A stretch of 64,000 nt of DNA from Aureispira anguillae (lineage in GTDB: Bacteria > Bacteroidota > Bacteroidia > Chitinophagales > Saprospiraceae). Below the pieces are notes generated by a model. That model did no database searches. It was not told the origin of the DNA and was given only the letters and a program-made list of their open reading frames with translations. Each line of letters opens with the position of its first letter. Positions within the stretch are counted from its first letter, which is position 1. The position numbers and the translations under genes are program-made. The stretch covers positions 2,263,501 through 2,327,500 of the forward strand of contig NZ_AP026867.1 in assembly GCF_026000115.1 (NCBI RefSeq), written 5' to 3'. Shown here piece by piece: positions 1 through 64,000 of the stretch.

Positions 1-374
1 CCGTTTTGACCAGGTTTGGTAATGCTGTATTGCCAATTAGAATTTTCCTCGATGGTAAAAGCAACGTTTAAGGAATCAATTCCGTCAATTCTTGTATCAA
101 TGGTATCAATTGGGCAAATCCATTCTGACACAGACAAAGGGCAAGATTCATAAGACCTCAAAGAGCCCCCTATGTCCGATTCTATGTGTAATTCAAAAAT
201 AGAATGGCTAGACAATAAAACGCTGTCACGTAACTCTACACAAGAGAGCGTACTATCTCTATTGATCAACCAAATGTCGTGATCGCTGTTATTTTCGATT
301 ACTTTGGTATAGGTAACAGAAGGATCGCAACTAACCAATAAAAAGAATGCTCCAATCAGATAAAATAATTTCAT
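1..374 (-). CDS. Putative lipoprotein, C-terminus cut by window edge
   Basis: The reading frame begins with ATG at 374 and stays open to the left edge, giving about 124 codons. The N-terminus is a short hydrophobic stretch ending in LLVSC, a typical lipobox with Cys after VS, so the product should be lipidated and anchored in the inner or outer membrane. The remainder has many Ser, Asp and Ile and shows no family I recognise. It lies just downstream of nothing visible and about 100 bases before the end of the T9SS gene at 476. The C-terminus is outside the window. Confidence 0.7.
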   Translation of the reverse strand, partial: MKLFYLIGAFFLLVSCDPSVTYTKVIENNSDHDIWLINRDSTLSCVELRDSVLLSSHSIFELHIESDIGGSLRSYESCPLSVSEWICPIDTIDTRIDGIDSLNVAFTIEENSNWQYSITKPGQN

Positions 375-475
375 GTTTATCAATTTAAACTTATTTAGAA
401 ATGAGATAAGTGTCATGATAATACCGTATGAGAAAACAAATACCCTATCTTGGAGCAAAATAATAATGGCATAAG

Positions 476-1954
476 TTACTCAATTCTGATTTTTTGAACA
501 AAACCTTCTCCTTCGTTTGCTACCTGAATAAAATAAATCCCAGTCTCATATTTAGCGGCATCTATTTTTAATTCATTATACTGCTTAGCCGAGAAATTAC
601 TAGTAAAAGATTCTATTACTGCCCCCATTAAGTTATAAATTCTTACTTGATGGCTTCCTTCTAGATTTACTTTTACAAACAAACTTGAAGTCGAACTAGT
701 TAAAGAAGTTGGATAGACAGACATGGTCTGTTCTATTCCTTTTATTGTTGCTGCTTTAATTGGACTGTAAGTTGTTGTCCCATCAAAATCAATTTGCTTA
801 AGCCTAAAATAATGTACTCCATTGGTCAAATTAGACACCTTGTAGTCATAATATTGAGCAAGGTTTGTTGTGCCCGCTCCCTCTATCGTTCCAATCACTT
901 GGAAGTTGGGAACTCCCGAAGTAGGCAAGGCATGTTCTATTTCAAATAAAGCATTGTTGATTTCTGAAGCGGTTACCCAATTTAATTGAACATTATTGTT
1001 GCGCACTACTTTTGCCTGCCAATGATTGAGTTCAATTGGGAAAACACTTGGATTAAAAGACGAAGATAAAGAGAAACCCATAGCACTTTTTATCCCTGTA
1101 TTGGCAGATGATTTAGCAATATCTTGCCTTCCTACAATAAAAGAAGACATTGGTGGAAAATAGACATTGTAGCTAGCTTCATCGACTTGTAGTTGGTTAT
1201 TATTGTTATTATCACAGGTATTTTGTGCTTCCATTGCATGTATATAAGTTCTCCCCCCATTTATATCGTATGGGTAGGTCATATTTGATTTGGCAGTAGT
1301 TAACGAACTTTGATTAATATCTTCTGCTCCAATGACAAAATCAGAATGGTTCTGCCCTAGAATCACGGTATCTATCTGATCACAGTTATCAACCACCTCA
1401 CAAGGTACGGGGTTAGTAGATAACAAATCTTCAATATAATAGACCTCTGCGGCATGTAACCTACCTACTCCCGTTATATTTGAATTAGGCGCAGAAAAAC
1501 CAATGGATGCTTTTCTTGGGATTCCACCCGATCCTGGACTGTAGTCTAAATTTGTTCGAGTCCCGTATTTAAAAATATTAAATTGTAATCGAATAAATTG
1601 ATTTAAAGGAGTCGAATTAAAATGTGTTTGCAGATCCATTGTACTATCGGAATCGTAAATGGTGAGTTGCTGATTTCCAGTTCCACTAATAGAACTGCTT
1701 TCTACCAAGACTTCAAAATCTACTGTATCAGAAACCCCAGCACTTGTGGTCGTAATTAAATACCCCCACAAAAAGGGATCTGTTCCCTCAGTATAATTAA
1801 CATTATTGATGCTCGTTTCCTGAAAAGAATAAGTTATTCCGCCAGTAGATGAAGAACTATGGAGCGAACCTTCTACCACCCACTTTAAAGAGCCTTGTGC
1901 ATTAAGTTGATAGATGGATAGGAATAGTAGGACAAGTGTATAAATTTTAGGCAT
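476..1954 (-). CDS. Secreted protein with T9SS C-terminal sorting domain
   Basis: A 492-residue protein. Residues 1-19 form a signal peptide (hydrophobic LVLLFLSIY core, cleavage near LNA-Q). The middle (about 20-300) is Ser/Thr/Asn-rich with no recognised domain. Residues about 310-405 look like the FN3-like domain often found ahead of the sorting signal (LNWVTASEINNALFEIEHA, HYFRLKQIDFDG). The last 80 residues (MSVYPTSL, VRIYNLMG, YETGIYFIQV, QKIRIE) form a type A T9SS sorting domain, so it should be secreted across the outer membrane and attached to the surface or released. The gene stands alone. Its function is unknown; the call rests on the two ends. Confidence 0.85.
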   Translation of the reverse strand: MPKIYTLVLLFLSIYQLNAQGSLKWVVEGSLHSSSSTGGITYSFQETSINNVNYTEGTDPFLWGYLITTTSAGVSDTVDFEVLVESSSISGTGNQQLTIYDSDSTMDLQTHFNSTPLNQFIRLQFNIFKYGTRTNLDYSPGSGGIPRKASIGFSAPNSNITGVGRLHAAEVYYIEDLLSTNPVPCEVVDNCDQIDTVILGQNHSDFVIGAEDINQSSLTTAKSNMTYPYDINGGRTYIHAMEAQNTCDNNNNNQLQVDEASYNVYFPPMSSFIVGRQDIAKSSANTGIKSAMGFSLSSSFNPSVFPIELNHWQAKVVRNNNVQLNWVTASEINNALFEIEHALPTSGVPNFQVIGTIEGAGTTNLAQYYDYKVSNLTNGVHYFRLKQIDFDGTTTYSPIKAATIKGIEQTMSVYPTSLTSSTSSLFVKVNLEGSHQVRIYNLMGAVIESFTSNFSAKQYNELKIDAAKYETGIYFIQVANEGEGFVQKIRIE

Positions 1955-2164
1955 ACTTTTGTGTTTTAAAAAAAACTTAATAAATATTTTATTTCAAAAT
2001 AATTGGGTTTTTCAAAATAAAGTTTCCCATTTATTGTTTTTTTATCAAACAAAACACCATTGCACAACCTACTGATTATTAAATATTTTTATATTATAAA
2101 ATATATAAAATATTTTATTTTTGAACTACTTTCCTAAAAATGGAAAGCATTATTCCATTAATAG

Positions 2165-2716
2165 CTAACAACTTATATATTTAGAAGAAGAACTTAGTTC
2201 TATGATTTTTAGAACAAATTTTGCCCGTAGACCAACTGGCATTAGAGGAATGGAATAGAGTTTAAAACCTAATAGTTGATACGTTTTTTTTATAGCATTA
2301 AAGAAAAAAACAGCCTCTTCGTAACTCTCTTGTCGTTCGCTATCGTTAACGTAGATTGCTTGGTTAGGTTCTAGTAAAAAAGCAATAGGGGCATAATTGG
2401 CATTTTTTAATGCTGCGTAATATTCGGGCGGGACAGCAGCATCAACCGCTTTTAGATAAGCAATTAAATCAGGCAATCCACGATCCATAAAACAGGGGGA
2501 TTTAGATAATGGCAGAGGGATTTTAGCCATTTCTTTAAATACCAAATGACAAAATTGCTCTGTGTCCTCCCAAGGGACAGCTGAGCTTTCTTGGAGCAAT
2601 TGTTTTTTAATCACCTTTCTGGATACTTCTTCATGACAGAGATAGCCCAATTCAGCGAGATAATTAATTAAGGTAGTTTTGCCTGCACTAGCACAACCCG
2701 TAATGATAAAATTCAT
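2165..2716 (-). CDS. AAA_28-type small P-loop ATPase/kinase in cobalamin cluster
   Basis: A 183-residue protein starting at the ATG at 2716 (MNFIITGCASAGKTT). An in-frame ATG at 2749 is less likely because it lies inside cbiB and puts 11 extra residues before the Walker A strand. Residues 7-14 (GCASAGKT) are a Walker A loop; HEEVSR and FMDRGLPDLIAYL resemble the conserved positions of the AAA_28/NadR-like kinase fold. It is the last gene of the cbiP-cobD-cbiB run and overlaps no stop. No substrate can be read from the sequence. Since no PduX-type L-threonine kinase is visible here and the two genes before it use or follow threonine phosphate, a small-molecule kinase role is conceivable, but this is inference. 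Confidence 0.75.
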   Translation of the reverse strand: MNFIITGCASAGKTTLINYLAELGYLCHEEVSRKVIKKQLLQESSAVPWEDTEQFCHLVFKEMAKIPLPLSKSPCFMDRGLPDLIAYLKAVDAAVPPEYYAALKNANYAPIAFLLEPNQAIYVNDSERQESYEEAVFFFNAIKKTYQLLGFKLYSIPLMPVGLRAKFVLKIIELSSSSKYISC

Positions 2717-2730
2717 TTTGTATACTATTT

Positions 2731-3669
2731 TCAACAAACAATACCCCAAAAATACAGGCAGAGGATCATCACTAAGCTTACCAACGTAACCAAATGATTG
2801 GTTCGAACCGTTATTTTCATATCGTTAGGCTGGAGCAGCCTAGCATGATGGCCAATGTAGGGTTTTTCAACGAGTTTTCCTTTGTAGTAATTGGGGCCAC
2901 CAAATTGGCAATCTAAAACACCAGCTAAAGCTGCCTCTGGGTATCCCGCATTGGGGCTAGCATGTGCGGCACCATATTTCCAGATGAATTTCCAAGAAGA
3001 AAAATTCCAGTTGACTAAAGCAATCAATATAGCCGTAATTCGTGCAGGGATAAAATTTGCATAATCGTCTATTTTGGCTGCAAAATGCCCAAAGTCCAAG
3101 TACTTAGCTGATTTATAAGCAATCATAGAATCTAAGGTATTTGTCATTTTGTAAGCCATAATTCCTGGTACGCCTCCTATTGCATAGAAAAACAAGGGTG
3201 CAACGACTCCATCACTCAAATTTTCGGACAAGGTTTCTAAAACAGCAATGCGTATTTTATTCTCAGAAAGCTGGCTGACATCTCTTCCTACGATCCAAGC
3301 CAAACGTTTGCGCCCAGCTTCTACACCTTTCTGTTCTAATGCTTCAATTACAGCTTCACCTTCTTCAATTAAGGATTTATTAGCCAAGCCATAGAAGACA
3401 AATATAGTAGCCGTTATACCATGGAGTAATGGATAACTTGAAAGCCCAAGCATTAATGCATAAAAAACAAAAAAAGTCCCTCCAATAAGCGTCAAGCTAA
3501 GAAAGGCTCCTTTGGCTTTTCTATAGTTTCCTTTGTTTAACATTCGTTCCCCAACACTAATTGATTGCCCAAACCACCGTATAGGATGTGGTAGCCACCT
3601 AGGATCTCCCAAGAGCAAATCTAATAAATAGCCTAAAATTAAGGGTATGATAAAACTCAATCCATCCAT
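2731..3669 (-). CDS. cbiB: Adenosylcobinamide-phosphate synthase CbiB
   Basis: CbiB (CobD in Pseudomonas naming) attaches (R)-1-amino-2-propanol phosphate to adenosylcobyric acid, giving adenosylcobinamide phosphate, in the inner membrane. The 312-residue protein has the usual length and the family hallmarks: LDLLLGDPRWLPHPIRWFG near the N-terminus, ETLSENLSDGVVAPLFFYAI and YKMTNTLDSMIAYKS in the middle, and SPNAGYPEAALAGVLDCQFGG (split here only in reading, contiguous in the protein) near 240. Several hydrophobic segments fit a membrane protein. It overlaps the end of cobD by 13 bases, which implies translational coupling with the enzyme that makes its substrate. Confidence 0.95.
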   Translation of the reverse strand: MDGLSFIIPLILGYLLDLLLGDPRWLPHPIRWFGQSISVGERMLNKGNYRKAKGAFLSLTLIGGTFFVFYALMLGLSSYPLLHGITATIFVFYGLANKSLIEEGEAVIEALEQKGVEAGRKRLAWIVGRDVSQLSENKIRIAVLETLSENLSDGVVAPLFFYAIGGVPGIMAYKMTNTLDSMIAYKSAKYLDFGHFAAKIDDYANFIPARITAILIALVNWNFSSWKFIWKYGAAHASPNAGYPEAALAGVLDCQFGGPNYYKGKLVEKPYIGHHARLLQPNDMKITVRTNHLVTLVSLVMILCLYFWGIVC

Positions 3670-4676
3670 TTTTTTAATGCGTTTATTAATAGATTATTTT
3701 TCTCCACAGTTTGGCAAGCTAAACGACAGTAAAAAGCATTTAAACCTTCAAAATTAGAAGCGTCTCGAATCAATATGCCGTATTGTTCTACCAAGAATAA
3801 CTTCAGATCAGCTGCCTTTCCTTTTGTTAATTCTAGCAAAAAATAATTGGTGCTGGTAGGATGAGCTGTTAGACCTTCTATTGCATCTACTTTTTGTCTA
3901 AACTGTTCTGTCTGTTGACGCAATTTTTTTTGATCAAAAATAAACTGATCGTAATGATTGATTAAATGCAAGCCTATTGTTAAAGCAATAGAATTGGTAG
4001 ACCAAGGCATCTTGTTTTTTGCCAACGCAGCAATAAGAGACGCTTGTCCTAGAATATACCCCAAACGAAGTCCTGGAATGGCGAATGATTTAGTCAGTGA
4101 TTTTACAACAACCAAATTAGAATACGTGCTTAATAAACCAACAGCTGATTCGCATTGGTCGGAAAACTCGATATAAGCCTCATCAATGATTAAATAACTA
4201 GCTGGATGATTTTTTAAAAGAGCTACTAATTGATCCAAGGGAATGCTGTGCCCCGTTGGATTATTAGGATTGCAAATAAAGATTATTTTAGATTGGATTT
4301 GAATCCCTTTTTCTAAGGCATCCCAAGGCAGCAACTGAGTTTTGATGTGATTAATCTGACAAGCATCCTGATATTCTGAAAAGGTTGGAACAAATATCGT
4401 TGCCGAACTTTGCTCAAAATACTTTGCCAATAAATAAAAAGCTTCCGTTGCTCCATTGCAAACCAAAACTTGTTCTTTTGCCAAATGGTGAAATTTAGCT
4501 AACGCTCTGCTCAAACATTCCCCGTTGGGATCAGGATATCGCTCAATAGATTGCCAACAGGCTTCTTTTAACGATTCCGTAATTTGCACCGAATGATTCG
4601 CAATAACATTCGAACTAAAATCTGCTACTATTTCACAATCAAATAAATATCGATCGTCTCCGTGTCCTTTTAGCAT
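3657..4676 (-). CDS. cobD: L-threonine-O-3-phosphate decarboxylase (PLP)
   Basis: This is a class I/II PLP aminotransferase-fold enzyme of 339 residues. In cobalamin synthesis it decarboxylates L-threonine phosphate to (R)-1-amino-2-propanol phosphate for CbiB (CobD in Salmonella naming, CobC in Pseudomonas). The N-terminus HGDD...DFSSNV matches the HGG...DFSSNINP signature of this subgroup rather than HisC. CNPNNPTG lies at 135-142, the PLP-ring Asp in IIDEAY at 165, and the Schiff-base Lys at 196 (SLTKSFAIPGLRLGY). It is followed by cbiB with a 13-base overlap. HisC-like activity is the main alternative, but the neighbours argue against it. Confidence 0.9.
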   Translation of the reverse strand: MLKGHGDDRYLFDCEIVADFSSNVIANHSVQITESLKEACWQSIERYPDPNGECLSRALAKFHHLAKEQVLVCNGATEAFYLLAKYFEQSSATIFVPTFSEYQDACQINHIKTQLLPWDALEKGIQIQSKIIFICNPNNPTGHSIPLDQLVALLKNHPASYLIIDEAYIEFSDQCESAVGLLSTYSNLVVVKSLTKSFAIPGLRLGYILGQASLIAALAKNKMPWSTNSIALTIGLHLINHYDQFIFDQKKLRQQTEQFRQKVDAIEGLTAHPTSTNYFLLELTKGKAADLKLFLVEQYGILIRDASNFEGLNAFYCRLACQTVEKNNLLINALKKWMD

Positions 4677-4696
4677 GTTATTATATTGTATTTTAT

Positions 4697-4763
4697 CCCC
4701 CTGTTAACACCATTCAATTGAATGCCCTAGGTAAATCAGGGTGTTCAATTCTAACAATGGGGG
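4697..4763 (-). terminator. Long imperfect inverted repeat between cbiP and cobD
   Basis: On the minus strand CCCCC at 4763-4759 can pair with GGGGG at 4701-4697, followed by TGTTA/TAACA and CACC/GGTG, with a perfect 14-base palindrome (CATTCAATTGAATG, 4711-4724) in the apical part. The 5' arm uses the last codons and stop of cbiP. A weak A/T tract (ATAAAAT) follows the 3' arm. This could be a terminator or attenuator that lowers expression of cobD-cbiB relative to cbiP, or a protein-binding palindrome. The pairing was read by eye and no energy was calculated. Confidence 0.4.
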
Positions 4764-6241
4764 TTTACAGTATCAAAAATAGTAGACTTAATATATTCTA
4801 TGTCCAAAGACTCCCTTAGCACAGTTGCTAATTTATCGAATTGTTCATTTTTAAACCGTTCACTGTCAATAGGGGTTTCTTTTTGATGAGTTAAGCCTTC
4901 TAACAAATCGTCAATAATTGCAGGGTTGTCAAAAATGCCATGAATATAGCTTCCCCAACAAGCTTGATTTAAAAAATATCCTTCTTTTTTTCCATTTTTT
5001 AACTCGTTCAAAGGTTGGGGAAGTCCAGCAACAGGCGTGCTAACGCCCATGTGGATTTCATATCCTTTACACCAGTCCTTTAACCCCTTGAATTTAAATT
5101 GACATTGGACGGTTGTTTTTTCTTTTTCCATTACAGTTTGAATGGGCAATAAGCCAATTCCTGGGATAGAACGCTGCGTTCCTTCTACTTGATAAGGATC
5201 TTCGATACTCTGACCAAGCATTTGATAACCACCACAGATTCCTATTATTTTTTTTCCCTTCTGGTAAGCTTGATAAATACTACGCACCAAACCTTTTTTT
5301 CGGATATTAATTAAATCAGCAATTGTATTTTTAGAACCAGGCAAAATAATAATGTCTGCTTGCTCTATTTCTGAGGGGACATCCGAATAATATAAATGCA
5401 CTCTGCTATCTCGCTCCAGTCGGTTAAAGTCGGTGAAATTCGAAATTCTTTCCAATAATACCACTGCTATATTAATAGCATTTTTCTTACTAACCGTTGA
5501 TTTTTGGGCCAAAGAAACCGCATCTTCTTCTTCGATATAAATGTCCTTAAAATAAGGAACTACACCAACAACAGGAATCCCTGTCAACTCCTCGATAATT
5601 TTTTTGCCATCTTCAAAAAGCCTAATATCGCCTCTAAACTTATTGATAATAATCCCCTTGATTTGCTGTTTTTCTTCAGGAGATAACAAAGCTATAGAAC
5701 CATAAACACTAGCAAATACACCACCTTTATCAATGTCTGCCACCAAAAAAGTAGCAGCATCACAAGCAATCGCCAAACGCATATTAGTAATGTCTCTAGA
5801 TTTGAGATTCAATTCCGAAATACTTCCTGCTCCTTCAATAACAATTGGAGCATAATTTTTATTCAAACGATTGAAGGCTTCTAAGACAACTTCAAAGAGC
5901 TTTGCTCGATTATCTTTTTTGAAATAAGAAAAGGCAGATTGTTTGCCACATGGTTTTCCGTTAATGACCAACTGAGAAGTTTGGTTGCTGCTTGGTTTTA
6001 ACAAGATTGGGTTCATGTCTGTTTGAGGCAAAATCTGTGCTGCTTCTGCTTGAACCGCTTGAGCACGCCCAATTTCAAGCCCATCAGGTGTTGCATAACT
6101 ATTATTGGACATATTCTGCCCTTTGAAAGGGGCAGGATGATAACCATCTTGTTTTAACAAACGACAAATACCAGCGCACAATACGCTTTTTCCAACGTCA
6201 GAGGCAGTACCCACAAACATAATGGGGCGTTGATTGTTCAT
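4751..6241 (-). CDS. cbiP: Cobyric acid synthase CbiP (glutamine-hydrolysing)
   Basis: CbiP (CobQ) amidates side chains b, d, e and g of adenosylcobyrinic acid a,c-diamide with glutamine and ATP. The 496-residue protein has the normal length. Residues 8-19 (MFVGTASDVGKS) form the BioD-like P-loop, followed by KGQNMSNNSY and the IGRAQAVQA motif. The C-terminal glutamine amidotransferase domain has the nucleophile Cys336 in IIGICGGYQMLG, and the family motif YEIHMG and a GSYIHGIFDN His further on. It is the first gene of the left minus-strand cobalamin run, divergent from cobT across 260 bases in which I see no B12 box. Confidence 0.95.
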   Translation of the reverse strand: MNNQRPIMFVGTASDVGKSVLCAGICRLLKQDGYHPAPFKGQNMSNNSYATPDGLEIGRAQAVQAEAAQILPQTDMNPILLKPSSNQTSQLVINGKPCGKQSAFSYFKKDNRAKLFEVVLEAFNRLNKNYAPIVIEGAGSISELNLKSRDITNMRLAIACDAATFLVADIDKGGVFASVYGSIALLSPEEKQQIKGIIINKFRGDIRLFEDGKKIIEELTGIPVVGVVPYFKDIYIEEEDAVSLAQKSTVSKKNAINIAVVLLERISNFTDFNRLERDSRVHLYYSDVPSEIEQADIIILPGSKNTIADLINIRKKGLVRSIYQAYQKGKKIIGICGGYQMLGQSIEDPYQVEGTQRSIPGIGLLPIQTVMEKEKTTVQCQFKFKGLKDWCKGYEIHMGVSTPVAGLPQPLNELKNGKKEGYFLNQACWGSYIHGIFDNPAIIDDLLEGLTHQKETPIDSERFKNEQFDKLATVLRESLDIEYIKSTIFDTVNPHC

Positions 6242-6501
6242 ATCTAATACAATTTTTTAGCGAGCATATTATATGGGTTCTAATAAATTTAATGCTTGCA
6301 GGCAATAGCCAAATGGTAAAAAATAGTCTCTGTTCTAAAATTTTAAACAAGTTGCCGAAAAGAATAATGAGGAACCCTTTCAGAAACTACGCTCGTAAAG
6401 ATAAATCAATTTATACTGAAAAGAAATTACAGGCATAAAATCGTAAATACTTTGTACCTTTAGCCAAGTAAGAATACCCATTTAAACTAAAAAACTATCT
6501 T

Positions 6502-7512
6502 ATGTTAACGACAGAACTTCAACATAAAATTGATTCCAAAACCAAACCACTTGGTGCCTTAGGAACACTCGAAGCATTGGCCTTAAAAATTGGAAATGTT
6601 CAACAAACAATATCTCCCGTTTTAAAACATCCAACGATTGTCGTTTTTGCTGGCGACCACGGAGTTGCTAAAGAGGGAGTTAGCGCATACCCACCATCCG
6701 TTACTCACCAGATGGTGCTTAATTTTTTAAATGAAGGAGCTGCAATCAACGTCTTCTGCAAACAGCACAACATCGCTTTAAAGATTGTAGATGCTGGTGT
6801 TAATTTTGACTTTCCTGAGCACCCTTTGTTGATTTCTGCAAAAGTGGGACATGGAACCCAAAGCTTCTTAAAAAACAAAGCAATGTCCTCAGAACAACTC
6901 CAAGATTGTTTAAATCATGGTCGGAGGATAGTGGACAAACTATCCGCTAGCGGATGTAATACCATTGGATTTGGAGAAATGGGAATTGCCAATACTTCTG
7001 CTTCTGCTCTTATTATGAGTACCATTTGCCAATTGCCCCTAGAAGAATGTGTGGGTAGAGGAACAGGGGTTGATGACGAGCAATTGCAACAAAAGATCCG
7101 TATTTTAAAAGAAGCTCAAAAAAATCACCCGAACTTAAACAATGCTTACGAAGTTTTGCAAAGTTTTGGTGGTTTTGAAATTGCCCAAATCTGCGGTGCT
7201 ATGCTTGCTGCTTACGAACAACAAATGCTCATTCTTGTAGATGGTTTTATTGCGACCAATGCTTTTTTAGTTGCCAAAACAATTAATCCCAAGATTCAGG
7301 ACAATGCCGTTTTTTGCCATTTATCGGATGAACACGGGCATAAAAATTTGCTGAATTACTTAGAAGCTGAACCCTTGTTAAAATTAGGTATGCGACTTGG
7401 CGAAGGTACGGGTTGTGCCGTAGCTTATCCCTTATTAGAAAGTGCTGTAACTTTTCTAAATGAAATGGCAAGCTTTGAAAGTGCAGGAGTCTCAAACAAA
7501 GATTCATTGTAA
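6502..7512 (+). CDS. cobT: Nicotinate-nucleotide:DMB phosphoribosyltransferase
   Basis: CobT moves phosphoribose from nicotinate mononucleotide to 5,6-dimethylbenzimidazole, giving alpha-ribazole phosphate for the lower loop. The 336-residue protein has the family features: IDSKTKPLGALGTLE at the start, VVFAGDHGVAKEGVSAYP near 50-68, FGEMGIANTSASA near the middle, and LGEGTGCAVAYPLLESA near the end, which carries the catalytic Glu. It is first in a two-gene plus-strand unit, with cobS 29 bases downstream. BluB, encoded at 27085-27735, would supply its DMB substrate. Confidence 0.95.
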   Translation: MLTTELQHKIDSKTKPLGALGTLEALALKIGNVQQTISPVLKHPTIVVFAGDHGVAKEGVSAYPPSVTHQMVLNFLNEGAAINVFCKQHNIALKIVDAGVNFDFPEHPLLISAKVGHGTQSFLKNKAMSSEQLQDCLNHGRRIVDKLSASGCNTIGFGEMGIANTSASALIMSTICQLPLEECVGRGTGVDDEQLQQKIRILKEAQKNHPNLNNAYEVLQSFGGFEIAQICGAMLAAYEQQMLILVDGFIATNAFLVAKTINPKIQDNAVFCHLSDEHGHKNLLNYLEAEPLLKLGMRLGEGTGCAVAYPLLESAVTFLNEMASFESAGVSNKDSL

Positions 7513-7541
7513 TTAGATAAGAATGTAGAATCCGTTAGAAT

Positions 7542-8309
7542 ATGCTAAAAAAAGAGTGGAACTATTTTCTTACTGCATTGTTGTTTTTTACCAGAATTCC
7601 CGTTCCAAAAACATATCAATATCAAGAAAGTTACTCCAAGCGTTCTCCTAAATATTTGAGTTTAGTAGGCTGGCTAGTTGGCAGTTTTACAGCAGCAATA
7701 CTTTATATGAGCTTGCTGCTATTTCCGCCATCTATTGCTGTTATCTTATCCATGATCGCAAGTGTTTTGCTAACAGGAGCTTTTCATGAGGATGGTTTTG
7801 CTGATGTTTGCGATGGTTTTGGTGGAGGTTGGGGCAAGGAAAACATTCTTAGAATAATGAAAGATAGTACTGTTGGAGCCTATGCTTTGATTGGTATGAG
7901 TCTTTTATTGTTGTTGAAATTTAGTCTATTGGTAGAACTGACGAAAGTGGATGATCACTTAGCTGTTGTTAGTTTGGTGGGGGCTCATACTACAAGTCGC
8001 TTTATTGCGCTGTCTCTTATGTACACTCATCCTTATGTTAGAAATATAGAAAATAGCAAGGTGCACACTGTGACAAACCAACCTTTTTTAGGGTCGGATT
8101 TGTGTTATAGTTTTCTCTTTGTTGTTCCGATCTTCTTATTGGCTAGATTCCCAATTATGCTGTTTGCTTTTTTAGTTAGCTTTTTGAGTCGAATGGGCTT
8201 GGGCTATTATTTCAAAAAACAGATTGGAGGCTATACAGGAGATTGTTTGGGAGCGGTTCAACAGGTAACAGAAGTCTGCTTTTATCTTTCAATTTTGGCG
8301 CTGTCATAA
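7542..8309 (+). CDS. cobS: Adenosylcobinamide-GDP ribazoletransferase CobS
   Basis: CobS joins adenosylcobinamide-GDP to alpha-ribazole (or its phosphate), the last assembly step, in the inner membrane. The protein has 255 residues with the usual FLTALLFFTRIPVP start and the Asp-rich motif GAFHEDGFADVCDGFGGGW, followed by IMKDSTVGAYALIG. Five to seven hydrophobic segments fit the family. It is 29 bases after cobT, so both are probably on one transcript, which ends at the strong hairpin at 8311-8341. Confidence 0.95.
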   Translation: MLKKEWNYFLTALLFFTRIPVPKTYQYQESYSKRSPKYLSLVGWLVGSFTAAILYMSLLLFPPSIAVILSMIASVLLTGAFHEDGFADVCDGFGGGWGKENILRIMKDSTVGAYALIGMSLLLLLKFSLLVELTKVDDHLAVVSLVGAHTTSRFIALSLMYTHPYVRNIENSKVHTVTNQPFLGSDLCYSFLFVVPIFLLARFPIMLFAFLVSFLSRMGLGYYFKKQIGGYTGDCLGAVQQVTEVCFYLSILALS

Positions 8310-8310
8310 T

Positions 8311-8341
8311 AACTTAGACCATTATCAGAATGGTCTAAGTT
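8311..8341. terminator. Perfect hairpin between convergent cobS and T9SS gene
   Basis: AACTTAGACCATT and AATGGTCTAAGTT form a perfect 13-base-pair stem with a 5-base loop. It begins two bases after the cobS stop and ends seven bases before the stop of the converging gene at 8349. T-rich sequence lies on the plus-strand exit, so it should act as a bidirectional terminator. Confidence 0.8.
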
Positions 8342-8348
8342 AGATTTA

Positions 8349-9269
8349 TCAATCTAAAAATAACAGTTTGCCTTCCGCTACTTTTAAAGTATTGATCCTA
8401 AGTTGATAAAAACACAGCCCCTTGTGCATTTTGCTTGAGAGCGTAAAAGAATTCCCAGTTGTGTGGTATTGATTGATGACTTGTCCCGTTGAATTGTATA
8501 ACAACAAAGCAACTTCTGAGTGCGAATGATTATCAAATTGGAGGACACTTTGTTGAGTAATGGGGTGCGGATATACAGCTACTTCAAGGTTGGGCTGATC
8601 CTTTATTTTAGTACTACTATTTGTTATAGGACAGCTATTGTGAATGTAAACTAGGTTGCTATCCTTACTATAGTTTTGGAGGCAAAGGCATAAATTAGGA
8701 ATTGTCCCCAAATGCATATAGGCAAAACCATAATTGGTTCCTATTCCTTCTATAAATGTTAGCTTATTTCCCCCCCAAACAAAAAAGGGAACATAGTTGA
8801 GCCGAATATGTTTTAGCCCTGATTGATAATAGATAGAGTCAACTATTGCTGTAGTATCTCCAACTCCAAATGGATGGAGATTAACGACGAAACTATCTCC
8901 AAGTGTTAAAGACATATCTGCAACTAAATATTCTACAGTATCCCAAACAACAACATCCCCTTTGGCTCCCCTGAACCAAATTTTTCCTAAAGTCGTATCT
9001 TCTCGCAAAAAACCGTGAGCAGCTTCACTTGGCGAAACATTATGATAAATAGTATTACCTTGTTTGGTCCCCACCTTCTTATAGTTTGATCCAAACATAG
9101 TAGTGTCTTCAAATGCTACTCTTTCAATAACTCTAGCTTGATCCAATTGACAAAAAGAAATATTCCATTGAGTGCTACTTTGACCAAAAATAGTTTCATA
9201 AGTTTGCCCTAAGGATAGTATAGACAAATTCGTAACGAATACAAAAATAAAAGCAAGTCTGTGTTTCAT
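8349..9269 (-). CDS. Secreted protein with T9SS sorting domain
   Basis: A 306-residue protein with an N-terminal signal peptide (FIFVFVTNLSILSLG, cleavage before QTYE). Residues about 225-306 form a T9SS C-terminal sorting domain (VAVYPHPITQQSVLQF, VALLLYNSTGQVI, KGLCFYQLRI, EGKLLFLD). The middle contains Trp/Gly strands and a Cys-rich stretch (NLCLCLQNYS) and resembles no family I can name. It sits between cobS and cobC on the opposite strand and has no obvious role in cobalamin synthesis. The sorting domain is somewhat diverged at the end. Confidence 0.8.
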   Translation of the reverse strand: MKHRLAFIFVFVTNLSILSLGQTYETIFGQSSTQWNISFCQLDQARVIERVAFEDTTMFGSNYKKVGTKQGNTIYHNVSPSEAAHGFLREDTTLGKIWFRGAKGDVVVWDTVEYLVADMSLTLGDSFVVNLHPFGVGDTTAIVDSIYYQSGLKHIRLNYVPFFVWGGNKLTFIEGIGTNYGFAYMHLGTIPNLCLCLQNYSKDSNLVYIHNSCPITNSSTKIKDQPNLEVAVYPHPITQQSVLQFDNHSHSEVALLLYNSTGQVINQYHTTGNSFTLSSKMHKGLCFYQLRINTLKVAEGKLLFLD

Positions 9270-9306
9270 GTTATACTGTTTTTTTTAGAACTTATCCATA
9301 CATTAC

Positions 9307-9320
9307 AAGATCTAGATCTT
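9307..9320. promoter_or_regulatory. Perfect palindrome upstream of the T9SS gene
   Basis: AAGATCTAGATCTT is a 14-base perfect palindrome 38 bases upstream of the ATG at 9269, followed at 9319-9330 by a second small dyad, TTACC-AA-GGTAA. The position between the divergent gene at 8349-9269 and cobC (9438) fits an operator, but a chance palindrome cannot be excluded. Confidence 0.3.
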
Positions 9321-9437
9321 ACCAAGGTAAATTCTATTCATTATAAAACAGCTTAGGGGGACAGGAATAAATATAGTACAAAAATTAATTGTTTTCAATA
9401 TATTTACATTTTTTTATTTTAAATATAAGGATAGCTC

Positions 9438-9995
9438 ATGCAAATATATGTCAGTCGCCATACCAAAGTAAATATCCAAACGGGCATCTGTTATGGTCAA
9501 ACAGAGATACAGCTTCTTGATTCTTTTCAAATGGAGGCAGATCTTTTACAGAAAAAAATTCCCTTGGATCTAGATGCAGTTATCACGAGTCCTTTGTCTA
9601 GATGTCATTTATTGGCTAAACGTTTCTGTCATCAACCGCTAATAGAAGATGCCTTATTAGAAATGAATTTTGGCGACTGGGAACTGCAAGCATGGGATCG
9701 AATAGATCCTGAACAGCTCCAAACTTGGATGGATGACTTTGTTCACAATAGCCCCCCAAATGGGGAAAGCATGCAACAGCTTTACGAGCGAGTAGCCAAT
9801 TTTATGGATCGCCTGAGGGCTACTTCTTATCAAAAAGTGCTCCTCGTAACTCATGCGGGAGTTATTCGTTGTATTTGGGCCTATTTATTAGCAATTCCAC
9901 TTAAAAACACCTTTAAAATCACTGTTGATTATAACAGGGTGTTAGTTTTTAACTTGGGAGAGCATCCTGATTACGATTCTATCAAAACAATGTAA
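9438..9995 (+). CDS. cobC: Histidine phosphatase, likely alpha-ribazole phosphatase
   Basis: A 185-residue histidine phosphatase (phosphoglycerate-mutase-like). The catalytic motif is SRHTKVN (His8, with Thr where many have Gly), followed by CYGQTEIQL and SPLSRCHLLAKRF, then MNFGDWE and the second His in VTHAGVIRC. CYGQTD-like and FGDWE motifs are typical of CobC, which removes phosphate from alpha-ribazole-5'-phosphate or from adenosylcobalamin-5'-phosphate. It lies on the plus strand 1.1 kb after cobS, separated by an unrelated opposite-strand gene. Other histidine phosphatases share the fold, so the cluster is part of the reason for the call. Confidence 0.85.
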   Translation: MQIYVSRHTKVNIQTGICYGQTEIQLLDSFQMEADLLQKKIPLDLDAVITSPLSRCHLLAKRFCHQPLIEDALLEMNFGDWELQAWDRIDPEQLQTWMDDFVHNSPPNGESMQQLYERVANFMDRLRATSYQKVLLVTHAGVIRCIWAYLLAIPLKNTFKITVDYNRVLVFNLGEHPDYDSIKTM

Positions 9996-10341
9996 ATAAA
10001 TGCATAAAAACTATTTAAAAATGCCAAAAATATATTTTTAAAAAAAAAATTAAAAATTTATTATCATCTATTAAAACCGATAAAACACTACTTAATAAGT
10101 AGATATATATATACAAATGCCTTTCAAAAAACAGAGTTCATTTTAATTGTTTTAAATAAAAAAGAAATTTAATGTATTATTGCTAAAATTTTTTTTGTAT
10201 AAAAAACTAGATGAATACAATATAAATTTAATTTGGTTGAGCAAATCCATAATTTAGATGCAATAAGAAAGCGTTTTAACTAATAAAAATTACCTCGACA
10301 ATCACAATAAGTTTTCGAATATATTCCTAAATAAAAAACAA
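9996..10341. other. Intergenic A/T-rich stretch, no gene seen
   Basis: These 346 bases are very A/T-rich, with homopolymer runs (aaaaaaaaa, tttttttt) and an alternating TA tract near 10100. I see no open frame, no perfect TAnnTTTG promoter element and no strong hairpin. It presumably holds the promoter and leader of the gene at 10342. Confidence 0.5.
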
Positions 10342-12390
10342 ATGTCAAAAAATAACCCCCTTACCCAATCCGAAACATCCTCTTCTCATTCCAATTTACC
10401 TAAATTCGTTTTTGGAATACTTCTCATTTTGGCTTCTATTTTTATACTCAGTAGCAGCTTGGGTATTGGATTACCTAGTGATGAACCAATAGACCACGCC
10501 TATGGAAAAACTTGCTTGAACTATTATAAATCATTCGGGCAAGATACTTCCTTTGTTGATTTAAAAGTCTATGGTCAACCTTACAAAAATCAAAAATATT
10601 ACGGAGCCATTTTCGAAGCAACAGCAGCAGCGGTAACGGCTTCTTGTTCGCCTGCAACACAATATCATATTCGGCACTTTTTAGTAGCCATTTGTGGTAT
10701 TTTAATTATATTATTTACAGGATTAACAGCCAAGGAACTATCGGGCTGGAAGGCGGCAGCGGTAACAACGCTATTGATGATGGCTAGTCCTACCATTGTA
10801 GGGCAAATGCTCTTTAACAGTAAAGACATCCCATTTGCGCTTGGTTTTGCGATAACCTGTTATTACACCGTAAGATTTGCCCGAAACTACCCGCAATTTA
10901 AACGAGGGGATGCCATCGGTTTAGGCTTGGGAATAGCCATAGCAGTTGGAACAAGAGTAGGGGGCTTTTTGTTGGCCACTTACCCTTTTATTTTCTTTGG
11001 ATTAAAATTAATATTTGAGAAGGAATTTAGGACAGTTTTCTTTTCCCATGAACGTTCTCAACAAATTAAACTAATTTTACTTCCCGCTGCAGTGATTATT
11101 TTGGGTTGCCTTTTGGGACTTCTTTTTTACCCCAATTTTTGGATGCACCCAGTTAGTCACGTTAGTGATGCCTTGAATGTTGCGGTTAAATTTCCTGTGT
11201 CTATCACCCTTTTCTTTGAAGGAGATATGGTCAGATCTACCAATTTACCCCCCAACTACTTACTAAAATCTTTACAAATTTCTTTACCCCTTTTTACATT
11301 GCTCTCAATCCCTCTGATTCTAAGTTTGTTTTTTAAATCAAAATTTATCAGTAAAACCCACTTATTATTTTTCTTATTTACAACTCTTTTCCCTATTTGC
11401 TTTGTTATTTATACAAAACAAACCATCTATAATGGATGGAGACACATCACCTTCTTTTACCCTTCATTTGTTATTCTCGCTGGGCTTGCTATTAGCAGTG
11501 TTGTATTTCCTTTTCGAAAGAGTGTCGCTCAATGGTTAGCTGTCCTTATTTTTGGAGGACTAATCTTAAAAACGCTAATTTGGCAATTGACTTACCCCAG
11601 TTATCAATATGCTTATTATAACGAGTTGGCAGGAGGATTCCATGAAGCCTATGATGAATTTGATAATGATTATCAACAGTTGGCTGTTACCAAAGGAGTG
11701 TATTGGTTGCTCGAAAACGAGCCCATTTTTAAGGACAAAAACAGAACGAAAAAAATTAAAATTGCAAGTAATAATGCCCATGCACTAAATATGTATTTTG
11801 ATGCAAAAGCATTAAATGTAGAATTCGTTAAAACAGGTATAAAAAGTTGGAAAAGTACCGAATGGGATTACTCTGTAATGTCAACGATTTTTTTACCTCG
11901 TAAAATTAGAGACCTTGTTTTTCCTCCCAAAGATTTACTCTATGCAGAGGAAATAGAGGGACGTGGAATAGCTTATGTAGTAAAACAAACCGATCGCACC
12001 TTTTATAAGGGGCTTATGGCTATGCAAGCAAAAAAGTATGACGAAGCTTATCAATTGTTCTTAGACGCTTATGCTAAGGACCCCTCTAATTTTAATATTT
12101 GGCTGAGTTTGGCTCATATTTATTCCATTTCCAAAAAAGGAGATGAAACCATTCAGTACGCCAAGCCATATTTAGAGTTATATCCTGCTGATTGGATTGC
12201 CAACCAATTGTTAGGTTTGGGTTATTTGCACAAAAAGGATTTCACAAACAGTGAAAAGTTTTTAGTACGAGCGATTCGAATCAACCCCAAACAAAAATCA
12301 GCTTATTATAACTTGATCCATTTGTATGAAATATCGGGTCAACAAGCTCAAGCTCAAAAAATTCGACAACAATTAGCCGCCTTAAAATAG
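10342..12390 (+). CDS. GT-C-like membrane glycosyltransferase with C-terminal TPRs
   Basis: A 682-residue protein. A first transmembrane helix (about 23-45) is followed by LPSDEPIDHAYGK, an acidic periplasmic loop of the kind that holds the catalytic Asp in GT39/ArnT/PMT-type glycosyltransferases using lipid-phosphate sugars. About ten further hydrophobic segments continue to roughly residue 420 (LMMASPTIVGQML, NSKDIPFALGFAITCYY). A soluble part and three to four TPR-like units follow (about 550-682; FYKGLMAMQAKKYDEAYQLF, NIWLSLAHIYSISKKGDE, ANQLLGLGYLHKKDFTNSEK). The sugar and acceptor are unknown. It lies between two cobalamin transcription units without an evident link. Confidence 0.7.
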   Translation: MSKNNPLTQSETSSSHSNLPKFVFGILLILASIFILSSSLGIGLPSDEPIDHAYGKTCLNYYKSFGQDTSFVDLKVYGQPYKNQKYYGAIFEATAAAVTASCSPATQYHIRHFLVAICGILIILFTGLTAKELSGWKAAAVTTLLMMASPTIVGQMLFNSKDIPFALGFAITCYYTVRFARNYPQFKRGDAIGLGLGIAIAVGTRVGGFLLATYPFIFFGLKLIFEKEFRTVFFSHERSQQIKLILLPAAVIILGCLLGLLFYPNFWMHPVSHVSDALNVAVKFPVSITLFFEGDMVRSTNLPPNYLLKSLQISLPLFTLLSIPLILSLFFKSKFISKTHLLFFLFTTLFPICFVIYTKQTIYNGWRHITFFYPSFVILAGLAISSVVFPFRKSVAQWLAVLIFGGLILKTLIWQLTYPSYQYAYYNELAGGFHEAYDEFDNDYQQLAVTKGVYWLLENEPIFKDKNRTKKIKIASNNAHALNMYFDAKALNVEFVKTGIKSWKSTEWDYSVMSTIFLPRKIRDLVFPPKDLLYAEEIEGRGIAYVVKQTDRTFYKGLMAMQAKKYDEAYQLFLDAYAKDPSNFNIWLSLAHIYSISKKGDETIQYAKPYLELYPADWIANQLLGLGYLHKKDFTNSEKFLVRAIRINPKQKSAYYNLIHLYEISGQQAQAQKIRQQLAALK

Positions 12391-12397
12391 GAATAAT

Positions 12398-12411
12398 GCC
12401 TAAATGTAGGC
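12398..12411. terminator. Short hairpin between the GT-C gene and cobN
   Basis: GCCTA-AATG-TAGGC forms a 5-base-pair stem, extended by GAATAAT/ATTATTC after a bulge, with TTTAATTATT on the plus-strand side. It sits between the converging stops at 12390 and 12417. It is weak, and no other terminator is visible for either gene. Confidence 0.4.
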
Positions 12412-12416
12412 TTTAA

Positions 12417-15400
12417 TTATTCCAAATCTTCTATAGAATCCAACAGCAGCTGTTCTAAAGCTGCTGTTGTTTTTGCTGAAGGAGCTTGCCACATTCCTCG
12501 CTGAATAGCTTCTAACATTCGTTCAGACATATCTCGAATTGCCCATTTATTATGCGTTCGGATAAAATTCTGATTGTTTTCATCCAATAAATAAGCCTGA
12601 GTCATTCCTTCGTACATAAAATCATCAATAAGTTCCGTTGTAGCATCGTAAGCAAATAAGTAGTCCATGGTTGCAGCCATTTCAAAAGCCCCTTTGTAAC
12701 CATGATCCTGCATTCCCTTGATCCATTTTGGGTTAATAACCCTTGAACGATAGACCTTAAGTAATTCCTGTTTTAAGGATTTAATTCTAGGGTTTTCAGG
12801 TCTGGAATGATCTCCAAAATAAAGCGTACTAGGGCTTCCTTTTTCTTGCTCAACGGCTACAGCCATTCCCCCTTGAAATTGGTAATAATCGTCTGAATCC
12901 AAAATATCATGTTCTCGATTATCTTGGTTTTGAACGACAATATCAATAGAAGAAAGCCTAGATTTGAAAACCTCATGCGCAGAGTGCCCTTCATTTTTAT
13001 TTCCAAAATAAGCATAACCGCTCCAATTCATATACACTTCTGCCAAATCCGCTTTGGTCCGCCAATTTTTTTCGTCAATCACTCCCTGCAAACCAGCACC
13101 ATAAGCGCCAGGTTTAGAGCCAAAAACCCTGTATAAGGCTCGTTCTTTTGCTTTTTCCGCTCCAATTCCTTTTTTTAACCACTCTTTTTTCTCTTTTTGG
13201 TAACGTGCCTTGATGGGGTTAAATTCATCCGATTCATCGAGTTCAGCGACCCGTTCTACCACCGCATTAAACAAAGAAATAACATCGGGGAATGCATCCC
13301 TAAAAAAACCAGATATTCTCAACAAAACATCAACTCTTGGGCGTTTGAGTTCTAAGGTTGAAATAATCTCGAAATCAATCACCCTCCGATTTGCCCCTTG
13401 CCAAATAGGGCGCACTCCAATTAATGCTAATGCCTGTGAAATATCGTCTCCACCAGTACGCATGGTAGAAGTTCCCCAAACGGAAATACCAATAGAGGTA
13501 GGATAAGTCCCTTCTTCTTGTAAATACCGACTAATGATATTATCGGCGCTTTTTTTGCCCAATTCAAAAGCATGGGGAGAGGGTATTGTTCGGATGTCAA
13601 CAGAGTAAAAGTTACGCCCTGTTGGTAGAATATCTAAACGTCCACGTGTTGGAGCTCCCGATCCTCCTGATGGGACATATCCAGCATCCAAACCATTCAA
13701 TAGGTTGGTTATTTCTGATTGAGTTGCGTTTAATTTGGGCAGTGTCTCTTCTTTAATACTTACTAGGACTTGTTGCGTGTATTTTCCTAGGCTATCCATT
13801 ACCAATTCCCCCTCCAAAAGTGCTTCAATTAACAATTTACTTTTGAGTTCTAACCATTCCACCGCTTGCCCGATAGTTCTACAGTCCATGCCATTTAGTG
13901 TTACTTTAAGCACCGTTTCATAGGCCGTATCTAAAGGATCAAAGTCCAAGCCCATATCTTTAGCTAATGCTTGGGTAAGTCCCATTTGCCTAGCTTGGGG
14001 CAATCGATGTAAAGCCAAAATTAGGTCGCTCAATTTTTCTCCTTTGGGCATTTGTCCAAAAATATGCAAACCTCCTCGAATTTGAGCCTCTTTCAATTCA
14101 CAAAGATAACCATCAATAACTTCCAATAATGTTTCAATGTCCTTTCCATCACTATTTAAATCGACGCTCAGGTGAGAGCTTTGTACCAAATTTTCAATTT
14201 TATTTTTAATTAAATTGGCACGCTTTGGGTCTAAAAGCGCTGCTTCATAATATTCATCAATTAGCAATTCCAATTGCAATAAATCACCGTGGTTTTCTGC
14301 ACGGGTCATAGGAGGAATCAGATGATCCAAGATAATCGCTTGATTTCTTCGTTTTGCTTGTGTTCCTTCCCCTGGATCATTAATAATAAAAGGATAAAAG
14401 TGTGGGATAGCTCCAAATACCATAGCAGGAAAACAACTTGAAGCACTTAGGGCTACACTTTTTCCTGGAAGCCATTCCAAATTACCATGTTTTCCTACAT
14501 GCACAACAGCATCTGCATTAAATTTGTGTTGCACCCAAAAATAATAGGCTAAATAATCCTGTGTTGGTACCAAATCTGGAGAGTGGTAGGTCGCTTGCAA
14601 ATCCATATTGTACCCTCGGCTGGGTTGAATGGAGACAAAGATATTTCCTAGGCATAGCCCTGGAATTAAAAACCATCCATTTCTGTAATTTACGGCAGAG
14701 GTTGGAGCTCCCCATTGCTCCTCAATTTTTGATCGAAGTAGGGGCGAAAGTTGTCCGTAATGATGTAAAAAGTCCGTTTCTGACAATAAAACTTGCGCTT
14801 CTTTTAATTGTGAACTGTGGATTTCATTTGTAATAAAAGAAGTCAACTCATCAATTAATTCCGTTGTATTTTGAGGAATTTTTGTTCCCAATTCATACCC
14901 TTTATCTTTTAAGGCTTTCAAAATTTCAAGCACCGATTGTGGAGTATCCAAGCCCACACCATTTGCCAAACGGCTATTTTTATTGGGATAATTAGGAACG
15001 ATTAGAGCAATTCTTTTTTCTTTGGCGTTTTTTTGCCTTAGTTTGACCCAATTTGCAGCAAAGTCAGCAACAAATTGGCAGCCTTCTTTGTGGGGCTGGT
15101 ACGCAACAATTTCTGAATCCGTTTGCTCATCTCGTCCCATTGATTCTTTAAAAGAAATGGCTGTAGTTATTATTTTACCATCCATTTCTGGCAACGCTAT
15201 ATTCATTGCAACATCAGTTGGAGGCAAGCCAAAAAGACCAGCTTCCCAAGTTGCTTTGTTGCAAGAAGCAAAAATTGCTTGGATAAGAGGAATGTTTAGA
15301 GATTCAAAAAAGGTTGAAGTCTCTGAACCATCAAACGAACTCAATGCAAAACCTGTCGTATTAATAAGTACTTGGGGCACTAAGTCATGGGCATTTAACA

Positions 15401-16163
15401 ACTCTAAAATCGTATCATTAATTCTTTTATCCCGATAACTCAAGGCCATCAAAACAACAGGATAAAACCCCTTTAGCGCTAACATTTCAGACAAAACCTG
15501 TAAGGGCAATAAATTATTGGATAGATAATGTGTTCGGTAACTGGTGATAAGCGCAACAGGGCGCATAGAAGGTATTGCTTGGGATTGAGGACTCAGAATG
15601 CCTTGTTCGTAATGATACAAAAAGGAATGAGGAATACTCCGAATGGGTTGGATAGGATAAGTGGAATCGAATTGGGTATTAAAAATTAGTTTTAAGGCTT
15701 GCTCAACATTAAAAATTCCACCCGCAACAAAATATTTCCAAATTTCATCTACCAAAGTAAAGGGAATGGTAGAAAGTTGCATCAATTCCCAATCGGGTTG
15801 GTCGTGCCCAGGCAAGAAAATGAGTTCTATATCGGCTTCTTCCAAAAGTGCTATTATTGCTTCGCAAAAATAAGAATAATACGATTTTCCACCAAGCAAA
15901 CGCATTACGATTACTTTGGCTTTGGACGCTACTTCTTCTAAATAAGTATCAATGGTTAATTCCTGCTTAAAGTACGTTAAATTGGCTAACCTCAAGCTAG
16001 GTAATTCCCCCTCAACATTCAAAGATCGATAAGCTTCATTCACTGCACTAATCTCAGTATCTCCAGCAGAAAGAAATATAAGGTCTCCAGCTTGTTGTTC
16101 TATATAAAAAACGCCATCGTCGTTCGGGTTCCATCCGCCTGGTATTGTAGAAATTAAGTGCAT
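12417..16163 (-). CDS. cobN: CobN-type cobaltochelatase large subunit
   Basis: CobN is the large H-type subunit of the ATP-dependent, ring-stage cobalt chelatase. The 1248-residue protein starts best at 16163 (MHLISTIPGGWNPNDDG); the ATG 60 bases upstream adds a hydrophobic tail of 20 residues that does not fit the family. It carries the signature HVGKHGNLEWLPGKSVALS, the NDPGEG motif, MRTGGDDISQALALIGVRP and a W..GYAYFGNKNEGHSAHE-like segment near the end. No CobS/CobT AAA partners are present; the ChlI-ChlD-like protein at 19807-21471 is the likely partner. It is the last gene of the long operon, after a terminator-like hairpin at 16204-16233. BchH/ChlH is excluded by the context. Confidence 0.9.
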   Translation of the reverse strand: MHLISTIPGGWNPNDDGVFYIEQQAGDLIFLSAGDTEISAVNEAYRSLNVEGELPSLRLANLTYFKQELTIDTYLEEVASKAKVIVMRLLGGKSYYSYFCEAIIALLEEADIELIFLPGHDQPDWELMQLSTIPFTLVDEIWKYFVAGGIFNVEQALKLIFNTQFDSTYPIQPIRSIPHSFLYHYEQGILSPQSQAIPSMRPVALITSYRTHYLSNNLLPLQVLSEMLALKGFYPVVLMALSYRDKRINDTILELLNAHDLVPQVLINTTGFALSSFDGSETSTFFESLNIPLIQAIFASCNKATWEAGLFGLPPTDVAMNIALPEMDGKIITTAISFKESMGRDEQTDSEIVAYQPHKEGCQFVADFAANWVKLRQKNAKEKRIALIVPNYPNKNSRLANGVGLDTPQSVLEILKALKDKGYELGTKIPQNTTELIDELTSFITNEIHSSQLKEAQVLLSETDFLHHYGQLSPLLRSKIEEQWGAPTSAVNYRNGWFLIPGLCLGNIFVSIQPSRGYNMDLQATYHSPDLVPTQDYLAYYFWVQHKFNADAVVHVGKHGNLEWLPGKSVALSASSCFPAMVFGAIPHFYPFIINDPGEGTQAKRRNQAIILDHLIPPMTRAENHGDLLQLELLIDEYYEAALLDPKRANLIKNKIENLVQSSHLSVDLNSDGKDIETLLEVIDGYLCELKEAQIRGGLHIFGQMPKGEKLSDLILALHRLPQARQMGLTQALAKDMGLDFDPLDTAYETVLKVTLNGMDCRTIGQAVEWLELKSKLLIEALLEGELVMDSLGKYTQQVLVSIKEETLPKLNATQSEITNLLNGLDAGYVPSGGSGAPTRGRLDILPTGRNFYSVDIRTIPSPHAFELGKKSADNIISRYLQEEGTYPTSIGISVWGTSTMRTGGDDISQALALIGVRPIWQGANRRVIDFEIISTLELKRPRVDVLLRISGFFRDAFPDVISLFNAVVERVAELDESDEFNPIKARYQKEKKEWLKKGIGAEKAKERALYRVFGSKPGAYGAGLQGVIDEKNWRTKADLAEVYMNWSGYAYFGNKNEGHSAHEVFKSRLSSIDIVVQNQDNREHDILDSDDYYQFQGGMAVAVEQEKGSPSTLYFGDHSRPENPRIKSLKQELLKVYRSRVINPKWIKGMQDHGYKGAFEMAATMDYLFAYDATTELIDDFMYEGMTQAYLLDENNQNFIRTHNKWAIRDMSERMLEAIQRGMWQAPSAKTTAALEQLLLDSIEDLE

Positions 16164-16203
16164 TTTATTGGTTTTTAATACTTTTAGTAAAGCAAATAAT
16201 AAA

Positions 16204-16233
16204 ACGCTACATATTGTTACCAATATGCAGCGT
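16204..16233 (-). terminator. Terminator-like hairpin between cobW and cobN
   Basis: On the minus strand ACGCT-g-CATATTG-GTAA-CAATATG-t-AGCGT forms a 12-base-pair stem with one mismatch and a 4-base loop, directly followed by TTTTATTATTT. It lies 14 bases after the cobW stop and 41 bases before the cobN start, so it could end part of the transcripts before cobN or protect the 3' end of the upstream message. Confidence 0.65.
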
Positions 16234-16246
16234 AGCGTAGTATAAA

Positions 16247-17257
16247 TTAATTTAAATGACCCGCAATATCTCTACCGATAACAACCAATTGAGTTTTGCG
16301 TTCTTCTTCGTCTTTCCAAGCTCTATCAAAGTAATAATCAAAGCGATTTCCCACGCCTTGCAAAATCATACGCATAGGTTTGTCAGGGATATTTACAAAC
16401 CCTTTGACCCTATAGATTTCATGTTTTTGAACGAGGTTCTGAAGTTCTTTAACCAATGTTTTAACATTGGGAGTAGTGGGATATTCTAAGATTTCTGTCG
16501 TAATGCTTTCATCGTGCTCATGATCGTGTCCATGTTCATGATGATGTTCGTGGATAGAATGTCGGGTAGATAAATCATCCTCCGCAGAAGCTCCCAATCC
16601 CAATAAGATGTCATTATCAATGATTCCATTGGCAATGGGAATAATTTTGACATTGGGGCGGGCTTTGGGAGACAAGGCTTCGACAACTGCTGTATATCCA
16701 GCATCATCAATCAAATCTCGTTTGCTCACCAACAGTAGATCCGCACAAGTCAACTGATCCAAAAATAACTCTTCTATAGGGGTTTCATGATCTAAGGAAT
16801 CATCTGCCAAGCGTTGCTTCTGAACCTTTGCTCGATTGCAAAGCTCACCCGTTGCTACACCAACAGCATCCACTACCGTCACAACAGCATCTATTGTTAT
16901 GTGTGGCTTTAGGTCTGGCCAATTTACGGCTCTAATCAAGGGTTTAGGCATTGCTAAACCAGAAGTTTCTATAATGATATGGTCAATATCATCTTTGCGC
17001 TCAATCAATTCTAACATAGAAGGCAAAAACTCCTCCTGCACGGTACAACAAATACAACCATTGGCTAGCTCAATTAAGTTGCAAGTTTCATCCCCACAGC
17101 CAGTGCGAATAATTTCACCATCGACACCGACTTCTCCAAATTCATTCACCAGTAAGGCCAAGCGTTTTCCATTGGCATTTTTGAGAATATTGTGCACCAG
17201 TGTCGTTTTACCAACCCCCAAAAAACCTGTTATTATTGTGATAGGTATTTTTCTCAT
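16247..17257 (-). CDS. cobW: CobW-family GTP-dependent metallochaperone
   Basis: A G3E-family GTPase of 336 residues. Walker A is GFLGVGKTT (11-19); the metal-binding CxCC motif is NGCICC (Cys68, 70, 71); ETSGLAMP is the switch-like motif; SKRDLI fits the GTP-specificity loop. A His-rich linker near 235-255 (HEHHHEHGHDHEHDE) precedes the CobW C-terminal domain (about 265-336; VKGFVNIPDKP, GVGNRFDYYFDRAW). Members supply metal; here the neighbours are cobN and the adenosyltransferase, so cobalt delivery is the natural reading. It lies 36 bases after the pduO-type gene. A Zn-specific relative is the alternative. Confidence 0.88.
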   Translation of the reverse strand: MRKIPITIITGFLGVGKTTLVHNILKNANGKRLALLVNEFGEVGVDGEIIRTGCGDETCNLIELANGCICCTVQEEFLPSMLELIERKDDIDHIIIETSGLAMPKPLIRAVNWPDLKPHITIDAVVTVVDAVGVATGELCNRAKVQKQRLADDSLDHETPIEELFLDQLTCADLLLVSKRDLIDDAGYTAVVEALSPKARPNVKIIPIANGIIDNDILLGLGASAEDDLSTRHSIHEHHHEHGHDHEHDESITTEILEYPTTPNVKTLVKELQNLVQKHEIYRVKGFVNIPDKPMRMILQGVGNRFDYYFDRAWKDEEERKTQLVVIGRDIAGHLN

Positions 17258-17293
17258 AAGTATTCTATTTTTTGTTTTAATTAGTATTCATAT

Positions 17294-17884
17294 CTATTTA
17301 GCAGTTCTGTTCTTTTTACGTTTGTATAGGAACAAATTCCATTTTTCTTCTGCCACGCCATGCTTGTCCATCTCAGCTCTAGCCATAGTGAAAAATAAAT
17401 CGGATAATCGGTTGATATAAGCCAGAACATAGTCTTTTACACAATCTGGATCTTCTTGCATCAACGTAACCAAATTGCGTTCACCTCGTCTGATTTGTGT
17501 TCTACAGACATGACACAAGGCAGAAACTTCGTTTCCGCCAGGCAAAACAAAATAATCAGAGGGGCTACTCATAGCTTCTTCCATCTCATCCAGCCATTGC
17601 TCGCAAAAAGCGGCTCCATCTTTCGGCTCAGGGTTTGTGTTTTCTTTTTTTGAAATAGAAGGACGTGCCAGCCGAGACATCATATCCATCAAATCTTTTT
17701 GAATTCGATGCAAATTAGCTTGCCAAGCGTGTTCTTCTCCTAACTTAGCACGAAGTAAACCAATGGTTGAGTTAACTTCATCTAAGGTTCCAATGCACTC
17801 AATTCGAGGCGAATTCTTAAACTCTCTACTGCCTCCAAAAACACCTGTTTTTCCTTTGTCTCCTTTTCTAGTGTATATTTTCAT
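17294..17884 (-). CDS. pduO: PduO-type ATP:cob(I)alamin adenosyltransferase
   Basis: It transfers the 5'-deoxyadenosyl group from ATP to Co(I) corrinoid. The 196-residue protein shows the PduO family N-terminus MKIYTRKGDKGKTGVFGG, then ECIGTLDEVNSTIGLLRA and the C-terminal NRLSDLFFTMARAEMDKHG. It has no DUF336/heme domain and is not of the CobA(BtuR) type. The gap to cbiA is 84 bases and holds only a weak 6-base-pair hairpin on the minus strand (TTAACT/AGTTAA) and a poly-A/T tract, so both genes probably stay on one transcript. Confidence 0.93.
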   Translation of the reverse strand: MKIYTRKGDKGKTGVFGGSREFKNSPRIECIGTLDEVNSTIGLLRAKLGEEHAWQANLHRIQKDLMDMMSRLARPSISKKENTNPEPKDGAAFCEQWLDEMEEAMSSPSDYFVLPGGNEVSALCHVCRTQIRRGERNLVTLMQEDPDCVKDYVLAYINRLSDLFFTMARAEMDKHGVAEEKWNLFLYKRKKNRTAK

Positions 17885-17968
17885 AGTAATTTTTTATTCT
17901 TTAACTAACAACGCAGTTAATCGTGTGAAAAATTGAACTTCTAGTGCAACCTATTACAAGTTTGGATT

Positions 17969-19291
17969 TTAGATACGTTCCGTTAATTTCAGTAGTTTTT
18001 CCAATAAATCATCTGTTCCAAAATAGAGGTGGGCATAAGAAGCCAAAACATTTTTATAACTATAGATCATGGTATCAGCAGGTTGATTGCGGGCTGTTTT
18101 TGCAAAACCAAGATGAGGGGTGGAAGCATGGTTTAGTAGAGTCGAATAATGAAATTCATGTCCTTTAAATGCTAGATTATCCAAGTACATTGTTCGATAG
18201 CCTAGTTTGAGTTTCATCTGTTGCATAGAACTAACAAAATCAAAGCAACCTACCATTTTATATGCTTTGCCTTCTTTGTCTATAATTGCCTTTGCCAAAT
18301 ACATCATTCCTCCACATTCTGCCCATATTCGCCCACCATTAGCAGCATACTTTCGGACAGATGCCAACATAGAATGATTGGCAGACAGTTTATCCAGATA
18401 ACATTCAGGGTATCCTCCTGGGAAATAAACAAAATCAGCAATTGGCAACTCCTCATCTTCCAATGGGCTAAAATAAACGACCCTGCCTTTTCGCTCAAAA
18501 GCTTTTATCGTTTGTTCATAACAAAAATTAAAGGCATTGTCCTTTGCCACAGCAATCTGAAACGAAGGGCGAAGGACGGATTTTTTTTCGCTTGTGTATG
18601 GTTCGGGAACGGATACCGTGCAATTTTCTAATAGTTGATTGAGATCAACGGTTTGCTCCAAAGCTTGGGAAAACCGTTCAATCAATGGATCGTAAGCCTC
18701 AATTTTGTCAATAGACAACCCCAAGTGTCGAGAGGGGATTTGAGCATCTTCCAAAGCAGGCAAATAGCCCAAAGCCGTTAAACCAACATCCTCACAAGCC
18801 TCTTTCAAAAAAGCATAATGAGAAGCCGTATTCACTCGATTAAAAATCACCCCAGCTATTTTTAAGGCTGGATCAAAATTCTTGAAGCCGTACAAAAGGG
18901 GAGCAACAGAATAAGCAGTTGCTTTGGCGTTCACAACAAAGACGATGGGAATGTCCAGTACTTTAGCTAATTCGGCGGTGCTACCTTCCGAACGTTTGGC
19001 ACCATCAAATAATCCCATTACACCTTCTACACAAGCAACATCTGCCATTGATAGACAATCAAAATAACTTGCCCTAAGATCTGCCTTAGACATCATAAAC
19101 AAATCTAAATTAACCCCCGTTTTTTGACCAGCAAGCTGATGAAATTTGGGGTCGATATAATCTGGACCACATTTGAAAGGTTGAGCAGAAATTTTTCGAT
19201 TCTTCAACGCTCTCAGCAATCCTAAAGTGACGGTAGTTTTGCCAGCATTACTAGTTGGCGCAGCGATAATAAATTGTGCCTTTTTCATCAA
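17969..19291 (-). CDS. cbiA: Cobyrinic acid a,c-diamide synthase CbiA
   Basis: CbiA (CobB) amidates the a and c acetate side chains of cobyrinic acid using glutamine and ATP. The protein has 440 residues. The P-loop is APTSNAGKTT (11-20), followed by KCGPDYIDPKFH and VEGVMGLFDG. The amidotransferase half has FPGGYPE and the nucleophile Cys326 in WAECGGMMYL; GHEFHYS lies in the C-terminal part. The gap to cobU is 3 bases. With cbiP elsewhere, it supplies the first two of the six amidations. Confidence 0.95.
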   Translation of the reverse strand: MMKKAQFIIAAPTSNAGKTTVTLGLLRALKNRKISAQPFKCGPDYIDPKFHQLAGQKTGVNLDLFMMSKADLRASYFDCLSMADVACVEGVMGLFDGAKRSEGSTAELAKVLDIPIVFVVNAKATAYSVAPLLYGFKNFDPALKIAGVIFNRVNTASHYAFLKEACEDVGLTALGYLPALEDAQIPSRHLGLSIDKIEAYDPLIERFSQALEQTVDLNQLLENCTVSVPEPYTSEKKSVLRPSFQIAVAKDNAFNFCYEQTIKAFERKGRVVYFSPLEDEELPIADFVYFPGGYPECYLDKLSANHSMLASVRKYAANGGRIWAECGGMMYLAKAIIDKEGKAYKMVGCFDFVSSMQQMKLKLGYRTMYLDNLAFKGHEFHYSTLLNHASTPHLGFAKTARNQPADTMIYSYKNVLASYAHLYFGTDDLLEKLLKLTERI

Positions 19292-19294
19292 CGT

Positions 19295-19810
19295 TTACTT
19301 TACCTGTAAAGGAATGCCAGCAACCATAAAACTTAGTTGCTTGGCTTGTTTTGCAATATATTGATTAACCTCGCCATGCAGATCTACAAATTGACGAGTA
19401 CTTGCCTGCATTGGAATAATTCCCATTCCAAGTTCAGCACTGACAATAAAAAGGGTTAGGTGCTGCTCAAACAAGCGTTTTAGCTCACTCAATGCAAATT
19501 TCTTTGCCTGCTGACTATCGTATTTATAAGCGTCAAAAACATTGGTCAACCACAATGTAATGCAGTCCAACAAAACCACCTTTGAAGGAAATGTGACTTG
19601 ACTAATATTCAATAATTCTTCTTTATTAATCCAAGCTTCTGAGCGACCTTCTTGATGCAACATAATGCGCTTTTTATATTCCTCATCCCAGACCTTGGAG
19701 GTAGCAAGATAGATGGGACGTTTACAGTTTTCTAAGGCCAAGCGTTCCGCATAAGCACTTTTTCCTGAGCGTTGACCTCCCGTTATTAAATGAATTTCTG
19801 CCTGTTTCAT
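19295..19810 (-). CDS. cobU: Adenosylcobinamide kinase/guanylyltransferase CobU
   Basis: CobU (CobP) phosphorylates adenosylcobinamide and then forms adenosylcobinamide-GDP. The 171-residue protein has the usual length, with Walker A GGQRSGKS at 11-18, the family RPIYLATSKVWDEE strand, HQEGRSEAW carrying the GMP-accepting His, and LLDCITLWLTN. Its start overlaps the stop of the chelatase subunit gene by four bases, a sign of coupling. Its product feeds CobS, encoded 11 kb away on the other strand. Confidence 0.95.
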   Translation of the reverse strand: MKQAEIHLITGGQRSGKSAYAERLALENCKRPIYLATSKVWDEEYKKRIMLHQEGRSEAWINKEELLNISQVTFPSKVVLLDCITLWLTNVFDAYKYDSQQAKKFALSELKRLFEQHLTLFIVSAELGMGIIPMQASTRQFVDLHGEVNQYIAKQAKQLSFMVAGIPLQVK

Positions 19811-21471
19811 TTCATTATGTTTAAAACTTCATAAGTTCCTTTTAATTGTTTTGCAAATTTTGCCCCCCAACCAATCTTAACCATCTCTTGCTCAGCATCC
19901 ACAAAATGCAAAGCACTTACCAATTTACAATTCATTTGATAAGCCAAAACCAAGTCCTCCAATGTAGCTGCCTCTTTAGATTGAAAACGCCCATCACTTA
20001 GTATGATCAATTGATAATGTAGAGTGGGATTGATTGCCGTTAATTTTTTAATCGTTCTAAAAGCAGCCACTAGATTTGTTTTACCACCAGTCTCTACCGA
20101 TTCTACGACCTCTAATAACTTATTGAGATCCTTAGAGCCTTCCAATTGTAGTTTTGCAGCACCATCAAAGAGTGTAATCAGAGAAAAAGTAGTGGGAGAA
20201 TTCGCTTGCTTTTTTGCCCATTTTTTAATCAACCCTTTGGCATAAGCAATCACTTGCTGTTGAAGCATGGAACCACTTGAATCTAAGACAAAAATAAGTT
20301 GTTGCTTTGTTTTGGTTTCCTCTCTTTTATGTTTTAGCTCTAATTTAGAGGTGGCCAAATATTGCCCAACGGTTTTTCGTTTGTCAATCGTCTTTACAGC
20401 ACTAGCCGTTTGTGCAATCCCTTTGGGAGCTTCTTTTTGCCGTTGTGGAGTTCCATTTTTAGATTTCCCACCGTTATGAGGCCTTGTTACTAGATGCTGA
20501 TCGGGAAGTATTGCTTTGATTAGAGCGTTGGGCGCTTGCTGTTGAGGTTCACTTTGTTTTTCTTGTGAAGCTTTATTTTCTTCTTTTTCTTGTGGAGGAG
20601 GAGGGCTTGAATTTAAGGCATTGCTTCTATGATTCAATACCAAGTGCTGAATCGCATCAACATCTTCCGTTGTTGTTACTGTTCGCCCATTCAATGCTGT
20701 AAACGCTCTAGCCGTTTTTACCAATAAAATATCCGCTCTTAGTCCTTCTACTTGGTTGTTGAGTGCCAATTGCCCCGAATAGCTTAAAACTTCAGGTGAC
20801 ACCACAATAGAATTTAAGGCAGCTTTTGCCCTCAAAACTTCTTCTAATAACTCTTGTTCTTCTTGGGCATATTTTGCTCTAAATGCTGCGGCATCCTGAT
20901 CAAATGCCAATCGCCGTTCTATCACTTTTACCCGTTGTTCTAAACATTGGGGCGTTTGAATAAAGACGCACAAACCGAAACGATCTTTTAACTGAGGACG
21001 CAAATCACCTTCTTCGGGATTCATAGAACCAATCAAGCAAAATTTGCTGTCCAGCTTTTTGGAAAAACCTTCTCGTTCTAAAAAATAATAACCCATGGAA
21101 GCAGCATCCAAAAGCATATCCATTAGATAATCATTTAAAAGATTGATCTCATCAATGTATAAAAAACCTCGATTCGCCTTAGCCAAAAGCCCCAATTGTA
21201 AATGCTCCTGCTTTTCATTGATTAATTTGCCCAAGCTAAGTTGTCCCAATAAACTATCTTCCGAGGCACCTATAGGCAAGTTGACAAAAGGAAAGGCATC
21301 TTGATTAGCCATCAAGTTGGCAAGAGAACGCACCAAGGTAGTTTTGCCCGTTCCCTTATCCCCAATAGCCAACACACCGCCCAATGTTGGGTCAATGATA
21401 TTGAGCAGTAGGGCAAGTTTGAATGTTTCTTGCCCTACAATTGCTGTAAATGGAAATATAGCCGTCATCAT
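19807..21471 (-). CDS. ChlI-ChlD-like chelatase subunit (AAA + VWA), likely cobalt
   Basis: A 554-residue Mg-chelatase-like protein with both small-subunit activities. The AAA+ domain has Walker A GDKGTGKT (37-44), Walker B FLYIDEI (103-109) and GSMNPEEGDLRPQLKDRFGL. A Pro/Gln/Glu-rich linker runs from about 288 to 350. A VWA domain follows with the MIDAS motif DSSGS at 397-401. Known families use such proteins with ChlH (Mg) or, in genomes without CobST, with CobN (Co). No BchH is seen, and cobN ends the same operon, so a cobaltochelatase role is inferred. Both ends overlap the neighbouring genes by ATGA. Confidence 0.85.
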   Translation of the reverse strand: MMTAIFPFTAIVGQETFKLALLLNIIDPTLGGVLAIGDKGTGKTTLVRSLANLMANQDAFPFVNLPIGASEDSLLGQLSLGKLINEKQEHLQLGLLAKANRGFLYIDEINLLNDYLMDMLLDAASMGYYFLEREGFSKKLDSKFCLIGSMNPEEGDLRPQLKDRFGLCVFIQTPQCLEQRVKVIERRLAFDQDAAAFRAKYAQEEQELLEEVLRAKAALNSIVVSPEVLSYSGQLALNNQVEGLRADILLVKTARAFTALNGRTVTTTEDVDAIQHLVLNHRSNALNSSPPPPQEKEENKASQEKQSEPQQQAPNALIKAILPDQHLVTRPHNGGKSKNGTPQRQKEAPKGIAQTASAVKTIDKRKTVGQYLATSKLELKHKREETKTKQQLIFVLDSSGSMLQQQVIAYAKGLIKKWAKKQANSPTTFSLITLFDGAAKLQLEGSKDLNKLLEVVESVETGGKTNLVAAFRTIKKLTAINPTLHYQLIILSDGRFQSKEAATLEDLVLAYQMNCKLVSALHFVDAEQEMVKIGWGAKFAKQLKGTYEVLNIMK

Positions 21472-22184
21472 GCTCCCATAATTGAATTATAAGTCCAATA
21501 CAGACCAATTAAGATAGAAGCTAACCCCGCTAAGCCATTCATCCATTTAAAAATAGATATGTTTTTATCCAAAAAGCGACTCATTGTAACAATCAAGGTA
21601 TAACTGTAAACGCCCATTGCAAAGATGATTCCTACCGATTCTATTACCAAAATCAGGATGGCTTCTGTAATGGTTGGTGCACTAATGACCAAGGCTGTTG
21701 TTAAGGCTCCACCTGTTCCTGCTAAGCCATGCAACATCCCAATCCAAAAGGAACGCTTAATCGGGTTCATTGAAATTTCTTCTCCCTGTTTTCCATGTAA
21801 ATGAATGGGATTAGATGCATTGTGCTCATGGGCCTCTATAGCTTTGTGATCCTGCATCATTTCGTTGAGTTGGTAATTTCTTCGGATTGCCGTTATCCCC
21901 AACCAAAACATAATGGGACCAACCATCAATTCGGCTATATAAGAGATGTTCTCTACAAAATTAACCATGGTTGATCTAAAAATCAACGCAACCCCTCCAA
22001 ATAACAATAGTGTAACAGAATGCCCAAAGGCCCATTGGGAGGCTTGCAAGACAGTCTTAAGGGATGCCCTTTCTTTTTTTATCGCTTTTTCTGAAGCCAA
22101 AACAGAAACCGCAGTAATGTGATCTGGTTCAAAAGAGTGTAGTACGCCCGCCATGAGAGGGCGAAGCATGTTGGCAAATGTCAT
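21468..22184 (-). CDS. Ni/Co permease-like membrane protein, probably cobalt uptake
   Basis: A 238-residue membrane protein with about six hydrophobic segments. HSFEPDHITAV (16-26) matches the H-x4-DH motif in the first helix of NiCoT/NicO/UreH-type Ni2+/Co2+ transporters, and a His-rich loop (EAHEHN...HLHGKQ) lies in the middle, followed by GMLHGLAGTGGALT, which resembles a second metal motif. Its place between cbiD and the chelatase subunit, with 4-base overlaps on both sides, argues for cobalt supply. Direction (uptake or efflux) cannot be proved from sequence, since RcnA-type relatives export. Confidence 0.8.
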   Translation of the reverse strand: MTFANMLRPLMAGVLHSFEPDHITAVSVLASEKAIKKERASLKTVLQASQWAFGHSVTLLLFGGVALIFRSTMVNFVENISYIAELMVGPIMFWLGITAIRRNYQLNEMMQDHKAIEAHEHNASNPIHLHGKQGEEISMNPIKRSFWIGMLHGLAGTGGALTTALVISAPTITEAILILVIESVGIIFAMGVYSYTLIVTMSRFLDKNISIFKWMNGLAGLASILIGLYWTYNSIMGA

Positions 22185-23275
22185 AGTCGTTTGTATTTAA
22201 TAAAATCGCCTTCTTTATGAATTAAAAAAAGGTCTAATTCTATTGGATTAAGAATTGTTTTACTTTGTTGATAACAACAGCTTAAAAGCTGTTGGTAAAA
22301 AGCTTCCTGTTCCTGAAAGGGAAAAATTTCAGGTAATCGTCCTGCCATATTAAGTTCCTTTATGGCGTTTTGTTGTTGCATATTATAGCCTGATTTTTGG
22401 GCTAGTCTCGCAATAAATTCCTTGTCCCAAGAAGAGACACAACTATGCGTATCCAACTGCCCAGCCGCTAATTTTACTGCCTTTCCCAGCATAATTCCAA
22501 GCGATACTTTTTGAATGGCCGAATGCCTTATTTTTTTTAAGGTTTCTCCAATCCAATTTCCATAATGTATAAAGGCCTGTTCTTTTAAATAAGGGAATAA
22601 AGCCCTTAGGTATTTTTCAGATCTTGCCCCAGAGTTAATGACCAGCTCTCGAATGCCATTGGCAACAGCGACATCAATTCCTTGCTCAATACTGGCAATA
22701 TAAGAGCTAGAGGAATAGGGCTTAACAATTCCTGTTGTTCCTAGAATCGATAAGCCATTCATAATACCAACTCGCTCATTGAGCGTGCGCTTAGCCAACC
22801 GAACCCCATTAACAACAAAAACAGTTACACAAACGCCAAAATCCCAATCGGCATCGTGTAGTAACTTTTGTAAGGCAGCAACCATCATTTGCCTTGGAAC
22901 AGGATTAATCGCAGCCTGTCCAACGGCTAATGACAAGCCTGGTAAGGTAACAGTGCCCACACCTTCGCCCGCAACAAACAAAACTTCTCCCTTCTTTTTC
23001 GTCAAGGTGATTTCGCAGCCTATTTCCGCCTTGTTGGTCACATCTGGGTCATCTCCAGCGTCCTTAATTACACTACATTTCGCCCATTCTTCTGTAAAAG
23101 CACAGGAATGAACGGGAATTGTCAATACTTTTTCGATGGGCAGAACTACCTGTACTTCCTTAGGGGGTGTTTGATGAATCATAGCCCACAACGCTGCTTT
23201 AGCCGCTGCCGTGGCAGAGGTTCCCGTTGTAAAGCCGTCCCTTAAAGGTCCTTCAGGTATTTTTCTTAAGCCCAT
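22181..23275 (-). CDS. cbiD: Cobalt-precorrin-5B C1-methyltransferase CbiD
   Basis: CbiD methylates C1 in the early-cobalt route; it is unrelated to CobF and is a marker of the anaerobic pathway. The 364-residue protein starts MGLRKIPEGPLRDGFTTGTSATAAAKAA, in which the RxGfTTGtcAtAAaKAA signature is clear (RDGFTTGTSATAAAKAAL). Further motifs are KDAGDDPDVTN and GEGVGTVTLPGL, then NGLSILGTTGIVKPYS. It overlaps cobK by 10 bases and the permease gene by 4. Confidence 0.95.
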   Translation of the reverse strand: MGLRKIPEGPLRDGFTTGTSATAAAKAALWAMIHQTPPKEVQVVLPIEKVLTIPVHSCAFTEEWAKCSVIKDAGDDPDVTNKAEIGCEITLTKKKGEVLFVAGEGVGTVTLPGLSLAVGQAAINPVPRQMMVAALQKLLHDADWDFGVCVTVFVVNGVRLAKRTLNERVGIMNGLSILGTTGIVKPYSSSSYIASIEQGIDVAVANGIRELVINSGARSEKYLRALFPYLKEQAFIHYGNWIGETLKKIRHSAIQKVSLGIMLGKAVKLAAGQLDTHSCVSSWDKEFIARLAQKSGYNMQQQNAIKELNMAGRLPEIFPFQEQEAFYQQLLSCCYQQSKTILNPIELDLFLIHKEGDFIKYKRL

Positions 23276-24024
23276 TTTTTTATCTCTTCTAGCAACCGTT
23301 CTAAATTATTTACCTCTGTAAAATAGGGGGGCATTGGAGGGCGTTTTATAATAATAATTGGCAATCCAAGTTCTAAGGCAACAGCTATTTTGGTCGCCAA
23401 AAAACCGCTTCCTCCGCTTTCTTTTGTTAAAATAACCCCTGTTTGATAATCTTGATAAATAGCCTTTTCATCTGCGTTCTTTTTATTGGGATAACCTAAA
23501 ATCAATTGAGAAGCAGGGAATTGGTGGTATGCTGCCAATTCAATAGAACTAGCTCGATCTAGTATTCTAAAAAAAGTTTTGTGCCGTTTCCAATAGTCCT
23601 CTAATTTGGGGATCGACTGCACGCCAGATAAAGCCATTAAGGTTTTCCCTGCAAATTGTTCGAACAGTAGCTTTAAACTCGTTGCATAATCCTTTGTATA
23701 ATGCACCAATTTATTGCATTGGCGTTCTTCATAAACCCGCTCTAAGCGATACACTGGAACCGCCAATTGTTGACTAACCTTATCAATCGTATTGTGCAGC
23801 AAGGTGGCAAAAGGGTGCGCAGCATTAATAATCCACTTTATTGCATGCTGTTGGATATAATTAGATAAAGCCTGTTCATCCAAAGCACCAAAACGATAAA
23901 TCCCCAAGCCATCTTCTTGATATTCTACGGCTGTCTTTGTCGAATAGTGATAGGGCTTCTTTACTTGCTTCATTAAGTCAAGCACCTGCCTGCCTTCTGT
24001 CGTTCCTCCAAAAATTAGAATCAT
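23266..24024 (-). CDS. cobK: (Cobalt-)precorrin-6A reductase CobK/CbiJ
   Basis: This NAD(P)H-dependent enzyme reduces the macrocycle of (cobalt-)precorrin-6A. The 252-residue protein has MILIFGGTTEGRQVL at the N-terminus, INAAHPFATLLHNTIDKV near 65-83, VYRLER, and GKTLMALSGVQSIPKL, all of the CobK/CbiJ family, and ends with TKESGGSGFLATKIA and IIIKRPPMPP. It starts 11 bases after the end of the cbiG-cbiF gene and overlaps cbiD by 10 bases. Confidence 0.93.
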   Translation of the reverse strand: MILIFGGTTEGRQVLDLMKQVKKPYHYSTKTAVEYQEDGLGIYRFGALDEQALSNYIQQHAIKWIINAAHPFATLLHNTIDKVSQQLAVPVYRLERVYEERQCNKLVHYTKDYATSLKLLFEQFAGKTLMALSGVQSIPKLEDYWKRHKTFFRILDRASSIELAAYHQFPASQLILGYPNKKNADEKAIYQDYQTGVILTKESGGSGFLATKIAVALELGLPIIIIKRPPMPPYFTEVNNLERLLEEIKKWA

Positions 24025-24035
24025 AGCTCAATCAA

Positions 24036-25877
24036 TTATTCTTTGAGTGTAAACTTTTTATTGGTTCTAAAAATATGTTTCCAATCAGGGTTATACAATT
24101 GAGATCTATTTTTACGAGCACCAATACAAGCACCAATAATGAATAAAACCGTCCGTGTTTTTTTGCTTTTTTTGACAATAGCCGCTAAGTTTTGCAGCGT
24201 TCCTTGATAAATTTCTTCATCCTTCCACGTTACCCGATAAAGTACTGCTACAGGCGTTTCTGGATCATAATGTTCTAATAATTGCGCCTCTACCTTCTTG
24301 ACCAAAGTAGCACTTAGAAAAATGCACATGGTTGCCTTATGTTTAGCCATTTCTTCCAATTTTTCAGCCTCAGGCAAGGGCGTTTTTCCAGCTCCTCTAG
24401 TCAGAATAACAGACTGCACCACTTCAGGAATGGTGAATTCAGATTTTAAGGCAGCCGCAGCCGCACTAAAAGAAGAAATTCCAGGAATGATAAAATAGTG
24501 CATGCCCAAGTCATCAAAAATGGACATTTGTTCTTGAATGGCACCATAAAGAGAAGGGTCGCCAGATTGTAAACGAACAATTAAGTGTCCTTTTTCATAA
24601 TGCTTTTGCATCAACGTAATTTGCTCTTCCAAGGTCATCATTGCTGAATTCATAACAACGGCTCCTGCTTTGCACCAATTCGTCATTTCCTCTGGCACTA
24701 AACTCCCTGCATACAGTACACAATCTGCTTGCTCTAAGTAATTCTTTCCTTTGACGGTAATGAGTAATTCATCGCCAGGACCTGCACCAATAATAGCAAC
24801 AACTGCCTTTCGCTCTGCCATACGATCCAAGGCTAAAGCAAAGGTGAATTTCTCCCCATTCTCTAATAAAACCTTCTGTTTTTCTACCAAGAGGCTAGTT
24901 TGATTCGCCAAAAGCATCGCAGTAGATTCTGAAACACCATCAACACCAATTTTTGCCTGAACGACTTTACTAGGGTTCGGAACCTCAATGGTTTGTATAA
25001 CTTCTCTTGTAAAAGTTTGGAAAGGAAGGTCGCATTCCTCTGAGAAGTCTACATAAGCCTGTTGTTTTGCTTTAATGTCCACCGAGCCAAAACATTTGAG
25101 GGCTGCGGGGGAGTATCCCTTTGCTTTTATGGATTCCAACAAGGTCGTTTTGAATTGTTCAGAATCTAAGGCTTTAGAACAACCTGTCCCAAGCGTTAAC
25201 ACTTTTGGATAAAAAGCAAGACAGGGGATTGTAGCCTTTATCAATCGAGGAGATACACAAATCAACAACTCAAATTTAGCGTAATCAATTGCTGTTTCTT
25301 TATAGAATACCGTGACAAAATCAGGCAAAGATTGCTCTAAATAAGCCGTTCCTTTGTCCTTTATTTCTAACAATAAAGCTGTTGGTTTTCTATTTACAAA
25401 CAAAGCCATTAATGCTGTCATAGAGGACGTACAGGCTACCGTCCAATCAAACTGCTCCGCCAAAAGATCCAAGGCCCAAATTTGTTGCACATCACTAGCA
25501 GTAGAAAGAACCGCTTGGCTACCAAAAATAGCAGCTACTTTTTCTGCCAAGGCATTGGCTCCCTTTTTGTGACCACCAATAACAGATTGTACAAAGTAAG
25601 TTTGTTCGTCCATACAAATCACCGCAGGGTCTAATTCTTTCCCTTCTAGAAACGGAGCAATCATTCGCACACAGATTCCCATAGCACTGATAAAAACAAT
25701 TCCATCCAATTGACTAAAGTATTGTTCTAAATACTCAGAGATAGAATTTACGCTAGATACGGTATCATAATTGTTTTCACGAGTAGTAATCAACAATGAT
25801 TTAGGGAATTGCTTTTGCAATACAAGCGCTTTTTTTATGGCTTGATCCGTTACGGCAATAAAAACTATTTTTTTCAT
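24036..25877 (-). CDS. CbiG-CbiF fusion (hydrolase + C11-methyltransferase)
   Basis: A 613-residue fusion of two consecutive enzymes. Residues 1 to about 345 are CbiG (cobalt-precorrin-5A hydrolase): FISAMGICVRMIAPFL, SVIGGHKKGANALA in the N-terminal domain, and LTLGTGCSKALDSEQF with VDGVSESTAMLLA in the C-terminal domain. Residues about 357-600 are CbiF/CobM (C11-methyltransferase): IIGAGPGDELLITVKG, YAGSLVPEEM, VRLQSGDPSLYGAIQEQ, PGISSFSAAAAALKSE. CbiF makes the substrate of CbiG, so the fusion fits channelling of the unstable lactone. It overlaps the cbiE-cbiT gene by four bases. CbiG marks the early-cobalt route. Confidence 0.92.
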   Translation of the reverse strand: MKKIVFIAVTDQAIKKALVLQKQFPKSLLITTRENNYDTVSSVNSISEYLEQYFSQLDGIVFISAMGICVRMIAPFLEGKELDPAVICMDEQTYFVQSVIGGHKKGANALAEKVAAIFGSQAVLSTASDVQQIWALDLLAEQFDWTVACTSSMTALMALFVNRKPTALLLEIKDKGTAYLEQSLPDFVTVFYKETAIDYAKFELLICVSPRLIKATIPCLAFYPKVLTLGTGCSKALDSEQFKTTLLESIKAKGYSPAALKCFGSVDIKAKQQAYVDFSEECDLPFQTFTREVIQTIEVPNPSKVVQAKIGVDGVSESTAMLLANQTSLLVEKQKVLLENGEKFTFALALDRMAERKAVVAIIGAGPGDELLITVKGKNYLEQADCVLYAGSLVPEEMTNWCKAGAVVMNSAMMTLEEQITLMQKHYEKGHLIVRLQSGDPSLYGAIQEQMSIFDDLGMHYFIIPGISSFSAAAAALKSEFTIPEVVQSVILTRGAGKTPLPEAEKLEEMAKHKATMCIFLSATLVKKVEAQLLEHYDPETPVAVLYRVTWKDEEIYQGTLQNLAAIVKKSKKTRTVLFIIGACIGARKNRSQLYNPDWKHIFRTNKKFTLKE

Positions 25878-27079
25878 TTATTCTTTTTTGCTACCAAAAC
25901 ATGAATGGTATTGTGATCGTCAATAACTAGTTTCATTTTATCGCTCAGGCTATAATTTAGGTGCCCAAACGTTGCTAAAAATGTATTCAAAGAGCTTTCT
26001 AAGACAGTATTCATTACCACCGTAGCGCCTTCTATTAAATAAGCATCTAATTGTTTAATCAAAGTCTCTAAACGCCCACCATGACCACCAATAAAAACCG
26101 ATTGCGGGGTGGGGAATGTCGCCAAATCCAAATCAAAAAAATCATGAATTAACACCTCAATTCCAGAGGTTTGCTGCTGTTCACAATTTTGTTGGATAAT
26201 AGCGCCGCATTCCAAGCGTTTTTCAATGGCTAAAACCTCCAAATGAGGATAATGTCGTTTAGCGTCTATGGCAATTGCTCCAGTACAACTTCCTATATCC
26301 CAAAATGTATTCGCCTTATGCAATTCCAACAATTGTACGTTTAATAATCTTAGCGGCATTTTAGTAATCATTTTAGGGCGACCTGCTAAGGTTTTAAATG
26401 TGTTATCGGGCTGAGACAAAGCAAGTTTTCGGCTTTGAGTTCGAATGAGTAACACACAGTTTAAAGAAGCTGCCTTATAATTGCTTGCTTCTTTGAGTTC
26501 CAAGGTTGATATTTGTTCGTCATCGCCCCCTAAGTTTTCACCAACAAGCATTTTATAATTATCAACTCCATACCTCAACATCCGCTGAGCAATATGTGCT
26601 GGGCTGTGCTGTGCATCCGTCAAAATTCCAATAAGAGATTGATCAGAGCGCAATACTTCATCCAATTTTTTCCAAGGTCTACCATGTAGCGAAACCGCTA
26701 ATAATTCATTGTAGGCAACTTGCTTTTTGTGACAAAGTAATTGGAGGCAATTAAAGGTTGGATAAGCCTTTAAACAAGTTGTTGGCATTAAACGTTTGAG
26801 CGTATTGCCAAAGCCATAAAAAAACGGATCGCCAGAGACAAAAATCAAAATGGAAGCGTTGAGGCTTCGATATTTTTGAACCAAGTTTTCCATCTTTCCC
26901 TTAATGGGTATCCAATGATGTTTGGCAGGCAACAAGTCTTGAACAAGCTCATAATGTCGAGTTCCGCCTGAGTAGTAGTATCCAGCCTTCACCAAAGCCT
27001 CAACTTCTGGACTAAAGGATGGATTCTTTTTATTTCCAATTCCAATCAAATAAATAACCATTTGTTCTAGTTTGTCCAT
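25874..27079 (-). CDS. cobL: CbiE-CbiT fusion (CobL-like precorrin-6Y methyltransferase)
   Basis: A 401-residue two-domain enzyme that methylates C5 and C15 and decarboxylates the C12 side chain. CbiE occupies about 1-215 (YLIGIGNKKNPSFSPE, ILIFVSGDPFFYGFGNTL), CbiT about 230-401 with the SAM motif FWDIGSCTGAIAIDAKRH and VFIGGHGGRLETL. Translation may start at residue 7 (MVIYLIGIG, base 27061), which fits the family better than the longer form; the longer form leaves only 5 bases to bluB. It is fused as in CobL of aerobic producers, although the rest of the operon is of anaerobic type. Confidence 0.92.
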   Translation of the reverse strand: MDKLEQMVIYLIGIGNKKNPSFSPEVEALVKAGYYYSGGTRHYELVQDLLPAKHHWIPIKGKMENLVQKYRSLNASILIFVSGDPFFYGFGNTLKRLMPTTCLKAYPTFNCLQLLCHKKQVAYNELLAVSLHGRPWKKLDEVLRSDQSLIGILTDAQHSPAHIAQRMLRYGVDNYKMLVGENLGGDDEQISTLELKEASNYKAASLNCVLLIRTQSRKLALSQPDNTFKTLAGRPKMITKMPLRLLNVQLLELHKANTFWDIGSCTGAIAIDAKRHYPHLEVLAIEKRLECGAIIQQNCEQQQTSGIEVLIHDFFDLDLATFPTPQSVFIGGHGGRLETLIKQLDAYLIEGATVVMNTVLESSLNTFLATFGHLNYSLSDKMKLVIDDHNTIHVLVAKKNK

Positions 27080-27084
27080 GCCTT

Positions 27085-27735
27085 TTATGGATTACAATTG
27101 TTATAACCATTGGTATAAATAACTTCTTCCATTTGTTTGCGTTTTTCCCATTTTAGAAGCTCTAATTCTGGAACCTTATAAAAATGGTCAACATAACCCA
27201 GACAAAGGTATCCTACTAATTTTCGATTGGAGGGGACTTTTAGAATAGAACAAATCTTGTCTGGATCAACAATACTAACCCAACCCAAGCCTACGTTTAA
27301 AGATCGAGCCATCAACCACATATTTTGTATCGCACAAACCACACTATAGGTTCCCATTTCAGGCATTGAAGTTTGCCCCAAAACAGGTCCCTTGCTGGGG
27401 TTATAAAAAACAGCAATATTCAAAGGCGCCTCGATAATTCCTTCTAATTTTAATTGTTGGTATTGATCCTGTTTTCGTTCAAACTGGTTAGCTGCTTTTT
27501 GATTTTCTAGATCAAAAGATGCTCGAATTGCTTTTTTTACCTTAAGATCATCAATTAGGACAAATTCCCAAGGTTGTGAAAACCCAACAGAAGGCGCATT
27601 AACCCCTGCAAATAAAATTTTGTGGATAATATCTGGTGGCAGTGGTTGGGGCAAAAAATGATTCCCTCTCACATCTCTTCTGTGCAAAAGAATCGATTCT
27701 AAAACAGCAGTATCGTTAGCATTAAATGTTTTCAT
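27085..27735 (-). CDS. bluB: 5,6-dimethylbenzimidazole synthase BluB
   Basis: BluB cleaves reduced FMN with O2 to form 5,6-dimethylbenzimidazole, the lower ligand. The 216-residue nitroreductase-fold protein has the BluB features: RRDVRGNHFLPQPLP near the N-terminus, FAGVNAPSVGFSQPWEF, MGTYSVVCAIQNMWLMAR and GLGWVSIVDPDK, then CLGYVDHFYKVPELE. It sits inside the corrin-ring operon rather than near cobT. It requires oxygen, while the ring pathway beside it is of early-cobalt type. The unrelated nitroreductase at 59353 lacks these motifs. Confidence 0.92.
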   Translation of the reverse strand: MKTFNANDTAVLESILLHRRDVRGNHFLPQPLPPDIIHKILFAGVNAPSVGFSQPWEFVLIDDLKVKKAIRASFDLENQKAANQFERKQDQYQQLKLEGIIEAPLNIAVFYNPSKGPVLGQTSMPEMGTYSVVCAIQNMWLMARSLNVGLGWVSIVDPDKICSILKVPSNRKLVGYLCLGYVDHFYKVPELELLKWEKRKQMEEVIYTNGYNNCNP

Positions 27736-27761
27736 TGATGTTCAGCTTTTGGCAATCATTT

Positions 27762-29132
27762 TTATAAAAATTCCGTGGCATCCTCTAAGGTAAAGGCAGC
27801 ATTAACGATAGCAGCTGCTACATTACTTCCACCTCGGTTGCCCTCTACAGTAACCCAATTGGTTCCTTTTGCCTGTACTAATTGTTCTTTAGATTCTATA
27901 ACATTTACAAAACCTACTGGTGTTCCCACAATCCCTACAGGTTTAAACGTTTCATTTTCTTTCAATTGCTCCGTTAACTCAATCAATGCAGTTGGAGCAT
28001 TCCCAATAACAAATAAGGCATTGGGGTGTTTTTCAATCGCTATGCGTATTCCTGCTTGCGATCGTGTCAAATTTTCTTTAGCTGCCAAGGCTAAAGTGGC
28101 TTCTTCATTGAGGTAACAATGAATTTCATTGGCATACTTTTTACTAAATGCCTTTGTAATTCCTGCTTTTACCATCGTGACATCGGTAACAATAACCCCA
28201 CCTTTGACGAGGTAGTCGTGCCATTTTTCTATTGCCTGTTCAGAACCCTTAAAATACTGGTGATCTTCTAAAATTCCCGTTGTGTGAATTAGGCGAGTAA
28301 TTGCCCATTTTTCTGCCAAGGTTTTTGGTAAATGCTGGATGTGACTGGTTACGATTCGGAAGCTTTCTTGTTGAATTTCTTTTCCCGTTTTTGGTTTACG
28401 GTTCAAATAGCCCCTTGGGGTTACCAAGTTATTTTTAAACTGGAAGGTTTGAGAATTCCCAAACATAACCAAACAAAACATATCTACTGTATCTGGATCA
28501 AATGCACCCAACGTTGTCAATTCTATGGATTCCTCTGGTCGAGTCACTTGGCGGACAATCGCCACTGGTGTATCGGCAGCACGTTCTTCTAGAAAGATAT
28601 TTTTGCAGCACGTCAATTGCCAATGTCTCTTTTTGCTCCTAGGGTTATAAAAGCTAGTTACAAAATCGCCTGCTGCTGCTGCCTTTATTCGCTTTTCAAT
28701 AACATTCCAAGGCGTCATTAAATCAGAAAGCGAAATGCAGCAAAAATCATGTCCTAGTGGTGCCCCCAGTTTGCTACCTGCTGCCAAAAAAGCCGAAACG
28801 CCTGGCAAGGTTTCCAATTCTATTTGTTCTAAATTCTGCTGGGCTACCATTTCATAAACAATAGCTGCCATAGAATAGATGCTAGCATCTCCAGAACCAA
28901 TGACAACGACATTTTGCCCCATTAAGGCTTTTTCAATAGCGGCGGCAGCCCTCGCTTCTTCTTTGCCCAATGGCATTCCTATAAATTCTGCTTTCTCAGC
29001 TGCGAAAGGGGCTGCAAATTGAAAATAATAGGTATAGCCTATAATAACATCGGCTGCTCCTAATGCTTTTTTGACAATTGGCAATAAATAATCAAGTCCT
29101 CCAGGACCTAAACCCGCTACTGTTATTTTCAT
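27762..29132 (-). CDS. CbiH-CbiC fusion (C17-methyltransferase + methylmutase)
   Basis: A 456-residue fusion. Residues 1 to about 245 are CbiH/CobJ, the ring-contracting C17-methyltransferase: VAGLGPGGLDYLLPIV, IGSGDASIYSMA, ETLPGVSAFLAAGSKLGAPL, TSFYNPRSKKRHWQL. Residues about 255-456 are CbiC/CobH, precorrin-8X methylmutase: LIHTTGILEDH with the catalytic His, GGVIVTDVTMVKAGI, FVIGNAPTALIEL, GTPVGFVNVIESKE and VEGNRGGSNVAAAI. The two steps are not adjacent in the pathway. It overlaps cbiL by four bases and lies 26 bases before bluB. No CobG- or CobZ-type monooxygenase is present, consistent with cobalt-assisted ring contraction. Confidence 0.93.
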   Translation of the reverse strand: MKITVAGLGPGGLDYLLPIVKKALGAADVIIGYTYYFQFAAPFAAEKAEFIGMPLGKEEARAAAAIEKALMGQNVVVIGSGDASIYSMAAIVYEMVAQQNLEQIELETLPGVSAFLAAGSKLGAPLGHDFCCISLSDLMTPWNVIEKRIKAAAAGDFVTSFYNPRSKKRHWQLTCCKNIFLEERAADTPVAIVRQVTRPEESIELTTLGAFDPDTVDMFCLVMFGNSQTFQFKNNLVTPRGYLNRKPKTGKEIQQESFRIVTSHIQHLPKTLAEKWAITRLIHTTGILEDHQYFKGSEQAIEKWHDYLVKGGVIVTDVTMVKAGITKAFSKKYANEIHCYLNEEATLALAAKENLTRSQAGIRIAIEKHPNALFVIGNAPTALIELTEQLKENETFKPVGIVGTPVGFVNVIESKEQLVQAKGTNWVTVEGNRGGSNVAAAIVNAAFTLEDATEFL

Positions 29133-29851
29133 ATTCGAACTATTATTAGTGAAAAATAAGGAATATCACGATTCATAATTTCATTCCAATTGGTGCTCAT
29201 AAATTGCTGAGCGGTTCCAAGTCGTTCGAAATAATAAATTTCAGCATTTTCATGCTGACTCAAAACTTCTTGGATTAGCCCAATCGAAGACTTTATCTTC
29301 ATTAAAACAAGACAACTAAAAGCCGCTAAAGCTTCCTCCAAAATCCCTTTATCTTGAACCCTTGGCAAAATAATGAGTGGTTCGTCTTGGAGACACAAAG
29401 GAATTTGTTGCTGCGCTGCGGCCAAACTATAGGAACTAATTCCAGGAACTAATTCCACCTCTAAATGATGTTTTTTTATTCGACGGAGCAAGTAAGCAAA
29501 GGAACTGTAAGTACTAATATCACCTTCGCTAACAATGGCAATAGAACGACCTGCTTTATAATCGGATAAAATATACTCAAATGCATTCGAATAGGTAAGT
29601 TCAGCAGCCGTTCTATCTAAATTCATGGCGAGGTAAAACCCCTTGCATTTTTGAAGGTCCAGATCATACTGCTCCATAATACTCAAGGCATAACTAGATT
29701 TTCTGCCGCTAGAAAACAAAGCCCCAGGGTAGTAAATTACATCCACTGTTTTAAGAATGTCCAAACCTTTGACCGTAATTAAGTCAGGATCTCCAGGACC
29801 TAGTGCCACGCCAAAAATACAGGGCTTTTTTATGTTATGATTTTTCTTCAT
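29129..29851 (-). CDS. cbiL: (Cobalt-)precorrin-2 C20-methyltransferase CbiL
   Basis: CbiL/CobI methylates C20 of cobalt-factor II. The 240-residue SAM-dependent tetrapyrrole methylase has GVALGPGDPDLITVKGLD at residues 14-31, VIYYPGALFSSGRKSSYA, IAIVSEGDISTYSSF and ELVPGISSYSLAAAQQQIPL, in the order of the family. The gap to cbiX is 2 bases and it overlaps the next gene by ATGA, so it is tightly coupled to cobalt insertion and to the following methyltransferase. Confidence 0.93.
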   Translation of the reverse strand: MKKNHNIKKPCIFGVALGPGDPDLITVKGLDILKTVDVIYYPGALFSSGRKSSYALSIMEQYDLDLQKCKGFYLAMNLDRTAAELTYSNAFEYILSDYKAGRSIAIVSEGDISTYSSFAYLLRRIKKHHLEVELVPGISSYSLAAAQQQIPLCLQDEPLIILPRVQDKGILEEALAAFSCLVLMKIKSSIGLIQEVLSQHENAEIYYFERLGTAQQFMSTNWNEIMNRDIPYFSLIIVRI

Positions 29852-29853
29852 TT

Positions 29854-30783
29854 TTATATTCCCAATGCCTTTTTAAATGCGACAAGCAATCCTTTTTTTT
29901 CTCCTACTTTTTCATCTTCTTCAAATAAAACCCCTCTAACATTTAGATGATGTCCAACTTGCTCTAAACCTTGACAATGTTCAACACCTACAATCTGTTT
30001 GCGATACTTGCACAATTGGCAATTCATATTGGCTGTTCCATTGATAATTTCTTCCAAACGCTCATCAAATGCTTGAAGGATTAACTCATCCGTTCCAAAT
30101 GCAGCTGTGCAAACATATTGGCTGTTTCCTTCAAAATTATTTAGTTGTTGTATCACTCGTTGTAATAAAATCCCTGTAAAGAAAAAGAATGGAATTGCTA
30201 TCACTCGCTCAAACCCTAATCTATCGACTCTTGGCAATGCCTCAGGAATGGCGGGATAAGCTGTGCCGCTATAAGCAACTGTAGTGAAACCAAAGCCCAT
30301 TCCTTCGCCTATGATGCAAGCCAATTTATGCACATCAGAATTTGCATCTGGATCGGTTGTCCCTCTGCCAACGACCAACAAACAACAATCTTTTCTGTCG
30401 ATAGGACTCCGTTCAGCCTCCGTTTCTAAAACTCGTTTTTTTGCCAATTCTACCAAAAAAGAACTTACCCCAATATGACGCCCCATTTTAATGGTCAAAT
30501 CAGGATAATAGCTTTGAATGGTATTCATTTCGTAGGGAATATCATTTTTGGCGTGTGATCCAGCAAATAAAATAACAGGGAGGGCATAAATTTCCCGAAT
30601 TCCCTTTTGGTACATTCGTTCTACAGCCGCTTCATAGACAGGATGATTAAATTCTAAAAAACCATAATCTACTTCGTAATCGCTGTAGCGTTTTTTGAGC
30701 AGTTCAATCAATGACTTAAAAGCATCTGTCCCTGATTTTGTCCTACTTCCGTGCCCACAAAGCAAAATTCCTTTTTTGGTCAT
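29854..30783 (-). CDS. cbiX: Sirohydrochlorin cobaltochelatase CbiX, long form with Fe-S tail
   Basis: CbiX inserts Co2+ into sirohydrochlorin without ATP. The 309-residue protein is the long, two-domain form: GILLCGHGSR with His11, VILFAGSHAKNDIPYEM with His77, and a second half with LLVVGRGTTDPDANSDVHKLA. The C-terminal region has MNCQLC (Cys255, Cys258) and Cys270, matching the MxCxxC motif known to hold a [4Fe-4S] centre in Bacillus CbiX. The Fe-S tail suggests redox sensing or electron exchange, perhaps with the ferredoxin two genes upstream. It overlaps the SDR-SUMT gene by ATGA. Confidence 0.93.
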   Translation of the reverse strand: MTKKGILLCGHGSRTKSGTDAFKSLIELLKKRYSDYEVDYGFLEFNHPVYEAAVERMYQKGIREIYALPVILFAGSHAKNDIPYEMNTIQSYYPDLTIKMGRHIGVSSFLVELAKKRVLETEAERSPIDRKDCCLLVVGRGTTDPDANSDVHKLACIIGEGMGFGFTTVAYSGTAYPAIPEALPRVDRLGFERVIAIPFFFFTGILLQRVIQQLNNFEGNSQYVCTAAFGTDELILQAFDERLEEIINGTANMNCQLCKYRKQIVGVEHCQGLEQVGHHLNVRGVLFEEDEKVGEKKGLLVAFKKALGI

Positions 30784-32330
30784 CGTTGTTCAATTTTTTT
30801 TACTCCAACAATAAATACAACAGGCATTTCTAAAGCCGATTTTTTAACATCTATTTCTATAGTTTCTAAAGTAGATTGAAGTAATGTTTCATTGGTTCTA
30901 GAAACATTTGAAATGGCATTAATAGGAATGGTAGGGTCTCCACAAACCTCCAATAATTTGGGGATTAATTTATTCAGGCTTCGAAGTCCCATATACAGCG
31001 CCAAGGCATTACCAGCCTTCAATAATTCGGCAATGCCTTTGAGTTGCTCAAAAGAATAATCGGCGGTATGAGCCGTACAAATAAGTACAGCATTGGATTG
31101 GGAACGTTCGGTTAATGGAATATTATGCTGGTTGGCTGCTGCCAAAGCTGCGGATATACCAGGAACAACCGAAAATGGAATTTGAAGCCCCTTTAGGAAA
31201 CGGGCTTCTTCCGCAGCTCTTCCATAAATATAAGGGTCGCCCGACTTTAACCGTACTACTTTTTTGCCTTGATGATACGATTGAGCAAGCAGTTGATTAA
31301 TTTTATCTTGCCGTTCTTTTTGATTCGATTGATCTCCATATTTCCGACCAACATAAATTAACTCCGCCTTGGCATTTAACGCTAAAATTTCATTGGATAC
31401 CAAATTATCGTGAAGAATAACTTCTGCGGACTGGAGCAATTTGTAAGCCTTTCGAGTCAGTAAGGAAGGATCGCCTGGACCTGCTCCAATAATGGCAATT
31501 TCTCCAAGTTGTTTTTCTTCAAAAATGAGTTCGGGATTCGCATATTGGTAGTCAAAATTAAGCAACCGTTTAGATTTAGAATTATCTATTATTTTGTACG
31601 TTTTTGTATCTGTTTCGCCAAATATAGGCGAGGGTAATTCCAGTTGTTGAGCGGCTTTGGTATAATACGCTTTTCGGATAGGATGCTCATCGGCACAACC
31701 GTTGATTAGTTCTCCGAAACAATTCAAATCAATAATCCGCTGAATCAAAGCAATCACATCTGTTCTGTGAATTAGATTAATTGGAACATCGGGATTTTTT
31801 AAGGCTCGTTTATTGGCTAAAAAACGCCCTGGATGCCGTTCTGGACCAATTAATCCAGCTAGGCGCAAGATTGTCAAATTAGCCCCAAAATGCTTCCGAA
31901 GCTTATTTTCTGCTGCTAAAACAGCTTTGCCAGATAATTTAGAAGGCCGTGCAGGATCGTCTTCTGTTATTCTTCTGTTCTCATTGGCATAAACGGCTGT
32001 AGAACTAATAAAAATCACCGAAATATTAGGATTCGTCCGTTGAACAATTTGTTCAATTTGTTGAGGATAGACCTCTGCTATATCATCAATGCGTTTGGGC
32101 GGAAAATTGATGATCAAAAGATCTACATTTTTCATAAAAACAGCCCAATCTCCTATAATTTCATCGCAATTGAGCTGGAGACGTCCTGTATAAAAAGGAT
32201 GCCGTGCCAATAACAAGAGTTTATCTATACTGGTAGTAGAACCTATTATTTCATGACCAGCTTGATAGAGTTTTGTTGCCAAAGCCTCTCCAAGCCATCC
32301 CAAACCTATAATACTAATTCGCTTGCTCAT
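30780..32330 (-). CDS. SDR (YeeZ-like) fused to uroporphyrinogen-III methyltransferase
   Basis: A 516-residue fusion. Start at 32330 is chosen because it gives an ATGA overlap with the ferredoxin gene and puts the Rossmann motif IIGLGWLGEA at residues 7-16. Residues 1 to about 270 are an atypical SDR/epimerase of YeeZ type (IFISSTAVYANENRR near 107, LRLAGLIGPERHPGRFL, LIHRTDVIALIQ, LINGCADEHPIRK). Residues 276-516 are SUMT/CobA (IIGAGPGDPSLLTRKAYKLL, VRLKSGDPYIYGRAAEEA, VVPGISAALAAA, NAVLICTAHTAD), which makes precorrin-2. No Met8/CysG-N/SirC gene is visible, so the SDR half might oxidise precorrin-2; that is untested inference. I do not know this domain pairing from other pathways. Confidence 0.9.
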   Translation of the reverse strand: MSKRISIIGLGWLGEALATKLYQAGHEIIGSTTSIDKLLLLARHPFYTGRLQLNCDEIIGDWAVFMKNVDLLIINFPPKRIDDIAEVYPQQIEQIVQRTNPNISVIFISSTAVYANENRRITEDDPARPSKLSGKAVLAAENKLRKHFGANLTILRLAGLIGPERHPGRFLANKRALKNPDVPINLIHRTDVIALIQRIIDLNCFGELINGCADEHPIRKAYYTKAAQQLELPSPIFGETDTKTYKIIDNSKSKRLLNFDYQYANPELIFEEKQLGEIAIIGAGPGDPSLLTRKAYKLLQSAEVILHDNLVSNEILALNAKAELIYVGRKYGDQSNQKERQDKINQLLAQSYHQGKKVVRLKSGDPYIYGRAAEEARFLKGLQIPFSVVPGISAALAAANQHNIPLTERSQSNAVLICTAHTADYSFEQLKGIAELLKAGNALALYMGLRSLNKLIPKLLEVCGDPTIPINAISNVSRTNETLLQSTLETIEIDVKKSALEMPVVFIVGVKKIEQR

Positions 32331-33133
32331 TCCGTTGGATCTTTTAAACCTTGAAGTTGTATCGTTAACAAATAATTCCAAATTTGGGGCTCATTGTTTG
32401 CTAGATGAATACTAGCAATCACTTTTCCCATTTTGTTGGTGAAGCGAATTTTTCGCTGTTTTGTCTGTTGAACAATAAAATAGGTCGTTGATGTTATTTT
32501 ATTTTGCTGTTCCTCTAAAGGTTCTGTCTTTGGTACAGCGCCTATATTCAAAGAAATATTTGCTCCATCGTCAAAGTGCAAGAAAAGCTTATAATCGTCC
32601 GTATAAGTAATGCCAGCTAGTGACTTTAGCGCAAAAGCTCGTTCCTTATTAAAGGTTATTGTCGTTTCTTTAGCATTTTCTTTTAAATACAAGAACAAAG
32701 GATAAAGATATTGATCCGAGCTAAACCCTTTAGTATACCAACAGTTGCCCCAAAGCGCATCTTCTTTTTCAAAAAAAGGCTTCGGAAGAATCCTTGGGCG
32801 TTCTTTGTCAGACTGAACAGCACTAAACCCATCCATATAAATTAGGTCAGATTTAAGCGGTTCGGATGTTGCTATGTGCGATTCAATAATTCGTGTAATT
32901 TTATCGGCAGACAATTCTTTGTACCAATAATTTCCCGATTGGACAATACAAGTAGGGGCATCCTCGCAGCGGCCATTGCAACGAGTTCGAATGGTATGTG
33001 TCTCATGCCACAAATCTTTATTTCGAAGATAAGCTCTAGCGGTTCGGACTACCTGTTCACTGCCTGCCTTGCGGCAAGAACCACCATCACAAAAATAAAT
33101 TGTAGTGGTCACTTTTGATAAATCTTTTCCCAT
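32327..33133 (-). CDS. Thioredoxin-like [2Fe-2S] ferredoxin with extra C-terminal domain
   Basis: A 268-residue protein. Residues about 9-90 form a thioredoxin-like [2Fe-2S] ferredoxin: YFCDGGSCRK (Cys15, Cys20) and RCNGRCEDAPTCIV (Cys52, Cys56, Cys62). Residues about 105-268 form a separate domain without a name I can give, mostly beta strands, with WGNCWYTKGFSSDQY. In Bacillus the cobalamin operon gene cbiW also encodes a small Fe-S protein beside cbiX; here the gene is second in the riboswitch operon and overlaps the SUMT fusion by ATGA. It may pass electrons to or from CbiX, the SDR half or a cobalt reduction step. The partner is not proved. Confidence 0.8.
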   Translation of the reverse strand: MGKDLSKVTTTIYFCDGGSCRKAGSEQVVRTARAYLRNKDLWHETHTIRTRCNGRCEDAPTCIVQSGNYWYKELSADKITRIIESHIATSEPLKSDLIYMDGFSAVQSDKERPRILPKPFFEKEDALWGNCWYTKGFSSDQYLYPLFLYLKENAKETTITFNKERAFALKSLAGITYTDDYKLFLHFDDGANISLNIGAVPKTEPLEEQQNKITSTTYFIVQQTKQRKIRFTNKMGKVIASIHLANNEPQIWNYLLTIQLQGLKDPTE

Positions 33134-33138
33134 AGTAA

Positions 33139-35391
33139 TTAGAAGGTATAAGTAGCAGAACCTTTAATGAAAATTGGTGTTCCTGGAGTAAAATGAAAAT
33201 CATCTACTGGCATCGTTTCTTGTCTGAGGCGTGAAGCATCATAAAATACGGCTTCCATCCATTGGCTATTCAACAAATTCTGAGCAGAAACACCAAAGGT
33301 TAAACTCTTATAGGTATAAGACAAAGAAGCATCCAGCAAAAAGTAAGGATCTGCCATGACCGATTCATCTTCAATCAATGGGCGAATCCCCATATACCTC
33401 ATTCCAATATAAGCGTCTATTCCAATAGGGTGATTATAGGAAATAGAAGCCGTAGATGTAAACCTCGGAGCGGAAGGAATACTATTGGCATCTTCAGGCT
33501 CTTCTAGCAAAATTCCATAGCTATAATTTAAGGCTAGATTTAGCCATAGATTGCGGATGGGTTCATATTTGGTAGAAAAATCAAGGCCATAGCGCAACGA
33601 TTTTCCATTGTCTTCAAACTCTCCAGCATCGGGTACAAATAGGTATTCTGCATCACTCTGAATCAGCCAAGTTGTTGCCGAAACAATCCATTTTTTAGCA
33701 ATTCTAGCTACTCCACCAAAATCAGCAGACAAGGCTCTTGGTAATGGATCAACACTTAAGTTTTCAACGGCAGCTTGTGCATAATTAGAATGGAAGCCAC
33801 TTCCGCCTTTTAAGAACAATTGAAGCTCTGGGATGGGATTATAAAAAATAGAAATTTTAGGGCTAAATCGGTGGGCAATTCGTCCTTTTGAGCTTTGTTC
33901 TAATTGGTTGTTTACCTTAAATTGAAATAAATCAAGACGAGTTCCAAACTGTACAATCCATTGCTCGTTTAACCTCCATCTTTCTTTGATATACAACCAA
34001 TAATTTATTTCTTGGACGTTGTTATTATCATTAATCGCTAAAGCTTTTCTTTGAATAGAAGATAGCATTTTGGAATGCGTGAAATCAGCACGAATTCCTG
34101 CTGAAATTGTACTTTTTAAAGTAGTCCTAGCGAATAGCTTATCGTTTCGATGGTACTCAAAAGTATAACCAAACAAATTCCTTTGCTCCACTTGATCTAT
34201 CATATCCCCGTTTAGGCTGTCGTTCAAGAAAAAGGTGAAATTTGAAAACAATTGGTATTGATTGTTAGAATAGTATGCAAAGTTGTTAATGCGCTGATTC
34301 TTTCCCAATAAAGAAGCTAACTTTATACTTGCGTTAATTCGTCCAGTGCTTCCACCTTCGGTATCATCAATAGCGCCAAACCATCCAATCGTATTATTGG
34401 TAACAGCCCTTAATGGAATTTGCCCTGAAGCGTCCCAACTGCTCTTAAAATAAGAAGCACCAACAGTCAAGGAAGTAGACGACCCAATTTGGGTGTTGTA
34501 CTTAAACACAGCATTTAGCTTTTTGAACTTTTGATCGGCTTCAAAAAAGCCTCGGTTAAGCGTTCCTTCTATTGCTAAAAATGCTTTTTCGTAATTTTTC
34601 TTGGAAAAAAATCGATTCTTAGGGGTTAAGTTCAATCGAACAAGCCCTCTCAAAAATCCATATTGGCCAATATCTAATTTTATAGAATTTTTAGACAAGC
34701 CATTAATCATTTTGAATCTAGCTGCTCCAGAAACAGCAAAGTTTCCATTTTGTATTTCATGAGATCCTTTGTAAAAATCAGCATCTTGGATAAGTTCAGG
34801 AATCATAAAATGCATATCGGCATAACCTTGACCATGTGCATGGTTGGATAAGTTAATGGGAATTCCATCTACAAAAACCGCAAAATCTGTCCCATGGTCA
34901 TTGTCAAAACCTCTCAAAAAAATCTGTTCGGCCTTGCCGCCTCCAGCATGTTGAGCAATAAACACTCCGCTCATTGTACGAAGCAAGTCTTGGGCATTGT
35001 TTGCAGGCATTAGCTTCAAGTCAATTTTATCTATTTGCTGTGTCCCTAAAGTGGTGTTCCTATCAGCAACAATGCTAATCTCTTGAAGATATTCGCTACC
35101 CACTTCTAATTTAATTTGAGGAGCAGCAATTATATCTCGAAAAATAACGGTCTGTGTTTTATAGCCTAAACAAGAAAACTCAATGGTATCAGTAGGGCTG
35201 CCTTCTATCCTAAACCAACCAACATCATTGGAAGCCGCAACTACTTTTGTTTGTTTGTTGAATACATTGACAAAAGGAATAGCAAGCCCTGTTTGGTGCT
35301 CAACAATTTGAGCGTGGACTTCTTCTTTTGCAAAAAGGGATGAATGAAAGAAAAAGAAAAAGAAAATAAGGACAAAAAAATAGCTTCTCAT
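33139..35391 (-). CDS. TonB-dependent receptor for corrinoid or cobalt, riboswitch-controlled
   Basis: A 750-residue outer-membrane receptor. The start at 35391 gives the signal peptide SYFFVLIFFFFFFHSSLFA; the longer frame from 35451 runs into the leader. A CarboxypepD_reg-like domain (about 25-110, LGYKTQTVIF) precedes the plug (LLRTMSGVFIAQHAGGG, FLRGFDNDHGTDFAVFVDG) and a 22-strand barrel ending in an aromatic residue (TYTF). The plug has a His-rich loop, NHAHGQGYADMH. It is first in the operon after the cobalamin riboswitch, so a BtuB-like role is likely; the His-rich plug and the biosynthetic operon also allow a cobalt or corrinoid-precursor substrate. Confidence 0.88.
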   Translation of the reverse strand: MRSYFFVLIFFFFFFHSSLFAKEEVHAQIVEHQTGLAIPFVNVFNKQTKVVAASNDVGWFRIEGSPTDTIEFSCLGYKTQTVIFRDIIAAPQIKLEVGSEYLQEISIVADRNTTLGTQQIDKIDLKLMPANNAQDLLRTMSGVFIAQHAGGGKAEQIFLRGFDNDHGTDFAVFVDGIPINLSNHAHGQGYADMHFMIPELIQDADFYKGSHEIQNGNFAVSGAARFKMINGLSKNSIKLDIGQYGFLRGLVRLNLTPKNRFFSKKNYEKAFLAIEGTLNRGFFEADQKFKKLNAVFKYNTQIGSSTSLTVGASYFKSSWDASGQIPLRAVTNNTIGWFGAIDDTEGGSTGRINASIKLASLLGKNQRINNFAYYSNNQYQLFSNFTFFLNDSLNGDMIDQVEQRNLFGYTFEYHRNDKLFARTTLKSTISAGIRADFTHSKMLSSIQRKALAINDNNNVQEINYWLYIKERWRLNEQWIVQFGTRLDLFQFKVNNQLEQSSKGRIAHRFSPKISIFYNPIPELQLFLKGGSGFHSNYAQAAVENLSVDPLPRALSADFGGVARIAKKWIVSATTWLIQSDAEYLFVPDAGEFEDNGKSLRYGLDFSTKYEPIRNLWLNLALNYSYGILLEEPEDANSIPSAPRFTSTASISYNHPIGIDAYIGMRYMGIRPLIEDESVMADPYFLLDASLSYTYKSLTFGVSAQNLLNSQWMEAVFYDASRLRQETMPVDDFHFTPGTPIFIKGSATYTF

Positions 35392-35416
35392 TGTTTTACA
35401 TAGATTAGATTGTTGT

Positions 35417-35526
35417 AAAAAAAGAAGCTTTGGGATAGGTGTATAATACACAGAATCTTTGCCCTACTATAAAAGGCAAGATTTAAGATGTAGCTGTACA
35501 CAATAAACTTTTATTCCCGAAAGCTC
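35417..35526 (-). terminator. Riboswitch expression platform: multibranched terminator candidate
   Basis: On the minus strand GAGCTTTCGGG (35526-35516) pairs with CCCAAAGCTTC (35434-35424) with one mismatch and one G-T, and the 3' arm is followed at once by TTTTTTT (35423-35417). The enclosed segment holds two smaller hairpins: AATCTTGCC/GGCAAAGATT (35483-35454) and GTGTAT-ATACAC (35451-35439). The 5' arm lies about 12 bases after the riboswitch P1 stem, so ligand binding could favour the terminator. The alternative antiterminator pairing was not found by eye. Confidence 0.55.
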
Positions 35527-35537
35527 TATTTGTATCG

Positions 35538-35730
35538 AAATATATGGCAGGTCTTCTGACTTACTCCGCTTTTGATTACCTTCCCAGCTTATAGCCAGTG
35601 GTTTTTGCTTATCAAAAGTTGTTTAGGAGCTTACAGCTGCGGGTACAGTTCTTGATTTTCACAAGATTCCCTTTTAATTTTGAAGCATAAAATCACATTC
35701 ATTTATGCTTCAAAAACCTAAATATTTTTG
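35538..35730 (-). promoter_or_regulatory. Cobalamin riboswitch
   Basis: Read on the minus strand, the conserved blocks occur in the canonical order: a P2 hairpin (GAAGCATAAA/TTTATGCTTC, 35712-35683), AAAAGGGAATC (35675-35665), GTGAAAATC (35662-35654), ACTGTACCCGCAGCTGTAAG (35649-35630), CCACTGGC (35601-35594), GGGAAGGT (35585-35578) and the B12 box AGTCAGAAGACCTGCC (35561-35546). AAATAT/ATATTT can close P1. It lies about 150 bases upstream of the TonB receptor start and should repress the whole 35391-12417 operon when adenosylcobalamin is abundant. Confidence 0.96.
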
Positions 35731-35821
35731 CGAAGATATTCATATTATTAAATCTATCGCAATAGACTTGTACTTTATTTCAAATAAATTTAATTAGCGC
35801 TCCTCTCCTATGCGACTATGG

Positions 35822-36748
35822 TTACCATTCTGGAGGAGCCTCAGAGTAGTATAATTTTTTGTGGGTAGCATCATAGAGCCCTCGGTTCCATAAATTTGTT
35901 TTTACTTTGATTTTGCTACCATTCTTGAAGAAATTAGGAACTTTTCTAAAACCTACAGAATTAGCTCTTACCAAATGGTAATTATTGAGCAACAAATCTT
36001 TTTTGGGAGGAGACTCCTCTCCTTTTTTAAATTTTAGGAGTTCATTTATTGATGCTGTTTCAAAAATATGGTGGACACTTCGATCTAGCCGAATTACAGT
36101 AGTGACCTCCTTACTTTTAAGCAAATTAACCTTGTCCCATTTTAAATAAGACCAACGGCAATAAGTTTGTTTAAGTCCTATCTTTACAATTTTCTTCCCA
36201 TACACTTTCATAATGTATTTAAAGAGTTTAGGGTTTTTCTCCCATAGAATTACTCTTCTTGAAATGAATGAAGAACTCCATGTATTATCTTTTTCTGTAT
36301 ATGCCAAATCTGATTCTGAATAGATCAAATCAAACGTTATTTTATTGCTGTCTACCTTTAATAAATTTCCATTTTTAATGACATCTTCATCTCCTAGCTC
36401 TATAGGAGTGCTTATCAACAAAGACAAATTGAGAGTATCTTGAGTCCAATTTTCTAACCAATAAAAATAATGTTTTTTGCTATTTCCATCCTTCAAAGCC
36501 TTAACTTCAAAAAAAAGATCCTCATTAATGGTGAATTTTTGAGCTCGATGCAAACTAAGCGGATAATCATCACCTTCTACAGCAACGATATAGTATTGAT
36601 CCATAAATTGTTCGATCTTAACAATCTGCGACAATTCTTTTGAATGAACAAATCTATCAGGTGGCAATAAGATCCAATCCCCACTAATTTTTAATTTAGA
36701 TTGAGCAAAAGCGGAAGAAATAAAAAAAAGAAAAAAAATTGTTCTCAT
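35822..36748 (-). CDS. Secreted protein of unknown function
   Basis: A 308-residue protein with a clean signal peptide (RTIFFLFFISSAFA, cleavage before QSKLK). The mature part is mixed strand, with many Lys, Asp, Ser and Trp (WSYLKWDKVNLLKS) and no family, lipobox or T9SS domain that I can recognise. It is probably periplasmic or outer-membrane associated. It lies upstream of the cobalamin riboswitch, on the same strand, with its stop about 90 bases from the riboswitch 5' end; no terminator is evident between them. A link to cobalamin is not shown. It diverges from the LRR gene at 36853. Confidence 0.65.
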   Translation of the reverse strand: MRTIFFLFFISSAFAQSKLKISGDWILLPPDRFVHSKELSQIVKIEQFMDQYYIVAVEGDDYPLSLHRAQKFTINEDLFFEVKALKDGNSKKHYFYWLENWTQDTLNLSLLISTPIELGDEDVIKNGNLLKVDSNKITFDLIYSESDLAYTEKDNTWSSSFISRRVILWEKNPKLFKYIMKVYGKKIVKIGLKQTYCRWSYLKWDKVNLLKSKEVTTVIRLDRSVHHIFETASINELLKFKKGEESPPKKDLLLNNYHLVRANSVGFRKVPNFFKNGSKIKVKTNLWNRGLYDATHKKLYYSEAPPEW

Positions 36749-36852
36749 AAAATTTTATACTTAAAGATTTTTTGTCCAAAAATTGATTTTTTTTTGTTTT
36801 TATTTATTAACTTATAATATAATCAACCCATTATACAAAACAAAAAAAGCTT

Positions 36853-37716
36853 ATGTATACCCCTGAAGAACTCAAAAACATCCTTCTTTTATTTAAATCA
36901 GGAAGCCAAGAAAATATTGAACTTGCTCTGCAACTTGCTAAAAACTCAAATGCAGATTTGCCCTCTTTACATTTTGAAGAACTCTTTGATTATTTGGTAG
37001 CGATAAAAGTATTTCCTCCCCAAAGAGATATTTCTCTTGCCGAAAAAATTTATCAAATTTTAGGAACAGAATCATTATCTATAACCATAGACGATCCTCA
37101 ATATGCTGTTATTCCTGCCAGTATTTTTTTCTTTAAAAACTTAAAAAAACTAAGCATTGGAGCTAAAGTAAAAGTATGGATTCCACATACCATTTCTTAT
37201 TTTGAAGAATTAGAAGAACTTGAAATTTATTTGCTAAATCAAAAAAACATTCCATTATCTATTTTTGAAATTTCTTCTTTAGTTAAGTTAGATTTAAGCT
37301 TGAATTTATTCAAAGAACTACCAAGAGATATTTGGAAGCTTAGAAATCTCGTTGAGCTTAACTTAATGAATTGCATCCACCTAGAAGCTATTCCTAACGA
37401 GTTATTTGGTTTGCCTAAATTAGAAAAAGTATATCTTGTTCAAACACGCATTGATCAGATCTCCCCTTCTATTGCGTATTCAAAAATCAAAGAGTATACA
37501 ATTGAGTTCGATACCGCAGGAAAAAAACTATTGGCCGATCCTAAAATTGGAAAAAAATTACTAAAAAATATAAGTAAGGAAACTAAGTGGGGCTGTGATT
37601 TTATGGAAGCTATGAAATTGCGAACTTTTTCTCAATGGAAAATTAATAATATCCCAGATGAAATAAAAAAACAGGGTCTGGAGTCCATTAAACAATTTTT
37701 TAGAGAAAAAAGATAA
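36853..37716 (+). CDS. Leucine-rich repeat protein, cytoplasmic
   Basis: A 287-residue protein with no signal peptide or membrane segment. The N-terminus is helical (EELKNILLLFKSG, then NIELALQLAKN, a motif often found before LRRs in this phylum). Residues about 95-215 hold five or more LRR units of about 23 residues (LKKLSIGAKV, LEELEIYLLN, LVKLDLSLNLFKELPRDI, LVELNLMNCIHLEAIPNEL, LEKVYLVQTRIDQI). The C-terminus is charged and helical. LRRs bind proteins, but the partner is unknown. It runs towards the gene at 37752 with 35 bases between the stops and no evident hairpin. Confidence 0.75.
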   Translation: MYTPEELKNILLLFKSGSQENIELALQLAKNSNADLPSLHFEELFDYLVAIKVFPPQRDISLAEKIYQILGTESLSITIDDPQYAVIPASIFFFKNLKKLSIGAKVKVWIPHTISYFEELEELEIYLLNQKNIPLSIFEISSLVKLDLSLNLFKELPRDIWKLRNLVELNLMNCIHLEAIPNELFGLPKLEKVYLVQTRIDQISPSIAYSKIKEYTIEFDTAGKKLLADPKIGKKLLKNISKETKWGCDFMEAMKLRTFSQWKINNIPDEIKKQGLESIKQFFREKR

Positions 37717-37751
37717 ATAATTAAGCCACTTCCCTCCCATTAATGTTTCTT

Positions 37752-38414
37752 TTAAAAATGGAAAGCTGCCCCTAGTTCCATTCCTATCTCATAAGGAAAT
37801 ATCATTAACCCAGATTCGGCTATATGTGTGGTTTGCTCGTGTTCAATGTATCTCATCTTAGGAATAAAATGAGCACGACTAGATAACTGACCATAAACAC
37901 TAATTCTATCAGAAGCTTGATACGAAAGTCCTAAACCTATATGTGCTGCTAAGGAAAGAGAAGTCATATTATCATGATAGGCCAAACCTATTATGGCATT
38001 GATCCCTCCTTCTATATAAGGACTCCATTTTTTTTGTCCCAAATGATATTGAAAAGCCAAAGGAATTTCAACATTCCAAGTTTCCAGCATTGCTGATTCA
38101 TTTGTATCGTTAATTGTTTTCAAATTCCAATTTGAAAATCTAATTCCAGCTTTTGCAAAAAGCCTAGGGATTAATGCACGTTGGTAATCTAATCCAAATC
38201 GATAATTTGGAGCAAAAGAAATCGTTTTGGGATAATTAGAATTAGAAGATGGTCCTAGGTTCATAGAAAGTTCTGACTCTCCTCTATAATATTGACCGAC
38301 TCCACTTCCGATTGCTATTCCTGTTACTGCATTAATGGAATTTTTCTTTTTTAATTCTTGTGCTGAAAGGATAAAAGGTATTAGGAGGATAATAATTAGA
38401 AATGCTTTTTTCAT
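37752..38414 (-). CDS. Outer-membrane beta-barrel protein (PorT/OmpW-like)
   Basis: A 220-residue protein with signal peptide KKAFLIIILLIPFILS-AQE. The mature part shows alternating strands with aromatic ends (FGLDYQRALIPRLFAKAGIRFSN is typical; similar LAFQYHLGQKKWSPYIEGG, HIGLGLSYQASDRISVYGQL) and ends in AAFHF, a C-terminal Phe suited to the BAM machine. About eight strands fit the outer-membrane beta-barrel family common in Bacteroidota. Substrate or partner is unknown. An 11-base inverted repeat lies 60 bases upstream of the start. Confidence 0.75.
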   Translation of the reverse strand: MKKAFLIIILLIPFILSAQELKKKNSINAVTGIAIGSGVGQYYRGESELSMNLGPSSNSNYPKTISFAPNYRFGLDYQRALIPRLFAKAGIRFSNWNLKTINDTNESAMLETWNVEIPLAFQYHLGQKKWSPYIEGGINAIIGLAYHDNMTSLSLAAHIGLGLSYQASDRISVYGQLSSRAHFIPKMRYIEHEQTTHIAESGLMIFPYEIGMELGAAFHF

Positions 38415-38473
38415 AGAGATCGTCGTTTTTATTTATTAGCAATAACGGATTAGTATTGCTAAATGTTAATTCT

Positions 38474-38503
38474 ATTGTGTTAAAATTCCAAATTTAACAC
38501 AAT
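38474..38503. promoter_or_regulatory. 11-bp perfect inverted repeat over a -7-like element
   Basis: ATTGTGTTAAA and TTTAACACAAT form a perfect inverted repeat with an 8-base spacer, 60 bases upstream of the ATG at 38414. The right arm overlaps TAAATTTG on the minus strand (38496-38489), an exact match to the Bacteroidota -7 consensus TAnnTTTG, although no TTTG lies 19 bases further upstream. A repressor operator or a leader hairpin are both possible. Confidence 0.45.
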
Positions 38504-38780
38504 CCCCCTCTCCTATAGCTTTCTCTTAGCCCTACTAGAATTGATGGGTAAAAAATCAATTGTATTTTTCATCTCCTTAATTGGCAATATTTTTACGAAT
38601 GAGTAAAATTCATCTCTAACAAATTAACATCAACTAGACTTATAATAAGCTCAAATTGCTTAACTTACTTTGAAACTTCTTTCTAGTAGCATAGATAGAT
38701 TAACAAAATAATAAATCAATATTCTCAAATTCACAGAATCAAATATTTTTATAAATGAGTAAAATTAAATACTAAAAAAG

Positions 38781-38810
38781 CACTGCCGCAAAACAATTTG
38801 CAACAGTGCC
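38781..38810 (-). terminator. Terminator after the 1209-residue repeat protein
   Basis: GCACTG/CAGTGC and GCAAA/TTTGC form a stem of 11 base pairs with a symmetric 2x2 internal loop and a 4-base ACAA loop, followed on the minus strand by TTTTTTAGTA. It begins 30 bases after the stop of the gene at 38840. Confidence 0.75.
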
Positions 38811-38839
38811 CAACTAAGCCCTTTTATTTGATTTAAATG

Positions 38840-41800
38840 CTATTCTTTTATCATTTTAACAATTTGTACGTTGCCCTTCGTTTCTACTTTAACAAAGTAA
38901 ACTCCTGTTATCAAACGCTCTACTGGCAATTCAATTTGTTTTGCTGCTTGATATGCTTGTTGAAGAAGCACCCTACCATTGATGTCTAGAATTTCTATCG
39001 CTACATCTTGACTACTTTTTAATTCAATTGTTAGATAGTCTTTAGTCGGAGTAGGATAAATTTTAAAAGACAAAGTTTCTTTGGCGATCGTTCCTATGCT
39101 TAGGTTTGTGAAATTTACACAGTTTGAAGTATCTACACAATTCGTATTGCTCAGGATCACGGCGTAATTTCCATTTGAAGTAGGTACAAAACTTTGGTTC
39201 GTTGCTCCAGCAATAGGAACGTTTAAAGAATCACAATTAATCCACTGGTAATTTACGCCTGCTTGATTGGCTATCAAAGTAGTGCCATTTATAGCTACCG
39301 TTACATCTAGGTTGGTAATTGTTAAATTCAATGTCACTACGGAATCACAGCCTGCTGCATTGGTCAAGGTATGTGTAGCCGTATTGTTACTAGAGGTATA
39401 TACATTTCCATCTATCCACGTATACGTATCACAAGCCGTTTGCGCATCTACTCCACTTGTACTATTTAAAATTGTCAAATTTAATGTCACTACGGAATCA
39501 CAGCCTGCTGCATTGGTCAATGTATGCGTAGCTGTATTGTTACTAGAGGTATAAGTATTCCCATCTATCCACGTATACGTATCACAAGCCGTTTGGACAT
39601 CTACTCCACTTGTGCTGTTTAAAATTGTCAAATTCAATGTCACTACCGAATCACAGCCTGCTGCATTGGTCAATGTATGCGTAGCTGTATTGTTACTAGA
39701 GGTATAAGTATTCCCATCTATCCACGTATATGTATCACAAGCCGTTTGTGCATCTACTCCACTTGTGCTATTTAAAATCGTCAAATTCAACGTCACTACG
39801 GAATCACAGCCTGCTGCATTGGTCAATGTATGTGTAGCCGTATTGTTACTAGAGGTATATACATTTCCATCTATCCATGTATACGTATCACAAGCCGTTT
39901 GTGCATCTACTCCACTTGTGCTGTTTAAAATCGTCAAATTCAATGTCACTACCGAATCACAGCCTGCTGCATTGGTCAGCGTATGCGTAGCCGTATTATT
40001 ACTAGAGGTATAAGTATTTCCATCTATCCATGTATACGTATCACAAGCCGTTTGCGCATCTACTCCACTTGTACTATTTAAAATTGTCAAATTCAACGTC
40101 ACTACCGAATCACAGCCTGCTGCATTGGTCAAGGTATGTGTGGCCGTATTATTACTAGAGGTATATACATTTCCATCTATCCATGTATACGTATCACAAG
40201 CCGTTTGTGCATCTACTCCACTTGTACTATTTAAAATTGTCAAATTCAACGTCACTACTGAATCACAGCCTGCTGCATTGGTCAATGTATGTGTAGCTGT
40301 ATTATTACTAGAGGTATAAGTATTCCCATCTATCCATGTATACGTATCACAAGCCGTTTGTGCATCTACTCCACTTGTGCTGTTTAAAATCGTCAAATTC
40401 AATGTCACTACCGAATCACAGCCTGCTGCATTGGTCAGCGTATGCGTAGCCGTATTATTACTAGAGGTATAAGTATTTCCATCTATCCATGTATACGTAT
40501 CACAAGCCGTTTGCGCATCTACTCCACTTGTACTATTTAAAATTGTCAAATTCAACGTCACTACCGAATCACAGCCTGCTGCATTGGTCAAGGTATGTGT
40601 GGCCGTATTATTACTAGAGGTATATACATTTCCATCTATCCATGTATACGTATCACAAGCCGTTTGTGCATCTACTCCACTTGTACTATTTAAAATTGTC
40701 AAATTCAACGTCACTACTGAATCACAGCCTGCTGCATTGGTCAATGTATGTGTAGCTGTATTATTACTAGAGGTATAAGTATTCCCATCTATCCATGTAT
40801 ACGTATCACAAGCCGTTTGTGCATCTACTCCACTTGTGCTATTTAAAATCGTCAAATTCAATGTCACTACCGAATCACAGCCTGCTGCATTGGTCAACGT
40901 ATGTGTAGCTGTATTATTACTAGAGGTATAAGTATTCCCATCTATCCATGTATACGTATCACAAGCCGTTTGCGCATCTACTCCACTTGTGCTGTTTGAG
41001 ACATTTAACAACAATACCAATATTGAATCACAGCCCATGACATTTGTCAGTGTATCAAAATAAGCACCTGCTGTTGTAGCTACTTGTGATCCCCAATAAA
41101 TAGTATCTCCATAACAGATACTACTATCAATTAGCATACGATGCCCACAATCAAATTCTGCTGCCCCAACATCTCTACGAGCATCTCTAATAAACCCATT
41201 CTGTGCTGATGAGAAATCAGAAGGATTTCCTGCATTTATAGCTGTACTTCCCCACATGGGTAGCCTAGTAAGCGTTGTGCCACCATTATCTTGCAAAGGG
41301 CCTAAATTTAAACCACTAGATGAGAAAATAGAATGGGTTGGCGTATAATATTGTGAAGGGTTAGAGGAAACACCCCCTAAAATGATGCTGCTGATTGATT
41401 TAAATTTATGATAAAATCCTGTATTTCCATGATATGGATTAAAAGGAGATGCATAGTAATTAGCTCCTTGCATCAAAGTAGAATTAATGATATTCAAATT
41501 TGCTTCAAAAGAACTATTGGCTCGAAAATCTACAGCCCTTCCAGCATTATTAGTAAAGGTACTTGTTCTTACAGAACAGTTGGAACGACTGCGACTCGTA
41601 TACTGTCGTACTACAGATTGCCCTCCTGTATTTCGATAAAAGGTACTCTTATTTATACTAGTATTAACAGACGTAACAATAGAACGAGAAGCACTAGAAG
41701 AAAAGTAACTCCCCTCTTGCACTAAAATGGCACTACCTTCACCAACTGAGCTATTTCTATAAAAAAAGCAACCAATTACCGTTAGATCTAATCTACGTTT

Positions 41801-42469
41801 TTCAGACCCAGAGGCCACATAATAAGTCAACCCAATCGCTCCTCCTTCATGAGAATCGTTGTTTTCAAACTTTGAGTTGTGAACTTCTAGTTTCTTATTG
41901 ATTAATTGTCCGACTCCTGAACTACTTATGCTAATAGCACCTCCTTTAGAATTTGCATAATTATTCTTAAAAACGCTATTTTTAACAATCAATTCTTGTG
42001 TAATCATATACCGATACGATGGAATAGAAGTAGGGGTTGATCCCCCAAAAAAGATTCCACCTCCATAACCACCTCCAGACTGATACTTATAACCATCCTT
42101 TACACAAATACTATCTATGGTCGTTCTTTTTTTTTGGTTGGCAGAAATGGCAAAAGGAATTTGGTAATCTTGAACCGTAAATACTCTTGATGTCCCCCCT
42201 CCACTAACATAAACCGTGTCTGTAGCATTGTATAGACCAATTAAAACAACCTCCCCAAGATTAATCGGCGAAGATACTGTAATTGTTACGCTACCATTGT
42301 TTAGTAAATTGGGATGAAAACGGATGGTATCACCTGCTGTATTAACAGTTGCTGCTGCTGCCGATCTTAACGAACCAGCTCCACTATTGCTAACAGATGT
42401 TACCCAATAAGTATTACCCCATGCTTGTATTGCTCCTAAAAAGAAAATCAAACTAAAAAAGTGCTTCAT
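38840..42469 (-). CDS. Surface protein: beta-helix, 11 tandem repeats, T9SS domain
   Basis: A 1209-residue protein with signal peptide (HFFSLIFFLGAIQAWG). Residues about 20-450 form a right-handed beta-helix of choice-of-anchor Q/Pmp type (YWVTSVSNSGAGSLRSA, GGIFFGGS, NSVFKNNYANSKGGAIS). A diverged repeat (CYGDTIYWGSQV) precedes eleven copies of a 51-residue unit with TACDTYTWIDGN and NAAGCDSVVTLNLTI, each with two Cys. A short unique segment follows, then a T9SS sorting domain (FKIYPTPTKDYLTIEL, GVYFVKVETKG, IVKMIKE). It is probably an extended surface adhesin, with the repeats forming a stalk. Its ligand is unknown. Confidence 0.88.
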   Translation of the reverse strand: MKHFFSLIFFLGAIQAWGNTYWVTSVSNSGAGSLRSAAAATVNTAGDTIRFHPNLLNNGSVTITVSSPINLGEVVLIGLYNATDTVYVSGGGTSRVFTVQDYQIPFAISANQKKRTTIDSICVKDGYKYQSGGGYGGGIFFGGSTPTSIPSYRYMITQELIVKNSVFKNNYANSKGGAISISSSGVGQLINKKLEVHNSKFENNDSHEGGAIGLTYYVASGSEKRRLDLTVIGCFFYRNSSVGEGSAILVQEGSYFSSSASRSIVTSVNTSINKSTFYRNTGGQSVVRQYTSRSRSNCSVRTSTFTNNAGRAVDFRANSSFEANLNIINSTLMQGANYYASPFNPYHGNTGFYHKFKSISSIILGGVSSNPSQYYTPTHSIFSSSGLNLGPLQDNGGTTLTRLPMWGSTAINAGNPSDFSSAQNGFIRDARRDVGAAEFDCGHRMLIDSSICYGDTIYWGSQVATTAGAYFDTLTNVMGCDSILVLLLNVSNSTSGVDAQTACDTYTWIDGNTYTSSNNTATHTLTNAAGCDSVVTLNLTILNSTSGVDAQTACDTYTWIDGNTYTSSNNTATHTLTNAAGCDSVVTLNLTILNSTSGVDAQTACDTYTWIDGNVYTSSNNTATHTLTNAAGCDSVVTLNLTILNSTSGVDAQTACDTYTWIDGNTYTSSNNTATHTLTNAAGCDSVVTLNLTILNSTSGVDAQTACDTYTWIDGNTYTSSNNTATHTLTNAAGCDSVVTLNLTILNSTSGVDAQTACDTYTWIDGNVYTSSNNTATHTLTNAAGCDSVVTLNLTILNSTSGVDAQTACDTYTWIDGNTYTSSNNTATHTLTNAAGCDSVVTLNLTILNSTSGVDAQTACDTYTWIDGNVYTSSNNTATHTLTNAAGCDSVVTLNLTILNSTSGVDAQTACDTYTWIDGNTYTSSNNTATHTLTNAAGCDSVVTLNLTILNSTSGVDVQTACDTYTWIDGNTYTSSNNTATHTLTNAAGCDSVVTLNLTILNSTSGVDAQTACDTYTWIDGNVYTSSNNTATHTLTNAAGCDSVVTLNLTITNLDVTVAINGTTLIANQAGVNYQWINCDSLNVPIAGATNQSFVPTSNGNYAVILSNTNCVDTSNCVNFTNLSIGTIAKETLSFKIYPTPTKDYLTIELKSSQDVAIEILDINGRVLLQQAYQAAKQIELPVERLITGVYFVKVETKGNVQIVKMIKE
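39314..40996 (-). repeat. Eleven tandem 153-bp coding repeats
   Basis: Eleven in-frame copies of a 153-base (51-codon) unit fill this stretch exactly (1683 bases). Units differ mostly at synonymous sites and at NTYT/NVYT and one VDAQ/VDVQ position. A higher-order pattern is visible: a three-unit block of 459 bases starting near 39918 is repeated almost base for base from near 40377. This points to recent unequal exchange. Confidence 0.95.
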
Positions 42470-42781
42470 TTTTTTTAATTAATAGATTAAGAAGTTTTTA
42501 AATTTTAAAACAACCTGCCTGTCTCAACAATCATCTTTTGTTGAGTTGCAAAAGAGCTTCTTTTCTATCAAAATGACAATTCATATTTTGACTAGCTTTT
42601 AGGTATCCACACGGACAATCATAGCAACACCAAATTGGTTATCAATTGATTAATTGCTTTTTTTTTAATAATTCAATGCCCTTAAAATATTCTTTATAAA
42701 GTCCTAGAAGGTCTTTAATAACAAAAGGACCATCAAAAATTTACATTCTGATGATCCTTAAAAAATAATTCTTATAAGCCT
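42470..42781. other. Intergenic region between two large surface-protein genes
   Basis: This 312-base stretch has an 8-base-pair hairpin with 7-base loop (CTCAACAA/TTGTTGAG, 42523-42545) in the likely leader of the gene at 42469, and the terminator at 42725-42759 of the upstream gene. Between them I see only A/T-rich sequence with no frame or perfect promoter match. Confidence 0.55.
42725..42759 (-). terminator. Terminator after the giant adhesin gene
   Basis: AAGGACCATCA and TGATGATCCTT form an 11-base-pair stem with one C/A mismatch and a 13-base loop, 22 bases after the stop at 42782. On the minus strand TTGTTATT follows. An alternative pairing with the neighbouring AAGGTC/GGACC segments is possible. 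Confidence 0.6.
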
Positions 42782-45700
42782 CTAATTCCGATTGATGATA
42801 ACCTTTCGCTGAGAAAATACATGATCATTGTAAACAACAAAAACATAAACTCCTGTAGGAAAATCATAGTCGTTTACTTCTAGGGTTTGTTCCCCTGCCT
42901 GCACCATTCCTGATTTCACCTCTACTCCTCGTAAGTCAACCAACTTCCAGTTGTAATCCTTCTTTAAAGGCTCTTCAAAAGATACCTTAAAGTACTGCTG
43001 AGCAGGATTGGGATACAAATTCATGCTGTTGATTTCATTCAACTCAGGTTCTGCCTGTATTTGGTCTACACCCACCCAATAACCATTGACATCTCTAGAA
43101 GTATTTACTTGATACACTTCTTTGGTTCCTGTGTTTTGAATAAAGACTACTGCTTGGAAACGGCCAGGATTATAGCTAACATTGGTGCCAGTATGGTTCC
43201 AAGAAAGAGTAGCCTGCATGGTTTCTCCTACCGACCATGTTTTATTGTATACATTGGCACCTGTTCTATCGTCTTTTCGAACAACCGCATGTACCATGTC
43301 ATTGTTCCCTGAAGCATACACTAACGAATCTTCCGTAATAACGGTGTGGATCTGGTATTCTTGAACGGTATTAATATCTATCAAAGCTTCTACCGTGGCT
43401 TCTATCGTAAAATTGCCAAAATTGTTATGATGGAAGGTATCTATGTCTATTTTAAACTTAGGTGACTTCAGCATATCTTGCTCAAAATCAATAGCGCTTA
43501 AGTACCTAGAACGAGGAACATTATTCGTTCTACCATCTATATAAGCTCGTCCTGCTTCGAATATACCATAGTAATGCGTTCTTGCATTTGCTACTGCTGT
43601 ATTGTCAAGATGAAACTCATCATTCGTAGATGGTTCTTTAGAATGATATTGCAGCAAAACCATATCTTTGTTAATCGAAGTATGGAAGACCAATTGATAC
43701 ACATGGTCGTTAATGATTCCCATATTGGGCTCATTGATGTTTGCGGTTGTTTCTAGCAATACATTTCTCGTTCTACTCCCTATCCAAACGTTATCAAAAG
43801 CAAAACCATCGTAAAAATTGCTTAGATTGATCGAATGAGAACCAAAAGCCATTCTCAATCTTAAATTTCTATTTGCTCTAAACTCATCTAGTTTATACCG
43901 ACCACTCGCCCATCCGTTTGTTTTTCCAGACCATCCAATTGGGGCCAAACTTTGATCTCCTGGTTGACCAGTTATAATTGGAGTATCAAACCAACTGATC
44001 CCCCTTCCTAATTTGCCAAGTGGTTCCCATTTACCATCTGGTTTTTGGTATTCTAAAACTGTCCCATCAATTGTTTTTCTCGTATCTGACCAATAATCAA
44101 ACCGAATCATTGGACGTTCTAAATTACTAATGTCAAAGCAAGGACTATAAACCCAAGCAGCTTCGCCCTCCTCATAAGGCTCATTAAGTTCAGTCGCCCA
44201 CATTTTATTTGCACTCGCATTAAAACCTGCTGATGTACTGTCAGCACCCCATTCCCACAACAACGGATGTGTTGAGTCTTTTGCCTCTGCGTACCAATCG
44301 CCATGAGAAATCTCGAATGTTTCATCATAAGGAAAAGTAGAAACCTGTGGAGATATAACAAGCCTTATCGTGCTAGTATCCACACAATAACCTCGATTCG
44401 CAACATATAGTTTGGGCCAATATACACCAGGACTAGAAAAAACATGACCAATGGTATCTATATTATTGTTAGCACTGTTGCTACCGTTCACGGTATGCCC
44501 AGGTTCTAATTCCCAAGTAATAGTGGTTATAGAATCAAAAATTTGATTATTAAAAACATCATTCAAACCCAAGATAATGTTATCTGGGTAAAATAAAACA
44601 CTATCTAACTGACATCCTCCTATTGCTTTAAAAGCAACATTAGGCATTCCCAAAACCGTAAAAGTATCTATAAATACATTACCACAACCTGTTGTTTGGT
44701 CGGTATATTCATAAGAGATAGGATGACGACCAACTCCCGCAAAATAAGGTAAAAAAGAATAAGTAGATCCATCCAACAAAACCCCTTGACCATCAAATTC
44801 TCCCCCTAGTATATTTGGAGCCAGTGGAATAGACGTTGTGTCATCCTTTAAACAATAGGTATTAGTTAAGGAAGTTCCCGTGAAAGAAAGCATAGGCACA
44901 GGTTTTATAGCGACCAGCTGTGTGTCGACACCATAACATTCTCCATAAGTTACTGCATAAATAACCGTATCAACGACTGTTGCTGTTAAGTTAGCAGTGC
45001 CATAGTTAGGATTTGGTTCAAAATAGGGAGGAGAACTTAAGGTATCTCCATTCCGTACAAATACTTTTATCCCTGATGGGCTACCGTCTAAAAGCACGGG
45101 AGGAGCAGATTCACAATAAGTAGTGTCTAAGGTTGTAAAAGAAGGACGAACATAATCAGTTACATGATACGTATACATGGTACTATCTTGACAACCAGAT
45201 GCACTATCTGTTGCAATATAAGTTATAAAATGCGTCCCCCCTCCAGCAAGATCAGGATCAAAATAATAACTTGTATCAGATATAAGTCGATAATTGGGTC
45301 CACCGATATGTACTAAGCTATCTATTATTATTGTGTCTATTCCTCCTGTAGAACTTGTAAACAAATCCCAAGTACTTGACAAACCTCCGCCCTTTAAAAG
45401 CTCCCTAGGATCATTAGAACAAAAACCATGATTATTTCCAGGCCCAACAATAACAGGCACTGGCAAAGCTCGAACGGTTACAGAAGTACTTGTTTGGATT
45501 TGACAAACCAAGCTATCCTGATTATGAATAATAAGACTGTCAATTGTATAGTTAACTATATGTGCCCCACCACCTGCATTAATCGGGTTAAAATAATATT
45601 GATTGCTACTAGTGTCCAGTAAAATGCCTGCTCCAGAAAAGGCACCACCAGATGGTATTCCAGTAATCGGGTAAGTACTTCTTGTTTCACAATAAAAGCT

Positions 45701-48700
45701 ATCTAAACCAGAATAAGTTGGATTTGATAATTTGTAAACAAAGGTTTCTCCCTCTAAGGTGTCTGCACAGCCTGTATTTATATCTTCGTAGATATAAGTA
45801 AATTCTCTTGAACCAGCTAAGGTATCATAATAAGGTTCAAAAAAGATGGTATTCCCATTTAGAGTAAATCCAGGATGGCTATTATCAAGTCTCCCAGAAG
45901 GCGGAGAAACTAAAATATTGTCTTTTAAATCATTAAAACAATAAGCAGTCTTCAAGCCATTAATAATAATCTCTGGTGTAGGATCAACCGTAATAGTGCC
46001 CCCTATTGCCCCTACACAGCCCAAAGAATCGGTAAAGGAATAACTTAAGGTATGCTGTCCTGCTCCAAGAATAGATGGATTAAAGATTCCAGTATTCGGA
46101 TCTATACCTAAACCGCTACTAGAACTATAAATCCCCGTACTAGGACTACCTATTAAGGTATCAACTGCATCCATGGAGCAATATTGACTTTTATAACCAC
46201 TAATCGTTGGAACAGGCAATGCATGTACATAAGTAGTATCAAAAACAATTCCTCGACAAGTATATCGGTCGATAAAAGTATAGCTAATAATTTTTTGCCC
46301 TGCCCCTGCTATTGTCGGGTCAAAGATTCCATTATTAGGATTCACTCCAATCCCTCCATATGATCCTGTTCCAGCGGTATTGGTAGCAGAAGGAATCCCT
46401 TGTAATTGAGCAGTAGTATCGTTGACACAATAAGAACTATCCACCCCTATCAGTTGCATTTCTGGCAAAGAGTCTATGCGAACAATTTTTTTAACTTCAT
46501 TTGAACAACCCAAAGTATCCGTAAAACTATAGGTTATGGTATCAATATAAAAATCGTCAACAATTCTGAAACCTGGATCGTAAAAATAAACACCACTTGT
46601 ATCAAGGCTTACTCCCCCTCCTGTAAAAGTAAAATTCGCTCCAGACGAATAGCTAGGACTCTCATTAATCGCAAAAGCAGTAGCATTATTGCAATACCTG
46701 CCATCATAGGCTATAGTAGTAATAGTTCTCGTAAACCCTGCTATATCAACGGTTGGTTTCGAAATATTAACGGATAAAAAGTCTTTTACAGAACAGCCAA
46801 AGCTATCTACATAAGTAACTCGAATAATATCATTTAAGCTATTAGAATTATTTGCAAGCGATAGCTTAGGAAACAAGGTATTACCCGCAATATTCAAGCT
46901 CGAATTTACACTAGAATAAGCGATACTTTGGGCAGCGCCCCCCGATAGAACAATCGTTTCTAATCTTACACTATCATCGTTGGCACAAAGTGTAATCGGA
47001 GAGGTAGAACTTCCTCCTACTTCCAAACGTATTTGAGGGGGTTCTTTTACTATAATATGCTTATCTCCACTAAAGCTTTTACATCCCAAACTATCCATAA
47101 CCTGATAGGTTATTTTATAATTTCCCTGTCGTGCTATACGAGGAGAAAAATACTTGACTGTATTGCTCGAATCGGTTATAATAGTAGATGACCCTATCAT
47201 ATCGTTCACCAGAAAAACACCGCTTCCAACGGTTGGAGCTATAGAAGGGTCTAACCGTACACTATCTATATCCGTACAATGGCTACTCCCTCCTACAATA
47301 GAAAAATCAACTGGAATTTGTTTAATTATTGTTGTCTGAACGGTATCGGAATCCCAACAGCCATATTGTTTAACCACATAAATCAGTTCTATATCCAAAT
47401 CACTGCCAAACGTGTAAGCATCATAAATTTGTTGAGGATTAAAATAAGGTTCTTGTAATCTCCCCAAAGAATCATATGAACCGCTCCCCGTGCTATCTCC
47501 CCTCAATTCAAAATAAGTAATAGGAGCTCCAATAAATGCGGGACTAGGGGTTAAGGTATCAATAGCTCCATTTTTGCAATAATGAGAAGCCAAGGCAATA
47601 TTAAGCGTAGGACGATCCTTTATATTAATAATATGAATACCTTTAAAAGACTCTTTTGTAGTATCTGACGATATTGTATTATTCGCAGTATCTATTTCTT
47701 TTATAATTGTAATAGAAGTATAGTGCATTTCTACTGTTACCCTATTCGTTCCCACTGGTAAGTTCATCGGAACAAACTGATAATGTTCCTGTCCATGTGT
47801 ACTGTCCAAGACAATAATGGCCCCTTGATTGGCTACATTTCTAGTAATAACACTATCTATTCGGTTGAGTTCTTCCGTAGTTATTTTAACGTTTCCATTC
47901 ATCAAAGAATCGATTGAATTACTAATAGAATAGGCATAACGAACAGATCCATCGGGATAAAAATCCACTGGACTAGCTTCTCTACATAAATCATCATCAA
48001 GCCCCAATATTTGCAGAGGAGACAACACTACCAAATCACTTATTATTGTCCCTATGCAGCCTCCGTTATTATACGTTACCTGTATAGGATGTTCTCCAAA
48101 TCCAGCATAATCAGTCAAAAAGGTATCCGTAGGTATTGGGTTGACATAGGTTCCCGAAAAATCAATTGGAAAATGATACGAGGTATCTAAGCTTGGAATA
48201 ATTCCTCTTATGACAGCACTATCCAATGCCAAAGCAACTCGATCTACAATATTCGGTACCAAACTATCTGAAACAACAGGAACAAAATGCAATTCATCTA
48301 GGCGATTGTCTCTAATTTCAACCGTCTTTGTCACCGATAAGGTATCTGGGCAAAGTCCCCCATTAAAATAAGAAGGAACATAATGATAGGCTATACCAAT
48401 AGTCTTTGCACTATCATTTTGAAACGACCAACCCGCATTTAGCCCAACCAAATGATTGTTCTCAAATAAATCGGGATAAGTTCCTTGATTAACGGCTGAA
48501 AACGTTCCTCCTGTAGGTACTCCAAAAACAGGAATCGTGTCCATTGCACAAATAAGTGTCTGAGGAATCAAAAGATCAAGGCTAGGGTTGTGAACAATTA
48601 AATTTGTATTAAAACTATATAATACAGGATTCGAACCACTTGAGACCGTGTTATCCAGCAACTTTACGGTTCCAGTTCCTGTATTAGCAGGAATTATTAA

Positions 48701-51700
48701 ATCAATTGTACCACTATGCCCCACTGGCACAGGCAAGGTACTTACTTGAATATTAGATATTGCAAATATATTCCCAGCAGTATCCACTAGCTGTACCTGA
48801 TTCGGGTGTGCCCTCAATCCATCATAAGTAAATCGCACACTTGACCCAACACAAGCTTCAAAAGCTGCGGGTGCATTCGGATCGTTATTGGTATAAGTTA
48901 CGGTTCCACCACCATCGTTGACAATATAATTGTACTGTACACTATCTGTGCAACCAAAAACATCAGTAAGGGTGTAAGTTACCGTATGTATCCCTAGCGT
49001 GTTTGGATTCAATAAATAGTTATTCGAACCATTAGCCGTTACAAGTCCCGATGTGGTACTTGAGAACGTTCCGCCTCCTACTGTCGATGTCAGTTGAACT
49101 GGAGAGTTAGTATTCAAAAAAGTAGTATTGTTGGAAGGACTAATAATCCCAGGATCGGGCAAGGAATGAACTGTGGTGGGGTTAAAAGCCGTTTCTGTGC
49201 AGCCATTTTGACCTGTAAAGGTATAAAACAAAGTATCTCGTCCCGTCCCAGCAAGAGATGGCGTAAATATTCCTGTAACAGAGTCTATGCCTGAACCGCT
49301 ATATACTCCCGACACGCCAGTTGAAGCACTAGGGGCTCCGACCATCGTATCTGGTGTAGCATTAATACAATAATCCGCATTTAATCTTGCACTAATAGTT
49401 ACCGTTGGTGCTGGTCTTATTTCGGTAGATTTGCTCACAGAATCCTGACAACCATGGTATGAAGCATAATAGGTCAATTGAACACCTAATGCACTACTTC
49501 CATTAAGGCTAGCAGTATGTTTACCATAATGATAAGAGGCATCTAACAAGGTATCTTGTAATAAGGTATCTAAAATGTTATAATTCCCTGAAGACGGATC
49601 CAATATTTTAATCTCAAAATAATTAGCTGCTGCCGATAAATAACTTGGTGTAGGAGTTAAACTATCTACTTCTGAGTTTTCGCAATAAAAATTATCAATC
49701 GCAAAATTAAGGATTGGTTGGTTCTTCAAATGAATTGTATCTAGCACTGTTGTTTTGCTTGTATCTATTGTCCATCCTCCTCCAACAATTGTTGTGATCG
49801 TTGTTTTGTATTCATTTTCAAATACCACAAAAGAAGCTGAATTTAGTGCATTATCCTTAGGATCAAAACTATAATGCCCTTCATTTACTGCATTGCCAAT
49901 AGAAATAAGAGAAGATTGATGGGCACTATTCTGAGTTGCGAAACGCACCAATTCATTATATTGATAAAGCTTAACCACCTGCATAGGCACACCATTAGGA
50001 TCATAATAAGTAAAGGTGTCACTGTCCGTTGAATAAGGATAATTAACAAGATCTCTCCTTAAATGAATTGTATCTGCCATTCTGCACAAAGTATCTACCA
50101 TTCCAATAATCATTGGCGGCGGAAGCACTTTTAGGGTGCTATTGATTGTTCCTATACACCCCCCATTATCGTATTGCATGGTAATAGGGTGCTCTCCATA
50201 CCCTGCATAATCGGTCAAAAAACTATCCGTTGGTATTGGATTGACATAAGTTCCTGAAAAATGAATTGGAAAAGTTGCCCCCATCAAATCTGGAAAAATA
50301 CTGTTGATGGTACTTGTGTTTAATCCCAATTCAACTCGATCAGTACGACTAGGATTAGTTTTTTCCGTTACAATAGGCAACAAAGAAAGTTCTTCCAAAC
50401 GATTGTCGAATATGGTAATGTTATGAACAGTGTCAATCGACTGATAACACAAGGCTCCCCCCATATAAGAAGGGGTATAAGCGTATTCAACAGAAATTAC
50501 TTTAGATCCATCGTGTGCATTAGACCAGTTTGCATTTTTTCCAAATAAGCTTTCATTCTGTAATAAATCAGGATAGCCCGTAGCCGTAAAAATTCCCCCA
50601 GTAGGAACTCCAATTAGTGGCACTTCATCTGTTGCGCAAATAAGTGTCTTTTGGGTAAAAAAGTCAACCGTAGGATTATGAATGATTAGAACTGGTAAAG
50701 CGCTCAATACTGTAGAACCATCTAAAATTTTCACTGCTCCTGTTCCTGCATTGGAAGGGATTGTTAAATCAATGGTGCCACTGTGTTGCCCATTGGCAGG
50801 TGTATTGTTAGGTGTTACAGAAAGAACAATAGGATTCCCTGTTTTATCCATCAATTGAATGCTATCGGGTATACTATTTAAACCTGTATACCGAAAGGTT
50901 ACATTTGATCCTGCACAGGCCTCAAATGTTAAAGGAGCACCAGGGTCATGATTGACATAATCGGGATCATCCATCAACGACAAGGTAAAGTAAGTATCGT
51001 CCTCTAAGAGAACGTTTTCAAAAGTAATTGTTCCTCCTGTTGTTGTTCCCACAGGATAACTTACAGCACCTGTAGAAAAATCATCACTGTGGTTAACCAA
51101 TAATCTAAGATTGGGATTATTAGCGTTGCTCATTGAAGGCGGAAGTACCAATGTTACATTAACCCTCCCTACTCTATTGTTAACGTTTTGGGCTTTCCAT
51201 ACTCTATCAGAAATTTGGTAATTAGCAGGGGCATTGGTCACTGTAAAATTATCATAAACCCCTTGGTTATGTCCCCAAATTAGATGCGAAAGATCATCAC
51301 TAAAAGGAGCCGCATGCTCAATGGTAACATTTACGCCTGTCAACTTTTGGCTGGTCGATTTGCGTTGATCCAACCAAAAAACATCATCTCTACCAATTCC
51401 TGTAACATTATGATGATACGTCGCATTTGCAGACTTATCCCAAGTAACCGTATTGGTCGATAAATGATAATTTCGACCTAGGGTGATACCATACTTAATC
51501 GCTAGGTAAGTCTCAATTGCATTTCGCTCATTGTTGTTTACCCTTTTGTTAAAAACAATTACCTCCGCTAGATCTCCCTTATACTCTTGAGCAGTATTAA
51601 AACCACCTCCTTGATTGTCCTGTTCTTGCCCAAACAAAAGTGTTCCTCCTAAATCAATTGTTGTATTATTTTTATAAGGAAGATACCCTCCATTCCCATC

Positions 51701-53446
51701 CAAACGAATGTTATTATCTTGTCCATTCCCTCTTATATTGGTAAGAACATGGGGTATACCATCTGCTATATTTTTGGTACTGGCATTACCATTGGACAAG
51801 GTGCCTTCTTCTACTGCAACAGTTACACTCGAAGGGTCAAAAATAAGCATTTCATTGGCTAAGGCACCTGCTCCTACTGCATAGGACAATAAGGCCTCTG
51901 ATCTTTGAGTTGTATCCCTTCTTAACACCAAAAAAGTAGAAGTTCCTGTTTCTCCAAAGCCAACAAAGTTATCTGTTTTGATATATTTTCCTGCAACTGG
52001 GTTTCCATTGTGAGTTCCCTGATTAAATTCAATATAGGTATTAAAATTAATGGGATTCATATTAAGATCACCATAAGTGGGTCGTTCCCCTCCAGGGCTA
52101 AATAGCTTATTTAGCCCTAAAACATTATCGTCCAATTCATCGAAGTTATTCCATTGATTAACCTGACCTAAAGTACTATTTGCAATCGCCCACAACGCAG
52201 CGTCTGGTTTTGCCAACGTAAAATACTGCCCATCCTGTAATGCCACATTAGTTGCTTCATAATCCGTTGTGCCATTCGTTAGCGGATATGCTTTTAGGTT
52301 TTTACTAAAAGCATCATCATCTGCCAGCAACAAAACAAAGGTTCCTACTGCAAAATCACTTGGCAATACAGTATTCGTCTTATCAAATTTAAGATCAACA
52401 GTAGCACCAAAGCCTGCTGTCTTTTGACATTTCCAAATCCTATCAATCCGTTCTCCTTTAGCAAAGAAATTATTATCTTCTTGAAAAGTAGTTTTTGTAT
52501 TAGTAGCAGCAGCATTATCCCCTATTACTAAGGCCTCCCCATTGGAAATTGTAGCAGTTAATAAGGTCAGTAAGGGAGCTACTTCGCTTCTAGATTTCAG
52601 TTGCTCTAGATCTGAATCGTCATCTTTGGCAATTCCTGCTATATTGTTATTAAACCCTGTATTTTGGAGTTGCTCCCAAACTATCGTATTTCCATTACCA
52701 ATAAGATAATCATGGTCCAAAGTAACTCCATATTTAATGGCCAAATAAGAATTAATATTTTTTCTTTGTGCCTCACTAAGACTTCCTGTATAAACGATAA
52801 ACTCAGCGATATCAAGATTATTTGAGTTCGTAACGGGAAGCGTTCCACTCTTTTCTCTGCCGATAAATGTTCCAGAATATAAGCTAGAGTCAACTGTTAT
52901 TCCAGCTGTGTAATTAGCTTTTAGAACACCATTAATATAAACCGAAGAAGTAGCCCCATCCTTAGTGTTAATATGGTTAAGACAAACCTCATTTGTTGTA
53001 TTTCCTCCCGAATAAGATTGATCATTTAAATTTCCGCTAGAAATAGCATCAGCAAAAGCTTGTTTTCCTAGGTTATTAGGGTTTGTTCCTCCATTTCCCC
53101 ACAAAGGAATATTATTCCCTGTTGATCGTAATTTATAAACTGTAAAAACATTCACCTCTCCTATATTAATATCCAAGGGGCTTTCAAACCACTCGTCATT
53201 AAAATGAACCGAATTATTAAAGTTAATATCTTTTACTACTTCATAATAGGCATTCGGAATGCTAGGATTATGCTTATAAGTAGCATTGTTGTTCGTACTG
53301 TGTGCATCGTCCCAATTTGAAGTCGTATTGTTACTTGGGGTTAAGTCACTGGCCTTAAGCCAAAGTCCTAAATCATGGGATACATTTCCTGGAGTTTGGG
53401 CATTTATTATTAAGCTATTCAGCAACAAAACAGCTATTAATACCAT
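42782..53446 (-). CDS. Giant T9SS-secreted adhesin (3554 residues)
   Basis: Start at 53446 gives MVLIAVLLLNSLIINAQ, a good signal peptide; nine extra residues upstream are less likely. In order: two LamG-like/YLAIKYGVTLDHDY modules (about 20-430 and 430-830); two copies of a roughly 600-residue module opening with DPGAPLTFEACAGS and DPNAPAAFEACVGS and containing FSGTYVNPIPTDSFLTDYAG; many 75-85-residue Cys-containing Ig/PKD-like units (YCxxD...GIFNPSILGAGQHTLSYSFTD); a PKD domain (VFSSPGVYWPKLYV); a MAM/jelly-roll-like domain (FDYWSDTRKTID, FAFDNVWIG); and a T9SS sorting domain (LYPNPAQQYFKV, GVYVFVV, QRKVIINRN). It is likely a cell-surface adhesin for attachment, gliding or prey contact. Confidence 0.88.
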   Translation of the reverse strand: MVLIAVLLLNSLIINAQTPGNVSHDLGLWLKASDLTPSNNTTSNWDDAHSTNNNATYKHNPSIPNAYYEVVKDINFNNSVHFNDEWFESPLDINIGEVNVFTVYKLRSTGNNIPLWGNGGTNPNNLGKQAFADAISSGNLNDQSYSGGNTTNEVCLNHINTKDGATSSVYINGVLKANYTAGITVDSSLYSGTFIGREKSGTLPVTNSNNLDIAEFIVYTGSLSEAQRKNINSYLAIKYGVTLDHDYLIGNGNTIVWEQLQNTGFNNNIAGIAKDDDSDLEQLKSRSEVAPLLTLLTATISNGEALVIGDNAAATNTKTTFQEDNNFFAKGERIDRIWKCQKTAGFGATVDLKFDKTNTVLPSDFAVGTFVLLLADDDAFSKNLKAYPLTNGTTDYEATNVALQDGQYFTLAKPDAALWAIANSTLGQVNQWNNFDELDDNVLGLNKLFSPGGERPTYGDLNMNPINFNTYIEFNQGTHNGNPVAGKYIKTDNFVGFGETGTSTFLVLRRDTTQRSEALLSYAVGAGALANEMLIFDPSSVTVAVEEGTLSNGNASTKNIADGIPHVLTNIRGNGQDNNIRLDGNGGYLPYKNNTTIDLGGTLLFGQEQDNQGGGFNTAQEYKGDLAEVIVFNKRVNNNERNAIETYLAIKYGITLGRNYHLSTNTVTWDKSANATYHHNVTGIGRDDVFWLDQRKSTSQKLTGVNVTIEHAAPFSDDLSHLIWGHNQGVYDNFTVTNAPANYQISDRVWKAQNVNNRVGRVNVTLVLPPSMSNANNPNLRLLVNHSDDFSTGAVSYPVGTTTGGTITFENVLLEDDTYFTLSLMDDPDYVNHDPGAPLTFEACAGSNVTFRYTGLNSIPDSIQLMDKTGNPIVLSVTPNNTPANGQHSGTIDLTIPSNAGTGAVKILDGSTVLSALPVLIIHNPTVDFFTQKTLICATDEVPLIGVPTGGIFTATGYPDLLQNESLFGKNANWSNAHDGSKVISVEYAYTPSYMGGALCYQSIDTVHNITIFDNRLEELSLLPIVTEKTNPSRTDRVELGLNTSTINSIFPDLMGATFPIHFSGTYVNPIPTDSFLTDYAGYGEHPITMQYDNGGCIGTINSTLKVLPPPMIIGMVDTLCRMADTIHLRRDLVNYPYSTDSDTFTYYDPNGVPMQVVKLYQYNELVRFATQNSAHQSSLISIGNAVNEGHYSFDPKDNALNSASFVVFENEYKTTITTIVGGGWTIDTSKTTVLDTIHLKNQPILNFAIDNFYCENSEVDSLTPTPSYLSAAANYFEIKILDPSSGNYNILDTLLQDTLLDASYHYGKHTASLNGSSALGVQLTYYASYHGCQDSVSKSTEIRPAPTVTISARLNADYCINATPDTMVGAPSASTGVSGVYSGSGIDSVTGIFTPSLAGTGRDTLFYTFTGQNGCTETAFNPTTVHSLPDPGIISPSNNTTFLNTNSPVQLTSTVGGGTFSSTTSGLVTANGSNNYLLNPNTLGIHTVTYTLTDVFGCTDSVQYNYIVNDGGGTVTYTNNDPNAPAAFEACVGSSVRFTYDGLRAHPNQVQLVDTAGNIFAISNIQVSTLPVPVGHSGTIDLIIPANTGTGTVKLLDNTVSSGSNPVLYSFNTNLIVHNPSLDLLIPQTLICAMDTIPVFGVPTGGTFSAVNQGTYPDLFENNHLVGLNAGWSFQNDSAKTIGIAYHYVPSYFNGGLCPDTLSVTKTVEIRDNRLDELHFVPVVSDSLVPNIVDRVALALDSAVIRGIIPSLDTSYHFPIDFSGTYVNPIPTDTFLTDYAGFGEHPIQVTYNNGGCIGTIISDLVVLSPLQILGLDDDLCREASPVDFYPDGSVRYAYSISNSIDSLMNGNVKITTEELNRIDSVITRNVANQGAIIVLDSTHGQEHYQFVPMNLPVGTNRVTVEMHYTSITIIKEIDTANNTISSDTTKESFKGIHIINIKDRPTLNIALASHYCKNGAIDTLTPSPAFIGAPITYFELRGDSTGSGSYDSLGRLQEPYFNPQQIYDAYTFGSDLDIELIYVVKQYGCWDSDTVQTTIIKQIPVDFSIVGGSSHCTDIDSVRLDPSIAPTVGSGVFLVNDMIGSSTIITDSSNTVKYFSPRIARQGNYKITYQVMDSLGCKSFSGDKHIIVKEPPQIRLEVGGSSTSPITLCANDDSVRLETIVLSGGAAQSIAYSSVNSSLNIAGNTLFPKLSLANNSNSLNDIIRVTYVDSFGCSVKDFLSVNISKPTVDIAGFTRTITTIAYDGRYCNNATAFAINESPSYSSGANFTFTGGGVSLDTSGVYFYDPGFRIVDDFYIDTITYSFTDTLGCSNEVKKIVRIDSLPEMQLIGVDSSYCVNDTTAQLQGIPSATNTAGTGSYGGIGVNPNNGIFDPTIAGAGQKIISYTFIDRYTCRGIVFDTTYVHALPVPTISGYKSQYCSMDAVDTLIGSPSTGIYSSSSGLGIDPNTGIFNPSILGAGQHTLSYSFTDSLGCVGAIGGTITVDPTPEIIINGLKTAYCFNDLKDNILVSPPSGRLDNSHPGFTLNGNTIFFEPYYDTLAGSREFTYIYEDINTGCADTLEGETFVYKLSNPTYSGLDSFYCETRSTYPITGIPSGGAFSGAGILLDTSSNQYYFNPINAGGGAHIVNYTIDSLIIHNQDSLVCQIQTSTSVTVRALPVPVIVGPGNNHGFCSNDPRELLKGGGLSSTWDLFTSSTGGIDTIIIDSLVHIGGPNYRLISDTSYYFDPDLAGGGTHFITYIATDSASGCQDSTMYTYHVTDYVRPSFTTLDTTYCESAPPVLLDGSPSGIKVFVRNGDTLSSPPYFEPNPNYGTANLTATVVDTVIYAVTYGECYGVDTQLVAIKPVPMLSFTGTSLTNTYCLKDDTTSIPLAPNILGGEFDGQGVLLDGSTYSFLPYFAGVGRHPISYEYTDQTTGCGNVFIDTFTVLGMPNVAFKAIGGCQLDSVLFYPDNIILGLNDVFNNQIFDSITTITWELEPGHTVNGSNSANNNIDTIGHVFSSPGVYWPKLYVANRGYCVDTSTIRLVISPQVSTFPYDETFEISHGDWYAEAKDSTHPLLWEWGADSTSAGFNASANKMWATELNEPYEEGEAAWVYSPCFDISNLERPMIRFDYWSDTRKTIDGTVLEYQKPDGKWEPLGKLGRGISWFDTPIITGQPGDQSLAPIGWSGKTNGWASGRYKLDEFRANRNLRLRMAFGSHSINLSNFYDGFAFDNVWIGSRTRNVLLETTANINEPNMGIINDHVYQLVFHTSINKDMVLLQYHSKEPSTNDEFHLDNTAVANARTHYYGIFEAGRAYIDGRTNNVPRSRYLSAIDFEQDMLKSPKFKIDIDTFHHNNFGNFTIEATVEALIDINTVQEYQIHTVITEDSLVYASGNNDMVHAVVRKDDRTGANVYNKTWSVGETMQATLSWNHTGTNVSYNPGRFQAVVFIQNTGTKEVYQVNTSRDVNGYWVGVDQIQAEPELNEINSMNLYPNPAQQYFKVSFEEPLKKDYNWKLVDLRGVEVKSGMVQAGEQTLEVNDYDFPTGVYVFVVYNDHVFSQRKVIINRN

Positions 53447-54313
53447 TCTCAAGTAATCACAAAAAAAATACATAAATCTTTTTTTAAGGTATTGAATAAT
53501 GAATCATTAATTATTTTGGGGAATGAAATAATGGTTATCAGTTATTTCACTTTATAAGACCTTAGTTGGGAAAAGGTCTTATTATTATGAATATGGCTAC
53601 AATACTTAATTTGTCAATTGCTCTAAAGGTCTATAGCGAGCCCTTATTTACCAAGAAAAACTATCTGGAATGAATAAGCGTGCATAGCTAGTGAGTAAAC
53701 GTGTCAGTAAGAATAATAAAAGTTATTTATATATCTATTTTTAACTAGATTGTCTCTTCCATAGAAAAGATTCCTCAGTCTATATGTATTAACTAAAGGT
53801 TAAGAAATGATTAAATGCTAAATATACTTATAATATCATTCTATCTATATGGAGTAAATATAGTTTATTTTATAACATTTTTTCATATAAAAAAACATTT
53901 TAAAGTAGTGTGCTTCTATTTATTCGATGAGCAGCTAAAAAAGAAGGAAGAAAGAAGTCTTTTTAGGGATGGATAGGAGTAGAAATTAAGATTAAAGCTC
54001 AAAATAAAATTTACCGAGAAAATAAAGAATGAGTAAAATTTTATTTTAAAACACTAAGAGTTAGTTAATCAAAATATTAGGTCGCTTATCACTATTTTTT
54101 AGGCCGCTTCGTTGTGAGATTTTAGAGATTAGACTCCAATTGAACTGTTATTGGAGTCTAACTTCTAAAAACGAAGGGATGCAAAATTGATACGATTTTA
54201 GCTACACCTGTTAGGTTAGCTTGTTATCACTATGAGCCAGCATAGCTGAGTTCTACGTGGTTTCTAGTAGGATAATGATAAATACCATAAACTATTGAGA
54301 AGATTAAAGCCGT
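53447..54313. other. Long intergenic region, A/T-rich, hairpins only
   Basis: No credible frame is seen in these 867 bases. A 10-base-pair hairpin with 9-base loop (ATAAGACCTT/AAGGTCTTAT, 53554-53582) lies 108 bases upstream of the giant adhesin start. The motif GAATGAGTAAAATT at 54028-54040 is shared with the region at 38586-38766. The strong hairpin at 54120-54170 is listed separately. The rest shows no structure that I can name. Confidence 0.55.
54120..54170. terminator. Strong hairpin downstream of the XusC-like gene
   Basis: TTAGACTCCAAT (54129-54140) and ATTGGAGTCTAA (54150-54161) form a perfect 12-base-pair stem with a 9-base loop, extended after a 2x2 internal loop by TTTTAGA/TCTAAAA. 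It is the only strong structure after the last gene of the iron operon (stop at 54314) and probably its terminator, though 143 bases separate them. Confidence 0.6.
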
Positions 54314-55468
54314 TTATCCCAGCTTCATTTTTCTTTCCTGCCTCCTTTTTATCCAAATCCAAAAACCTGTAAGTGGCAAGATGGTAAGCAATATGCTCAC
54401 ACAAAAGACAAAGATTTTACCAAATAAGCCAAAAATAGCCCCTACATGTATGTCATAAGACATACGGATCACCTTATCCGCAAAATCTGCCTGTTCATAA
54501 GTACCATAAATAGAATTGGTATTTAATTCTTGAAGAGAATACTGATCGTAAAAACGATAATCAGAATTGTAATAAACGCCCTTGGTATAAGAAACTTCTA
54601 AGTAAATGGCCATAGAGTCAGACTCTGGATAATGGAGTTCTAGGCTTTCGTGATTGGGGATCTGCTTTTGTACCTTAGGGATCAATTGATCCCAATAAAA
54701 AGTATTATCTGCATAATTTGATGGCTCAGATACATTATTGGGGACAATAAATTGAGGCGCTTTGGTTCCTCCCACTGCCTTAAAAACAATAAAGTAAAAC
54801 CAATTCAGCCCTATAATAGCTCCCGTCATAGCAATAATCAATGCAAAAATGGACAAATAAAAGCCCATAACAGTATGTACACTAAAAATTTTCTTCTTTA
54901 AAGAAGTCTTGCTCGTCCATTTAAACCGAAGACTTTGTTTTAGGTGTCGTTTGTTCTTAGGCCACCATAATACGATACCAGAGAGTAAGACAAACAAAAA
55001 CAAAAAGGTTCCGTAAGACACCAATACCTCCCCAATTGGCTTGGGCAACCACAATGTTTTGTGTCCTTTGAGAGCGAAGGCTAAAAAACCAGAAAGGTAA
55101 TCCTCTACGTGCAAAACCTCTCCTGTATATGGATTTAGATAGACTTTTTGATAAAACGTTGGCTCCGCCTCATAAAAGATCACTTCAATGGCATCCGTCT
55201 CCTTTCCAAATACCGCTCCATGAATTGCTTTATCAGGAAAAACGGCCTGTGCCAGTGCTTTAATTTCTGAAGCTGCTAGGCGGGGTGTTGCGGCTTTATC
55301 AACAACTTTATAATCCGCCGATAGGTCTCTTATTTCATCCTGAAACGATAAACAAGCCCCTGTTAAGGCCAAAATAAAGACAATTAATCCTGTTAGGATA
55401 CCCAAATAAAGATGTATTTTTCTTGCTGTTTTTTTTAAACGCTGCTTTAGAGCTTTCTTTTTTTTCAT
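54314..55468 (-). CDS. PepSY-domain membrane protein (XusC-like, iron release)
   Basis: A 384-residue inner-membrane protein; start at 55468 (MKKKKALKQRLKKTARK) is chosen because the ATG at 55510 lies inside a hairpin. Transmembrane segments: LYLGILTGLIVFILALTGA near 20-40, then near 150-170, 200-230 and 350-375. RKIHLYLG carries the conserved His, GHKTLWLP and YDIHVGAIFG further family His motifs. PepSY domains lie between segments 1 and 2 and after segment 3. Such proteins (PiuB/FsqB-type, XusC in Bacteroides) are thought to reduce or release iron from siderophores in the periplasm or to pass electrons across the membrane. It is last in the receptor-lipoprotein-PepSY set. Confidence 0.85.
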   Translation of the reverse strand: MKKKKALKQRLKKTARKIHLYLGILTGLIVFILALTGACLSFQDEIRDLSADYKVVDKAATPRLAASEIKALAQAVFPDKAIHGAVFGKETDAIEVIFYEAEPTFYQKVYLNPYTGEVLHVEDYLSGFLAFALKGHKTLWLPKPIGEVLVSYGTFLFLFVLLSGIVLWWPKNKRHLKQSLRFKWTSKTSLKKKIFSVHTVMGFYLSIFALIIAMTGAIIGLNWFYFIVFKAVGGTKAPQFIVPNNVSEPSNYADNTFYWDQLIPKVQKQIPNHESLELHYPESDSMAIYLEVSYTKGVYYNSDYRFYDQYSLQELNTNSIYGTYEQADFADKVIRMSYDIHVGAIFGLFGKIFVFCVSILLTILPLTGFWIWIKRRQERKMKLG

Positions 55469-55509
55469 AAAAATAGGGTGGTCAAAAAATAAATTTGCCA
55501 ATACAAACA

Positions 55510-55539
55510 ATCCATAGATCTAAAAATAGATCTATGGAT
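55510..55539 (-). terminator. Perfect 13-bp hairpin between XusB- and XusC-like genes
   Basis: ATCCATAGATCTA and TAGATCTATGGAT pair perfectly around a 4-base AAAA loop. The hairpin lies 22 bases after the stop of the DUF4374 gene and 41 bases before the PepSY start. On the minus strand it is followed by TTGTTTGTATT, not a full T-run, so partial termination or mRNA protection is possible. Confidence 0.6.
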
Positions 55540-55561
55540 ATTAATCAACGAGAAAATCTAA

Positions 55562-56788
55562 TTAGCGTAAATCGTAAAAACCTTTAATTGTTTTTCCTAA
55601 TATTTTTGCTCCTTTTGTAGCAGTAGCGGTAGCAATATCTACTTGGTAAACATAGGCATCAGCAGCTGTTTCAATACTTACATAAACCTTTCCTTCTTCT
55701 ACAAAGATAGGAGACGTATAGCGCTTGGCGTGCAAGGGAACATTGGCCACATCCGTTACCGTTTTATTTTCTAAATCAAGGATTACCAATTTTTGGTTAA
55801 AAATATCTCTTCCATAAGCCCCCCAAGGTGCTGTTGGGTTATCTGCTGTTAAAATTCTAGCAATGGCTTTATTGTTGCCCACATAATCAAACCAAAATAT
55901 TTTTCCACCATTGGTTGCTACCTCAATATCAAAAAAGTAGTTTTGATCAAACTCCGTTTCTCCTGATTTGATTCTTAGAATGGCAGAAGGTTTGGAAGAA
56001 AGCGCAGTAAAACCAGCCATAACCGCCCCACAAGAGAAAGAATAAAGATCACCATTATCTGCTTCAATCAAACCAGTAGTCATCCCGTTGACTCCAATAT
56101 TGCAAGTTCTTGGATCGGAAATAATTTTTTCGGGTTGACTCCCTACATTGGGATAAGAATACACCGCAACCAATGCTCCATCAGGTTCTGGCGTTGAAAA
56201 ATTCCCATGGACGTCTAATTTTTGAAAAGGAATAAATAATTTGTCTCCTCGCACGGTCAAAGCTGTTGGCCAAGCGATCAAAGAGTCCGTAGTTGATTCA
56301 AAAATTTTGGTTCCAACAATCTTTTTTACCCCCACAGTATTGACATCAATAAAATAAAGTCTTCTATTTTGAAATCCCGCTCTAGGTATTTCCATTGCCA
56401 ATAAGGTCTGGTCATTGTCTGCACTACCAAACATTTCTAGCGCATTATCAAAAATAAATTCTCCTTTATTCACCAAGGTTCCCGTTTCATCAAAGGCAAA
56501 TCCAGCACATTGGTTGTCATCACTATACCCCGATGCAAATAAGGTTTTTCCTACAGGATAATAAAACCTCCATCCTGTTTGTTCTATTCCGTTATTCACC
56601 GCAGATAATTCACCTTGCATAAGATCCTCCTGCGTGAGCAAAAATTCTGTTTCGTCATTCCCCGTAGTTTTTAATGCATATGTAATTCCAGAATTTACAT
56701 TCGTAGGTTCCACAATAGTATCTTTGCAAGCGACTAAACCAAAAGACGTTGCCAATAACAAACAAAAAAAACGATTTAAATTGTACAT
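55562..56788 (-). CDS. DUF4374 surface lipoprotein (XusB-like, siderophore binding)
   Basis: A 408-residue lipoprotein; start at 56788 puts the lipobox GLVAC at Cys21 (FFCLLLATSFGLVACKDT). The mature part shows repeated strand motifs expected of a seven-bladed propeller (LTVRGDKLFIPFQKLD, LIEADNGDLYSFSCGAV, ILRIKSGETEFDQNYFFDIE, PIFVEEGKVYVSIET). This is the DUF4374 family; its Bacteroides thetaiotaomicron member XusB binds ferric siderophore at the surface. Here it lies between the TonB receptor and the PepSY protein, the same order as xusABC. The start of the match is by family knowledge; no alignment was run. Confidence 0.85.
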   Translation of the reverse strand: MYNLNRFFCLLLATSFGLVACKDTIVEPTNVNSGITYALKTTGNDETEFLLTQEDLMQGELSAVNNGIEQTGWRFYYPVGKTLFASGYSDDNQCAGFAFDETGTLVNKGEFIFDNALEMFGSADNDQTLLAMEIPRAGFQNRRLYFIDVNTVGVKKIVGTKIFESTTDSLIAWPTALTVRGDKLFIPFQKLDVHGNFSTPEPDGALVAVYSYPNVGSQPEKIISDPRTCNIGVNGMTTGLIEADNGDLYSFSCGAVMAGFTALSSKPSAILRIKSGETEFDQNYFFDIEVATNGGKIFWFDYVGNNKAIARILTADNPTAPWGAYGRDIFNQKLVILDLENKTVTDVANVPLHAKRYTSPIFVEEGKVYVSIETAADAYVYQVDIATATATKGAKILGKTIKGFYDLR

Positions 56789-56846
56789 GTTTATAAGTAA
56801 TTGTGTTTCATACACGATGCAATCAATTACACCCTGTGTTGGTTAT

Positions 56847-59204
56847 TTATTTCAGGAGAAAGCATCTTAATTTTAAAGAAAATGCAATTCCTGGTTTTTG
56901 AATATTAAAATTATCATAAGCCCGCACATTGGTAAAGTTATTCAGCGTAGCCGCTATGTTATAACGACCATTTTGCAAGGCACATTCTATGCTCAAATCT
57001 TGAATAAATTGGGTTGGAATACTGTTTTTTGTACTAACATTCCCTAGTTTTTCCCAAGTCAAATAAAACTGGTGGACATATCTACCACTCCAATAAAAAG
57101 TTAGATGAATTTTTTTCAGGCTTAAGTCAGCATGATAACCCAACCTAAAATTGGCAAAGAGATAAGGAATATTTGGAAGTCTACTTTTGTAATTGGTATT
57201 TAATAAACCTTCATCAAATTGGGTTTCGTCCGTGAGGTGCTGATAAGTCAAGTTGGCATCTAAGGATAGCATCTTTTTGTATTTTACCCCAAGGTTGGTT
57301 TCTGCTCCTAGAACCCCCACACGATTAATATTCTCATAGCTACCAAAAGGACCAATCGGCACAAAACGGATATAATCTTCTGCATTTCTATAAAAACCGT
57401 TTAAGCTATAACTTAACCCAAATTGACGGATGATTTGACTGGTATAGATTCCAAAATTAATGTTGTGACTGGCTTCGGGTGATAAATTAGGATTGGGACG
57501 AATGTAAATGCCATCTCCTAAAATTTCGTAAGATTCAGGAATCCGATAAGCCCTTTCATACGATAGTTTTAATTGTATTATTTTAGGAAAATGATAGGTT
57601 GCCAAGGCTCCATAACCAACAAAAAAGGAATTGACGCTTGTATGCACATCTTTGTTGTCATAATCTTGGGTAACCAAATTAGCATTGAACCAATAGCCCT
57701 TAACAAAAGCGGTTGCTTCCAATCGCTTATCACTAGTATTGAGGCGATAAGCCGAGCCCAATAGGTTTTTATGGATATAATTGGGCGACAAAAACGATCT
57801 TCTTAGTGCATCCACTTCATCCTTTCCCTTTCTATACAAAAAATTTTGACTGATTGTCCAATCCAATTGATGCCGTGGATGTACTTTATAGGATAACTGA
57901 ATACTGGAATTAACTAATTTATCGTTTAGAACAAATAGTGATCTTCGTTCGTTTAGTTCTCCTCTAGCTGAACTCTGATCTCTAAACCAATAAGCACCTG
58001 CCCAATTGTATTTTTTATTGCTGGTGTCTACCACTGTTTCCGTTACAGTAGACCACTGAGAATAAACTTTTAAAGCAACCTTTTTAAAGGTTTTTTTATA
58101 GAGAAGCTGAAGTAAAAACGTCTTATTCTTACTGTGCAGTTCTCCAAAACTTAATTTGATGTTGTTATCAGGGTTTTGATAATTATTTCTATTTAATGCC
58201 CCCGTAAAAGCCAATGATAATTCATCGGCAAATGGTTTTCCTAATAAGCCCAATTTAAGCTTAAACATCCCAGAAGTATATTCATCGTGAAAACGCTGAA
58301 TGTCAATTTCATCGACCTTGTTTCCTAACTCATCGTAGAGCGGAATATCATTCATCCAATAATTATTATCCGAATGATTAAAAAAGGCATTCAAGGTTAT
58401 AAAATAGCCCTTGTCTGGTCTAGAATATTGACCATTAAAAGCAGCCTGATGGGTATTAAAAGAGCCATAGGAATAACTAAGATCCAAGAATGATTTTCCT
58501 TTGTAATCGCTAACAATATTGATGGCTCCCCCCAAAGCGTCAGCACTAAGATCAATAGGGACAACTCCTTTAAAAATTTCTATGCTTTTTACTAGATTAA
58601 CAGGATAATTATTGAGGCTTAAGGCTGTTCCCAAATTTTCCATCGGAACACCATCCACAAAATAGCGAATTCGGTTTCCAGAAAGTCCATTTAGAGAGAG
58701 ATTAAAAGCCGATCCCATGCCCCCCACTGATCGAATATGAATTCCAGCTGTTTTATTGATAAGCTGATTCAAATCAATATTTAAATTCTTATAGCTTTGA
58801 GTAGCAATAACATCTACAGCGTAAGCAGAGGTTTTTAATTCCTCCTCTTTGCTCTGTCCTACTACTTCCAATTCTTTTAAGACCGTTGCCGCTACTGCTA
58901 AAGCGATATCCAACTGAATTGTTTTGTCAGTGGTAATTGTTAGCTCTTTTTTTACCGATTGATAACCGAGGTATTGCACCACTAATTGCAAATTTCCTTG
59001 AGGTAATTGTTCTAATTTGTAATATCCATTTTCATCGGTAATCGCAACCAAAGAAAACCCCTCTCCACTAATAGAAACATTCGCATAGGCAAGTCCCTCG
59101 TTAGATTCATCTACGACTTGTCCTTCTACGGTCTGAGCATTGCTATCCCATGTAAGACCACACAACAAAAATAACAGCACACAAAAAGTGGAGAAGAGTT
59201 TCAT
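56847..59204 (-). CDS. TonB-dependent siderophore receptor (XusA-like)
   Basis: A 785-residue outer-membrane receptor. Signal peptide 1-23 (FSTFCVLLFLLCGL...NA), CarboxypepD_reg-like domain about 25-105 (VEGQVVDESNEGLAYANVSI), plug about 115-240 (LNQLINKTAGIHIRSVGGMG, RYFVDGVPMENLG, IEIFKGVVPIDLSADALGGA) and a 22-strand barrel ending ISFSLKLRCFLLK-like (the last strand is followed by a few extra residues). It lies 148 bases after the nitroreductase gene, behind its own TTTG-N19-TAnnTTTG promoter with an inverted repeat at the expected start site. With the next two genes it forms a XusABC-like set. The ligand is probably a ferric siderophore, perhaps the product of the adjacent genes. Confidence 0.88.
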   Translation of the reverse strand: MKLFSTFCVLLFLLCGLTWDSNAQTVEGQVVDESNEGLAYANVSISGEGFSLVAITDENGYYKLEQLPQGNLQLVVQYLGYQSVKKELTITTDKTIQLDIALAVAATVLKELEVVGQSKEEELKTSAYAVDVIATQSYKNLNIDLNQLINKTAGIHIRSVGGMGSAFNLSLNGLSGNRIRYFVDGVPMENLGTALSLNNYPVNLVKSIEIFKGVVPIDLSADALGGAINIVSDYKGKSFLDLSYSYGSFNTHQAAFNGQYSRPDKGYFITLNAFFNHSDNNYWMNDIPLYDELGNKVDEIDIQRFHDEYTSGMFKLKLGLLGKPFADELSLAFTGALNRNNYQNPDNNIKLSFGELHSKNKTFLLQLLYKKTFKKVALKVYSQWSTVTETVVDTSNKKYNWAGAYWFRDQSSARGELNERRSLFVLNDKLVNSSIQLSYKVHPRHQLDWTISQNFLYRKGKDEVDALRRSFLSPNYIHKNLLGSAYRLNTSDKRLEATAFVKGYWFNANLVTQDYDNKDVHTSVNSFFVGYGALATYHFPKIIQLKLSYERAYRIPESYEILGDGIYIRPNPNLSPEASHNINFGIYTSQIIRQFGLSYSLNGFYRNAEDYIRFVPIGPFGSYENINRVGVLGAETNLGVKYKKMLSLDANLTYQHLTDETQFDEGLLNTNYKSRLPNIPYLFANFRLGYHADLSLKKIHLTFYWSGRYVHQFYLTWEKLGNVSTKNSIPTQFIQDLSIECALQNGRYNIAATLNNFTNVRAYDNFNIQKPGIAFSLKLRCFLLK

Positions 59205-59224
59205 AAAAACGCTTATTTTTAATT

Positions 59225-59275
59225 AGTCTAAATAAATTAGACTGCAAATCTAGACAAAATTTTTAAAGAACCAAA
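59225..59275 (-). promoter_or_regulatory. Bacteroidota promoter with operator before the XusA-like gene
   Basis: On the minus strand TTTG (59275-59272) is followed after exactly 19 bases by TAGATTTG (59252-59245), matching the Bacteroidota -33/-7 consensus. Just downstream, at the expected start site, AGTCTAA-ATAAA-TTAGACT (59243-59225) is a perfect 7-5-7 inverted repeat, 20 bases before the ATG at 59204. The position fits repression by an iron-dependent regulator (Fur or DtxR type); the protein is not identified. Confidence 0.7.
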
Positions 59276-59352
59276 AAAAGGCTTTATTACTTATAAAAAT
59301 TCTAAAACTACTCCTAGTTGTTATCGACTCTATCCTTTTATAAGCTTTAGAA

Positions 59353-59940
59353 CTAGGCTAACCAGGATAATTTTTTGCGCAGTAACTTGCGCTTTCCTTT
59401 TGGTTTTGTTGTTGCCAAATCATAATATCCCATATAAAAAATCCCCAAACAGCGCTCGTGTTCTTTAAGCCCCAAATTGGCTCCATATAAAATGGCTGCC
59501 GCCGAGCTATCCCAATACCCCCCAATATCTTGAGCCGCACAGGAAAGCCACAGGTTTTGAACCGCACAAGCTACCGCAGCTAACTCTTCCCATTCCTGAA
59601 TTTTTACTTTTTTGGATCGTTGCATGATAATCACTACCATGGTAGCATTTTGGGGATAATTCAACGTGTGTTCATAGCGAGTAGGAGGAAAATCCTTTTC
59701 TGACCATTCCCTTTGGTAAAAATCAAGCATAAATTTTCCCAATTCCTTTCGATGCTTTCCCCTCAATACGACAAAACGCCAAGGCTCTGTACATTTATAA
59801 TTGGGAGCCCAAGTAGCATTTACAATCAGTTCTTTGATAATTTCATCTGGAATTTCTTGCTCTAAAAAATCATCCGCATAAATACTTCGCCTAGTCCGAA
59901 TAACATCCGTCAACAACTCTAATTTTGTTTTGCCCTTCAT
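59353..59940 (-). CDS. Nitroreductase-family flavoprotein in siderophore operon
   Basis: A 195-residue protein of the FMN nitroreductase family: TRRSIYADDFLEQEIP near 16-32 (the RRS motif), ATWAPNYKCTEPWRFVVL, AVACAVQNLWLSCAAQDIGGYW with the phosphate-binding and dimer-contact residues, and ERCLGIFYMGYYD. Its ATG shares a base with the IucA/IucC stop (TAATG), so translation should be coupled. The reaction is unknown; possible roles are reduction of ferric siderophore or of a precursor. BluB activity is unlikely because the BluB motifs seen at 27085-27735 are missing. Confidence 0.82.
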   Translation of the reverse strand: MKGKTKLELLTDVIRTRRSIYADDFLEQEIPDEIIKELIVNATWAPNYKCTEPWRFVVLRGKHRKELGKFMLDFYQREWSEKDFPPTRYEHTLNYPQNATMVVIIMQRSKKVKIQEWEELAAVACAVQNLWLSCAAQDIGGYWDSSAAAILYGANLGLKEHERCLGIFYMGYYDLATTKPKGKRKLLRKKLSWLA

Positions 59941-61754
59941 TAGTCCACTACGTTTAATTCTGGTTTAAAAACAGCAATTGGATTCAGCAACATTCCCGAA
60001 AACTTTAAGCTATTAACAGGATCTGCCAAATCAAGCATCTGTTTGTTGTTGCCAAGTTGCAAACGGTTTAGACAACATCGTTTAAACTCAAGGACAAAAA
60101 GATCATAGCGCTCGTATTTTTCTTCGTATTCTGGATGTGCTTCTTGATAATCGCTTATACAATCGGCAACCAATTCCCAAAAAGACGCTTCAGAAAAAGC
60201 GGTGTGTTCGTTTAGAATGGCACTCATAAATCTAAAATAGCAGTCAAAAACATCGGTAAACAAAGACAAAAGTTTCATTTCATCCGTTGTTTCAACCAAA
60301 ATTCGTTGCACTTGCTCAGGCAAATCTATTTCTTTGTTATAAAGGAGTATTTCCTCTGTTATATCTTTCATAAAGATCCCCACAGGAACATTATCTTCGA
60401 GTATCATAATTATATTTTCTCCATGTGGCATAAAAACCAATTCATACTTAAAAAAGCAGTGCAACAAAGAAGAAAAATAACAGTTCAAATAAGCCTTTAG
60501 CCATTCCTTGACGGACAGACCTGAAGCTTGAATCAACTGAGGCAAAAAAGCCCCTCCATTATAATCTACATGCAAGAAAGCCGCCATGGTCATCAAACGC
60601 TGATTGGGCTTTTTCTTGAGCATTGGACTTTCTCGCCACAAAGCAGACAACATTTTGTTGTAAGGACAAGAAGCTCCTAACTGATCATAATGTTGATTGG
60701 TATAACCAACAGTTGCCACTTCTCCTAACATTTTAAAGCCACAGTCTTGTAGATAGGCATCAGGTTCTAACAAATCATTAATCCAAGTCGTAATAGCTGG
60801 TGTATTTTTCATATAGTAAGGCGACAAACCTCTCATAAAGCCCATATTAATAATCGACAAGGCTGTTTTGGTGTAAAACTTGGTTGGCTCATCTCTATTG
60901 TAAAGGGTGCGAATAGATTGTTGGGCAAGATATTGATTGGCTGATTCCCCTAAATACACGAGTTTTTGCTGAGCAATATCCTTGGCAAATACCAATAGCA
61001 GTTTGTTAAACCACTGCCAAGGATGAACAGGAATAAAAATAAAATCGGTTGGGCTTAAGCCCTTATCTTCTAATTCTTTATTAAAATCAGCCAACAACGC
61101 CTCTCCTAATTCCTGCTTTAACAACTGCTTATACGGCAAATCCTCTATCGCTGCATAATGGGTATTGTCTTTATGCCCTGCCAGCCAAATAATAGAAAAG
61201 GGCTGTTGGGCTTCTGGAGCAAATTTGCGATAATCCACCCCACTAAATCCAATTCGACCACTGTTTGCTACAAAACAAGGATGTCCCTCTATCATTGCAT
61301 GTTCAACTTGTTGAAAATCGCCCGTTACCAATGCTTTTGCATCCAATTCTTGATATTGGCATTTGTAAGCCTGACTAACCAAGGTACTTGTTAGCTCTTC
61401 TAAATATGTTGGCAAGACCTTATCCGAAATCATTAATTGCTGTTGAAATTCGACTATAAAAGAAAGCAAGTCCAAGGGCTCTTCTTTATTCTTTTTTATT
61501 TTCAGAAGGCTATCCTCTTTGATTTGCCAATGATCTAACGCTAATATTTTTGCTTCAAATTGATAATAGACACTAGGCGTATCAGCATACAAAATATAAA
61601 CCGATTTTTCTCCATTTTTTTGTTGAGGATGAAGCAACCGTTCGTGCGTAAACTCCGAAATGGCTTTTTTTAATTGTTTTCGATTGACAATTTGCCAAAT
61701 TTCAGCGTCTAAATGCTCATAAATCATATGGCGATTTATCTGATCTTGATTCAT
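59940..61754 (-). CDS. IucA/IucC-family NIS siderophore synthetase, type C-like
   Basis: A 604-residue NRPS-independent siderophore synthetase, full length. Motifs in order: MIEGHPCFVANSGRIGF with the ATP/carboxylate loop, IWLAGHKDNTHY, FIPVHPWQWFNK, AQQSIRTLYN, KTALSIINMGFMRGLSPYY, LWRESPM, FMPHGENIIMIL. The GHPxFVAN form rather than GHPxHPxxK resembles AlcC/DesD/PubC, which join succinyl-hydroxydiamines into hydroxamate siderophores. It shares long identical segments with the partial gene at 62464, so the two are paralogues. It follows a terminator-like hairpin and is coupled to the nitroreductase gene. The exact product is not predicted with certainty. Confidence 0.88.
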   Translation of the reverse strand: MNQDQINRHMIYEHLDAEIWQIVNRKQLKKAISEFTHERLLHPQQKNGEKSVYILYADTPSVYYQFEAKILALDHWQIKEDSLLKIKKNKEEPLDLLSFIVEFQQQLMISDKVLPTYLEELTSTLVSQAYKCQYQELDAKALVTGDFQQVEHAMIEGHPCFVANSGRIGFSGVDYRKFAPEAQQPFSIIWLAGHKDNTHYAAIEDLPYKQLLKQELGEALLADFNKELEDKGLSPTDFIFIPVHPWQWFNKLLLVFAKDIAQQKLVYLGESANQYLAQQSIRTLYNRDEPTKFYTKTALSIINMGFMRGLSPYYMKNTPAITTWINDLLEPDAYLQDCGFKMLGEVATVGYTNQHYDQLGASCPYNKMLSALWRESPMLKKKPNQRLMTMAAFLHVDYNGGAFLPQLIQASGLSVKEWLKAYLNCYFSSLLHCFFKYELVFMPHGENIIMILEDNVPVGIFMKDITEEILLYNKEIDLPEQVQRILVETTDEMKLLSLFTDVFDCYFRFMSAILNEHTAFSEASFWELVADCISDYQEAHPEYEEKYERYDLFVLEFKRCCLNRLQLGNNKQMLDLADPVNSLKFSGMLLNPIAVFKPELNVVD

Positions 61755-61833
61755 TGATAATAAGTTTAAATCTGTATAAATTTTGATTTGAGAACGTAAT
61801 AATTGCTCTCTTTAAGGTCTTGAGTATTAAAAT

Positions 61834-61884
61834 GCAACCATTAGATCGTTGAACACAATTGCCTTTTAACGATCAAATGGTTGC
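61834..61884 (-). terminator. Long hairpin between the GNAT and second synthetase genes
   Basis: On the minus strand GCAACCATTTGATCGTT and AACGATCTAATGGTTGC pair over 16 of 17 positions with one mismatch around a 17-base loop, followed by ATTTTAATA. It starts 11 bases after the GNAT stop (61895) and ends 80 bases before the synthetase start. It could be an attenuator that sets the ratio of the two parts of the operon. Confidence 0.6.
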
Positions 61885-61894
61885 TTCTCAAAAC

Positions 61895-62467
61895 CTAAAG
61901 GGTGGCATATTTAGTTTGGCAATATTGTTCATACGTACAAAAAGCCAAAAAAGCGGTTTTATCAGGTAAACTAACCTGTTTTTGATATTCGAAACCAGCC
62001 CGTTTGTTGAGCACATGAATTTTGTCATTCTCAACATCAGGCTCTACAATAATTCGTTGACAGGTATCTTTTTGGAACAAAAAATCCATTACCGCAGAAA
62101 AAATATGCCAAGTAAAACCACTAATTCGCTTTTCGGGTGCCTTGATTAGTATATGCATTCCCCAATCTCCCTCTAAGACGTTATAATGCGAACCAATCAA
62201 TTCTGTCTTCGGATCATAAGCTTCCATCAAAAAAGTAGGTATGCCATTTATTTCACCGATATAAACCTCATAATTGGGAATGGCTAACAGATCTTCGTAG
62301 ACATTGATTAGTACCTTTAAGTTGGCATCTAGCATCCCCCAATATTTTGCATGAGGACTTTTTACCCATTCCAACAACATAGCTGCATCTTGTTCTAAAT
62401 CAAGCGCTCTAAAAGAGATTGGATATTGTTCTTGGAGTTTGTTCTTTGTTATAGATTCATTCATCAT
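61895..62467 (-). CDS. GNAT siderophore acyltransferase (AlcB/DesC/IucB-like)
   Basis: A 190-residue GNAT-fold protein of the siderophore N-acyltransferase group: ISFRALDLEQDAAMLLEWVK near 17-36, then HAKYWGM, VYIGEINGIPTFLMEAYDP, EGDWGMHILI and the C-terminal IIVEPDVENDKIHVLNKRAG, which matches the acyl-CoA site of the group. Relatives transfer acetyl or succinyl groups to N-hydroxylated lysine, ornithine or cadaverine. It overlaps the upstream synthetase gene by ATGA. The hydroxylase that should make its substrate is not in the window and may lie beyond the right edge. Confidence 0.85.
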   Translation of the reverse strand: MMNESITKNKLQEQYPISFRALDLEQDAAMLLEWVKSPHAKYWGMLDANLKVLINVYEDLLAIPNYEVYIGEINGIPTFLMEAYDPKTELIGSHYNVLEGDWGMHILIKAPEKRISGFTWHIFSAVMDFLFQKDTCQRIIVEPDVENDKIHVLNKRAGFEYQKQVSLPDKTAFLAFCTYEQYCQTKYATL

Positions 62468-64000
62468 GCTGTGGTATAGCTTTTTTCTGGTGAAGTTTTG
62501 GGAGTCAATCGGTATTTAGCAATAGGATTTTCCAAACGCCCTATCAATTGTAACATCGTAGTAGGATCGTATAAATCAACCATTCGCTTATTGTTGTTCA
62601 ATTGTAGACGATTCAAACAGGACAACTGAAAATCGGGAGCAAACAAATCATATTGTTCAAACTTGGCGTTTAATTCAGGAAACCTAGCTTGGTAGTCCAA
62701 AATATTTTCTGCTACTAATTTCCAGAAATTGGCCTCATTATAATTAGCATGTTCCAATAAAATATGGGCTAAGTAGCGGAAAAAGCCATCAAAAACATCA
62801 ATAAAAATAGAAAGCAATTTCACCTCTTCTTCTATTGGGGCATACATTCGTTCCAAGCCCTCAGGCAACACAACATCAGGATTTAAAATAACAGCTTCTT
62901 CTGTAATATCTTTCAAAAATGCCTTGAATGGAATATGATCTTCTAAAACCAAAATTAAGTTCTCTCCATGAGGCATAAAAACAAGATCGTACTGATAAAA
63001 ACAATGCAAAAGAGGACTTAAATACGATTTTAAATAGTTCCTCAACCAATTATCCGTTGTTAATCCTGACGCTTTTATCAATTCAGGCAAAAAAGCAACT
63101 CCATTCTGATCCACATGTAATAATGCTGCCATGGTCATTAATTGTTGCCCTTCCTTAATCTTGCTAACAGGGCTTTCTCGCCACAACGAAGCCAGCATTC
63201 TATTGTAATCGTTTTGTGGTCCCAAATCTCCATAATAAGGATTGACATAACTAACAGAAGCAATTTCTCCTAGCATTTCAAATCCCGTTTCCAAAATGTA
63301 TTTGTCTTTCATCAACAAGTCCTCCAGCCAAACAGCCATTTGGGGAGCCGTTCCTAAGTAATAAATAGGCAAGCCTCTCATAAATCCCATGTTTAGGATA
63401 GACAACGCTGTTTTGGTATAAAACTTCTGTGGGTTACTGCTGTTAAAAAGGGTTCGAATTGACTGTTGAGCATAATATTCATCCTTTCCATAGCCCAAAC
63501 AAATCAGCTTTTCTTGTGCAATTTCTGGTGCAAAAATATTAGATAATTTGTTGAACCACTGCCAAGGATGCGCAGGAATGAAATAATAATCTTCTACATT
63601 TAAGCCTTTATTTTGAAGAATTTCACAAAAGCCATCAATTGTTTCTTGATCCAATTCGTGGCGAATTAGTTGATGATACTCCAACTCTTTCGTTCCTGCA
63701 TAAACAGTTCTGTCTTTGTGTCCCGCCAACCAAAGTAAGGGGAAAGAATGGCCAACTTCGGGAGCATAGGCTCTATAATCGCCACTATCAAAACCAATTC
63801 TACCATTGTTCGCCACAAAACCTGGATGCCCCTCCATCATTGTTTGTTCTATCGTTTGAAAATCCGCATTAACAAGTTCTTTGGACAAAGGGTTCCCTTT
63901 TAGATGTTTATAGGCACTTCCATATAAGGTACTGGTTATTTCTTCCAAGTACACCGCCAATCTTTCTTTTTCTAAGCCTAACACTGCACTAAATTCTTTG
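62464..64000 (-). CDS. Second IucA/IucC-family synthetase, N-terminus beyond window
   Basis: The frame is open to the right edge; the apparent start at 63984 is a GTG inside the gene, since codons continue upstream as KEFSA. About 511 residues are visible and comparison with the paralogue at 59940 suggests roughly 110 residues are missing. Motifs: MMEGHPGFVANNGRIGF, LLWLAGHKDRTVY, FIPAHPWQWFNK, AQQSIRTLFN, KTALSILNMGFMRG, LWRESPV, FMPHGENLILVL. It is coupled to the GNAT gene by ATGA. Two related synthetases in one operon suggest two condensation steps or two different substrates. Confidence 0.88.
   Translation of the reverse strand, partial: KEFSAVLGLEKERLAVYLEEITSTLYGSAYKHLKGNPLSKELVNADFQTIEQTMMEGHPGFVANNGRIGFDSGDYRAYAPEVGHSFPLLWLAGHKDRTVYAGTKELEYHQLIRHELDQETIDGFCEILQNKGLNVEDYYFIPAHPWQWFNKLSNIFAPEIAQEKLICLGYGKDEYYAQQSIRTLFNSSNPQKFYTKTALSILNMGFMRGLPIYYLGTAPQMAVWLEDLLMKDKYILETGFEMLGEIASVSYVNPYYGDLGPQNDYNRMLASLWRESPVSKIKEGQQLMTMAALLHVDQNGVAFLPELIKASGLTTDNWLRNYLKSYLSPLLHCFYQYDLVFMPHGENLILVLEDHIPFKAFLKDITEEAVILNPDVVLPEGLERMYAPIEEEVKLLSIFIDVFDGFFRYLAHILLEHANYNEANFWKLVAENILDYQARFPELNAKFEQYDLFAPDFQLSCLNRLQLNNNKRMVDLYDPTTMLQLIGRLENPIAKYRLTPKTSPEKSYTTA

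Follow-up and report, generated by a model that had tools for sequence, protein, structure and literature searches.

A YeeZ-like SDR domain fused to uroporphyrinogen-III methyltransferase in a B12 gene run of Aureispira anguillae: a candidate precorrin-2 dehydrogenase

For the oxidation of precorrin-2, the accessible parts of two reviews, one on tetrapyrroles (PMC7242693) and one on B12 (PMC8123684), name SirC, Met8p and CysG. A gene of Aureispira anguillae raises the question of whether a further kind of enzyme carries out this step. The gene lies in a 64,000-nucleotide stretch of DNA (the window) and was originally predicted to join, in one frame, a YeeZ-like Rossmann domain to a complete uroporphyrinogen-III C-methyltransferase (SUMT), with cbiX as the next gene and the Rossmann domain standing in for an absent Met8. 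In the portions available to us of the open-licence literature, including PMC7242693, PMC4921024, PMC8620254 and PMC8123684, we found nothing on the function of YeeZ or on a fusion of this type.

The fusion gene and its neighbours

All features described here lie on the minus strand. The fusion gene (30780..32330) is an uninterrupted frame encoding 516 residues, with its ATG at 32330 and its stop codon ending at 30780. Residues 1–268 (31527..32330) form an extended SDR domain with a GLGWLG nucleotide-binding turn, and residues 275–510, approximately, form a complete SUMT (30801..31508; TIGR01469, 227.8 bits, over the cut-off of 185). Among NCBIfam models, this SUMT half scores highest with that of CysG (241.3 bits), though below the CysG cut-off of 400. 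CysG, the enterobacterial siroheme synthase, likewise places a Rossmann dehydrogenase-type domain before a SUMT in one chain, but its N-terminal domain is of the Met8 type. The SDR half of the window protein has a NAD(P)-binding Rossmann fold and in Pfam is matched by nothing more specific than Rossmann/SDR models of a general kind (PF03807, 28.2 bits; PF01370, 25.7 bits); the Met8-type models PF13241 and TIGR01470 are absent from the eight Pfam matches of the fusion protein (E ≤ 1) and from the 25 listed of its 32 NCBIfam matches (E ≤ 0.1). The predicted domain composition and the placement of the fused domain outside the Met8 type are thus borne out. The fusion is no accident of assembly, because three other genomes (loci L129, L130 and L131) carry the same uninterrupted SDR–SUMT frame, making four fusions with that of the window, and because in G260, L135 and L140 the two genes are adjacent and in frame, parted by one stop codon and an immediate ATG.

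The next gene is indeed cbiX (29854..30783; CbiX match of 136.1 bits), which overlaps the fusion stop codon by ATGA and encodes a sirohydrochlorin cobaltochelatase. Its MNCQLC sequence fits MXCXXC, the motif named for CbiXL in the title of a reference quoted in PMC7242693; the enzyme is of the long form. Since cbiX follows, we would not expect the fusion protein to have chelatase activity, a further difference from CysG. Upstream, a second ATGA overlap joins the fusion gene to that of a thioredoxin-like 2Fe-2S ferredoxin with a C-terminal extension (32327..33133; PF01257, 27.6 bits, cut-off 24.8), a recurrent neighbour in related operons. Before it comes a gene resembling those of TonB-dependent receptors, an assignment made from sequence alone (33139..35451); in several related operons, L129 and L130 among them, a homologue of this gene immediately precedes that of the ferredoxin. 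A cobalamin riboswitch (35529..35736; RF00174, 103 bits) heads the gene run, which is probably co-transcribed. Beyond cbiX come cobI/cbiL (29129..29851; TIGR01467), a cobJ–cbiC fusion (27762..29132; TIGR01466, PF02570), bluB (27085..27735; TIGR02476), a cbiE–cbiT fusion (25874..27079; TIGR02467, TIGR02469), a cbiG–cobM fusion (24036..25877; PF11760/PF11761/PF01890, TIGR01465), the precorrin-6A reductase gene cobK/cbiJ (23266..24024; PF02571) and cbiD (22181..23275; TIGR00312); the run also includes a CobN-type chelatase gene.

Fold, active site and phylogeny of the SDR domain

An AlphaFold2 model of the SDR half alone (mean pLDDT 95.6) adopts the extended SDR fold and matches NAD-bound SDR structures such as 6kv9. 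Two solved structures with no assigned function, 3ius and 3gpi, match both in fold (Foldseek E 1.9e-18, rank 1, and E 1.1e-12, rank 33) and in profile searches (61 and 87.2 bits). By fold and sequence kinship the domain is a YeeZ-like extended SDR, of the same family as Escherichia coli YeeZ (b2016, 'putative epimerase'), which differs in being encoded alone, away from SUMT, and in its distant position in the tree.

The YxxxK dyad of classical SDR oxidoreductases is lost. Tyr149 of 6zl6, marked by the Y149F substitution of 6zlj, aligns with the column of Ser133, and the lysine of YxxxK with that of Val137; serine occupies the tyrosine position in all 23 B12-linked SDRs. YeeZ and 3gpi share the SST-Y stretch and likewise lack YxxxK, with S-G-K/R instead. 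The loop after the second strand reads GSTT in the window SDR, with Gly30 and Ser31 largely conserved. The loop has no acidic residue, which in Rossmann domains generally points to NADP(H), so NADP+ looks more likely than NAD+ as the cofactor of the SDR half.

A single clade of the 23 B12-linked SDRs alone is rejected (p-AU 0.000123), whereas one that also takes in six standalone SDRs, chosen after seeing the tree, is not (p-AU 0.579), nor is one of the 23, the same six and 13 siroheme-linked SDRs (p-AU 0.729). A quick tree had suggested that the B12-linked SDRs were recruited at least three times; this was dropped, as the last two values permit one clade, and a single origin is possible.

Distribution of the SDR and of Met8

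A profile built from four clustered SDRs yielded 530 candidates, and we inspected the loci of the best 80. The order SDR–SUMT–cbiX occurs in 14, and in five more the SDR directly precedes cbiX with no SUMT, giving 19 loci in which it lies at one or both genes in a B12 operon. Another 13 have SDR–SUMT without B12 genes, 11 of them with a sulfite-reductase homologue. In total, 32 of these 80 SDRs are beside SUMT or cbiX, and the common ground of the clustered loci is the step between SUMT and the chelatase. Of the 80 loci, 47 have no such neighbour and, together with G528, in which a standalone relative occurs with neither a SUMT match nor Met8, indicate that the family at large also has some other role. 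Clustering the neighbours of 73 standalone SDR loci and judging them by eye revealed no recurrent tetrapyrrole gene. In a class sample of 395 genomes, long CbiX of the window type is found in two (A. anguillae and G260), each time with SDR–SUMT beside it. In an order-level sample, 17 of 149 genomes have the SDR and only that of the window has it fused.

The original prediction that the pathway has no Met8/CysG-N gene holds for the window, the three matches in the genome (E ≤ 10) all lying elsewhere; extended to the whole genome it fails. About 3.0 Mb from the fusion gene is a SirC/Met8-type gene (124.4 bits, cut-off 62.3), related to CysG (1pjq), SirC (3dfz) and Met8 (1kyq), that adjoins sulfite reductase and a second SUMT. 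No enzyme is therefore missing, and the fused SDR need not replace Met8 or explain the pathway.

The expected anticorrelation with Met8 proved weak. Among 22 genomes whose B12 operon contains the SDR, Met8 is over the cut-off in 17, fragmentary in one and absent in four, and in the phylum sample the contrast between SDR and Met8 depends on two genomes of one family. The four B12 makers with a clustered SDR and no Met8 above noise are G182 (99% complete, a single contig, no match at all), G259 (99% complete, noise only) and the metagenome-assembled genomes (MAGs) G556 and G564. All four also lack the NIR_SIR reductase domain. Because Met8 adjoins sulfite reductase in this group, one missing contig in either MAG would remove both. 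More broadly, Met8 is present in 23 of 24 genomes with the NIR_SIR domain and in none of seven without it, among 31 chosen genomes that comprise 24 of the 38 searched for Met8 and seven others; in this tally G558 has Met8 only as fragments under the cut-off, and G580 is the exception. The SDR branch, for its part, tracks gene clusters for B12 or siroheme, and Met8 tracks the NIR_SIR domain.

SDR and Met8 coexist in 11 of the 12 siroheme-type genomes searched, and 10 of 13 siroheme-type loci themselves contain a Met8 homologue. The one locus resolved gene by gene (L158) reads met8–cysJ–cysI–hemD–SDR–SUMT. Four short Met8 proteins from siroheme-type loci (10 of 30 loci parsed) keep the GGG turn and the Asp of DxPxxC, and have CQF in place of CDF. 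Three further genomes, considered as potential exceptions to the proposal, have cbiD and, in the stretches seen, neither Met8 nor the SDR. Two of these (G395 and G508) have no SUMT beyond a CobM cross-match, and the third (G403) has a SUMT-like gene below the cut-off (160.1 of 185 bits) in an apparent transporter/TonB cluster; all three are probably users of imported precursors.

A proposed reaction and its alternatives

We see an even chance that the fusion protein is a CysG-like bifunctional enzyme with an SDR-type precorrin-2 dehydrogenase serving B12 synthesis. The fusion, its place, the repeated association and the missing Met8 match in some SDR-bearing B12 makers are observed; the reaction of the SDR half, its direction and its cofactor we infer. 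By family, the C-terminal SUMT would methylate uroporphyrinogen III twice to give precorrin-2. The SDR would bind NAD(P)+ and remove two electrons and two protons to give sirohydrochlorin, the reaction and pathway position of SirC and Met8p, and CbiX would then insert cobalt. The fusion would hold the intermediate within one protein and form a B12-dedicated branch, and the separate SirC/Met8, with its own SUMT beside sulfite reductase, would supply siroheme.

Our broader proposal is a shade more tentative: that this YeeZ-like branch adds a third kind of precorrin-2 dehydrogenase, unrelated to the other two, which serves in B12 operons of the Bacteroidota and allied groups and in a number of siroheme operons, that its fusion to SUMT is a second, convergent CysG architecture, and that it is the sole such enzyme in B12 makers without Met8. 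Clustering at SUMT and cbiX, the four fusions, the B12 makers without Met8, the link between Met8 and NIR_SIR, the one-clade test and the CysG-like domain order all favour a dehydrogenase. The dehydrogenase reading is weakened by Met8 in the same genome and in most SDR-bearing B12 makers, by its coexistence with the SDR in siroheme-type genomes, by G322, which has the same B12 cluster without SDR–SUMT and does have Met8, by the many standalone loci and the lost YxxxK, and by G473 and Kordia algicida, where an SDR of the window's clade has no adjacent B12 gene. Replacement of Met8 by the SDR, as first envisaged, is not called for in the A. anguillae genome itself, although the four Met8-less B12 makers and the recurrence of the SDR at SUMT and cobalt chelatase genes speak for it.

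The same Met8 counts, G322 and the substitution of serine for the catalytic tyrosine would suit an alternative that we regard as doubtful, in which SirC/Met8 of the sulfite cluster feeds both siroheme and B12 synthesis and the SDR is a SUMT accessory that binds, channels or shields precorrin-2, or acts as an NADP(H) sensor, and does not itself carry out the oxidation. With no more than an accessory, G182, G259, G556 and G564 would have nothing to perform the step, and the five loci with the SDR beside cbiX and no SUMT are unlike those of a SUMT subunit. Less probable still is a role in reduction or repair, in which the SDR would use NADPH to bring over-oxidized or damaged early intermediates back into the pathway, for example by converting sirohydrochlorin to precorrin-2. 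The GSTT loop, the widespread standalone relatives and the CobN-type chelatase would fit, as a late-insertion route would want reduced intermediates; however, cbiX, cbiD and cbiG are hallmarks of early cobalt insertion, a route that requires the oxidized form, and the Met8-less genomes would still be without an oxidase. We think it very improbable that the SDR, which shares its gene run with cobJ–cbiC and a 2Fe-2S ferredoxin, is the electron source when CobJ/CbiH reductively contracts the ring of cobalt-factor III, as it is fused to SUMT rather than CobJ and also adjoins SUMT in siroheme-type clusters, where ring contraction is absent. That a housekeeping SDR from next door, uninvolved in B12 synthesis, was fused by chance, conceivable for a domain that is common and standalone in the relatives examined, is strongly disfavoured by its repeated association with SUMT and cbiX and by the four fusions.

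If the SDR is a precorrin-2 dehydrogenase, it would account for the way Met8-less B12 makers get through the early-cobalt pathway and alter how B12 producers are called from genomes. Some members of a widespread group of 'putative epimerases' would gain a function, and the same domain order would have arisen independently around one intermediate.

The downstream order of the window (cobI, cobJ–cbiC, cbiET, cbiG–cobM, cobK, cbiD) recurs in the B12 cluster of group f38, possibly Chlorobiaceae. The SDR is absent from the six f38 loci examined, Met8 is encoded elsewhere in six of six genomes, and a CbiK-like gene, named from sequence, occupies the place of long CbiX. The accessible part of PMC8620254 lists cbiK and sirC for a Chlorobium.

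A fused SDR–SUMT gene in the cobalamin run

An uninterrupted minus-strand frame of 516 residues (32330-30780) encodes a YeeZ-like extended SDR domain followed by a complete uroporphyrinogen-III C-methyltransferase (SUMT; residues ~275-510, scored by TIGR01469 at 227.8 bits, above its cut-off of 185), as the original prediction had it. ATGA overlaps join this fusion to a 2Fe-2S ferredoxin gene upstream and to the sirohydrochlorin cobaltochelatase gene cbiX downstream, the neighbour that had been predicted. The fusion lies within a long minus-strand gene run downstream of a cobalamin riboswitch, which comprises a TonB receptor-like gene, the ferredoxin gene, cbiX, cobI, cobJ-cbiC, bluB, cbiET, cbiG-cobM, cobK and cbiD, together with genes for a NicO-type transporter, an AAA/VWA chelatase-like subunit and a CobN-type protein. 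Other pathway genes in the window, named from sequence alone, are cobU, cobB, pduO, cobW, cobQ, cobT, cobS and cbiB. The run holds both an early chelatase, CbiX (29854-30783), and a CobN-type large chelatase with its AAA/VWA partner (12417-16223, 19807-21471), a mix also present in genomes G260 and G322. Elsewhere in the window, at 38840-42469, lies the gene of a secreted-looking protein (judged by eye), in which a 153-bp unit is repeated 11 times in tandem (array 39317-40997, 93% matches).

SDR genes are found in 17 of 149 genomes of the order sample (E up to 1e-10), fused in A. anguillae only, and 17 loci around such genes, one of them the standalone paralogue of A. anguillae, gave no matches to the window's B12 proteins beside the SDR. 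Among the matches listed for the phylum sample (395 genomes), at least three more genomes have a B12 cluster that contains both SDR and SUMT, adjacent in G260 and G259 and separated by bluB in G182. We also scanned named genomes, using a profile built from four clustered SDRs. The best 80 of 530 candidate loci, hence not an unbiased sample, comprise 14 with SDR–SUMT–cbiX, 5 with SDR before cbiX and no SUMT (Chitinophaga, Xanthocytophaga), 13 with SDR–SUMT and no B12 genes (Prolixibacteraceae, Marinifilum and one other Bacteroidota; siroheme-type), one with cobB beside the SDR gene, and 47 with none of these neighbours. Within the 14, three loci carry an unbroken SDR–SUMT frame as the window does (Fluviicola NORP8, Kordia NORP58 and Flavobacteriales MAG-57); the fusion does recur in other Bacteroidota. 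The original observation of the fusion stands. A quick tree of 110 SDRs places the window's domain in one group (SH-aLRT 99) together with 5 standalone SDRs and 13 others linked to B12. A single clade of B12-linked rows alone is rejected; one clade is not rejected after adding six standalone rows, picked from the tree itself, with or without siroheme-type rows.

In G182, a second YeeZ-like SDR gene directly precedes cobU (L098:9239-10587), and another precedes cobB in Pelodictyon luteolum (L186:10001-12144), a hint that the family may be linked more broadly to B12 genes.

Precorrin-2 dehydrogenases and clustered SDR genes

The original prediction, that the SDR half oxidises precorrin-2 to sirohydrochlorin with NAD(P)+, started from the apparent lack of a Met8-type precorrin-2 dehydrogenase. 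A. anguillae does possess one: the Met8-type model TIGR01470 matches at G000:C1:5334142-5334639 (124.4 bits), at a distance of ~3.0 Mb from the fusion gene. Among solved structures, the product of this gene is closest to CysG, SirC and Met8p, and the gene's neighbours are a second SUMT, a sulfite reductase with a sulfite/nitrite-reductase (NIR_SIR) domain and a cysH-like gene; no Rfam family matched in this stretch. This Met8 could therefore serve both pathways.

Few genomes of the group make B12, in line with a figure of 0.6% for Bacteroidetes that appears in PMC8123684. In the phylum sample, 23 of 395 genomes carry cbiD. Met8 is present in 18 of the 23. Of these, A. anguillae and G260 have a clustered SDR, and none is found in G322 or in the six clusters inspected, of 15, from group f38, in which a CbiK-like gene replaces the long CbiX. 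Of the five without Met8, G182 and G259 have a clustered SDR; in G395, G403 and G508 no SUMT exceeds the cut-off, and the stretches inspected show CbiK-like genes in two of these three. The contrast is confirmed by a more sensitive Rossmann model, applied to ten chosen genomes, which scores five true Met8 proteins at 87 to 99 bits and everything in the five Met8-lacking genomes below 32 bits.

TIGR01470 exceeds its cut-off in 32 of 38 genomes searched individually; below it, G182, G556, G564 and G580 give no match, G259 gives noise and G558 fragments. The expected anticorrelation between SDR and Met8 is weak: among 22 genomes with an SDR gene in a B12 operon, 4 lack Met8 and one has fragments, but 17 have it over the cut-off. 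Met8 is also found in 11 of 12 siroheme-type genomes searched. We searched 31 genomes for NIR_SIR (24 of the 38, including every one without Met8, and 7 others). Twenty-four have the domain, and each of these but G580 also has Met8 (in G558 as fragments only); it is absent in G182, G259, G556, G564, G395, G403 and G508, none of which has Met8. Met8 therefore tracks siroheme-type reductases in these chosen genomes. In G182, G259, G556 and G564, B12 makers without Met8 or NIR_SIR, the clustered SDR is the sole candidate found. G182 is assembled as a single contig of 3,293,456 bases; because Met8 adjoins sulfite reductase in the group, a gap in the metagenome-assembled G556 and G564 could remove both genes.

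We regard precorrin-2 oxidation by the SDR half as the best single explanation, with about an even chance of being correct. The strongest points against it are that siroheme-type genomes have Met8 alongside the SDR, that the B12 cluster of G322 lacks the SDR, and that the family is widely spread as standalone genes. The 13 siroheme-type loci include a sulfite-reductase homologue in 11 and a Met8 homologue in 10; L158, the one whose genes were resolved individually, has the order met8, cysJ-like, cysI-like, hemD, SDR, SUMT. G322, a member of the phylum sample, encodes the long CbiX of the window without SDR–SUMT; in the class sample, the 2 of 395 genomes that encode it (E up to 1e-25), A. anguillae and G260, each have adjoining SDR–SUMT. 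G528 has a standalone SDR without a SUMT match or Met8. The Met8 of the L158 operon (L158:5213-11637), which also carries SDR and hemD, has 150 residues and ends soon after its Rossmann part.

Fold and likely chemistry of the SDR half

Residues 1-268 belong to no curated family (nothing in NCBIfam matches them with E of 0.001 or lower) and match general Rossmann/SDR models only. Since the model that defines the Met8 family does not match either, the SDR half is no Met8 family member, but it may work like Met8. An AlphaFold2 model built on a 45-row alignment has a mean pLDDT of 95.6. The nearest solved sequences by profile comparison are 3gpi and 3ius, whose titles give no assigned function; by fold, 3ius ranks first and 3gpi 33rd, the others being mostly sugar-nucleotide SDRs. 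Arg165, His188, Asp191, His216 and Tyr223 are conserved in nearly all other SDR rows, including E. coli YeeZ, and thus do not alone mark a tetrapyrrole enzyme.

A Rossmann strand 2 without a following acidic residue points to NADP(H), and the SDR half has no acidic residue there, which suggests this cofactor. An NADP preference would make the reaction direction less certain, and the SDR half might therefore instead be a reductase returning over-oxidised or damaged intermediates with NADPH. Ordinary SDR alcohol chemistry is unlikely, because in alignment to 6zl6/6zlj the catalytic Tyr and the Lys of YxxxK fall at Ser133 and Val137, and Ser is widely kept (23/23 B12-linked, 11/13 siroheme-type and 62/80 other rows, with a few rows identical to one another). 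For precorrin-2 oxidation, we infer that the dyad is dispensable for hydride removal from a tetrapyrrole carbon.

SUMT-like and CbiK-like genes near uptake genes

Two SUMT-like genes below the cut-off of 185, L259:9103-9846 in G403 (160.1 bits) and L260:8996-9796 in G182 (151.7 bits), sit among apparent TonB-receptor and ABC-importer genes in these distant genomes, possibly representing a paralogue of SUMT with a link to the uptake of corrinoids or iron. The B12 clusters of G395 (L115:8998-11162) and G403 (L120:7961-8881), genomes with no SUMT over the cut-off, encode CbiK-like proteins that, judged by eye, seem to have signal peptides; TonB receptor-like genes lie nearby, as if an imported precursor were metallated outside the cytoplasm.
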